From assembly GCF_003574395.1 (NCBI RefSeq), contig NZ_QMJY01000071.1, forward strand, positions 1 to 34,546: 34,546 nucleotides of DNA. The letters are read 5' to 3'. Below, piece by piece: positions 1-34,546 of this stretch. The notes under the pieces are model-generated. The model saw only the letters and a list, made by a program, of their open reading frames with translations, made no database searches and had not been told where the DNA came from. Every line of letters starts with the position of its first letter. Position 1 is the first letter of the stretch. The position numbers and the translations under genes are program-made. The stretch comes from Tabrizicola thermarum (GTDB taxonomy: Bacteria; Pseudomonadota; Alphaproteobacteria; Rhodobacterales; Rhodobacteraceae).

Positions 1-117
1 CCATCCAGATGCAACCCCCGCCGATCCATCCCAAACCCCATCCCAACCTCAGCTGTTGCGCTCCATTCTAGAGGTGAAGTTGTGTTAGGGTTTCTGGGAG
101 CGGCCCCCCACCCCCGG

Positions 118-141
118 CCCCTCCCCACGGAGGGGGAGGGG
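118..141. repeat. GC-rich hairpin (CCCCTCCCC / GGGGAGGGG)
   Basis: Two 9-base arms, 118-126 and 133-141, are perfectly complementary around a 6-base loop. The flanks (105-117 and 142-155) are also C- and G-run rich. There is no T tract, so it is not a classical terminator. It may be an intergenic repeat or a G-quadruplex-forming tract. Confidence 0.4.
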
Positions 142-665
142 AGGTGCCTGGGAGGGCGGTGACGCGGATGAGGTCCGCCGCCCCGCCCGGTGCGGAGGGC
201 GGTTGCCTCTGGCGGCGATATTCGGAGAAGGGAAAGCGCGAGGCGTGAGATTGGCTTGCGGGCCTGCGTGCGCTGGATCGGGTTCCGAGGTCCTGAATGG
301 CGCTGCAAGTGGTTCGTCCGGGGGCGCTGCCGACCTTGATCCGGTTCGACCCCTGTCTTGCGCAGGGTCTTTGCGGCAGGGCCCGCGACATCACGGAATC
401 GGGGGCGGTGTTCTCGACCGGATCGGCACGCTGCGGCAAGAGGTCAGGTCCCGTTCCGGGGCGCTGTCGGATGTCGGTCGCGTTTCCGATCGGGCATCTG
501 GCGGATCGGTGCTGTCGGCAATCCGTATCCTGTCGGGACCGATCCTCCCCGGGCTTGGGATCGCGGCACGTCCGGTGGCGCGGCTGATGCTTCGGCTTCG
601 GGCCATGAAAGACGGCAGGGGGCAGGCGTTCGACAGGCAGTCCAGGTCGAGTGTGGATCGGTCAT

Positions 666-683
666 GGTGCGCTGTAGCGCACC
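666..683 (-). terminator. Hairpin directly after the amidase stop
   Basis: GGTGCGC (666-672) pairs with GCGCACC (677-683) around a 4-base loop. It begins one base past the amidase stop codon (684-686) in the sense of that gene. The position suggests transcription termination or 3'-end protection. No U tract follows. Related GTGCGC/GCGCAC hairpins occur at 3435 and 15786. Confidence 0.4.
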
Positions 684-2054
684 CTACGATACAGCCGGGA
701 TTTCGGGGGCGAGGAGGTCGGCCAGGTCAAGGAGGATGTCCTCGCGGCCGCGGTCGGCGAGGGCCTGGATGCCGAGGGGGTGGGTGGCCGTGCGGCCCGT
801 GGTCACGGCAAGGCCGGGGAGGCCCATGAACGGGGGCGCGATCTGGGGCATCTGCGCCTCGATCACCTGGGCGAAGGCTTCGGGGCTGGAGGTGTCGTGG
901 TGGTCGGGGAAGGGGAGTCGCCCCGAGACCGGGGTCAGAAGGACCGGCCAGTCGGCGAAGAAGCCGCGCCAGAGGCGGGCGAGGCGGGCGCGGGACTGGA
1001 GCGCGCGCATGAAGCTTTCCAGCGTGGGCGCGGGGGCGAGTTTGGTCAGTTCGCGGTGGACGAAGCTGGCGTCGGGGTCGGCTTCGCGGGCGATGGCCTC
1101 TGCCCCGCCCAAGCCGAATTCGGAGAGCCAGAGGGTGAGTTGCAGCTCCATCGCCTCGCGGAAGGGGGGCAGGGTGGGGGTGCCGATCTCCCAGCCTTGG
1201 GCCTGAAGGGTGTTGGCGGCTTCGGTGAGAGCGGTCTGGATCGCGGGGTCAGTCGGCAGGCCGTCGGGGCAAAGGGCGAGGGCGGCGCGTCTGGGGTAGG
1301 GCGCGGGGGTGTAGCGCGTGTGCCAGGGATCGCGCGGGTCGGGCTGCGCGAGGGCCCGCAGGCCGAGGCGCAGGTCGGCGGCAGAGCGTGCGAGCGGGCC
1401 GGAGGTGGCCATCAGTTGCCCGCCGATCAGCCGGTCGCCGGCGGTGGCGTTGAAGGCCGGGACGGTCCCCAGGCCGGGGCGCAGGCCGTGGATGCCGCAG
1501 GCGTAGGCGGGATAGCGGATGGAGCCTGCGATGTCGGTGCCGTGGGCGAGAGGGCCGAGGCCTGCGGCAACGGCAGCGGCGGCGCCACCGGAGGAGCCGC
1601 CGGGGGTGAGGGCGGGGAAGGCGGGGTTCTTCGTGGCTCCGTGCAGCGAGTTGCGGGTGAACCAGCGCAAGGAGAAGGCGGGGGTGTTGGTGCGGCCGAC
1701 GATAACGGCCCCGGCGCGGCGGAGATTGGCGACGGGCGGGCTGTCCTGTGTGGCGATGAGGCCGGACTGGATGCGCAGGCCGTTGGTGGTGGCCTGGCCT
1801 GCCTGGTCGATGTTGACCTTCACGGTGACAGGGATCCCGGCGAGGGGGCCGGGATCTTCGCCACGGGCAAGCCTGGCGTCGATGGCGCGGGCCTCGGCCA
1901 GGGCCTCATCGTCCATCCGCTGGACGATGGCATTGAGGCCGGGGTTCAGCCGGTCGATGCGGGCGAGGGTGGCTTTCGTCGCCTCTTCTGCGGAAAGCTG
2001 GCGGCTGCGGATGAGGTGGCAGAGGGCAGTGGCGGCAAGGGTCGCGGGGTCCAT
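684..2054 (-). CDS. Amidase (amidase signature family)
   Basis: The protein of 456 residues belongs to the amidase signature family, cytosolic hydrolases of carboxamides. The Ser-cisSer-Lys catalytic set is visible: Lys79 in VTVKVNID, the Gly/Ser-rich PGGSSGGAAAA with cis-Ser near 154, and the nucleophile Ser178 in DIAGSIRYPA. The length fits free-standing amidases and is slightly below GatA. The start at 2054 is chosen because GGAG lies six bases upstream and MDPATLAATAL is a normal family N-terminus. An upstream in-frame start at 2126 would add 24 residues that look like translated intergenic DNA. No gatB or gatC is adjacent, so a tRNA-dependent amidotransferase role is unlikely. The substrate cannot be read from sequence. 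A hairpin follows the stop. Confidence 0.9.
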   Translation of the reverse strand: MDPATLAATALCHLIRSRQLSAEEATKATLARIDRLNPGLNAIVQRMDDEALAEARAIDARLARGEDPGPLAGIPVTVKVNIDQAGQATTNGLRIQSGLIATQDSPPVANLRRAGAVIVGRTNTPAFSLRWFTRNSLHGATKNPAFPALTPGGSSGGAAAAVAAGLGPLAHGTDIAGSIRYPAYACGIHGLRPGLGTVPAFNATAGDRLIGGQLMATSGPLARSAADLRLGLRALAQPDPRDPWHTRYTPAPYPRRAALALCPDGLPTDPAIQTALTEAANTLQAQGWEIGTPTLPPFREAMELQLTLWLSEFGLGGAEAIAREADPDASFVHRELTKLAPAPTLESFMRALQSRARLARLWRGFFADWPVLLTPVSGRLPFPDHHDTSSPEAFAQVIEAQMPQIAPPFMGLPGLAVTTGRTATHPLGIQALADRGREDILLDLADLLAPEIPAVS

Positions 2055-2561
2055 CCGGGGCTCCTTTTCCGGGCAGGGTGGACCGGATCCTGTGGCTTGG
2101 GAAGGGGGTTGGGCGGATCGCCCCATGCCAGTGCTGTTCGGATGCGGGGTTTCCTGCCGGAGGCGTTGGAGCGAGGGGTTTCACACCCCTCGCGCTCCCC
2201 GTGGAGTATTTGCCGAAAAGAGCAAGGGAGGATCGGGGGCGCGGGGCCGATGGGGCCGCTGACGGGACCTGACGGCCGAGGCGGCGGTCCCACGCTGGCG
2301 GCAAGGAGAGGACCGCCCCTGCAGAACAGCAACCGGATTTCCCATCACAGGGCGCATTGCCTGATGTCCGGATAGGGTATTCGCGATCCGGAGGGCGTCA
2401 CGGACGTTCTCAAGGCACTTCGCCCGGTTTCCGACGAGGGTGACAGGATCTACCGGGCGCGGCGCGATCTGCGCTTGCTCAAGGGATTTCCATTGAGGTT
2501 AAGCCCGGCCTTCGGCGGACGCCCGGGCAACCGGGAACGGGAGGCGGGCCATGACTTGCGG
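2055..2561. other. 507-base gap between amidase and dioxygenase
   Basis: This region holds one copy of the dispersed hairpin repeat (2171-2226). The stretch from about 2390 to 2510 reads in the plus direction like decayed coding sequence (DPEGVTDVLKAL, then IYRARRDL), but a stop lies just upstream and no ATG or GTG start is present. It could be a relic or chance in GC-rich DNA. Nothing else is recognised. Confidence 0.35.
2171..2226 (+). repeat. Dispersed intergenic hairpin repeat, copy 1 (TTCAC loop)
   Basis: A 9-base-pair stem (2171-2179 with 2185-2193) closes a TTCAC loop. It is followed by CGCTCCCCGTGGAGTATTT and the tail AAAAGAGCAAG. The copy at 24229-24278 on the other strand has the same loop but a different, still fully paired stem. 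Confidence 0.65.
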
Positions 2562-3356
2562 TCAGCCGATCCGGTAGCTGGACGCCGTCACCCCGCCGAA
2601 GAGGCCGGTGTCATGGTAGACCCTTTGCGCGGGTTCGTCCTCGGCGGCACCGAGAGCGACGAAGAGCGGGACGAAATGGTCTTCCTTTCGGTGGCAGACC
2701 CGCGCGTAGGGGGCCTGTTCCCAGTGGATCAGGCGGTTCGTGCGATCCTGCGGGGATGCGGCCATCGTCTCGGCCAGCCAGGCGTCGAAGGCTTCGGAGG
2801 GGACCTTCGCGCCGGGGCCGAAAAGGCGCAGGTTGTGGTAGGACAGGCCGGAGCCGATGATCAGCACGCCTTCGTCGCGCAAGGGCGCCAAAGCCCGGCC
2901 AAGGGCGAAGTGGTCGTGCGGAGAATAGCCCTTGCGCAGCGAGACCTGGAACAGGGGCACGTCCGCCCTGGGATACATGATGTAGGCAGGAACGAAGGTG
3001 CCGTGGTCATAGCCCCGTTCCGGGTCGAGCCGCACGGGAAGGCCGGCGGCGGCGATCAGATCGGCGGCGCGTCGCGCGAGGGAGGGGGCACCGGGGGCCT
3101 TGTACTGGATCTGGAAGGTCTCGGGCGGGAAGCCGCTGTAATCGTAGACCATGGGCGGGTTCGGCGAGGACATGACGGCGAAGCTGTCGTCCTCCCAGTG
3201 GCCCGAGATCATCAGGATGGCCTCGGGGCGTTCGGGCAGGTCCTTGACCATCTGGACGAAGCTGGCTTCGAGCCTGTGGAACATCGCGCGCCAGTCGGGC
3301 ATCCAGGGCCAGGGGCCGCCGCCGTGGCTGATGAAAAAGGTGGGCATCCGGGGCAT
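2562..3356 (-). CDS. DODA-type extradiol aromatic ring-opening dioxygenase
   Basis: This 264-residue protein matches the LigB/DODA-type (YgiD-like) dioxygenases, which cleave catecholic rings such as DOPA using a non-haem metal. Family landmarks are FISHGGGPW near the N-terminus, ISGHWED, GYDHGTFVP and IIGSGLSYHNLR, which supply the metal and catalytic histidines. It ends in VYHDTGLFGGVTASSYRIG, a normal family C-terminus. The start at 3356 is preferred because GGAG sits six bases upstream. ATGs at 3368 and 3347 are also in frame. The frame stays open far upstream, but that part is antisense to the transporter genes. The gene is divergent from the transporter operon. The true substrate in bacteria is usually unknown. 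Confidence 0.88.
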   Translation of the reverse strand: MPRMPTFFISHGGGPWPWMPDWRAMFHRLEASFVQMVKDLPERPEAILMISGHWEDDSFAVMSSPNPPMVYDYSGFPPETFQIQYKAPGAPSLARRAADLIAAAGLPVRLDPERGYDHGTFVPAYIMYPRADVPLFQVSLRKGYSPHDHFALGRALAPLRDEGVLIIGSGLSYHNLRLFGPGAKVPSEAFDAWLAETMAASPQDRTNRLIHWEQAPYARVCHRKEDHFVPLFVALGAAEDEPAQRVYHDTGLFGGVTASSYRIG

Positions 3357-3434
3357 GACGGGCTCCATCGTCGGGTGTGTCAAGGATGGGCGATCGGCGG
3401 CCATCGCGCAATTCTGCCGGGGTGGCGGCGGCAA

Positions 3435-3448
3435 GTGCGCTGGCGCAC
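3435..3448. repeat. Small hairpin GTGCGC-TG-GCGCAC
   Basis: This perfect 14-base dyad lies in the divergent intergenic region between the dioxygenase and the transporter operon. It could be an operator or a member of the GTGCGC hairpins also seen at 666 and 15786. It has no assigned function. Confidence 0.3.
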
Positions 3449-3462
3449 AGATGCGGCGGCGC

Positions 3463-3490
3463 TTGCATCGGCTTGGGACAATGGCATAGT
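3463..3490 (+). promoter_or_regulatory. Candidate promoter of the ABC transporter operon
   Basis: TTGCAT (3463-3468) and CATAGT (3485-3490) are separated by 16 bases and lie 34 bases upstream of the binding-protein start. The match to a sigma-70 promoter is moderate. Confidence 0.3.
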
Positions 3491-3524
3491 CGTTCCCTGA
3501 CCCATGAGCCCCGGAGACTGACCG

Positions 3525-4310
3525 ATGAAACTGACTGCTGCTGCCCTGCTTGGCCTTGCTGCCCTGACCCTGCCTGCCCTGGCCCAGGATCTGCCGGACC
3601 TCGGGGGCCGCGAGGTCGTGGTGGTGACCGAGAACGCCTATCCGCCGCTGCAGTTCCTGGACAAGTCGGGCGCGGCGGTGGGCTGGGAATACGACGCGAT
3701 GGCCGAGATCGCCAAGCGGCTGAACATCAAGGTGAAATACGAGAACACCTCGTGGGACGCGATGATTCCGGCGGTGTCGGAGGGCCAGTACGACATCGGC
3801 ATGACCGGGATCACCATCAAGGACGAGCGCAAGGAGAAGGTGGATTTCAGCGACCCCTACATGCGGTCGGAGATGCTGATGATCGTGCGGGGTGACGAGG
3901 AGCGGTTCACCGATGCGGCGTCCTTCGCGGCGAACCCGGAACTGCTGGTTTCGGCGCAGCCCGGGACCTCGCCCTTCTATGCGGCGGTCTATGACATCCT
4001 GGACGGCAACGAGGAGAATCCCCGGATCATCAAGTTCGAGACCTTCGGCGCGGGGCTCGAGGCGCTGAAGGCGGGCGACGTGGACCTGACGCTGTCGGAT
4101 TCGACGGCGGCGAATGGATATGTGGCGGCGTCGAACGGGGGGCTGAAGATCATCGGCGAGCCGCTGGCGTCCGAGGATTTCGGCTTCATCTTCCCGAAAG
4201 GGTCGGACCTGGTGGCGCCGATCAACGCGGCGATTGCCTCGATGAAGGCGGACGGGACGCTGGACGGCCTGAACCAGAAGTGGTTCGTCGAGTACAAGAT
4301 GGGCGAGTGA
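3525..4310 (+). CDS. Amino acid ABC transporter, periplasmic binding protein
   Basis: This 261-residue family-3 solute-binding protein captures polar amino acids in the periplasm for an ABC importer. Residues 1-20 ([20 protein letters not shown]) form a Sec signal peptide cleaved at ALA-QD. The mature part shows the family pattern: [64 protein letters not shown], a hinge region and the C-terminal QKWFVEYK. The start has GGAGA seven bases upstream. It is followed 34 bases later by the permease gene. The ligand is not certain; arginine, glutamine, histidine and related solutes are all possible. Confidence 0.93.
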
Positions 4311-4344
4311 AAGGCGGCCCCCGGGGCGACCCGGGGGCGACCGG

Positions 4345-5139
4345 ATGACCCCCAACGCCGAACCTGACCGTGACTTTCCCTGGTGGCTGGTGATCCTTGC
4401 GGTCGCCGGCCTTTGGCTTTTGTACAAGATGCTGGCCGACCCGTTCTATGCCGGGGCGCTGGCGGTGCTGTCCAAGGGGCTGGTGGTCACGCTGGCGGTG
4501 GCGGTGGTCGCCTATCTGGGCGCCTGCGCCATCGGGCTGGGGCTGGCGGTGATGGGGATGTCGAAGCATGTCGTCCTGCGGCAGATCGCACGGCTTTACA
4601 TCGAGGTGATGCGCGGAGTGCCGATCATCGTGCTGCTGCTTTACGTCGCCTTCGTGCTGGTGCCGGGCGTGGTGGCGGGGGTCAATGCGCTGGTCGGCGA
4701 GGACGTGCTGCGGACCCGGGATGTGCCCCTGTTGTGGCGGGCCGTGCTGGCGCTGATGCTGGCCTATTCGGCCTTTCTGGCCGAGATCTTCCGCGCCGGG
4801 CTGCAAGCGGTGGACAAGGGCCAGATCGAGGCGGCGCAGGCCCTGGGGCTGAGCGGCTGGCAGCGGTTCCGCCATGTTCGATTTCCGCAAGCCTTTCGGT
4901 TGATCCTGCCGCCGTTGGGCAATGATTTTGTGGCAATGGTGAAAGATTCGAGCCTGGTGGCGGTGCTGGGAATCTCGGACGTGGCGCAGCTGGCCAAGGT
5001 TACAGCGGCGGGGAACTTCCGCTATTTCGAGACCTACAACGTGGCGGCCTTCCTTTATCTGGTCATGACGATCGGCCTGTCGCTTCTGTTGCGGCGGTTC
5101 GAGCATCGGATGCGTCAGCGCGGGCGGGACGGCAGTTGA
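4345..5139 (+). CDS. Amino acid ABC transporter, permease
   Basis: This 264-residue inner-membrane permease of the HisM/GlnP type has about five to six hydrophobic segments, starting at roughly 12-28, 45-75, 90-112 and 130-152. The EAA loop that docks the ATPase is clear: IEAAQALGLSGWQRFRHVRFPQAFRLILP is its region, near residues 160-188. It pairs with the binding protein just upstream. No ATPase gene follows, so the pair must borrow one encoded elsewhere. The start ATG at 4345 has only a weak G-rich ribosome binding site. A copy of the dispersed hairpin repeat lies 64 bases past the stop. Confidence 0.92.
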   Translation: MTPNAEPDRDFPWWLVILAVAGLWLLYKMLADPFYAGALAVLSKGLVVTLAVAVVAYLGACAIGLGLAVMGMSKHVVLRQIARLYIEVMRGVPIIVLLLYVAFVLVPGVVAGVNALVGEDVLRTRDVPLLWRAVLALMLAYSAFLAEIFRAGLQAVDKGQIEAAQALGLSGWQRFRHVRFPQAFRLILPPLGNDFVAMVKDSSLVAVLGISDVAQLAKVTAAGNFRYFETYNVAAFLYLVMTIGLSLLLRRFEHRMRQRGRDGS

Positions 5140-5203
5140 GCGGAGCGGCATGCGCCGCAAGTCCCTTGTCTCGTCGTCGGGCTTCGCCTCCTCCTCGGTC
5201 GTC

Positions 5204-5254
5204 GGGGGCGCTTCGCCCCCCGAACCCCCCGAGAGTATTCGGGGAAAGGGCAAG
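5204..5254 (+). repeat. Dispersed intergenic hairpin repeat, copy 2 (CTT loop)
   Basis: GGGGGCG pairs with CGCCCCC around CTT (5204-5220), followed by CGAACCCCCCGAGAGTATT and a purine-rich tail ending in GGGCAAGG. It lies downstream of the permease gene in the same orientation, the position expected of a terminator. Confidence 0.65.
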
Positions 5255-5305
5255 GCTGGACCTTTGTCGGAGGCGCGCCTAGCTTCGGGGCAAAGGAGAT
5301 CTGCG

Positions 5306-7315
5306 ATGAACGTCCTGCTTGAGACCTGGGATACGCCATTCGGTCTGCCGCCCTTTGCGGCGATCCGGGACGAGGACTTCGGGCCGGCCTTCGACGAAGC
5401 GCTTGCCCGGGCGCGGGCGGCGATCCTGGCGATTGCCGAAGGGCCGGGGACGTCCTTTGCCGAGGTGATCGAGGCGCTGGAACTGGCGGAGGGCGATCTC
5501 GACCGGGTGGCGGGGGTGTTCTACAATCTGGCCGGGGCCGACTCGACCTCTGCGCGCGAGGCCCTGATGCGGGAGCTGGCGCCGAAGATGTCGGCGTTTT
5601 CCAGCGAAGTCACCAACAACAAGGCGCTTTGGGCCAAGATCGAGGGCCTGTGGCAGGGGCGCGAGGGCCTTGGGCTGTCGCCGGAGCAGGCCCGCGTGCT
5701 GGAGCTTTATCGGCAGATGTTCGTGCGGTCCGGCGCGGCGCTGGAGGGGGCGGCGGCCGAGCGGCTGACCGACGTGAAGGCGCGGCTGGCGGTGCTGGGG
5801 ACGCAGTTTTCGCAGAACCTGCTGGCGGACGAGAGGTCCTGGCACATGGAGTTGTCGCAGGCCGATCTGGCCGCGCTGCCGGGGTTCGTGCAGGAGGCCG
5901 CAAGGGCCGCGGGCGCGGAAAAGGGGCTGGGGCCGGTCATCACGCTGAACCGCAGCCTGATCGTGCCCTTCCTGCAATTCTCGCCCAACCGGGACCTGCG
6001 CGCGCGGGCCTACGAGGCCTGGGTCGCGCGGGGCGCCAACGGGGGCCAGACCGACAACCGGGCGATTGCTGCGGAGATACTCGCGCTGCGGCACGAGCGG
6101 GCAACGCTGCTGGGCTACCCCGATTTCGCCGCCTACAAGCTGGAGCCGGAGATGGCGAAGACGCCGGCGGCGGTGCGCGATCTCTTGATGCGGGTGTGGG
6201 AGCCGGCGCGGGCCAAGGCGCTGGCGGATGCGGCCGTGCTGGAGGCGCTGCTGAGGGCGGACGGGTTCCCCGGGCCGCTGGAGCCCTGGGACTGGCGCTA
6301 TTACAGCGAGAAGCGGCGGAAGGCGGAGCATGACCTGGATGAGGCGGCGCTGAAGCCCTACCTGTCGCTGGACGCGATGCTGGGGGCGATGTTCGACTGC
6401 GCGACGCGGCTTTTCGGGCTTGAGTTCCGCGAGATCGCGGGGCCGTTCTATCACCCGGACGTGCGGGGGTGGGAGGTCACTCGGAACGGCGCGCATGTGG
6501 CGGTCTTTCTGGGCGACTACTTTGCCCGGGGGTCGAAACGGTCGGGCGCCTGGTGTTCGGCGATGCGGTCGCAGCGCAAGCTGGGCGGGGAGCAGCGGCC
6601 GATCGTCGTGAACGTCTGCAATTTCGCCAAGGGGGAGCCGTGTCTTCTGTCCTGGGACGATGCGCGGACGTTGTTCCACGAATTCGGCCATGCGCTGCAC
6701 CAGATGCTGTCGGATGTGACTTACGGGTTCATCAGCGGGACAAGCGTTGCGCGGGATTTCGTGGAGCTTCCGAGCCAGTTGTACGAGCATTGGCTGGAGG
6801 TGCCCTCGGTGCTGGAGGCTCATGCGCGGCACCATGAGACCGGCGAGCCGATGCCTGCCGACATGTTGCGGCGGCTGCTGGCGGCGGGAACCCATGACCA
6901 GGGCTTTGCCACGGTGGAGTTCGTGGCAAGCGCGCTGGTGGACCTGGAGTTCCATACCGGCACGCCCCCTGCGGATCCGATGCAGAAGCAGGCCGAGGTG
7001 CTGGAGGCGCTGGGGATGCCCCGGGCGATCCGCATGCGGCACGCCACGCCGCATTTCGCGCATGTGTTCAGTGGCGACGGCTATTCCAGCGGCTATTACA
7101 GCTATATGTGGTCGGAAGTGATGGATGCCGACGCTTTCGCGGCTTTCGAGGAGGCAGGCGATCCGTTCGATCCGGCAACGGCGGCCCGGCTGGAGCGGTT
7201 CATCCTGTCCGCCGGCGGGTCCGAGGAGGCCGAGGCGCTGTATATCAGGTTCCGGGGCAGGATGCCGGGGGTCGAGGCGTTGTTGAAGGGGCGGGGACTT
7301 CTGGACGCGGCATAG
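5306..7315 (+). CDS. M3-family metallopeptidase (oligopeptidase A / Dcp type)
   Basis: The 669-residue protein is a zinc oligopeptidase that degrades short peptides in the cytosol. The thermolysin-like motif LFHEFGHALHQM gives zinc ligands His458 and His462 with catalytic Glu459. The third ligand is probably Glu487 in DFVELPSQLYEHW. The C-terminal HVFSGDGYSSGYYSYMWSE-type segment followed by DADAFAAFEE is typical of Dcp/OpdA enzymes. The start at 5306 is supported by AAAGGAGA six bases upstream; an earlier in-frame ATG at 5150 would run through the hairpin repeat and is rejected. The next gene follows so closely that its ribosome binding site overlaps this stop codon. No signal peptide is seen. 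Confidence 0.93.
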   Translation: MNVLLETWDTPFGLPPFAAIRDEDFGPAFDEALARARAAILAIAEGPGTSFAEVIEALELAEGDLDRVAGVFYNLAGADSTSAREALMRELAPKMSAFSSEVTNNKALWAKIEGLWQGREGLGLSPEQARVLELYRQMFVRSGAALEGAAAERLTDVKARLAVLGTQFSQNLLADERSWHMELSQADLAALPGFVQEAARAAGAEKGLGPVITLNRSLIVPFLQFSPNRDLRARAYEAWVARGANGGQTDNRAIAAEILALRHERATLLGYPDFAAYKLEPEMAKTPAAVRDLLMRVWEPARAKALADAAVLEALLRADGFPGPLEPWDWRYYSEKRRKAEHDLDEAALKPYLSLDAMLGAMFDCATRLFGLEFREIAGPFYHPDVRGWEVTRNGAHVAVFLGDYFARGSKRSGAWCSAMRSQRKLGGEQRPIVVNVCNFAKGEPCLLSWDDARTLFHEFGHALHQMLSDVTYGFISGTSVARDFVELPSQLYEHWLEVPSVLEAHARHHETGEPMPADMLRRLLAAGTHDQGFATVEFVASALVDLEFHTGTPPADPMQKQAEVLEALGMPRAIRMRHATPHFAHVFSGDGYSSGYYSYMWSEVMDADAFAAFEEAGDPFDPATAARLERFILSAGGSEEAEALYIRFRGRMPGVEALLKGRGLLDAA

Positions 7316-7324
7316 GAGCCGAAT

Positions 7325-7792
7325 GTGGAGCAGTATCTGACCTGGAACTCCGAGCAGGCGCTGGGTCATCTGGTCGCGCTGGCTGTGGCATATCTGCTGG
7401 CCCTGCCAATCGGCTGGAATCGCGAACGAGAAGAGCGCAGCGCCGGTGTGCGGACCTTTCCCCTGGTGGCGATGGCGGCTTGCGGCTTCGTGATGATCGC
7501 CATCGGGGTATTAGGGGCGGGTTCCGAGCAGCACTCGCGGATCATCGAGGGGCTGATGACCGGGATCGGTTTCATTGGTGGCGGCGCAATCCTGAAGCAG
7601 GGAGACCGGGCCAAGGGAACGGCAACGGCGGCTAGTCTTTGGGCCACCGGAGCGATCGGCGCGGCGGTGGGCTATGGGCAACTGGACATCGCGGTGATCC
7701 TGAGCCTGGTCACCGTGCTGACGCTGGTCGTCATGGCCCCCTTGCGCAAAGTGGTGCAGGAGAGGGCTCCGCTGGACCGCGAAGAGGTTTAG
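7325..7792 (+). CDS. MgtC/SapB-family membrane protein
   Basis: This 155-residue inner-membrane protein has the MgtC/SapB N-terminal domain: hydrophobic helices near 17-33, 47-66, 82-95 and 112-136, with the family motifs ALPIGWNREREERSAGVRTFPLV and MTGIGFIGGGAILKQG (near 79-94) and ATAASLWATGAIGAAVG. It has only the membrane domain, without the soluble C-terminal ACT-like domain of Salmonella MgtC. It starts with GTG at 7325; AGGAG (7314-7318) overlaps the stop of the peptidase gene, implying co-transcription. Its stop overlaps the stop of the convergent regulator by four bases. Family roles include adaptation to low magnesium and membrane ATPase control; here the role is unknown. Confidence 0.88.
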   Translation: MEQYLTWNSEQALGHLVALAVAYLLALPIGWNREREERSAGVRTFPLVAMAACGFVMIAIGVLGAGSEQHSRIIEGLMTGIGFIGGGAILKQGDRAKGTATAASLWATGAIGAAVGYGQLDIAVILSLVTVLTLVVMAPLRKVVQERAPLDREEV

Positions 7793-8745
7793 CGCCGCAA
7801 GCTTCCGGGCGGCTGGCCGAAGCGGGCGCGGAAGGCCCGGGACAGGGTCGAGGGGCTGGAAAAGCCGGTGCGGAGGGCGACCTCGGCGATGGGGTGACGG
7901 GTGTCGGTCAGCATCCGGCGCGCGGCCTGGAGGCGCAGGTCGAGCGCGTGGGCGGCGGGGGTGGTGTTCAGCGCCTGGCGGAAGAGCGACTCCAGGCGGC
8001 GGGGGGAGAGGCCGACGGCCCTTGCGGTGGCGGCGGCGGGTTCGGGGGCGTCGATCCGCGCCTCCATCCTTGACAGGGCTGCGGCCACGCGGGGGTCGAG
8101 GGCGGGGTCCTGCGGGGCGATCTGGGGCTCGTGACCCGGGCGGTGGGTGGCCAGGAAGCTGGCGGCGACCTGGCGGGCCAGCGCGGCGCCGTGGCGGCTG
8201 CGGATCAGGTGCAGCATGAAGTCCTGCGCGGGGGCGGCGCCCGAGATCGTCACGCGGTTGCGGTCGATCACGAAGCGGTCGGGGACCACGTCGATATGGG
8301 GGTGCGCGGCGGCGAGGTCCTCCAGGTCCTCCCAATGCACGGTGGCGCGGTGGCCGTCGAGGAGGCCCGCACGGGCAAGGACCCAGGGGGCGGCGTCGAT
8401 GCCTCCGACAAGCTGAAAGCGCGGGGCGATGCGGCGGAGGTCGCGGATCAGCGGGCGGGTCGCGACCTCGGCCAGGCGGTAGCCTGCGATGACGATGAGG
8501 GCGTCGGCGCCGCTGGCGTGGGCGAGGGGGCCGGAGGACGGAAGCTCGATGCCGCAGGTGAGGGGGACGGGGGCGCCGTCGGGGGAGACGACGCGCCAGC
8601 GGTAGGCCTCTGACCCAAGCTGGCGGTTGGCGTTGCGCAGGGGGTCGAGGGCGGAGGCGACCTCGAGGATCGAGGCCTGCGGCAGGACGAGGAGCGCGAT
8701 GGTCAGCGGGTCGTCAGAGGGGTGGAAGATGGCACTTTCCGTCAT
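7789..8745 (-). CDS. GlxA-family AraC-type regulator, probable carnitine regulator (CdhR-like)
   Basis: The 318-residue protein has a DJ-1/PfpI-like sensor domain (about 15-190) and a C-terminal AraC double helix-turn-helix (about 215-312, with GLSPRRLESLFRQAL and IAEVALRTGFSSPSTLSRAFRARFG regions). In the elbow where DJ-1 proteins carry a reactive Cys this protein reads VGGIDAAPWVLA, so the sensor is not a peptidase or glyoxalase. GbdR and CdhR, activators of glycine betaine and carnitine catabolism, have the same architecture. It is transcribed divergently from the carnitine genes across a 74-base gap, which supports a role as their regulator. No ribosome binding site is visible at 8745, so translation may be leaderless or start downstream. 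Confidence 0.85.
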   Translation of the reverse strand: MTESAIFHPSDDPLTIALLVLPQASILEVASALDPLRNANRQLGSEAYRWRVVSPDGAPVPLTCGIELPSSGPLAHASGADALIVIAGYRLAEVATRPLIRDLRRIAPRFQLVGGIDAAPWVLARAGLLDGHRATVHWEDLEDLAAAHPHIDVVPDRFVIDRNRVTISGAAPAQDFMLHLIRSRHGAALARQVAASFLATHRPGHEPQIAPQDPALDPRVAAALSRMEARIDAPEPAAATARAVGLSPRRLESLFRQALNTTPAAHALDLRLQAARRMLTDTRHPIAEVALRTGFSSPSTLSRAFRARFGQPPGSLRR

Positions 8746-8819
8746 CGGAATTTCGTAATGTGCAAAGCTCGGGCTGGCAAGCCGGCTATTGTGACGATCA
8801 AAGTCCGGGGAGGTCTGCG
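8746..8819. promoter_or_regulatory. Divergent control region of the carnitine operon
   Basis: These 74 bases separate the regulator start from the first catabolic gene and must carry both promoters. A short dyad, GGCT-GGCA-AGCC, sits near the middle (about 8788-8799). GGGGAGG (8807-8813) is the ribosome binding site of the plus-strand gene. The operator is not defined by sequence alone. Confidence 0.4.
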
Positions 8820-9734
8820 ATGCCGCTGAACATGAACAAGGAAGTCTTCATCACCTGCGCCGTGACGGGGGCGGGGGGAACGCAGGACCGCAGCCCGCAT
8901 GTGCCGCGGTCCCCCAAGCAGATCGCCGACAGCGCGATTGCGGCGGCGAAGGCAGGGGCGGCGGTGGTGCATTGCCATGTGCGCGACCCCGAGACGGGCA
9001 AGCCCAGCCGCAAGCTGGAGTATTACCGCGAGGTGACGGAGCGCATCCGCGACAGCGATACTGATGTGGTGCTGAACCTGACCGCCGGCATGGGCGGCGA
9101 CATGTATTTCGACGGCACCGAGAAGATGACCGAGATGGCCGCGATTTCCGATATGTGCGGGGCCGAGGAGCGGGTGGCGCATATCGTCGAATGCCGCCCG
9201 GAGATCTGCACGCTGGACTGCGGCACGATGAATTTTGCCGAGGCCGATTATGTGATGGTGAACACTCCGGGGATGCTGCGCGACATGGCGCGGCGGATGA
9301 CGGCGGCAGGGGTGCGGATCGAGATCGAGGCCTTCGACACGGGGCATCTGTGGCTGGCCAAGCAGCTGGTGTCCGAGGGCGTGATCCCCGAGCCGGTGCT
9401 GGTGCAGCTGTGCATGGGGGTGCCCTGGGGCGCGCCGGATGACCTGAACACCTTCATGGCGATGGTGAACAACGTGCCGCAGGGCTGGCATTTCAGCGCC
9501 TTCGGGCTGGGCCGCAACGAGATGGCCTATGTCGCGGCGGCGACACTTGCGGGCGGCAATGTCCGGGTCGGGCTGGAGGACAACCTCTGGCTGGAGAAGG
9601 GGGTGCTGGCGACCAACGCGCAACTGGTGGAGCGCGCGGCGACCATTGTCGAGAACCTGGGCGCGCGGGTGATTACCCCGGCCGAAGTGCGGGCGCGGCT
9701 GAAGCTGGAGAAGCGGGCTCCGGTGGCGAAGTAG
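8820..9734 (+). CDS. BKACE-family enzyme, probable dehydrocarnitine cleavage enzyme
   Basis: This 304-residue enzyme belongs to the beta-keto acid cleavage family (DUF849, formerly 3-keto-5-aminohexanoate cleavage), which condenses a beta-keto acid with acetyl-CoA to give acetoacetate and a new acyl-CoA. The zinc site is visible: His51 and His53 in VVHCHVRDP and Glu253 in GLEDNLW. Because the next enzyme is a carnitine dehydrogenase, the expected substrate is 3-dehydrocarnitine and the product betainyl-CoA, as for CdhC. The start at 8820 follows GGGGAGG at six bases; an earlier frame start at 8760 is rejected. It is the first gene of an operon running to about 15775. Confidence 0.88.
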   Translation: MPLNMNKEVFITCAVTGAGGTQDRSPHVPRSPKQIADSAIAAAKAGAAVVHCHVRDPETGKPSRKLEYYREVTERIRDSDTDVVLNLTAGMGGDMYFDGTEKMTEMAAISDMCGAEERVAHIVECRPEICTLDCGTMNFAEADYVMVNTPGMLRDMARRMTAAGVRIEIEAFDTGHLWLAKQLVSEGVIPEPVLVQLCMGVPWGAPDDLNTFMAMVNNVPQGWHFSAFGLGRNEMAYVAAATLAGGNVRVGLEDNLWLEKGVLATNAQLVERAATIVENLGARVITPAEVRARLKLEKRAPVAK

Positions 9735-9738
9735 GCCG

Positions 9739-10089
9739 ATGCGGCGGCTTGGCGCGGCGGCGCGGCCCATCTTGGCGGGGACCTGCCTTCTGCTTTTCGT
9801 GGCCTGCGTCGCGGATGGGCAATGGTACACGCCGGCGGGTGTGCCGCTGGGCGAGGTCGATTGCACCAGTCCGGCCCCGCTGGAAGGACCGGCGGGGCGG
9901 GAGATCTGCCTCGCGCGGGTGATCGACGAAAGTCCCCAGGCAGTTGCGCGCTGTCGCAGGGACGGCGGTCGGACGGGGCCGGTCTCGATCGTCGACCGGC
10001 GCTTTGCCTGCAACTACCGCAAGCGGGACGATGGGTCCGTCAGCGGGTCGGATGACGGAAAGAAACAGGGAACGGGGGCGCGGCCATGA
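9739..10089 (+). CDS. Small Cys-rich secreted or lipoprotein of unknown function
   Basis: The protein has 116 residues. The N-terminus (RRLGAAARPILAGTCLLLFVAC) is a signal sequence: two early arginines, a hydrophobic core and a possible lipobox FVAC ending near residue 23. The mature part is short and polar with four further cysteines (VDCTS, EICLA, ARCRR, FACNY), possibly two disulfides, and an Arg/Asp/Lys-rich tail. I do not recognise a family. It begins four bases after the cleavage enzyme's stop, and its own stop overlaps the ATG of the carnitine dehydrogenase (ATGA), so it is part of the operon and translationally coupled. An envelope role in carnitine capture is only a guess. Confidence 0.6.
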   Translation: MRRLGAAARPILAGTCLLLFVACVADGQWYTPAGVPLGEVDCTSPAPLEGPAGREICLARVIDESPQAVARCRRDGGRTGPVSIVDRRFACNYRKRDDGSVSGSDDGKKQGTGARP

Positions 10090-11564
10090 ACCGGAAGGCG
10101 GCAATCATCGGGGGCGGAGTGATCGGCGGCGGCTGGGCGGCGCGGTTCCTGCTGAACGGCTGGGATGTGGGGGTGTTTGACCCCGACCCGGAGGCGGAGC
10201 GGAAGATTGCGGCGGTGCTGGCGAATGCCAGGGCAGCACTTCCGGCGCTGTCCGACGTGCCGATGCCTGCGGAGGGGAAGCTGATCTTTCACGGCACCAT
10301 CGGCGAGGCGGTGGAGGGCGCGGACTATGTGCAGGAAAGCGTTTCGGAGCGGATCGAGCTGAAGCACAAGGTCTATGCCCAGTTGCAACAATCGAACCCC
10401 GGAGTGCTGATCGGGTCGTCCACAAGCGGGTTCAAGGCCAGTGATTTGCAGAAATCTGCGGTTGCGCCGGAGAACATCATCGTCGCGCATCCGTTCAACC
10501 CGGTCTATCTGCTGCCCCTGTCCGAGATCAGCGGCAGCCCGGCCAACCCGCCTGCGGTGGTGGAAAGGACCGTGCAGATCATGAAGGACATCGGGATGTT
10601 TCCGCTGGTGATCCGGCACGAGATCGACGCCTTCATCGGCAACCGGTTCCTGGAGGCGGTCTGGCGCGAGGCCTTGTGGATGCTGAAGGACGGCATCGCC
10701 ACGACCGAGGAGATAGACGAGGCGATCCGCATGGGATTTGGCCTGCGCTGGGGGCAGATGGGGCTGTTCGAGACCTACCGCATTGCGGGCGGCGAGGCCG
10801 GGATGCGGCATTTCATGGCGCAGTTCGGCCCGGCGCTGAAATGGCCCTGGACCAGGCTGATGGACGTGCCCGAGTTCAACGACGAGCTGGTGGACCTGGT
10901 CGCCAGCCAGTCCGACGCGCAGTCGGGGATGTATGGCATCCGTGAACTTGAGCGGATCCGCGACCGCAACCTCGTGGGCTTCCTGCGGGCCTTGAAGGAA
11001 CGCAACTGGGGCGCGGGGAAGGTGCTGCGCGAGCACGACGAACGCCGCGCGGCGGCCTTCCATGCCGAGATGGCGAAGGGGCTGGACACAGGGGCGAAGG
11101 CGGCCCCTCTTGTCATGTGGCAGGGGCAGGTCCTGCCGGGCTGGATCGACTACAACGGCCACATGACGGAAAGCCGCTATTACTTCTGCAACTCGGAGAC
11201 GGTGGACAACTTCCTGCGGATGATCGGCGCGGGGATGGATTATGTGGCGGCGGGGCATTCGTACTACTCGGCCGAGACGCATATCCGCCACCTGGGCGAG
11301 GCGAAGCTGGGGGATCAGTTGCGCGGCGAGTTGCAGATCATCAACGCGGACGAGAAGCGGTTCCGGTCTTTCGTGCGGATCCTGAAGGGCGAGGCCTGCG
11401 TGGCGACGGTGGAGCAGTTGTGCCTGCATGTGGACATGAAGGCGGGCAAGACGGTGCCGGCCGCGCCCGAGGTCTGGGCGAAGCTGAAGGCTATCGCCGA
11501 CGCCCATGCCGGGCTGCCGATGCCGGAGGGCGCGGGCCGGGCGGTCGGCCAGAAGAAGGAGTAG
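10086..11564 (+). CDS. lcdH: L-carnitine dehydrogenase fused to a betainyl-CoA thioesterase
   Basis: This 492-residue protein has two domains. Residues 1 to about 315 form an NAD-dependent 3-hydroxyacyl-CoA dehydrogenase-like unit (GGGVIGGG at 9-16; catalytic-type His135 in AHPFNP). Residues about 340-475 form a hotdog thioesterase with the 4HBT motif WIDYNGHM (Asp355, Asn357, His359). Such fusions are described in Sinorhizobium and relatives: the first domain oxidises L-carnitine to 3-dehydrocarnitine, and the second hydrolyses betainyl-CoA made by the BKACE enzyme, giving glycine betaine. Both activities therefore bracket the product of the gene at 8820. The ATG overlaps the preceding stop. 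The next gene's AAGGAG overlaps this stop. Confidence 0.92.
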   Translation: MNRKAAIIGGGVIGGGWAARFLLNGWDVGVFDPDPEAERKIAAVLANARAALPALSDVPMPAEGKLIFHGTIGEAVEGADYVQESVSERIELKHKVYAQLQQSNPGVLIGSSTSGFKASDLQKSAVAPENIIVAHPFNPVYLLPLSEISGSPANPPAVVERTVQIMKDIGMFPLVIRHEIDAFIGNRFLEAVWREALWMLKDGIATTEEIDEAIRMGFGLRWGQMGLFETYRIAGGEAGMRHFMAQFGPALKWPWTRLMDVPEFNDELVDLVASQSDAQSGMYGIRELERIRDRNLVGFLRALKERNWGAGKVLREHDERRAAAFHAEMAKGLDTGAKAAPLVMWQGQVLPGWIDYNGHMTESRYYFCNSETVDNFLRMIGAGMDYVAAGHSYYSAETHIRHLGEAKLGDQLRGELQIINADEKRFRSFVRILKGEACVATVEQLCLHVDMKAGKTVPAAPEVWAKLKAIADAHAGLPMPEGAGRAVGQKKE

Positions 11565-11568
11565 GGCG

Positions 11569-12732
11569 ATGGATTTCGGGCTGACCGAAGAACAGCGGAT
11601 GATCGTCGAGACGACGCGGGCCTTCGTCGAGGCGGAGCTTTACCCGCATGAGCAACAGGTGGAGCGGACCGGGGTCCTGCCGCTGGAGCTGATCCGCGAG
11701 ATCCAGGCAAAGGCCATCGCGGCGGGGCTTTACGCGGCCAACATGCCGGTAGAGGTCGGGGGAGCGGGGCTGGATACCCTGTCCTGGCTGCTTTACGAGA
11801 AAGAGTTGGGCCGGGCGAATTATGCGCTGCACTGGACCTGCGTGGCGCGGCCGTCGAACATCCTTCTGGCGGGGAATGCCGACCAGCGCGAACGCTATCT
11901 GATGCCCTGCATCCGCGGCGAGACCTGGGATTGCCTGGCGATGACCGAACCCGGCGCGGGGTCGGACTTGCGGGGGATGAAGGCCAGCGCGCGACAGGAT
12001 GGCGGCGACTGGGTGCTGAACGGGACCAAGCATTTCATCAGCCACGCCGACCTTGCGGGCTTTGCCATCGTCTTCATGGCGACGGGAGAGGAAGAGACTC
12101 CACGCGGCCCGAAGAAGCTGATCACGGCGTTTTTCGTGGACAAGGGCACCCCGGGGTTCACGGTGCGTGAGGGATACCGGAACGTGAGCCACCGGGGCTA
12201 TACGAATTCGGTGCTGGAGTTCGACGACTGCCGGGTGCCCGCCGCCAACGTGCTGGGCGAAGTGCACAGGGGGTTCGAGGTGGCGAATTCCTGGCTGGGG
12301 GCGACGCGGTTGCAGGTGGCCTCGACCTGTCTGGGGCGGGCCGAGCGGGCGCTGGCGCTTGCCGTGGCCTATGCGGCGGAACGCAGGCAGTTCGGGCAGA
12401 AGATCGGCAAGTTCCAGGGGGTGTCCTTCAAGCTGGCCGACATGGCGATGGAGTTGAAGGCGGCGGAACTGCTGACGCGCGAGGCGGCCTGGAAATACGA
12501 CCAGGGCACGGTGACGGACGGCGACATGGCGATGGCCAAGCTGAAGGCGACCGAGGTGCTGGCGATGGTCGCGGACGAAGCGATCCAGATCCATGGCGGG
12601 ATGGGGCTGATGGACGAATTGCCGCTGGAGCGGATCTGGCGCGATGCCCGCGTGGAGCGGATCTGGGAGGGCACGTCCGAGATCCAGCGGCACATCATCA
12701 GCCGCGAATTGCTGAGGGCGGTCGGGGGGTGA
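11569..12732 (+). CDS. Acyl-CoA dehydrogenase, probably for gamma-butyrobetainyl-CoA
   Basis: The 387-residue protein is a full-length FAD-dependent acyl-CoA dehydrogenase. Landmarks are the start MDFGLTEEQRMI, the FAD/substrate segment CLAMTEPGAGSDL, the central beta domain, AVAYAAERRQFGQKIGKFQ, QIHGGMGLMDELPLERIWRD and the catalytic base Glu367 in RIWEGTSEIQRHI. The context (carnitine enzymes, a CoA ligase and a CaiD-like hydratase) suggests it introduces the double bond in gamma-butyrobetainyl-CoA to give crotonobetainyl-CoA. It is not a close CaiA homologue: CaiA-type enzymes read GGSDEMQ where this one has EGTSEIQ. The start at 11569 has AAGGAG seven bases upstream; an earlier in-frame start at 11506 is rejected. 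A hairpin repeat follows the stop. Confidence 0.88.
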   Translation: MDFGLTEEQRMIVETTRAFVEAELYPHEQQVERTGVLPLELIREIQAKAIAAGLYAANMPVEVGGAGLDTLSWLLYEKELGRANYALHWTCVARPSNILLAGNADQRERYLMPCIRGETWDCLAMTEPGAGSDLRGMKASARQDGGDWVLNGTKHFISHADLAGFAIVFMATGEEETPRGPKKLITAFFVDKGTPGFTVREGYRNVSHRGYTNSVLEFDDCRVPAANVLGEVHRGFEVANSWLGATRLQVASTCLGRAERALALAVAYAAERRQFGQKIGKFQGVSFKLADMAMELKAAELLTREAAWKYDQGTVTDGDMAMAKLKATEVLAMVADEAIQIHGGMGLMDELPLERIWRDARVERIWEGTSEIQRHIISRELLRAVGG

Positions 12733-12743
12733 GATGTCGGACC

Positions 12744-12794
12744 GGGGGCGCTTCGCCCCCCGGACCCCCCGAGGATATTTGTGGACAGATGAAA
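12744..12794 (+). repeat. Dispersed intergenic hairpin repeat, copy 3 (CTT loop)
   Basis: GGGGGCG and CGCCCCC pair around CTT (12744-12760), followed by a C run, GAGGATATTTG and a tail ending ACAGATGAAAG. It begins 11 bases past the acyl-CoA dehydrogenase stop. An inverted partner lies at 12909-12958. Confidence 0.65.
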
Positions 12795-12908
12795 GGGTTT
12801 GTTAACCTTGGCCTGCAAGAGTGATCGGGCGGTACAGGCGGGGACGCCGATGACCGCGACAGGTGAAACCCTGCCTCGGTTCGCCGGGGCAGGGCGCCTT
12901 TCTTCCAA

Positions 12909-12958
12909 TTTCATCTGTCTGCAAATATCCCGGGGGTCCGGGGGCAGCGCCCCCGGGG
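12909..12958 (-). repeat. Dispersed intergenic hairpin repeat, copy 4 (inverted)
   Basis: CCGGGGGC (12938-12945) pairs with GCCCCCGG (12949-12956) around a 3-base loop. Read on the minus strand it continues with ACCCCCGGGATATTTG and a tail ending ACAGATGAAA, the same tail subtype as copy 3. Confidence 0.65.
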
Positions 12959-12983
12959 CTTGTGCCGCAGAGCGGGGCCGCGC

Positions 12984-14972
12984 ATGAGCCGTCTCGACCG
13001 CCTTCTCCGCCCGCGCCACATTGCCGTCCTGGGGGCCGGCTGGGCGCTGAACGTGATCGAGCAGTGCCGCAAGATGGGCTTCAAGGGCCCGGTCTGGCCG
13101 GTGCATCCGACCAAGGCCGAGATCGGGGGGCTGAAGGCTTATCCAAGCCTCGCCGATCTGCCCGTGGCGCCGGATGCGACCTTCATCGGCGTGAACCGCT
13201 TTGCCACCGTCGAGGTCGTGGCCGAGCTTGCGGCGATGGGCGCGGGCGGGGCGATCTGCTTTGCCTCCGGCTGGACCGAGGCGGGCGAGCCGGGGTTGCA
13301 GGACAGGCTGGTCGCGGCGGCGGGGGAGATGCCGATTCTGGGGCCGAACTGCTATGGCATCATCAACTACCTGGACGGCGCTCTTCTGTGGCCGGACCAG
13401 CACGGTGGGGTTCCGGTGCAGACCGGCGTGGCGCTGGTCAGCCAGTCGTCGAACATCGTCATCAATCTGGGGATGCAGCAGCGGGGGCTGCCGGTGGCCT
13501 ATGTCGCCTGTCTGGGCAATGCCGCCGTCGTCGGGCTGGCCGAACTGACCGGGGCGCTGCTGGATGACCCTCGCGTGACGGCGGTGGGCCTGTACATCGA
13601 GGGGATCGACGATGCCCCGGCCTTTGCTGCGCTGGCGGAGAAGGCGCGGGCGATGGGCAAGGGGGTGGTGGCGATCAAGTCGGGCAAGACCGAAGCCTCG
13701 CGCACGGCGGCGGCCTCGCATACTGCCTCGCTGGCGGGTGGGGGGGCGGCGTCTTCGGCCTTCCTGCGCCAGATCGGGGTGGCGGAGGTCAACACGCCCA
13801 GCGAGCTGATCGAGACGCTGAAGATCTTCCACGTCCACGGGCCGCAGATCGGGACGCGGCTGTGCAGCCTGTCCTGTTCGGGGGGCGAGGCGGGGCTGGT
13901 GGCGGATCTGGCGGCGCCCCATGGGCTGGAGTTCCCTCCGGTGCCTGCCGCCACGCACGACCGGCTGTTCGCGGTGCTGGGCGAGATCCCCACGATCTCC
14001 AACCCCTTGGATTACCACACCTTCATCTGGGGCGACGGGCCGAAGACGACCGAGGTGTTCAGCGCGATGCTGGAGGCCTATGACGCGGGGCTCTACATCA
14101 TCGACACGCCCCGGGCCGACCGCTGCGATCCGTCCAGCTATCAGCCCGCGCTGGAGGCGATCGTGGAGGCGCAAAGGGCGACGGGCAAGCCCGCCTTTCC
14201 CGTCGCCTCGATGGCCGAGAACTTCGGCGAGGGCCGGGTGCGGGACATGATGGAACAGGGTGTGTGTGCTCTGCTTGGGCTGGAAACCGCACTGGCGGCG
14301 ATCCGGGCGGCTCAGACCCCCGCCGGAGTGCCGGGCTGGCGGCCCGTCGTGGCGCTGCCCGCGCGCGAGACGGTGATGCTGAGCGAGGCCGAGGGGAAGG
14401 CGCTGCTGGCCGGGGCCGGGGTGCCGGTGCCGGGGGCGGTGACAGGGGCGACGATTGCCGAGGTGGCGGGGAAGGTGCGCTTTGGCGGGCCTTACGTCCT
14501 GAAGGGTCTGGGCTTTGCCCACAAGACCGAGGCGGGGGCGGTGCGGCTGGGGCTGACCTCGCTGGAGGATCAGGCCGAGATGCCGGGGGCGACCGGCTAT
14601 CTGGTCGAGGAGATGGTGACGGGCGCGGTGGCCGAGGTGCTCCTGGGTCTGCGCCGCGATCCGGTCTATGGGGTGACGCTGACACTGGGCATGGGCGGGG
14701 TGACGGCGGAGGTGCTGGCCGATACGGTGACGCTGGTGCTGCCGGTGACGGAAGCGCAGGTGCTGGCGGCGGCGCGGGGCCTGCGGCTCTGGCCCCTGCT
14801 GGACGGCTATCGCGGGCGGCCGAAGGCGGACATGGGCGCCGTGGCGGCGATGGCGGTGCGGCTGGGGGCGCTGATGCTGGCCGACGACAGCCTTGAGGAA
14901 ATCGAGATCAATCCGGTCATGGTGCGCGAGACGGGCGCCGTGGCGGTGGATGCACTGGTCAGGAGGGTATGA
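12984..14972 (+). CDS. NDP-forming acyl-CoA synthetase, fused alpha-beta (acetate-CoA ligase family)
   Basis: This 662-residue protein is a single-chain acyl-CoA synthetase of the succinyl-CoA synthetase/ADP-forming acetate-CoA ligase superfamily. An N-terminal CoA-binding Rossmann domain (about 5-130) is followed by two succinyl-CoA-ligase-like domains (about 145-430) and a C-terminal ATP-grasp domain (about 445-660, including GPYVLKGLGFAHKTEAGAVRL). His246 in ASHTASLAGG aligns with the phosphohistidine motif of succinyl-CoA synthetase. In this operon it probably activates gamma-butyrobetaine, crotonobetaine or carnitine to the CoA ester, a role filled in E. coli by CaiC (AMP-forming) or CaiB (CoA transferase). 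The start at 12984 has no strong ribosome binding site. The stop overlaps the next start. Confidence 0.85.
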   Translation: MSRLDRLLRPRHIAVLGAGWALNVIEQCRKMGFKGPVWPVHPTKAEIGGLKAYPSLADLPVAPDATFIGVNRFATVEVVAELAAMGAGGAICFASGWTEAGEPGLQDRLVAAAGEMPILGPNCYGIINYLDGALLWPDQHGGVPVQTGVALVSQSSNIVINLGMQQRGLPVAYVACLGNAAVVGLAELTGALLDDPRVTAVGLYIEGIDDAPAFAALAEKARAMGKGVVAIKSGKTEASRTAAASHTASLAGGGAASSAFLRQIGVAEVNTPSELIETLKIFHVHGPQIGTRLCSLSCSGGEAGLVADLAAPHGLEFPPVPAATHDRLFAVLGEIPTISNPLDYHTFIWGDGPKTTEVFSAMLEAYDAGLYIIDTPRADRCDPSSYQPALEAIVEAQRATGKPAFPVASMAENFGEGRVRDMMEQGVCALLGLETALAAIRAAQTPAGVPGWRPVVALPARETVMLSEAEGKALLAGAGVPVPGAVTGATIAEVAGKVRFGGPYVLKGLGFAHKTEAGAVRLGLTSLEDQAEMPGATGYLVEEMVTGAVAEVLLGLRRDPVYGVTLTLGMGGVTAEVLADTVTLVLPVTEAQVLAAARGLRLWPLLDGYRGRPKADMGAVAAMAVRLGALMLADDSLEEIEINPVMVRETGAVAVDALVRRV

Positions 14973-15775
14973 TGCCAGAGATGCAGATGCGAACCGAGGG
15001 TCCGATCCTGACCCGGCGCGAGGGGGCGATCCTGGAGGTCACGCTCGACCGGCCCAAGGCCAATGCGATCGACCTTAAGACCAGCCGGATCATGGGGCTG
15101 GTGTTCCGCGACTTCCGCGACGACGACTCGCTTCGCGTCTGCATCCTGCGGGCGGCGGGGGAGAAGTTCTTCTGCCCCGGCTGGGACCTGAAGGCGGCGG
15201 CCGAGGGCGATGCGGTGGACGGGGATTACGGGGTGGGCGGCTTCGGGGGATTGCAGGAACTGCCGAACCTCAACAAGCCGGTCATCGCGGCGGTGCAGGG
15301 CATCTGCTGCGGCGGAGGGCTGGAACTGGCCTTGAGTGCCGACCTGATCCTGTGTTCCAGCAATGCGACCTTCGCCCTGCCGGAAATCCGGTCGGGCACG
15401 GTAGCCGATGCCGCCAGCATCAAGCTGCCGAAGCGCATTCCCTGGCATGTGGCGATGGACCTCTTGCTGACCGGGCGCTGGTTCGATGCCGAAGAGGCGT
15501 TCCGCTGGGGCCTCATCAAGGAAATCTGCGCGCCGGAGGAGTTGCTGGGGAAGGCCTGGGATCTGGCGCGTCTGCTGGAAAGCGGCCCGCCGCTGGTCTA
15601 TGCCGCGATCAAGGAGATCGTGCGCGAGGCGGAGAACATGCGCTTTCAGGACGCGCTGAACCGGATCACCAAGCGGCAGTTGCCGACGGTGGACCGGCTG
15701 TATTCCAGCGAGGACCAGCTGGAAGGCGCGCGGGCCTTTGCCGAAAAGCGCGATCCGGTCTGGAAGGGGCGGTAG
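14972..15775 (+). CDS. caiD: Crotonobetainyl-CoA hydratase (carnitinyl-CoA dehydratase)
   Basis: The 267-residue enzyme belongs to the crotonase superfamily and resembles E. coli CaiD along its whole length: LDRPKANAID near 28, GEKFFCPGWDLKAAAEGDA near 66-84, KPVIAAVQG, the oxyanion-hole region GGGLELALSADL, ALPEIRSGTV with a catalytic-type Glu, and the identical C-terminal AFAEKRDPVWKGR. It hydrates crotonobetainyl-CoA to L-carnitinyl-CoA, linking gamma-butyrobetaine oxidation to the carnitine dehydrogenase. The ATG at 14972 sits four bases after AGGAGGG; an ATG three bases earlier overlaps the ligase stop and is too close to the Shine-Dalgarno sequence. A hairpin lies just beyond the stop. 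Confidence 0.9.
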   Translation: MPEMQMRTEGPILTRREGAILEVTLDRPKANAIDLKTSRIMGLVFRDFRDDDSLRVCILRAAGEKFFCPGWDLKAAAEGDAVDGDYGVGGFGGLQELPNLNKPVIAAVQGICCGGGLELALSADLILCSSNATFALPEIRSGTVADAASIKLPKRIPWHVAMDLLLTGRWFDAEEAFRWGLIKEICAPEELLGKAWDLARLLESGPPLVYAAIKEIVREAENMRFQDALNRITKRQLPTVDRLYSSEDQLEGARAFAEKRDPVWKGR

Positions 15776-15785
15776 CTCCGCCCCG

Positions 15786-15806
15786 GCGCACCGGCGGATG
15801 GTGCGC
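15786..15806 (+). terminator. Hairpin after the caiD-like gene
   Basis: GCGCACC (15786-15792) pairs with GGTGCGC (15800-15806) around a 7-base loop, 11 bases past the stop. There is no U tract. The right arm is part of an ATGGTGCGCTGT string also seen at 664-675. Confidence 0.4.
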
Positions 15807-15843
15807 TGTCGCGCGTCCTGCGAAAGCTGTCAGCGAGGTTCTC

Positions 15844-16314
15844 ATGCCCACCCACGACTACACCACCCGCATTCTCTGGACCGGCAACCGGGGCGAGGGG
15901 ACGGCGCATTACAAGGCCTATGACCGGACCTGGGATATCGCCGTGCCGGGAAAGGCCGTGGTGCACTGTTCGAACGATCCGCTTCTGGGCGGGGACCCCG
16001 CGAAGATGAACCCCGAGGACCTTTTGCTGTCGGCGCTCTCGGCCTGCCACATGCTGTGGTATCTGCACTATGCCTCGGACGCCGGGATCGTGGTCATGGG
16101 CTATTCCGATATCCCGGTCGGCGTGGGCGAGGTCGGGCGCGGCGGGGCGGGGCGGTTCGTCAAGGTGACCTTGCGGCCGCATGTCGTGGTGGCGGCGGGG
16201 ACCGATCTTGCAAGGGCCGAGGCGATCCACCACCGCATCCACGAGGTCTGTTTCATCGCCCGGTCGGTGAACTTTCCGGTGGACCATGCGCCGACCTTCG
16301 AGGTCATTGACTGA
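15844..16314 (+). CDS. OsmC-family protein
   Basis: This 156-residue protein belongs to the OsmC/Ohr superfamily of thiol-dependent peroxide-reducing proteins. It keeps both conserved cysteines: Cys68 in ALSACHMLWYLHYA and Cys136 in HEVCFIARSVNFP, and has the PEDLLLSALSACH signature. The start at 15844 has GAGG five bases upstream. The gene follows the caiD-like gene by 68 bases that include a hairpin, so it may be read through from the operon or have its own promoter. Members of this family often sit beside catabolic operons without a proven link. Detoxification of peroxides from flavin enzymes nearby (acyl-CoA dehydrogenase, GMC oxidase) is a possible reason and is inference only. Confidence 0.88.
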   Translation: MPTHDYTTRILWTGNRGEGTAHYKAYDRTWDIAVPGKAVVHCSNDPLLGGDPAKMNPEDLLLSALSACHMLWYLHYASDAGIVVMGYSDIPVGVGEVGRGGAGRFVKVTLRPHVVVAAGTDLARAEAIHHRIHEVCFIARSVNFPVDHAPTFEVID

Positions 16315-16470
16315 CCGCGCGTCGATGACTGCGTCACTCCGCGCCGGGCGCCCCGCGAGGCGGAGGCGAAGTCGAACGACGTGCAGCCGGCCGCGACATC
16401 CGGTGTCGCAAACCGGACGGTTCCGGGGCGTCGCCGCCGCTAGGGTCGCGACGGTTCCCCGGGGGGTGGC

Positions 16471-18084
16471 ATGGACGAGACCGATTACATCATCGTGGGC
16501 GCGGGTTCGGCGGGTTGCGTGCTGGCCGACCGGCTGACGGCTTCGGGCAGGCACCGGGTCACGGTGCTGGAGGCGGGCGGATCGGACCGGCGGTTCTATG
16601 TCCAGCTGCCCCTGGGTTATGGCAAGTTGTTCTACGATCCGGCGGTGAACTGGCTTTACCGGACCGAGCCCGACCCCGGTCTGGCAGGCGCGCGGGACCA
16701 CTGGCCGCGCGGCAAGATTCTGGGCGGGTCCTCCAGCATCAACGCGATGGTCTGGATCCGGGGGCATCGCGCGGATTACGAGGACTGGGGGCGAGAAAAC
16801 CCCGGCTGGGGCTGGGACGACTGCCTGGCGGCCTACCGGGCGCTGGAGGATACCGAGGCAGGAGCCGATGCCTGGCGCGGCAAGGGCGGGCCCCTGTTCA
16901 TTTCCGCCAACCGCTCGGGGCTGCATCCCCTGGTGCCGTCCTATATCGCGGCCTGCAGGCAGGCGGGGCTGGCAGAGACGGCGGATTTCAACGGCGCAGA
17001 GCAGGAAGGCGCCGGGGTCTACCAGATGACGATCAAGGGCGCGCGGCGGAACTCGGCCGCGCGGGCCTTCCTGCGGCCGGCGATGAAGCGGGCGAACCTG
17101 CGCGTGGTGACGCGGGCGCTGGTCACGCGAGTGCTGATCGAGGGCGGGCGGGCCGTTGGGGTGGAGTATCGCCGGGGCGGCGAGACACGGATTCTGCGCG
17201 CGCGGGCCGAGGTGATCCTCGCGGGGGGCGCGATCAACTCGCCGCAGCTGTTGCAGCTGTCGGGGATCGGGCCGGGCGGGCTGTTGCAGGGCCTGGGGAT
17301 TCCCGTTGTGCGGGACAACCCGAACGTGGGCGATCACCTCAGCGATCATCAGGGGCTCAACTACACCTGGTCGATGAAGGTGCCGACCTACAATGACGAG
17401 CTGCGCCCCTGGTGGGGCAAGCTGCGCGCGGGCTTGCAGTATTTCATCGGCGGGGGCGGGCCGCTGGCCAAGTCGATCAACCACGGGGGCGGGTTCTTCC
17501 GGACGCGACCGGACCTCGACCGGCCGAACATGCAGCTGTATTTCCAGGCGTTCTCGACCCTTATCCCGCGTGAGGGCGAGCGGCCGCTGTTGACGCCGGA
17601 TCCCTGGTCGGGGATGTCGATCGGGCTGTCGAACTGCCGACCGACCAGCCGGGGGCACATCCGGCTGCGCACGGCGCGGCCCGAGGATCATCCGGTCATC
17701 ACCGCGAATGCGTTTTCGACCGACAACGACGTCGAAGAGATGCTGGCGGCGGTGAAGTTCCTGCGCCACATCGCCGCGCAACCGGCGCTGGCCCGGCTGA
17801 TCAAGGAAGAGCTGCGTCCGGGGCCGCAGGTGGTGACGGACGATCAGCTTGTCGCCGATTTCCGCGCGCGGTCGGGGACGGTGTACCACCCGAGCTGCAC
17901 CTGCCGGATGGGCCCCGATCCCGCCTCCTCGGTGGTGGACGCGGGGCTGCGGGTGCATGGGGTGGGGGCGCTGCGGGTGATCGACGCGAGCGCTTTTCCC
18001 AACATCATCGCGGGAAACACCAATGCGCCTGCGATCCTGATGGGCTGGAAGGGCGCCGAGCGGGTCCTGGCCGACGCGCGGTGA
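16471..18084 (+). CDS. GMC oxidoreductase, choline dehydrogenase-like
   Basis: The 537-residue flavoprotein belongs to the GMC family, FAD-dependent alcohol dehydrogenases. The Rossmann GAGSAG is at 10-15, GGSSSINAMVWIRG and the second signature GGAINSPQLLQLSGIG follow, and the active-site pair is His473 in VYHPSCTCRMG and Asn518 in GNTNAPAILMG. The HPSCTC and NTNAP motifs match BetA-type choline dehydrogenases, and the convergent neighbour is a choline sulfatase. Conversion of choline to betaine aldehyde is therefore the leading proposal, but GMC enzymes vary widely and no betB or betI is adjacent. The start ATG at 16471 has only GGGGGGTGGC upstream. A long inverted-repeat terminator separates it from the sulfatase gene. 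Confidence 0.87.
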   Translation: MDETDYIIVGAGSAGCVLADRLTASGRHRVTVLEAGGSDRRFYVQLPLGYGKLFYDPAVNWLYRTEPDPGLAGARDHWPRGKILGGSSSINAMVWIRGHRADYEDWGRENPGWGWDDCLAAYRALEDTEAGADAWRGKGGPLFISANRSGLHPLVPSYIAACRQAGLAETADFNGAEQEGAGVYQMTIKGARRNSAARAFLRPAMKRANLRVVTRALVTRVLIEGGRAVGVEYRRGGETRILRARAEVILAGGAINSPQLLQLSGIGPGGLLQGLGIPVVRDNPNVGDHLSDHQGLNYTWSMKVPTYNDELRPWWGKLRAGLQYFIGGGGPLAKSINHGGGFFRTRPDLDRPNMQLYFQAFSTLIPREGERPLLTPDPWSGMSIGLSNCRPTSRGHIRLRTARPEDHPVITANAFSTDNDVEEMLAAVKFLRHIAAQPALARLIKEELRPGPQVVTDDQLVADFRARSGTVYHPSCTCRMGPDPASSVVDAGLRVHGVGALRVIDASAFPNIIAGNTNAPAILMGWKGAERVLADAR

Positions 18085-18098
18085 TCTGCGACGGGAGA

Positions 18099-18213
18099 GC
18101 CGTCCTTGGGGCATCGAGCCCCGCGGACGGCGCTGCCGCGGAGGGAATGCCGGCCGGTCGTCCCTGAGGCGGCGGTGGAGCCTCCGGCGGGAGTATTTCA
18201 GGAAAAGAGCAAA
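18099..18213 (+). repeat. Dispersed intergenic hairpin repeat, copy 5 (long form, ATCGA loop)
   Basis: The long form starts with a two-part stem: GCCGTCC (18099-18105) pairs with GGACGGC (18125-18131), and GGGGC pairs with GCCCC around ATCGA. About 60 bases later comes AGCCTCCGGCGGGAGTATTT and the AAAAGAGCAA tail. The copy at 32060-32174 has the same layout with a compensated stem change. Confidence 0.65.
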
Positions 18214-18244
18214 TCATGCCGGCTTGCTCTTTTCACAAATACTC
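18191..18244. terminator. Bidirectional terminator between the convergent GMC and sulfatase genes
   Basis: The tail of repeat copy 5 (18191-18212) is matched by an inverted tail (18224-18244). GAGTATTT and GAAAAGAGCAA pair with their complements around a short mismatch, giving about 19 base pairs with an 11-base loop. Both arms carry an A/T-rich stretch, so each strand offers U-rich RNA after or within the stem. Confidence 0.6.
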
Positions 18245-18268
18245 ATCTTGCGACCCCGGGAGAGAAGG

Positions 18269-19771
18269 TCATTCCCCGCGTGGGAAGCGCTTCTGGTCTT
18301 CCAGCACGTTCAGGTCCATGTGGTTGCGCATGTAGCGTTCGCTGGCCGCGCGAAGCGGCTGGTAGTCCCAGGGGTAATAGCCGCCCTGGCGCAGCGCCTG
18401 ATAGACCACCCGGCGCCGGGCCTGGCTTTCGCGGACCTGGGCGTCATAGGCGGCGAGGTCCCAGCGGTCGTCGGCAAGCCTGCGGAAATGGGCGAGGATT
18501 TCGGCGGCACGGCGGTCCTGCGCGAGGTTCACCGTCTCGCCCGGGTCGTTGGCCACGTCGAACAGGAGTTCCGGGTCCGCCGGACAGCGGATGTATTTCC
18601 AGGCGCCTTCCCGCAGGGCGACCATGGGCGTGATGCTGCCCTCGGCGGCGTATTCCATCGCCACGGGGCCGCGCGGGGCGCCGTTTGCGACGGGGATCAG
18701 GTTCACGCCCTCGGTCCAGGGCATGACCTCGTCCATCGAGATGCCCGCCAGCGCCGCAAGCGTGGGGGCGAGGTCGATGGAGCTGACCGGTGTATCGATC
18801 CGTCCCGCGGGCATTTCCGGCGCGGCGATCATCAAGGGCACCCGCGCCGAGCCTTCGAAGAAGGTCATCTTGAACCACAGGCCCTTGTCGCCCAGCATCT
18901 CGCCGTGGTCCGACAGGAAGACGATGTGCGCCTTCTGGCGGGTGGCCTCGAGGACTGCGAGAATCTCGCCGATCTTTTCGTCGATGTAGGAAATGTTGGC
19001 GAAATAGGCGCGGCGGGCGCGGCGGATGTGGTCGGGCGTGATGGTGAAGTTGCGCCAGTCGCAGGCGTCCATCAGGCGTCGGGAATGGGGGTCCATGTCG
19101 TCGTAGGCGACGGGCTTTGGCGGTTCGCATTCGGGGGCGCGTTCGTAGAGGTCCCAGTACTTGCGGCGGGCGACGAAGGGGTCGTGCGGATGGGTGAAGC
19201 TGACGGTCAGCGCCCAGGGGCGGGGGTCGGCCCCGCGCGAGAGGTCGTAGAGTTTCTGCACCGCCTGGAAGGCCACGTCGTCGTCGTATTCGTACTGGTT
19301 GGTGATCTCGGCCACCCCGGCGCCTGTCACCGAGCCGAGGTTGTGATACCACCAGTCGATCCTCTCGCCCGGCTTGCGGTAGTCGGGCGTCCAGCCGAAA
19401 TCGGCGGGGTAGATGTCGGTTGTCAGGCGTTGTTCAAAGCCGTGCAGCTGGTCGGGGCCGACGAAGTGCATCTTGCCGCTGAGCGTGGTCTGATAGCCCG
19501 CGCGGCGCAGGTGGTGGGCGTAGGTGGGGATGTCGGACGCAAACTCGGCGGCGTTGTCGTAGACGCGGGTGCGGCTGGGCAGCTGGCCCGACATGAAGCT
19601 GGCCCGCGCCGGGGCGCAGAGGGGAGAGGCGGTGTAGCAGTTCGCGAACCGGGTGGAGCGCGCGGCGAGGCGTTTCAGGTTCGGGGTATGCAGGAAGTCG
19701 GCGGGTCCGTCGGGGAAGAGCGTGCCGTTCAGCTGATCGACCATGAAGATCAGGAGGTTGGGCTTGGTCAT
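18269..19771 (-). CDS. betC: Choline-sulfatase
   Basis: The 500-residue protein is a type I sulfatase. Cys52 in PLCAPARASFMSG is in the C-x-P-x-R signature and is the residue converted to formylglycine. Metal ligands are expected at Asp12 (FMVDQLN) and in FLSDHGEMLGDKGLW. The C-terminal extension (RRRVVYQALRQGGYYPWDYQPLR, then ERYMRNHMDLN) and the length match choline sulfatases (BetC), which release choline and sulfate from choline-O-sulfate. There is no signal peptide, as for cytoplasmic BetC. AAGGAG lies about seven bases before the start. It is in the same direction as bhcR, 89 bases downstream of it. Confidence 0.88.
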   Translation of the reverse strand: MTKPNLLIFMVDQLNGTLFPDGPADFLHTPNLKRLAARSTRFANCYTASPLCAPARASFMSGQLPSRTRVYDNAAEFASDIPTYAHHLRRAGYQTTLSGKMHFVGPDQLHGFEQRLTTDIYPADFGWTPDYRKPGERIDWWYHNLGSVTGAGVAEITNQYEYDDDVAFQAVQKLYDLSRGADPRPWALTVSFTHPHDPFVARRKYWDLYERAPECEPPKPVAYDDMDPHSRRLMDACDWRNFTITPDHIRRARRAYFANISYIDEKIGEILAVLEATRQKAHIVFLSDHGEMLGDKGLWFKMTFFEGSARVPLMIAAPEMPAGRIDTPVSSIDLAPTLAALAGISMDEVMPWTEGVNLIPVANGAPRGPVAMEYAAEGSITPMVALREGAWKYIRCPADPELLFDVANDPGETVNLAQDRRAAEILAHFRRLADDRWDLAAYDAQVRESQARRRVVYQALRQGGYYPWDYQPLRAASERYMRNHMDLNVLEDQKRFPRGE

Positions 19772-19860
19772 CGGGGCTCTCCTTCCCTGCGTTTTCCTGC
19801 CTGTCTAGCCGGACGGAGGGCCGGGTCTGGCCCCCGACCGACAGGCCCCTGTCGAAAGCG

Positions 19861-20673
19861 TCACGCGGGTTGGGTGCCTCCGGTGGCTTCCGTCACCTGA
19901 TCCGCCGCCGCCCGGACCAGAGCGCCGATCCGGGTTGCGTCCGACAGCCCCATGCGGAAGGCGGGGCCGGAGACGGAGAGGCCTGCCACCGGCTCGCCAT
20001 GCGCGTTGAAGATGGGCGCGGCGACGCAGCGCATCCCCTCGGCGCGTTCCTGATCGTCGATGGCAAAGCCCCGGTCGCGGGTGCGGCTGAGGTCGCGCAG
20101 AAGGGCGCTTTCGCTGGTGAGCGTCAGGGAGGTGAACTTCTCCAGCCCCTTGCGGGCGAGGATTCCGCGTGTCTTTTCCTCGGGATACCAGGCCAGAAGC
20201 GCCTTGCCGATGCCGCTGGAGTGCATGGGCGCGCGGGTGCCGGGGGGGAAGAAGGCGCGGATCGCCTCGTAGGTTTCGACCTGGGCGACGAAGAAGACCT
20301 CGTCCTTGACCTCGATCCCGAGGTTCGCAGTTTCGCCGGTTTCGCGCATGAGCTGGTCCATCGGCTGGCGCGCGCGTTCCACGACCTTGGTGCGGCGCAG
20401 GAAGGCGGAGCCGACGCGGAAGGCGCCGGGGCCGATGTGCCAGAACTGGCCGGGCTCGTCGACCTCGACCATGCCGTGGCCTTGCAGGGTGACAAGGGCG
20501 CGGAAGACGGTGGCGATGGCTTCGCCCGTCTCCTCGGCGATTTCCGAGAGTGTGCGGCCGGGGTTCTGCGCGACATGAGTCAGGATGTCGAGCCCCCGGT
20601 CGAGGGCCTGCACCGTGTTCTGGTCGGTCTTGTCGTTGAACGCCTTCGGCCGGCCGCGGGGTTTCTGGGCCAT
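19861..20673 (-). CDS. bhcR: IclR-family regulator of the beta-hydroxyaspartate cycle
   Basis: This 270-residue IclR-type regulator has a winged helix-turn-helix (about 20-85: NTVQALDRGLDILTHVAQNPGR, then TLSEIAEETGEAIATVFRALVTLQGHGMV) and an effector-binding domain (about 95-265, with SSGIGKALLAWYPEE and GFAIDDQERAEGMRCVAAPIF). It is divergent from bhcA across 149 bases, the arrangement known in Paracoccus denitrificans, where BhcR binds the bhc promoter and responds to glyoxylate. The ATG at 20673 is chosen because AGGAGG lies upstream and MAQKPRGRPKA is a normal N-terminus; an earlier in-frame ATG at 20730 lies in the control region. The choline sulfatase gene follows, so the two could share a transcript. 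Confidence 0.9.
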   Translation of the reverse strand: MAQKPRGRPKAFNDKTDQNTVQALDRGLDILTHVAQNPGRTLSEIAEETGEAIATVFRALVTLQGHGMVEVDEPGQFWHIGPGAFRVGSAFLRRTKVVERARQPMDQLMRETGETANLGIEVKDEVFFVAQVETYEAIRAFFPPGTRAPMHSSGIGKALLAWYPEEKTRGILARKGLEKFTSLTLTSESALLRDLSRTRDRGFAIDDQERAEGMRCVAAPIFNAHGEPVAGLSVSGPAFRMGLSDATRIGALVRAAADQVTEATGGTQPA

Positions 20674-20822
20674 CAGGGGCCTCCTGTTCGTGAAAAATCG
20701 CAAGGCATTGACCGGATTGAGGAATAGCATGGAACTGTGACAATGAAAAATCTTTTCGAAAAAATTGTGCGGATTGGTCGCAGGGCGTAGCCTTTGTGGG
20801 CGATCTTTCAGGGAGTTGCCCG
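20674..20822. promoter_or_regulatory. bhcR-bhcA divergent control region with candidate operator sites
   Basis: This 149-base gap is noticeably A/T-rich for the window. TGAAAAATC occurs twice in direct repeat (20691-20699 and 20744-20752). An outer dyad ACAAT...ATTGT spans 20740-20768, with the inner palindrome TTTTCGAAAA at 20753-20762. These are candidate BhcR sites. Confidence 0.45.
20765..20793 (+). promoter_or_regulatory. Candidate bhcA promoter
   Basis: TTGTGC (20765-20770) and TAGCCT (20788-20793) are 17 bases apart. A start near 20800 would give a leader of about 20 bases that includes GGGAG (20811-20815), the bhcA ribosome binding site. The candidate operator overlaps the -35 hexamer. 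Confidence 0.4.
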
Positions 20823-22013
20823 ATGTCGATGCAGAACCCGGTTTTCATTCCCGGCCCGACGAACATCCCCGATTCGGTGCGGAAGGCCTGCGACATGGCC
20901 ACTCTGGACCACCGCTCGCCCGCCTTTGCGAGGCTGTTCAAGCCTGCGGTGGAGGGGGTGCGGCGGGTTCTGCGGATGGATCGGGGCGAGGTCATCCTGA
21001 TCCCCTCGACCGGGACCGGGGGCTGGGAGGCAGCGGTGACGAACACCCTCTCGCCGGGGGATACGGTGCTGGCGGCCCGGTTCGGCATGTTCAGCCACCG
21101 CTGGATCGACCTGTGTCAGCGGCACAAGCTGGATGTCGAGATCGTCGAGGCCCCCTGGGGCGAGGGCGCGCCGCTGGCGGCGATCGAAAAGGCGCTGCGG
21201 GCCGACACGGGGCATCGCATCAAGGCGGTGCTGGCCACCCACAACGAGACGGCGACGGGCGTGAAGTCGAACATCGCGGGCATCCGGGCCGCGATGGATG
21301 CGGCGGGGCATCCGGCGATGCTGTTCGTCGATGGCGTGTCGTCGATTGCCTCGATGCCCTTCGATTTCGCGGGCTGGGGCGTGGATATCGCGGTCGCCGG
21401 GAGCCAGAAGGGCTTCATGCTGCCGGCGGGGCTGGCGATCCTGGGGGTGTCACCGAAAGCGATTGCAGCGATGGAAACAGCGCGGTTGCCGCGAACCTTC
21501 TTCGATTTCAAGGACATGCTGACCTCATACGCGCGGGGCGGCTATCCCTACACGCCGGCGGTCGGTCTGATCGCGGGTCTGGCGCATTCCATCGATTTGC
21601 TGGAGAGCGAGGGGCTGGACAATGTCCATGCCCGACACCATCGGCTGGCCGAAGGAGTGCGCCGGGCGGTCTTTGCCTGGGGGATGACGCCCTTTGCGGC
21701 CTCTCCCGACCTTTATTCCGATACGGTGACAGCGGTGAGAGTGCCGCAGGGCTGCGACGGGACGGCCTTGGTCCAATTGGCCGCGTCGAAATACGGCATG
21801 GCCTTCGGCGTGGGTCTTGGCGAGGTTGCAGGCAAGGTGTTCCGCATCGGGCATCTGGGGATGCTGACCGAGGCGATGGTGCTGTCCGGGCTGGCCGTGG
21901 CCGAGATGTGCATGGCCGATCTGGGCTGGCCGGTGACGCTGGGGTCCGGCGTGGCGGCGGCGCAGGAGTATTATCGCGGCACGGTTCCGGCCCTGGCGCT
22001 GGCGGCGGAATAA
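20823..22013 (+). CDS. bhcA: L-aspartate-glyoxylate aminotransferase of the beta-hydroxyaspartate cycle
   Basis: The 396-residue PLP enzyme belongs to the alanine/serine-glyoxylate aminotransferase family (fold type I). Signatures are NPVFIPGPTNIPDSVRKA at the N-terminus, LIPSTGTGGWEAAVTN, the FVDGVSSIASMPFDF aspartate region, and the PLP lysine Lys196 in GSQKGFMLPAGLA. In the cycle it transfers the amino group of L-aspartate to glyoxylate, giving glycine and oxaloacetate. A serine-glyoxylate aminotransferase would look alike; the assignment rests on the full bhcRABCD gene order. The start at 20823 follows GGGAG at seven bases. Two perfect palindromes separate it from bhcB. Confidence 0.92.
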   Translation: MSMQNPVFIPGPTNIPDSVRKACDMATLDHRSPAFARLFKPAVEGVRRVLRMDRGEVILIPSTGTGGWEAAVTNTLSPGDTVLAARFGMFSHRWIDLCQRHKLDVEIVEAPWGEGAPLAAIEKALRADTGHRIKAVLATHNETATGVKSNIAGIRAAMDAAGHPAMLFVDGVSSIASMPFDFAGWGVDIAVAGSQKGFMLPAGLAILGVSPKAIAAMETARLPRTFFDFKDMLTSYARGGYPYTPAVGLIAGLAHSIDLLESEGLDNVHARHHRLAEGVRRAVFAWGMTPFAASPDLYSDTVTAVRVPQGCDGTALVQLAASKYGMAFGVGLGEVAGKVFRIGHLGMLTEAMVLSGLAVAEMCMADLGWPVTLGSGVAAAQEYYRGTVPALALAAE

Positions 22014-22018
22014 GAGGC

Positions 22019-22040
22019 CAAGACTTTTCGAAAAGTCTTG
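22019..22040. terminator. Perfect 22-base palindrome in the bhcA-bhcB gap (first)
   Basis: The sequence is its own reverse complement, centred on TTCGAA, with arms CAAGACTTTTC and GAAAAGTCTTG. It starts six bases past the bhcA stop. In RNA it can form a stem of about 9 base pairs with a TTCG-type loop; as DNA it could bind a dimeric protein. Confidence 0.6.
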
Positions 22041-22062
22041 CAAAATCCTTCGAAGGATTTTG
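22041..22062. terminator. Perfect 22-base palindrome in the bhcA-bhcB gap (second)
   Basis: It abuts the first palindrome with no spacer, has the same TTCGAA centre and different arms, CAAAATCCTTC and GAAGGATTTTG. The right arm ends in TTTTG, which resembles a partial terminator. bhcB begins 24 bases later. Confidence 0.6.
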
Positions 22063-22086
22063 GTGCCAAACGGAAAGGTCAGGAAA

Positions 22087-23058
22087 ATGAAGGACATGAA
22101 CGGACTTGTGATCCCCACCTACGACGACATGCTGGCCGCGCATGAGCGCATCCGCCCGCATGTCCGGCTGACCCCGGTGCGGACCTCGGACTATCTGAAC
22201 GAGCTTGCCGGCTGCGAGCTGTTCTTCAAATGCGAGAACTTTCAGGAGCCGGGCGCCTTCAAGGTGCGGGGGGCGACGAATGCCGTCTTCGGCCTCAGCG
22301 ACGAGCAGGCGAAACGGGGCGTCGCCACCCATTCCTCGGGCAACCACGCCTCTTGCCTGTCCTATGCGGCCATGTTGCGCGGCATTCCCTGCAACGTGGT
22401 GATGCCGCGCACCGCGCCGCAGGCGAAGAAGGACACGGTGCGGCGCTATGGCGGAGTCATCACCGAATGCGACCCCTCGACCACCAGCCGCGAGGCGACC
22501 TTTGCCGAGGTGCAGGCGCGCACGGGCGGCGATTTCGTGCATCCCTACAACGACCCCCGCGTGATCGCCGGACAAGGCACCTGTTCGCGCGAGTTCATGG
22601 AACAGACCGGGGGTCTTGACATTGTGGTGGCCCCCATTGGCGGGGGCGGCATGATCTCGGGCACCTGTCTCACGCTGGCGACGCTGGCGCCCGAGACCAG
22701 AGTGATCGCGGCGGAACCGGAGCAGGCCGATGACGCCTATCGCAGCTTCAAGGCCGGGCATATCATCGCCGACGACGCGCCGAAAACCATCGCCGACGGG
22801 TTGCTGGTGCCGCTGAAGGACCTGACCTGGCACTTCGTGTCGAACCATGTGAGCGAGATCTACACGGCCTCGGAAGCCGAGATCATCGATGCGATGAAGC
22901 TGACCTGGAAACACCTGCGGGTGGTGATGGAGCCTTCGAGCGCGGTGCCCCTGGCGGTGGTCCTGAAGAACCGCGCGGCCTTCCGGGGCAAGCGGGTGGG
23001 CATCATCATCACCGGCGGCAACGTCGATCTGGACAAACTTCCCTGGATGAAAGGCTGA
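22087..23058 (+). CDS. bhcB: beta-hydroxyaspartate dehydratase
   Basis: This 323-residue PLP enzyme is of the serine/threonine dehydratase and serine racemase type (fold type II). Lys59 in GAFKVRGATNAV is the PLP lysine; SSGNHASCLSYAA is the substrate/cofactor loop, and the glycine-rich phosphate loop is APIGGGGMISGT. In the cycle it dehydrates beta-hydroxyaspartate to iminosuccinate. A threo-3-hydroxyaspartate ammonia-lyase or serine racemase would look similar, and the position between bhcA and bhcC decides. The start is not certain: ATG at 22087 (AAAGG eight bases upstream) or 22096. The stop is four bases before bhcC. Confidence 0.9.
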   Translation: MKDMNGLVIPTYDDMLAAHERIRPHVRLTPVRTSDYLNELAGCELFFKCENFQEPGAFKVRGATNAVFGLSDEQAKRGVATHSSGNHASCLSYAAMLRGIPCNVVMPRTAPQAKKDTVRRYGGVITECDPSTTSREATFAEVQARTGGDFVHPYNDPRVIAGQGTCSREFMEQTGGLDIVVAPIGGGGMISGTCLTLATLAPETRVIAAEPEQADDAYRSFKAGHIIADDAPKTIADGLLVPLKDLTWHFVSNHVSEIYTASEAEIIDAMKLTWKHLRVVMEPSSAVPLAVVLKNRAAFRGKRVGIIITGGNVDLDKLPWMKG

Positions 23059-23062
23059 GGCC

Positions 23063-24226
23063 ATGAACAAGCATGCGGAATTCGAAGGCTACGAGGTCGG
23101 CTATGACATACCGGCGGTGCCGGGGATGGACGAGAAGGACATCCAGACGCCCTGCCTGATCCTCGACCTCGACGCGCTGGAGCGCAATATCGTCAAGATG
23201 GGCAACTATGCGAAGGCGCACGGGATGCGGCACCGGGTGCACGGCAAGATGCACAAGTCGGTCGATGTGGCCAGACTGCAAGAGAGGCTCGGCGGCGCGG
23301 TCGGCGTCTGCTGTCAGAAGGTGTCAGAGGCCGAGGTCTTTGCCCGCGGTGGCATCAGGGACGTGCTGGTGTCGAACCAGGTTCGCGATCCGGCCAAGAT
23401 CGACCGTCTGGCGCGGCTGCCCAGGCTGGGGGCGCGGACCATCGTCTGCGTGGACGATGTCGCGAACGTGGCGGACCTGTCGGCGGCGGCGGTGCGGCAT
23501 GGCACCGAGATCGAGGTCTTTGTCGAGATCGACTGCGGCGCGGGACGCTGCGGTGTCCGGACGCCCGAGGAGGTGGTGACCATCGCCAAGGCCGTCGCGG
23601 CGGCGCCGGGGCTGAAGTTCACCGGCATCCAGGCCTATCAGGGTGCCATGCAGCACATGGACAAGTACGAGGACCGGAAGGCCAAGCTGGACGCGGCGAT
23701 TGCTCAGGTGAAGGGCTGCGTGGACGCGCTGACGGCCGCGGGGCTGAAGCCGGAGCTGGTGTCGGGCGGGGGGACCGGGTCTTACTATTTCGAAAGCAAT
23801 TCAGGGGTTTACAACGAACTTCAGTGCGGCAGCTACGCTTTCATGGACGCGGACTATGGCCGCATCCTGGACAAGGACGGCAACCGGATCGACCGCGGCG
23901 AATGGGAGAATGCACTGTTCATCCTGACATCCGTGATGAGCCATGTGAAGGCCGACAAGGCGATCTGCGATGCGGGGCTGAAGGCGCAGTCGGTGGACAG
24001 CGGGTTGCCGGTGATCTTCGGGCGCGAGGACGTGAAATACGTCAAGTGCAGCGACGAACACGGGGTGATCGACGATCCCCTGGGCGTGCTCAAGGTCGGC
24101 GACAAGCTGAAGCTGGTGCCCGGTCACTGCGACCCGACCTGCAACGTGCACGACTGGTATGTCGGGGTGCGGAAAGGAAAGGTCGAAACTGTCTGGCCGG
24201 TCTCGGCGCGGGGCAAGGCGTACTAG
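23063..24226 (+). CDS. bhcC: beta-hydroxyaspartate aldolase
   Basis: The 387-residue protein belongs to the D-threonine aldolase / alanine racemase-like fold type III PLP family. Residues 27-40 (IQTPCLILDLDALE) and the PLP lysine Lys62 in RVHGKMHKS match the family's H-x-K-x-H-K motif. A metal site is expected in GHCDPTCNVHDW (His355, Asp357), as in metal-dependent D-threonine aldolases. In the cycle it joins glycine and glyoxylate to beta-hydroxyaspartate. It follows bhcB by four bases and is surely co-transcribed. About 80 bases after its stop, past an inverted hairpin repeat, bhcD begins. Confidence 0.92.
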   Translation: MNKHAEFEGYEVGYDIPAVPGMDEKDIQTPCLILDLDALERNIVKMGNYAKAHGMRHRVHGKMHKSVDVARLQERLGGAVGVCCQKVSEAEVFARGGIRDVLVSNQVRDPAKIDRLARLPRLGARTIVCVDDVANVADLSAAAVRHGTEIEVFVEIDCGAGRCGVRTPEEVVTIAKAVAAAPGLKFTGIQAYQGAMQHMDKYEDRKAKLDAAIAQVKGCVDALTAAGLKPELVSGGGTGSYYFESNSGVYNELQCGSYAFMDADYGRILDKDGNRIDRGEWENALFILTSVMSHVKADKAICDAGLKAQSVDSGLPVIFGREDVKYVKCSDEHGVIDDPLGVLKVGDKLKLVPGHCDPTCNVHDWYVGVRKGKVETVWPVSARGKAY

Positions 24227-24228
24227 CT

Positions 24229-24278
24229 CTTTCCCTTCCCCGATATCCCACGGGGGTCCGGGGGTGTGAAACCCCCGG
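24229..24278 (-). repeat. Dispersed intergenic hairpin repeat, copy 6 (inverted, TTCAC loop)
   Basis: CCGGGGGT (24258-24265) pairs with ACCCCCGG (24271-24278). On the minus strand the loop is TTCAC as in copy 1, followed by ACCCCCGTGGGATATC and a purine-rich tail. It sits inside the bhc operon between bhcC and bhcD. Confidence 0.6.
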
Positions 24279-24306
24279 TCCGACGCCTGCCGCAAAGGAC
24301 CGTCCC

Positions 24307-25266
24307 ATGCTCATCGTTCCCGAGACCCTGATCGCCTCGCTGGTCACCGCCGAAGACGCCTTCCGCGCGGTCGAGGCCTGTTTTGCCGCGATGGCGCGGG
24401 GGGAGGCCTGCAATTTCCCCGTCGTGCGCGAGGCGCTGGGCGAGGGACGGCAGTATGGTTTCAAGTCGGGTCTGGACCGGGCCGCAGGGCAGTTGGGGGT
24501 GAAGGCCGGGGGCTATTTCCCCGGCAATGCCGCGAAGGGGATGATCAACCACCAGTCGTCGGTGTTTCTCTTCGATCCCGAGACAGGGCGGCCGGTGGCG
24601 ATGGTGGGCGGCAACCTGCTGACCGCGTTGCGCACTGCGGCCGCCTCGGCCATCGCGATAGACCGGTTGGCGCGCCCCGACGCGCGGGTGCTGGGCATTG
24701 TCGGTGCCGGGCATCAGGCGGGGTTCCAGCTGCGGGCGGCGGCGCGGGTGCGGCGGTTCGAGAGGGTGATCGCCTGGAACCTGCACCCCGAGATGCTGCC
24801 CAACGTCGGGGCCGTCGCGGCAGACCTTGGCCTGCCGTTCGAGGCCGTGGACCTGCCCCGGATGCGCGAGGCCGAGGTGATCGTGACCATCACCTCCTCG
24901 CCTGTGGCCAGCCTGATGGCCGCGCATGTCGCGCCGGGCACGCATCTGTCCTGCATGGGGACCGATACCAGGGGCAAGCAGGAGGCAGACCCGGCGCTGG
25001 TGGCGGGGGCTTCGGTCTTCACTGACGAGGTGGCACAATCGGTGACCATCGGCGAAGCGCAACATGCCGTGGCAGCGGGAACGCTGGACGCTTCGGCCAT
25101 CGTGCCCCTGGGCGAGGTTCTGATCGGCAGACATCCGGGGCGGCAGACGGCGACGGAGATCACGCTGTTCGACGGGACCGGCGTCGGGTTGCAGGACCTG
25201 GCCGTGGCGGCGGTCGCCGTGCAGCGGGCGCGCGAGCGCGGGTTGGGCATCGAGGTCGGGGTATAG
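24307..25266 (+). CDS. bhcD: Iminosuccinate reductase
   Basis: This 319-residue enzyme belongs to the ornithine cyclodeaminase / mu-crystallin family. The substrate domain carries GFKSGLDRAAGQLGVKAGGYFP and the NAD-binding Rossmann motif GIVGAGHQAGFQLRA lies near 138-152; ITSSPVAS and LSCMGTDTRGKQE follow. In the cycle it reduces iminosuccinate to L-aspartate with NADH, regenerating the amino donor for BhcA. Without the context it would be called an ornithine cyclodeaminase-like protein. The start at 24307 follows AAAGGA at seven bases. It is the last gene of the cluster. Confidence 0.92.
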   Translation: MLIVPETLIASLVTAEDAFRAVEACFAAMARGEACNFPVVREALGEGRQYGFKSGLDRAAGQLGVKAGGYFPGNAAKGMINHQSSVFLFDPETGRPVAMVGGNLLTALRTAAASAIAIDRLARPDARVLGIVGAGHQAGFQLRAAARVRRFERVIAWNLHPEMLPNVGAVAADLGLPFEAVDLPRMREAEVIVTITSSPVASLMAAHVAPGTHLSCMGTDTRGKQEADPALVAGASVFTDEVAQSVTIGEAQHAVAAGTLDASAIVPLGEVLIGRHPGRQTATEITLFDGTGVGLQDLAVAAVAVQRARERGLGIEVGV

Positions 25267-25323
25267 GGCGTCCGGACCGTCATGATGCTTGTCCCGTGAC
25301 GTGCCTTGGTGCATGTCCGCAGG

Positions 25324-25572
25324 ATGACCGACCTTTCCGATCTGGCCCGCGAGGGGGCTACCATTGCCGTGCGGGTGACGCCGAATGCCCGTCAGCCGGG
25401 GATCGATCGCCGGGATGGACAGATCCTGATCCGCGTCAGTGAACCCCCCGAGGCGGGCCGCGCCACCGAAGCGGCCCGTGTGGCGCTGGCCAGAGCGATG
25501 GGCGTGGCCAAGTCGCGACTGACCCTGGTGCGCGGTGCGACCTCGCGGGAAAAGCTGTTCCGACTGGATTGA
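25324..25572 (+). CDS. DUF167 (YggU-family) protein
   Basis: This 82-residue protein is of the DUF167/UPF0235 family, small proteins of unknown function. The family pattern is complete: IAVRVTPNARQPGI, ILIRVSEPPEAGRATEAARVALARAMGVAKSRLTLVRGATSREKLFRLD. The start at 25324 is the first ATG; GTG at 25309 and TTG at 25306 are in frame upstream. It lies 57 bases after bhcD and is convergent with the EAL protein gene. The next 127 bases (25573-25699) hold no gene I can support. Confidence 0.85.
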   Translation: MTDLSDLAREGATIAVRVTPNARQPGIDRRDGQILIRVSEPPEAGRATEAARVALARAMGVAKSRLTLVRGATSREKLFRLD

Positions 25573-25699
25573 CCGGCCCGGATCATGCCGATCCCGATCA
25601 GGCCGAGGCAAAGCGAAGCGAGGCGGGGCAGGGCGATGAGACCGGGCAGGCGGGTTGGCCAGATGGGGGAGCTGCCCTGTGCCCCTGCCGGGCCGTCGT

Positions 25700-27187
25700 C
25701 TATCGCGCCCGCACGCCGATCCGAAGCGCCTCGGCGTGCTTTTCGCGGTGCGCGGCAAGCCAGGTGGCAAGATCCTCGGCCGGCATCGGCTTTGCGATGA
25801 CATAGCCCTGGACATGGCCGCAGCCAAGCTGGGCGAGGAGCGCATGTTCCCCGGGGGTCTCTACCCCTTCGGCCAGGGTCTCGAGCCCCAGGCGTTCGGC
25901 CAGCGACAGGATGGCGGTAATCAGGTTCTGCTGGTCGCGGTTCTGGTCGACATTCTGGACAAAACTGCGGTCGATCTTCAGCCGGTTCAGCGCAAAGCGC
26001 CGGATCGTGGTGATCGAGGCATGTCCGGTGCCGAAATCGTCCAGATCCACCCCGCAGCCCATGGCGGCAATCCGGCCGATGTTCGAGGCGATGATGTCTT
26101 CACCCTCTCCGGCGACGACCGATTCCAGCACTTCGACAGTCAGCCGCGAGGGGGCCAGGCCAAAACGATCCAGCGTCCAGCCCAGCCGTTCCGGCAGATA
26201 GGGGTCGCGCAGTTCCCGGGCCGAGAAATTCACCGCGACTGTCGGGATTCTCAGGCCCGTGCGGTCGAACTCTGCCAGGACGGCCAGCGACTGGGTCAAC
26301 ATGGTCTGGCCCAGAAGCTCCATCAGGTCAGAGCCTTCGATGGCAGGCAGGAAGGCCCCCGGCATCAGACAGCCGCGTTCGGGATGCATCCAGCGGGCCA
26401 GAGCCTCGATCCCGGTCACCTCGCCGCTGTCGGTCGACACCTGGGGCTGGAACCAGGCCCGCACCTCGCCCCGGTCGACGGCACCGGCAAAGTCGGCGCG
26501 CAGGGCGTCGCGGTCGGCCCGGGCCTGTGCCAGGTCCGCAGAATAGCCACGGATCGCGCCCGGGCGGCAGGACGCTGCCTCATCCCCGGCGACCTGTGCG
26601 GCGTCGAGGAGCGCGCGGCCACTGGGCTGGGCCAGTTGCATGGACGTGCAGAAGCCGACGGAACACGTCACCTGCACCGGCCCCGAAGCCAGCGTGACCG
26701 GCTGCTGCGCCACAAGCTGCAGCCGCGCCGCGATGCGGACCATGATTTCCAGGTCAAGCCGGGGCGCGGCAGCCAGGACCACGGCAAGGCTGCCGTCTTC
26801 CAGTGTGTAAAGCAGATCGCCCGGGCGAAGTGCCCCGCGCAGGCGGGCAACGCAGGCCGCAAGCACCTCGCTTTGCCGGGCGCGACCCAGCCGGTCGCAC
26901 AGATGGGCGGCATCGTCGAACTGGATGACAAGGCAGCCGGTCGATCCGCCCCGGGCCCGGGTTTCGGCAAGAATCGCGTCCAGCCGGGCGATGACCTGAT
27001 CGCTGACGGCGCCGGGATCGACCACACCCGGTTTGCGAGCCAGGGCCAGCACGGCCAGAGGCAGCGCGGCGGCCAGCACGGCAAGCGCGGCTTCGCCCCC
27101 CACCCGGTAGGCGCCGAAGGCAATCAGCGGCAACAGCGCCAGGATCTGCCAGGTGTGATGAGCCAGCCGTTGCAGCGCGAAAGTCAT
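25700..27187 (-). CDS. Membrane-anchored EAL-domain phosphodiesterase with a degenerate GGDEF domain
   Basis: The 495-residue protein has two N-terminal membrane helices (about 13-28 and 33-50), a GGDEF-like domain (about 65-215) and an EAL domain (about 228-485). The diguanylate cyclase active site is lost: where GGDEF is expected it reads LEDGS (129-133). The EAL domain looks active: EALARW at 261, the VNFSAREL Asn, VEVLESVV, DLDDFGTG, KIDRSFV and EGVET all keep the metal and catalytic residues. It probably hydrolyses cyclic di-GMP, with the first domain as a regulatory GTP sensor. The start at 27187 lacks a strong ribosome binding site. It is convergent with the DUF167 gene. Confidence 0.9.
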   Translation of the reverse strand: MTFALQRLAHHTWQILALLPLIAFGAYRVGGEAALAVLAAALPLAVLALARKPGVVDPGAVSDQVIARLDAILAETRARGGSTGCLVIQFDDAAHLCDRLGRARQSEVLAACVARLRGALRPGDLLYTLEDGSLAVVLAAAPRLDLEIMVRIAARLQLVAQQPVTLASGPVQVTCSVGFCTSMQLAQPSGRALLDAAQVAGDEAASCRPGAIRGYSADLAQARADRDALRADFAGAVDRGEVRAWFQPQVSTDSGEVTGIEALARWMHPERGCLMPGAFLPAIEGSDLMELLGQTMLTQSLAVLAEFDRTGLRIPTVAVNFSARELRDPYLPERLGWTLDRFGLAPSRLTVEVLESVVAGEGEDIIASNIGRIAAMGCGVDLDDFGTGHASITTIRRFALNRLKIDRSFVQNVDQNRDQQNLITAILSLAERLGLETLAEGVETPGEHALLAQLGCGHVQGYVIAKPMPAEDLATWLAAHREKHAEALRIGVRAR

Positions 27188-27264
27188 GCCAAGTGCCCCC
27201 GGAGAGGCGGGCCGGTTGCCCGCGTTTCGGAGGTCAGGCTAGGCGGATGTTCCTGATCAGTTCC

Positions 27265-28146
27265 TTAACGCTCATCCGAAAGTTGCGAAGAATTTTCGCT
27301 ATCTTCCGGCGCGGGTCCGGCGCCAGCGGCCGCCAGCGCGGCAAAGTCGAAGAGGTCCGGGTCGGCCAGATGCGAGGGCCGCACGTTCATCAGCGCGCGG
27401 AACATGATCTGCCTGCGGCCCGGGGTGCGGGTCTCCCACTCGTCCAGAAGCCGCTTGACCTGCGCGCGCTGCAAGCCTTCCTGGCTGCCGCAAAGGTCGC
27501 AAGGGATGATCGGATAGCCCATCGCGCGGGCGAAATGGTCGCAATCGGCCTCGGAGACAAAGGCGAGCGGGCGGGCGACGAAAAGATCGCCGTCCTCGTT
27601 CAGAAGCCGCGGCGGCATCGAGGCGAGCCGGCCGCCGTGGAAGAGGTTCATGAAGAAGGTCTCGAGGATGTCGTCGCGGTGGTGGCCGAGGACCACGGTC
27701 GAACAGCCTTCTTCCCGGGCGATCCGGTAAAGATTTCCGCGCCTCAGGCGGGAGCAGAGCGAACACATCGTGCCGCCCGGCTTGATCTTGTCGATGACCA
27801 CGGAATAGGTGTCCTGGTATTCGATCCGATGCGGCACGCCCATCTTCGTGAGGAACTCGGGCAGGACGGTCGCCGGAAAATTCGGCTGGCCCTGGTCGAG
27901 GTTGCAGGCCAGAAGGTCCACCGGCAGCAGGCCGCGCCATTTCAGCTCGTGCAGGATGGCGAGCAGCGTGTAGCTGTCCTTGCCGCCCGAGAGGCAGACG
28001 AGCCAGCGTTCCCCGGCCCGCGCCATGCCGTAGGTGTCGATCGCCTCGCGCACCTGTTGCACAAGGCGTTTGCGCAGCTTGCGGAACTCCAACCCCTTGG
28101 GGGCGCCGTGGAACAGCGGGTGGATGTCGTCGGTATCGTCAAGCAT
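27265..28146 (-). CDS. ttcA: tRNA 2-thiocytidine biosynthesis protein TtcA
   Basis: This 293-residue ATP-dependent enzyme thiolates cytidine 32 of certain tRNAs using an iron-sulfur cluster. The PP-loop SGGKDS is at 53-58. Cluster cysteines appear as Cys128 and Cys131 in MCSLCSR, and CDLCGSQ at 216-222 supplies the third. [18 protein letters not shown] is the conserved N-type ATPase/tRNA-binding segment. The C-terminal tail beyond about 262 is Ala/Ser/Glu-rich and not conserved. It stands alone on the minus strand, with 77 bases to the EAL gene downstream. Confidence 0.95.
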
Positions 28147-28214
28147 CTTGGGCCTCGCCGGGATGCGCCCTTATGCCAGAGCGGCGCGGGGCGTGCAAAG
28201 GCCGAGCCGCCCGG

Positions 28215-28961
28215 TCAGACGTGCTGGGCGCCGTTTACCTCGATCTCGGCGCCGGAGATGTAGCTCGACTGGTCGGAACAGAGGAACCAGATCACATCGG
28301 CCACCTCCTTCGGCTGGCCCAGGCGGCGCAGCGGCAGTTGTTCCACGATCTTCTCGGTGCCGGGCGAGAGGATTGCGGTCTCGACCTCTCCTGGAGCGAT
28401 GGCGTTGACGCGGACGCCCAGGGGCCCGAAATCATGGGCCATTTCCCGCGTCAGGGCGGCCAGCGCGGCCTTGGACGTGGCATAGGCGGCACCCGCGAAG
28501 GGGTGGACGCGGACCCCGGCGATGGAGGTGACGTTGACGATGCTGCCCTTCGCGGCGGTCAATTCGTCCTTCAACCCCCGGGCCAGGATGACGGGGGCGA
28601 AGAAGTTGACGTGGAAGACATGGCCCCAGGTGCGCAGGTCGGTCGTCATGGTGTTCAGCCGCGCGCCGCCGGGGCCCTTGGGGCTGATTCCGGCGTTGTT
28701 CACGAGGGCATGGATTCGCCCGTCGACCTTGGCCTTGATCGTCTCGATCGCCGCGATGGTCTTGTTCGGGTCGGCCAGGTCGATCTCGATATGGTTCTCC
28801 TCGCCCCCCGGCCAGGGGCAACGGGGGTCGAAGGGCTGGCGCGAGCAGGTGAGGACCCGCCAACCCTCGGCCGAAAAGCGCTTGACGGTGGCATGGCCGA
28901 TCCCGCGACTGGCGCCGGTCAGGACAAGCGTCTTCTGTTCGGGGGGCGTATGCTCGGACAT
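28215..28961 (-). CDS. SDR-family oxidoreductase
   Basis: This 248-residue classical short-chain dehydrogenase has the NAD(P) motif TGASRGIG (near 15-22), NNAG, and the catalytic Tyr/Lys in AAYATSKAAL, with the serine in VTSIAG. It ends in ISGAEIEVNGAQHV, the usual SDR terminus. The substrate is unknown. AAGGAGA lies seven bases before the start at 28961; an earlier in-frame ATG at 29009 is rejected. It is in the same direction as ttcA, 68 bases away, and divergent from argB. Confidence 0.9.
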   Translation of the reverse strand: MSEHTPPEQKTLVLTGASRGIGHATVKRFSAEGWRVLTCSRQPFDPRCPWPGGEENHIEIDLADPNKTIAAIETIKAKVDGRIHALVNNAGISPKGPGGARLNTMTTDLRTWGHVFHVNFFAPVILARGLKDELTAAKGSIVNVTSIAGVRVHPFAGAAYATSKAALAALTREMAHDFGPLGVRVNAIAPGEVETAILSPGTEKIVEQLPLRRLGQPKEVADVIWFLCSDQSSYISGAEIEVNGAQHV

Positions 28962-29077
28962 CGGGGTCTCCTTTCGCGCACAGGCTACGCGAGGCTGCGG
29001 GGAAGGCAAGGCTTGGCCGATAAGGCTTGGCGGGGGGGCGGAAAAGGCTTATGCGGCGCGAAAGCATGGAGGTCCCG

Positions 29078-29977
29078 ATGAAGCAGCAGACCCTGACCGC
29101 CGAGGATGCCAGGACGACCGCGAAGATGCTGTCCGAGGCGCTGCCCTATCTGCAACGGTTCGAGGATGCGGTGGTGGTCGTCAAGTTCGGCGGCAATGCC
29201 ATGGGCGACGATGCGGCGATGGCCGAGTTCGCCCGCGACATCGTGCTGATGAAGCAGGTCGGCGTGCATCCCGTCGTGGTGCACGGCGGCGGGCCGATGA
29301 TCAACGAAATGCTTGAAAAACTTGGGATCAAGTCCGAGTTCGTCCGTGGCAAGCGGGTGACGGACAAGGCCACGGTTCAGGTGGTGGAGATGATCCTGTC
29401 GGGCCTCGTGAACAAGCGGATCGTGCAGGCGATCATGGATGCGGGCGGCCGCGCAGTGGGCATTTCCGGCAAGGACGACGACCTGATGGTCTGCGAGGCG
29501 GACGACCCGGAACTGGGCTATGTCGGCCGCCCGGTCGAGATGAACGTGCAGGTGCTGCGCGACCTTTACAAGGCAGGCATCATTCCCGTCGTTGCCCCCG
29601 TGGCGACGGGGATGAAGGACAACGAGACCTTCAACGTGAACGGCGACACCGCGGCAGGCGCGATCGCGGGGGCCTTGAAGGCGGACCGGCTGCTGCTTCT
29701 GACCGATGTGCCGGGGGTGAAGGATGCGAACGGGCAGGTGATGACCCAGATCACCCCGGACGAGATCCGCCGGATGATCGCCGAGGGGGTGATCTCGGGG
29801 GGCATGATCCCCAAGACCGAGACCGCGCTGATGGCCATCGAGCAGGGGACGCGGGCGGTGACGATCCTGGACGGCAAGGTGCCGAACGCCTGCCTTCTGG
29901 AGCTGTTCACCGACCATGGCGCGGGCAGCCAGATCCGAAGCACGGAGCCGCGGATCAAGCCGCATGTGCGGCGGTAG
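29078..29977 (+). CDS. argB: Acetylglutamate kinase
   Basis: The 299-residue protein is acetylglutamate kinase, the second enzyme of arginine biosynthesis. Signatures are [12 protein letters not shown] (about 29-40), [14 protein letters not shown] (about 65-78), [24 protein letters not shown] and [11 protein letters not shown], and GGMIPK near the C-terminus. The start at 29078 is preferred because GGAGG lies five bases upstream; earlier in-frame ATGs at 29027, 29051 and 29066 exist, of which 29066 overlaps that Shine-Dalgarno sequence. No other arg gene is nearby. A good terminator hairpin follows. Confidence 0.95.
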
Positions 29978-29993
29978 GCGTCCGCCGGGTTAA

Positions 29994-30015
29994 CCAGCCG
30001 AGACGGCTGGGTTTT
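29994..30015 (+). terminator. Rho-independent terminator of argB
   Basis: CCAGCCG (29994-30000) pairs with CGGCTGG (30004-30010) around AGA, and GTTTT follows directly. It lies 16 bases past the argB stop. This is the most canonical terminator in the window. Confidence 0.7.
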
Positions 30016-30040
30016 GGGCGTATTCCCTGCGTCCGCACCG

Positions 30041-30061
30041 CGTATTCGTTCCATGAATACG
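30041..30061. promoter_or_regulatory. Inverted repeat CGTATTC-N7-GAATACG
   Basis: This perfect 7-base dyad with a 7-base spacer lies 57 bases upstream of the hydroxylase start. It has the size of a dimeric repressor site. GCGTATTC also occurs at 30018-30025, a third half-site in direct repeat. Confidence 0.3.
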
Positions 30062-30118
30062 CGCGCGCGCGGCCCAGGTTCTTTGCCATTCGCCGCGAAT
30101 CGCGTCTATAGCTTCGGG

Positions 30119-30910
30119 ATGGAGACCGAACTTCTTTGGCGTGGCGGGGTGTTCCTGACGCTTCTTGCCCTGTTCGCGGGGCTGGAGGCTGTCGCTCCAC
30201 GCCGCGTCCGAAGCCTGTCCCGTTGGCGGCGCTGGACGACGAACCTTGCGATCACCATGCTGAACGCGGTCGCGCTGCGCGGGCTGGCGGTGCTGCTGCC
30301 GCTGCTGGCCATCGGGGCCGCGCTGGACGCCGAGGCGCAGGGCTGGGGCCTGTTCAACCGGCTGGACTGGCCGGCCTGGGTCGAGATCGTGCTGGCGGTC
30401 CTTGTCCTTGACCTTGCCATCTGGGCGCAGCATCTGGTGACGCACAAGGTGCCCCTGTTCTGGCGGTTCCACCGGGTTCACCATGCCGACCGCGACATGG
30501 ACGTGACCACGGGATTCCGGTTTCACCCGGTGGAGATCCTGGCCTCGATGGGGCTGAAGATCGGGTTGGTCTATCTGCTGGGGCCGTCGGCGCTGGCGGT
30601 GCTGGTGTTCGAGATCCTGCTCAGCGGGACGGCGTTGTTCAACCATTCCAACCTCGCGATGCCGGGGTGGCTGGACCGGGTGCTGCGGCAGGTGCTGGTG
30701 ACGCCCGACATGCACCGGGTGCACCATTCGGTCCACCGCGCCGAGCATGACAGCAATTACGGCTTCTGCCTGTCGCTCTGGGACCGGATTTTCCGCACCT
30801 ATGTGCCAGAACCGAAGGCAGGGCATGACGCGATGACCGTGGGGCTGGAATGGCAGGACGAGAGACCGGCAAGGCTGGGTTGGGCGCTGGGCCTGCCCTT
30901 CCGGCGCTAG
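30119..30910 (+). CDS. Sterol desaturase / fatty acid hydroxylase superfamily protein
   Basis: This 263-residue integral membrane di-iron enzyme has about four hydrophobic segments (8-26, 45-65, 88-103, 140-172) and the eight-histidine pattern of the superfamily: HLVTH, WRFHRVHHADRDMD, FNHSN and MHRVHHSVHRAEHDSNYGF. These enzymes hydroxylate or desaturate lipids such as carotenoids, sterols or fatty acids; the substrate here is unknown. The ATG at 30119 has no clear ribosome binding site; ATG at 30053 in the same frame would add 22 residues and would overlap the inverted repeat. The next gene starts within its last 61 bases. Confidence 0.88.
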   Translation: METELLWRGGVFLTLLALFAGLEAVAPRRVRSLSRWRRWTTNLAITMLNAVALRGLAVLLPLLAIGAALDAEAQGWGLFNRLDWPAWVEIVLAVLVLDLAIWAQHLVTHKVPLFWRFHRVHHADRDMDVTTGFRFHPVEILASMGLKIGLVYLLGPSALAVLVFEILLSGTALFNHSNLAMPGWLDRVLRQVLVTPDMHRVHHSVHRAEHDSNYGFCLSLWDRIFRTYVPEPKAGHDAMTVGLEWQDERPARLGWALGLPFRR

Positions 30911-31539
30911 AGGCGCGGTTGGCCGAGGAACGGCTGGAGGTTCTGGGTGGCTTCGCGGTGGCCGAGGGCGAAGAGGGGTTTCCGGCGGGGACGCGGACGC
31001 TCTTGATGCTGGGGCCGAAGGAGCCGGGGTTCTGGTCGCATCTGACGGCGCAGCCGGAATGGGATGGCGGACCGGACCCGGTGGATCGCTGGTCGCGCCG
31101 GGTGATCGGGCGGATCGCCTGCGATCTGGGGGCAAAGGCGCTGTTTCCCTTCGGCGGGCCGCCGTATCACCCCTTCTACCGCTGGGCGCTGCGCACGGGG
31201 CGGGTCTGGGAAAGCCCGGTCAGGCTGCTGGTGCATTCCGGGCAGGGGCTGATGGTCAGCTTTCGCGGCGCGCTGGCGCTGCGGGAGGCGGTCGAGGTGC
31301 CGCCCCCGGTGGAGAAGCCCTGCGAGGGCTGCACGGCACCCTGCCTGAGCGCCTGCCCGACGGGGGCGCTGACCGAGGCAGGCTATGACCTGCCCTCCTG
31401 CCATGCCTGGCTGGACCGGGCAGAGGGGGCGGAGTGCATGGGCGGCGGCTGCCTTGTGCGCCGCGCTTGCCCGGTGTCGCAGTCCTATGCAAGACTGCCC
31501 GAACAGTCGGCCTATCACATGAGGCAGTTCCACAGATGA
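30850..31539 (+). CDS. Ferredoxin-like protein with two iron-sulfur cluster motifs (QueG-like C-terminus)
   Basis: This 229-residue protein has a C-terminal region with two sets of cysteines: Cys158, Cys161, Cys165 and Cys169 in PCEGCTAPCLSACPTGAL, and Cys184, Cys196, Cys201 and Cys207 ending in RACPVSQSY. This resembles the two [4Fe-4S] cluster region of epoxyqueuosine reductase (QueG), but the catalytic cobalamin-binding N-terminus is absent or unlike QueG. The N-terminal half contains LMLGPKEPGFWSHL and FPFGGPPYHPFYRW. Its function is unknown. The ATG at 30850 overlaps the hydroxylase gene by 61 bases, and its stop overlaps the next ATG. Confidence 0.8.
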   Translation: MAGRETGKAGLGAGPALPALEARLAEERLEVLGGFAVAEGEEGFPAGTRTLLMLGPKEPGFWSHLTAQPEWDGGPDPVDRWSRRVIGRIACDLGAKALFPFGGPPYHPFYRWALRTGRVWESPVRLLVHSGQGLMVSFRGALALREAVEVPPPVEKPCEGCTAPCLSACPTGALTEAGYDLPSCHAWLDRAEGAECMGGGCLVRRACPVSQSYARLPEQSAYHMRQFHR

Positions 31540-32039
31540 AGCGGTTGATCCTGACGCGGCACGCGAAATCCTCGTGGGACGATCCGCTGACCCCCGACCA
31601 TGACCGCCCGCTGAACGAGCGCGGCAAGGCGGCGGCGGCGGACCTGGGGCAATGGCTGGCCAGCCGCGACTATGTGCCGGGGGAGGTTCTGTGTTCCGAC
31701 GCGCTGCGGACGCGCAAGACCTTTTCCGGGATCGCGCCTGCGCTGCCGGGCGCGCCGGTGCTGGAATTGAAACCCGCGCTCTATCACGCGGGGCCGGATG
31801 TGATGATGGCGGTGCTGCGCCATGCGAAGGCCGATGTGGTGATGATGATCGGCCACAACCCCGGCATCGCCGAGTTCGCCGCGCGTCTGGTGGCGCATCC
31901 GCCCGCGAACCCGGAGTTCGCCCGCTATCCGACGGGGGCGACGCTGGTCGCGGATTTCGATGTGGCGGACTGGGGGCAGGTGACGTTCGGATCGGGCGTC
32001 ACGGTGGATTTCATCGTCCCGCGCGAGATCGTCGTCTGA
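31536..32039 (+). CDS. Histidine phosphatase family protein (SixA-like)
   Basis: This 167-residue small histidine-acid phosphatase resembles the phosphohistidine phosphatase SixA. The catalytic Arg8-His9 is in LILTRHAKSSW, followed by HDRPLNERGKAAA; the second catalytic region is MIGHNPGIAEFA. It may dephosphorylate phosphohistidine or small phosphate esters. The ATG overlaps the stop of the ferredoxin-like gene (ATGA), so translation is coupled. The long form of the dispersed hairpin repeat follows 20 bases after the stop, probably ending the transcript. Confidence 0.9.
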   Translation: MKRLILTRHAKSSWDDPLTPDHDRPLNERGKAAAADLGQWLASRDYVPGEVLCSDALRTRKTFSGIAPALPGAPVLELKPALYHAGPDVMMAVLRHAKADVVMMIGHNPGIAEFAARLVAHPPANPEFARYPTGATLVADFDVADWGQVTFGSGVTVDFIVPREIVV

Positions 32040-32059
32040 AAGGACCGACTGACGGGGGA

Positions 32060-32174
32060 GCCGCCTCGGGGGGCATCGAGCCCCCGCTCGGCGGCGCATC
32101 CGCGGAAGGATGTCGGGCCTTGCATGGGGTGATGCGGCAGAGCCTCCGGCGGGAGTATTTGCGAAAAGAGCAAG
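32060..32174 (+). repeat. Dispersed intergenic hairpin repeat, copy 7 (long form, ATCGA loop)
   Basis: GCCGCC (32060-32065) pairs with GGCGGC (32090-32095), and GGGGGC pairs with GCCCCC around ATCGA. AGCCTCCGGCGGGAGTATTT (32140-32159 region) and AAAAGAGCAAG follow. The arrangement is that of copy 5. Confidence 0.65.
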
Positions 32175-32227
32175 CCATGGTCGCGCGCGGGCGGGGCGCT
32201 ATCTTATGCCTCTGATCTGGAGGTGCG

Positions 32228-32887
32228 ATGCGGGCATTGGTGATAGGGGCGTCGGGCGGCATCGGCCGGGCGCTGGTAGTGGCGCTGCGGGCGCGGGGCG
32301 AGGTTGTCGGGCTGTCGCGGTCGGGCGACGGGCTGGAGGTGACGGACGAGGGATCGGTTGCGGCGGCGCTGGGGGCCTTGGAGCCGGGGTTCGATCTGGT
32401 GGTGGTGGCGACGGGGGCGCTGGTCATCGGCGGGGTCGGGCCGGAGAAGACGCTGCGTGCGGTGACGGCCGAGGGGCTGGCGGCGCAGTTCGCGGTGAAC
32501 GCGGTGGGGCCTGCGCTGGTGATGAAGCATGCGCTGCGGCTGATGCCCCGGGACCGGGTGGCGCGGCTGGCGGTGCTGTCGGCGCGGGTGGGGTCGATCG
32601 GGGATAATGCTCTGGGCGGCTGGTATGGCTATCGGGCGGCGAAGGCGGCGTTGAACCAGTTGCTGCGGACGGCGGCGGTGGAGGCGAAGCGGACGCATCC
32701 GCAGTCGGTCTTGGTGGCCCTGCATCCGGGCACGGTGGAAACGGGCCTGGCCCCTGCCTTGCGGGCGGGGCATCCGGCCGTGGCGCCCGAGGTGGCGGCG
32801 GGCAACCTGTTGCGGGTGCTGGAGGGGTTGGGGCCGGAGCAATCGGGCGGGTTCTACGACTGGAAGGGCGAGGTCGTGCCGTGGTGA
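32228..32887 (+). CDS. SDR-family protein (C-factor-like)
   Basis: The 219-residue protein is a short-chain dehydrogenase-like protein with MRALVIGASGGIGRALV as the nucleotide-binding start, NAVGPALVMKHAL, LSARVGSIGDN and YRAAKAALNQLLR (Tyr-x3-Lys). It resembles CsgA/C-factor-type SDRs and proteins encoded beside cryptochrome/photolyase genes in Rhodobacteraceae. Asp/Gly residues after strand two are shortened, so cofactor choice is unclear. GGAGG is close to the start. The stop overlaps the photolyase start by seven bases, indicating translational coupling. Confidence 0.87.
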   Translation: MRALVIGASGGIGRALVVALRARGEVVGLSRSGDGLEVTDEGSVAAALGALEPGFDLVVVATGALVIGGVGPEKTLRAVTAEGLAAQFAVNAVGPALVMKHALRLMPRDRVARLAVLSARVGSIGDNALGGWYGYRAAKAALNQLLRTAAVEAKRTHPQSVLVALHPGTVETGLAPALRAGHPAVAPEVAAGNLLRVLEGLGPEQSGGFYDWKGEVVPW

Positions 32888-34398
32888 GGCTGGTCCTGGT
32901 CCTTGGGGATCAGCTGACGCGGGACGTGGCGGCCCTGCGGGCGGCGGACCCGGCGCGCGACGTGGTGGTGATGGCGGAGGTGATGGCGGAGGGGACGAGC
33001 GTGCCCCACCATCCGCAGAAGATCGTGCTGATCCTGGCGGCGATGCGGAAGTTCGCGGCGGCGCTTGCGGTCGAGGGCTGGCGGGTTGCCTATTCGCGGC
33101 TGGATGATCCGGTGAACAGCCAGTCGATTTCGGGGGAGCTTCTGCGGCGGGCGGCGGAGTTCGGGGCGGCGGAAGTGCTGGCGACGAAGCCGGGGGAGTG
33201 GCGGGTGCTGCGGGATTTGCAGGAGCTGCCGGTGCGGGTGCTGGAGGATGACCGGTTCCTCTGTTCCGAGGCGGAGTTCTTCGCCTGGGCCGAGGGCCGC
33301 AAGCAGCTGCGGATGGAGTGGTTCTACCGCGAGATGCGGCGGAAGACCGGGCTCATGATGGAGGGGGACCAGCCTGCGGGCGGTCAGTGGAATTTCGACC
33401 ACGAGAACCGGAAGGCGGCGAAGGCGGGCCTCTTGCGGCCCCGGCCCCGGGATTTCGCACCGGATCCGGTGGTGGAGGAGGTGCTTTCGCTGGTGGAGGC
33501 GCGGTTTTCCCATTTCGGGAAGGCGCGGCCGTTCCGCTGGGCGACGGACCGGGCGGGGGCCTTGGCGGCGCTGCGCGAGTTCGTCGCGGAGCGCTTGCCC
33601 CGGTTCGGCGAGGAGCAGGATGCGATGCTGGAAGGGGAGGCGTTCCTCTCTCACGCGGTGATCTCGCCCTACCTCAACATCGGGCTTCTGGGGCCGATGG
33701 AGGTGTGCCGGGCCGTCGAGGCGGCGTGGCAGGCGGGCCGCGTGCCGATCGCGGCGGCGGAGGGGTTCATCCGGCAGGTGATCGGCTGGCGGGAATATGT
33801 GCGGGGGATCTGGGCGCTGAAGGGACCTGCCTATCTGGAGGGGAACGCCCTGGGGCATGTCCGGGCGCTGCCGGGGGCCTACTGGGGCGGAGAGACGCGG
33901 ATGGCCTGCATGAAGGCGGCAGTCGGGCAGACGCGGGACCTGGGCTATGCCCACCATATCCAGCGGCTGATGGTGACGGGGAATTTCGCCTTGCTGGCGG
34001 GGGTGGACCCGGCGGCGGTGCATCGGTGGTATCTGTCGGTCTATGTCGATGCCTTCGAATGGGTGGAGGCTCCGAATACCCTGGGGATGAGCCAGTTCGC
34101 GGATGGGGGGGTGCTGGGGTCGAAGCCTTACGTTTCGTCGGGGGCCTATATCGACCGGATGTCGGACTACTGCGGGGGCTGTGCCTATCGGGTGAAGGAG
34201 AAGGTGGGGGAGAGGGCGTGCCCGTTCAACCTGCTCTACTGGCACTTCCTGGACCGGCATCGGCAGCGGTTCAGGGGCAACCGCCGGATGGGGCAGATGT
34301 ACCGGGTCTGGGATGGGATGGAGGCAGGCCACAGGGAGGCGGTGCTGGCGGGGGCGGAGGGGGTGCTGGCGCGGCTGGACCGGGGGGAGGTCGTGTGA
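32881..34398 (+). CDS. Iron-sulfur bacterial cryptochrome/photolyase (FeS-BCP family)
   Basis: This 505-residue flavoprotein matches the FeS-BCP class, which includes the (6-4) photolyase PhrB of Agrobacterium and CryB of Rhodobacter. The start VRLVLVLGDQLTRDVAALR and the C-terminal FAD-binding motifs (PNTLGMSQFADGG) are typical. The four cluster cysteines are at 343 (RMACMKAA), 431 and 434 (DYCGGCAY) and 447 (RACPFN), the same spacing as Cys350, 438, 441 and 454 of PhrB. It probably repairs UV-induced (6-4) photoproducts or senses blue light. It begins with GTG at 32881 (or 32884), inside the preceding gene. A GC-rich dyad with TTTT follows the stop. Confidence 0.93.
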   Translation: MVRLVLVLGDQLTRDVAALRAADPARDVVVMAEVMAEGTSVPHHPQKIVLILAAMRKFAAALAVEGWRVAYSRLDDPVNSQSISGELLRRAAEFGAAEVLATKPGEWRVLRDLQELPVRVLEDDRFLCSEAEFFAWAEGRKQLRMEWFYREMRRKTGLMMEGDQPAGGQWNFDHENRKAAKAGLLRPRPRDFAPDPVVEEVLSLVEARFSHFGKARPFRWATDRAGALAALREFVAERLPRFGEEQDAMLEGEAFLSHAVISPYLNIGLLGPMEVCRAVEAAWQAGRVPIAAAEGFIRQVIGWREYVRGIWALKGPAYLEGNALGHVRALPGAYWGGETRMACMKAAVGQTRDLGYAHHIQRLMVTGNFALLAGVDPAAVHRWYLSVYVDAFEWVEAPNTLGMSQFADGGVLGSKPYVSSGAYIDRMSDYCGGCAYRVKEKVGERACPFNLLYWHFLDRHRQRFRGNRRMGQMYRVWDGMEAGHREAVLAGAEGVLARLDRGEVV

Positions 34399-34401
34399 GT
34401 T

Positions 34402-34422
34402 CGCCGCGCGCGGCGCGGTTTT
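34402..34422 (+). terminator. GC-rich dyad followed by TTTT after the photolyase gene
   Basis: CGCCGCGCGCGGCG (34402-34415) is self-complementary and is followed by CGGTTTTC. It starts four bases past the stop and is a plausible terminator. Confidence 0.4.
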
Positions 34423-34473
34423 CGGGGTGAGGGATTTCAAGGGGTTGGCTGCGGGCGTTTACGGATGGTTAAC

Positions 34474-34546
34474 TCAAGTTCCAAGTGCAACGGTTGTTGG
34501 TGTTTTTTCGAGTTCCTCGGCGAGGGCCTGTGCTGGTGTTTTCCAG
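34474..34546 (-). CDS. IS30-family transposase, C-terminal end (cut by the window edge)
   Basis: The minus strand reads 23 codons and then a stop (TGA at 34474-34476): it begins WKTPAQALAEEL, continues with EKTPTT and ends VALGT. W-K-T-P-A-x-A-L is the conserved end of IS30-family transposases, where it follows the RPRKTLG stretch. The rest of the gene lies beyond 34546. The element's end should lie within about 50 bases to the left of the stop, but I could not define its inverted repeat. Identification rests on 23 residues only. Confidence 0.65.
   Translation of the reverse strand, partial: WKTPAQALAEELEKTPTTVALGT

Follow-up and report, generated by a model that had tools for sequence, protein, structure and literature searches.

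Operon layout and proposed pathway

A same-strand gene cluster in Tabrizicola thermarum sets a fused NDP-forming ligase among genes of carnitine metabolism, raising the question of which substrate the ligase activates and what the operon as a whole converts. We analysed the cluster within its window, the 34,546-nucleotide stretch spanning positions 1 to 34,546 of contig NZ_QMJY01000071.1, and consider it very probable (about 0.88) that it is the Rhodobacterales version of a Sinorhizobium-type operon leading from gamma-butyrobetaine to glycine betaine. Profile matches confirmed that the five genes named in the initial annotation all lie on the plus strand at 8820-15775; they are listed here with their neighbours.

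7789..8745, minus strand: GlxA/GbdR-like AraC-family regulator (DJ-1/PfpI and HTH_18 domains), divergent from the operon; homologue (≥55% identity) in 59/80 genome_contigs loci
8820..9734, plus strand: BKACE (PF05853, 338.6 bits; nearest PDB chain 3c6c, E 1.5e-79)
10086..11564, plus strand: L-carnitine 3-dehydrogenase with C-terminal 4HBT_2 thioesterase (NF005716, 739 bits against a cut-off of 592; PF02737, PF00725, PF13279)
11569..12732, plus strand: acyl-CoA dehydrogenase, ACAD (PF02771/02770/00441)
12984..14972, plus strand: fused alpha-beta NDP-forming ligase (CoA_binding_2/Succ_CoA_lig/ATP-grasp_5), phospho-His H246, numbered from the ATG at 12984
14969..15775, plus strand: CaiD-like crotonobetainyl-CoA hydratase of the crotonase type (top NCBIfam model NF002936, 310 bits, under the cut-off of 500)
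15832..16314, start codon not defined, plus strand: OsmC-like protein following the operon (PF02566); homologue (≥55% identity) in 23/80 genome_contigs loci
16471..18084, plus strand: GMC-family, choline-dehydrogenase-like oxidoreductase (NF002550, 545 bits against a cut-off of 605), a frequent neighbour with a homologue (≥55% identity) in 46/80 genome_contigs loci

For BKACE, the ACAD and the ligase, the start was taken as the ATG closest to the beginning of the homologue alignments, the mechanical open reading frames extending further upstream. The last 4 bases of the ligase gene are also the first 4 of the hydratase gene. A promoter scan returned 0 sites, and the 3 terminator-like sites are not above chance (3.0 expected from shuffles). 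BKACE is 71-72% identical to Rhizobium/Sinorhizobium genes adjoining carnitine dehydrogenase, the thioesterase domain PF13279 occupies residues 349-466 of the dehydrogenase protein, and the ACAD carries a glutamate, E367, within a WEGTSEIQ motif. The hydratase shares 53% identity with E. coli CaiD, and its E119 and E139 align with CaiD Glu111 and Glu131, which we take to be the two catalytic glutamates. The divergent regulator is likely a CdhR-like protein responsive to carnitine or gamma-butyrobetaine.

From the gene identities, the conserved module, and the family, clade, fold and pocket residues of the ligase, all established here, we infer every reaction of the following route. The ligase would phosphorylate its own His246 with ATP (or GTP) and hand the phosphate to gamma-butyrobetaine, giving gamma-butyrobetainyl-CoA, NDP and Pi. 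This ester would be converted to crotonobetainyl-CoA by the ACAD, with electrons passing to ETF, and then to L-carnitinyl-CoA by the CaiD-like hydratase. The thioesterase domain would free L-carnitine, which the dehydrogenase domain would turn into 3-dehydrocarnitine; BKACE would combine this with acetyl-CoA to give betainyl-CoA and acetoacetate, and the thioesterase domain would act again to free glycine betaine. The initial annotation had proposed this passage from gamma-butyrobetaine to glycine betaine plus acetoacetate, opened by an NDP-forming ligase; this remains the preferred reading and is well supported, in line with the comparisons across genomes. Strain HK4, which is close to Rhizobium meliloti, is described as converting gamma-butyrobetaine to carnitine in a manner analogous to the breakdown of fatty acids (PMC2131755), and the S. 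meliloti dehydrogenase SM2011_c01638 is described as both oxidising carnitine and converting betainyl-CoA to glycine betaine (PMC12482172).

Other entry routes were sought in the same genome. No TauD-family (BBOX-type) dioxygenase was found at E 0.001, in a search whose control matched 1/14 known genomes (E. coli). NCBIfam and Pfam profiles detected neither CaiB nor CaiC among the operon proteins, and across more than 300 residues no CaiC-like gene of the genome exceeds 31% identity. The genome also encodes three CoA_transf_3 genes at other locations.

Conservation of the gene set

We fetched 80 genome_contigs loci around ligase relatives, many of them cut by contig ends; in 60/80 all five genes lie on one strand with their order unchanged. 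Within the subset of complete loci (58/80; ligase start at base 7000 or later and at least 0.9 kb of sequence beyond the ligase), all five genes occurred at ≥55% identity in 55/58, the exceptions being L045, L078 and L080; because 55/58 complete loci carry all five, the grouping is not chance. The ACAD was present in 73/80 loci.

A separate survey of 25 alphaproteobacterial ligase relatives, searched within 4 kb for an ACAD (≥45% identity) and a CaiD-like hydratase (≥42%), recovered the ACAD near 19/25 and both genes near 17/25; six (L112, L116-L118, L120 and L121) had no nearby ACAD. Among 15 more distant NDP-forming relatives, such an ACAD accompanied 0/15 and the hydratase 1/15. Within 9 kb, 0/25 surveyed relatives had a gene resembling CaiC or CaiB at ≥28% identity. 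As separate observations, CaiC-like matches occurred in L120 (two weak AMP-ligase matches, 23-26%), L129 (28%), L149 (28%, to a gene annotated as malonyl-CoA synthase) and L158 (34%, a short match where the stretch ends), and a CaiB-like match in L170 (27%).

The operon also exists in parts. Ruegeria pomeroyi has an ACAD-ligase-hydratase module with its own GlxA regulator, and the 20 kb fetched there contain no carnitine dehydrogenase or BKACE; the two modules are separate in at least four surveyed genomes (G022, G096, G154 and G252). Conversely, 16 of 20 carnitine dehydrogenase loci had neither ACAD nor CaiD-like gene (≥40%), and the ligase was found in 0/16 of these stretches, although some of the genomes carry a ligase elsewhere and some of the loci are cut by contig ends. 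The ACAD, ligase and hydratase genes form a unit that occurs both beside the carnitine-degrading genes and in their absence.

Ligase family and substrate pocket

The ligase joins CoA-binding, ligase and ATP-grasp domains on a single chain, as in the NDP-forming acyl-CoA synthetase (ACD) superfamily. Its nearest solved relative is DddX, an ATP-dependent DMSP lyase (PDB 7cm9, PMC8163506), both by sequence (E 9.7e-63) and by Foldseek. The two share a colinear full-length sequence and fold, the phospho-histidine and aromatic residues at or near the pocket positions; they differ in the Glu432 base of DddX, absent from the ligase, and in phylogenetic placement. We aligned 128 ligase sequences (101 operon-type, 12 sisters and 15 outside). 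H246 aligns with the phosphorylated His292 of DddX, and all 128 sequences, our own included, have histidine there. A combined signature of W136, NP[LF]DY[HNQ]T..W (W349) and an aromatic residue at 386 was present in 101/101 operon-type sequences, 1/12 sisters and 0/15 outside sequences, a clean split that partly restates shared descent, since the motif was picked from the same alignment it divides.

In DddX, Tyr181, Trp391 and Phe435 lie near the onium substrate (PMC8163506), Trp391 and Phe435 being cation-pi residues, and the three signature positions fall in the same or adjacent columns. The Trp391 column holds W349 (the W of HTFIW) by phmmer and H345 by MAFFT L-INS-i, with W349 four residues on; the Phe435 position is Tyr386, and the Glu432 column is Pro383 in our ligase and Glu in 0/101 operon-type sequences. 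A quick tree, built without the broken S. meliloti Ak57 ligase copy, placed the ligase in a 39-row clade with the Sinorhizobium/Rhizobium operon ligases L178, L150 and L151 (SH-aLRT 96), and DddX, on a long branch, outside a 51-row ligase clade. Public annotation of ligase relatives is frequently 'acetate--CoA ligase family protein'. Judging from its neighbours, pocket residues and orthologue, the enzyme would be a gamma-butyrobetaine:CoA ligase of the BcoAB type.

Alternative substrates for the ligase

Other substrates would fit parts of this evidence. Nothing beyond the ligase and the CaiD-like hydratase would be required for carnitine racemisation or crotonobetaine salvage, in which D-carnitine or crotonobetaine is activated, passed through crotonobetainyl-CoA to L-carnitinyl-CoA by the hydratase, and then degraded. 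The pocket need not tell C4 betaines apart, and a few loci pair a ligase relative and a CaiD-like gene with no close ACAD (L127, whose ACAD is only 34% identical, and L173). Yet the ACAD, which would have no role in racemisation, accompanies the ligase more constantly than any other gene in the survey (19/25) and is present in 73/80 genome_contigs loci, and the BcoAB enzyme of S. meliloti accepts gamma-butyrobetaine (PMC8364193). We regard a racemase or salvage role as improbable; the ligase may nonetheless act also, or instead, on crotonobetaine, D-carnitine or L-carnitine.

The frequent public annotation, together with the best NCBIfam model (acetate-CoA ligase, 221.8 bits, far under the cut-off of 1200), would instead have the ligase handle products, namely the acetate or acetoacetate that BKACE releases, or glycine betaine, with no activation of gamma-butyrobetaine. 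Such a role is highly improbable given that the ligase is missing from all 16 dehydrogenase stretches without ACAD and CaiD-like gene, that the ACAD-ligase-hydratase module occurs without BKACE, that the ligase has aromatic residues at or near the pocket positions, and that DddX is reported as inactive on acetate or propionate (PMC8163506). The match to DddX itself, and an ACAD whose best NCBIfam model is acryloyl-CoA reductase (294 of 640 bits, under cut-off), could suggest a lyase that forms DMSP-CoA and splits this ester into dimethyl sulfide and acryloyl-CoA, with the ACAD as acryloyl-CoA reductase. The absence of Glu432, essential in DddX, from all 101 operon-type sequences, the position of DddX in the quick tree, and neighbours consisting of carnitine genes and a CaiD-like hydratase make this reading extremely improbable.

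Release of free carnitine

The proposed route includes a step that frees carnitine from CoA, for which the initial annotation suggested that the ligase may run in reverse. In our operon the fused thioesterase makes release by a reversed ligase unnecessary and is the simpler answer, but no thioesterase domain was detected in five related operons (L114, L119, L125, L196 in G348 and L206 in G440). A scan of 20 gap ORFs from related operons (10 + 10) yielded one 4HBT_2 thioesterase, in L127, where the neighbouring ligase is a distant one accompanied by a CaiD-like gene; the others matched DJ-1/PfpI, SDR, lipocalin, HD, OTCase, amidohydrolase, beta-lactamase-like, alpha/beta hydrolase or TPP-enzyme families, or nothing. 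The genome-wide 4HBT/4HBT_2 check covered three genomes, G105, G163 and G079. In G105 every match lies on contigs other than the operon's; in G163 the matches are either on different contigs or at a distance of over 100 kb. The contig of G079 that bears L125 also carries a second operon, L115, with a fused thioesterase, which makes L125 an unclear case.

A broader proposal is that one reversible ligase spends ATP to activate gamma-butyrobetaine and regains it by discharging carnitinyl-CoA, replacing CaiC and CaiB together and yielding carnitine at no net ATP cost, obligatorily in the five operons with no detected thioesterase domain, with the W136/NPLDYHTxxW/386-aromatic ligases forming an onium-betaine branch beside DddX. 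We consider this doubtful as a whole; conversion of carnitinyl-CoA to carnitine by the ligase is a question of interest in strains whose operon shows no thioesterase.

Collectively, the signature marks operon-type ligases and gives a checkable function to many proteobacterial genes now often carrying the acetate-CoA ligase label, and the distribution of the gene set indicates that CoA-route use of gamma-butyrobetaine is common in Rhodobacterales and Rhizobiales.

Comparison with known systems

The closest counterpart is the S. meliloti operon, with the same genes in the same order: GlxA regulator, BKACE, carnitine 3-dehydrogenase, ACAD, ligase and caiD. Its ligase was recovered as two tblastn pieces (residues 4-434 and 462-659). 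Sinorhizobium sp. M103 (L178) shares the dehydrogenase-thioesterase fusion, both halves being matched, and its identity to our operon is about 50% for the ligase, 72% for BKACE and 78% for the hydratase. ABC transporter genes directly follow the hydratase in S. meliloti, Rhizobium sp. Pop5 and Sinorhizobium sp. B11, and are absent from that position here. Bazire et al. (2019, J Bacteriol 201:e00772-18) reportedly worked out the S. meliloti gamma-butyrobetaine/L-carnitine route, and the basic chemistry appears already to be known from that species. With the same gene set present there and the route apparently worked out, our operon is well assigned and mostly not new; the novelty earlier attached to an operon with an NDP-forming ligase falls away, as S. 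meliloti has the same operon and ligase family.

The companion statement that known routes use CaiC or CaiB was mistaken, as one 2021 paper lists a 'gamma-bb:CoA ligase S. meliloti BcoAB' that forms gamma-bb-CoA with ATP, Mg and CoA, along with the Emergencia timonensis enzymes BbuB/C (PMC8364193). To judge from its name, species and laboratory of origin, and from what Bazire et al. reportedly describe, BcoAB would be the ligase encoded in the S. meliloti operon. Among the matches listed, no paper, as excerpted, says which nucleotide BcoAB produces or reports on the ligase in Rhodobacterales.

In the E. timonensis bbu cluster, gamma-butyrobetainyl-CoA is likewise the first intermediate, but activation is by the class III CoA transferases BbuB/C, and a flavoenzyme eliminates trimethylamine (PMC8364193). 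The SAR11 island shares carnitine dehydrogenase and BKACE and differs in having an annotated gamma-butyrobetaine dioxygenase, for direct hydroxylation, in place of the CoA route (PMC12421898). The E. coli caiTABCDE operon has in common with ours an ACAD and the CaiD hydratase (with both aligned glutamates kept). Our operon differs in lacking CaiC and CaiB and in its ACAD, which is 32% identical to CaiA and has Glu (E367) where CaiA has Gly; unlike the Cai system, the T. thermarum pathway would run in the aerobic, oxidative direction.

Operon architecture in the window

The genome hosting the window is a 3.65-Mb draft with a completeness of 99.98%. As the initial annotation saw, five genes are colinear in it: BKACE, dehydrogenase-thioesterase, acyl-CoA dehydrogenase, fused NDP-forming ligase and CaiD-like hydratase.

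Genes of the operon and its regulator
7789-8745, divergent from the operon: GlxA/GbdR-like regulator
8820-9734, same direction as the other four operon genes: BKACE
10086-11564, same direction: carnitine 3-dehydrogenase with fused 4HBT_2 thioesterase, above the curated NCBIfam cut-off
11569-12732, same direction: acyl-CoA dehydrogenase (ACAD), named by comparison
12984-14972, same direction: ligase (CoA-binding/ligase/ATP-grasp, a single fused protein), named by comparison
14969-15775, same direction: CaiD-like crotonase (hydratase), named by comparison

The ligase, ACAD, BKACE and hydratase pass no cut-off of the NCBIfam models listed for them, and their names therefore come from comparison. 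ACAD and ligase are separated by 250 bases, within which lies a hairpin of 11 pairs with a T-rich tail after it (12869-12894); terminator-like sites across the window are not more numerous than expected by chance. The surroundings of the operon are rich in genes for betaine and amino-acid catabolism. A choline sulfatase is encoded at 18269-19771 (TIGR03417, above cut-off), and 19861-25266 holds an IclR regulator and several genes for PLP-dependent and amino-acid enzymes in a row (Aminotran_5, PALP, D-Ser dehydratase-like and OCD/mu-crystallin).

Conservation across relatives

We scanned genome_contigs with the ligase and took the best 80 of 201 loci, among which Rhodobacter calidifons was the closest named relative (95% ligase identity; own-genome records were possibly excluded). 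The five genes were ordered on a single strand in 60 of these best 80 loci, and the set was present at 55% identity or more in 55 of the 58 loci in which the ligase started at or beyond base 7000 and at least 0.9 kb of sequence followed it.

Among 289 sampled alphaproteobacterial genomes, 63 (own genome counted) matched the ligase with an E-value no higher than 1e-60. Outside the own genome, 26 matches reached 390 bits, and the neighbourhoods of 25 of them, the near relatives, were retrieved; the 26th (G193) begins at a contig end, and a hydratase adjoins its ligase match. An ACAD of at least 45% identity lay within 4 kb of the ligase in 19/25 near relatives, accompanied in 17 by a CaiD-like hydratase (at least 42%). 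Carnitine dehydrogenase was found within 9 kb in 9/25 and BKACE in 8/25. No CaiB- or CaiC-like gene of at least 28% identity occurred in the 25 stretches, one of which (L120) had CaiC-like matches at 23-26%, below that threshold. In the surroundings of 15 of the more distant ligase matches, the counts were 0/15 for an ACAD of this kind, 1/15 for a CaiD-like hydratase and 1/15 for a CaiC-like gene (28%).

A second sample, 299 genomes of the phylum, gave ligase matches at E 1e-90 in 29, own counted. Of 16 loci fetched from it, 13 carried ACAD, ligase and a hydratase of at least 72% identity; the remaining three, from outside the class, had ACAD, ligase and a CaiD-like gene of lower similarity (32-33%), the ligase motif being changed to NPLDFTTAIW.

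Several related operons contain additional genes. In two genomes of one genus, an HD-domain protein separates BKACE from a carnitine dehydrogenase that lacks the thioesterase (L196 5652-6281, with weak MIOX similarity; L206 about 12491-13477), and in three relatives a lipocalin-like protein occupies the BKACE-carnitine dehydrogenase interval (L197 5500-6576, L201 5899-6438, L203 11838-12365). A short-chain dehydrogenase within the carnitine operon (L115 6866-7639, L154 7423-8205, L197 6027-6791) could be a dehydrogenase of D-carnitine or another quaternary amine. A stand-alone DJ-1/PfpI protein separates ligase and hydratase in L106 (8205-8816) and in R. pomeroyi (L149 11017-11622).

Two separable modules

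On the Ruegeria pomeroyi megaplasmid, ACAD, ligase and hydratase sit beside their own GlxA regulator, with neither dehydrogenase nor BKACE in the surrounding 20 kb, and the two modules are held apart in at least four surveyed genomes (G022, G096, G154, G252). In a converse survey of 20 loci fetched around carnitine dehydrogenases (L154-L173), 16 lacked both ACAD and a CaiD-like gene of at least 40%, and none of these 16 had a ligase within the stretch, some of them being cut by contig ends and some coming from genomes with a ligase elsewhere. The other four comprised two with ACAD only (L154, L155), one with a CaiD-like gene and a short ligase-like piece (L161), and one with a CaiD-like gene and a 26% ligase relative (L173). 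The ligase thus accompanies the steps from gamma-butyrobetaine to carnitine rather than those of carnitine breakdown.

The very different NDP-forming ligase of L173 (8442-11358, between carnitine dehydrogenase and the CaiD-like gene) may show that enzymes of this class were recruited to carnitine a second time.

Release of carnitine

In the window operon, the thioesterase shares a polypeptide with the dehydrogenase, so that carnitine can be freed without running the ligase backwards. By tblastn, no thioesterase domain was found on the ligase-near dehydrogenase in L114, L119, L125, L196 or L206. A genome-wide look at the first three found no thioesterase-family member within 100 kb of the operon on its own contig in G105 (L114) and G163 (L119), all of them lying farther off or on different contigs, and revealed a fused dehydrogenase-thioesterase in a second operon of G079 (L125). 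At loci where the domain was not detected, either a remote thioesterase or a reverse-running ligase must free carnitine.

Comparison with known routes

Relative to the E. coli Cai system, the window hydratase is CaiD-like (53% identity), and a glutamate is aligned with each of the two catalytic glutamates of CaiD. The ACAD shares 32% identity with CaiA and has Glu367 at a catalytic position where CaiA has a glycine, as expected for an oxidative dehydrogenase. The closest CaiC-like genes of the own genome reach 28-31% identity, and no TauD-family genes were found there.

Bazire et al. 2019 reportedly describe an in vitro conversion of gamma-butyrobetaine to glycine betaine in which five enzymes carry out seven steps. 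The S. meliloti gamma-butyrobetaine:CoA ligase BcoAB, presumably the operon ligase, was used with ATP, Mg and CoA to make gamma-butyrobetainyl-CoA, from a plasmid supplied by A. Perret (PMC8364193); Perret is among the authors of Bazire et al. 2019, which PMC12482172 cites when it assigns two functions to SM2011_c01638, the S. meliloti dehydrogenase; and strain HK4, near Rhizobium meliloti, converts gamma-butyrobetaine to carnitine analogously to fatty acid degradation (PMC2131755). S. meliloti Ak57 has, in order, a GlxA regulator, BKACE, carnitine 3-dehydrogenase, ACAD, a ligase-matching stretch and caiD. Given BcoAB, SM2011_c01638, HK4 and this operon match, we take the gamma-butyrobetaine route of the operon as already known. 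The initial annotation had presented the NDP-forming ligase as a novel contrast to CaiC (AMP-forming) and CaiB (CoA transferase); that novelty does not hold, as S. meliloti has the same operon and BcoAB, presumably its ligase, appears in a published study. The S. meliloti and window operons have gene set and order in common. In Ak57 (L183 9101-11127) the ligase match falls into two pieces in different frames with no gene-table entry, reflecting either a strain frameshift or a sequencing error; in Sinorhizobium sp. M103 it is intact at the same operon position.
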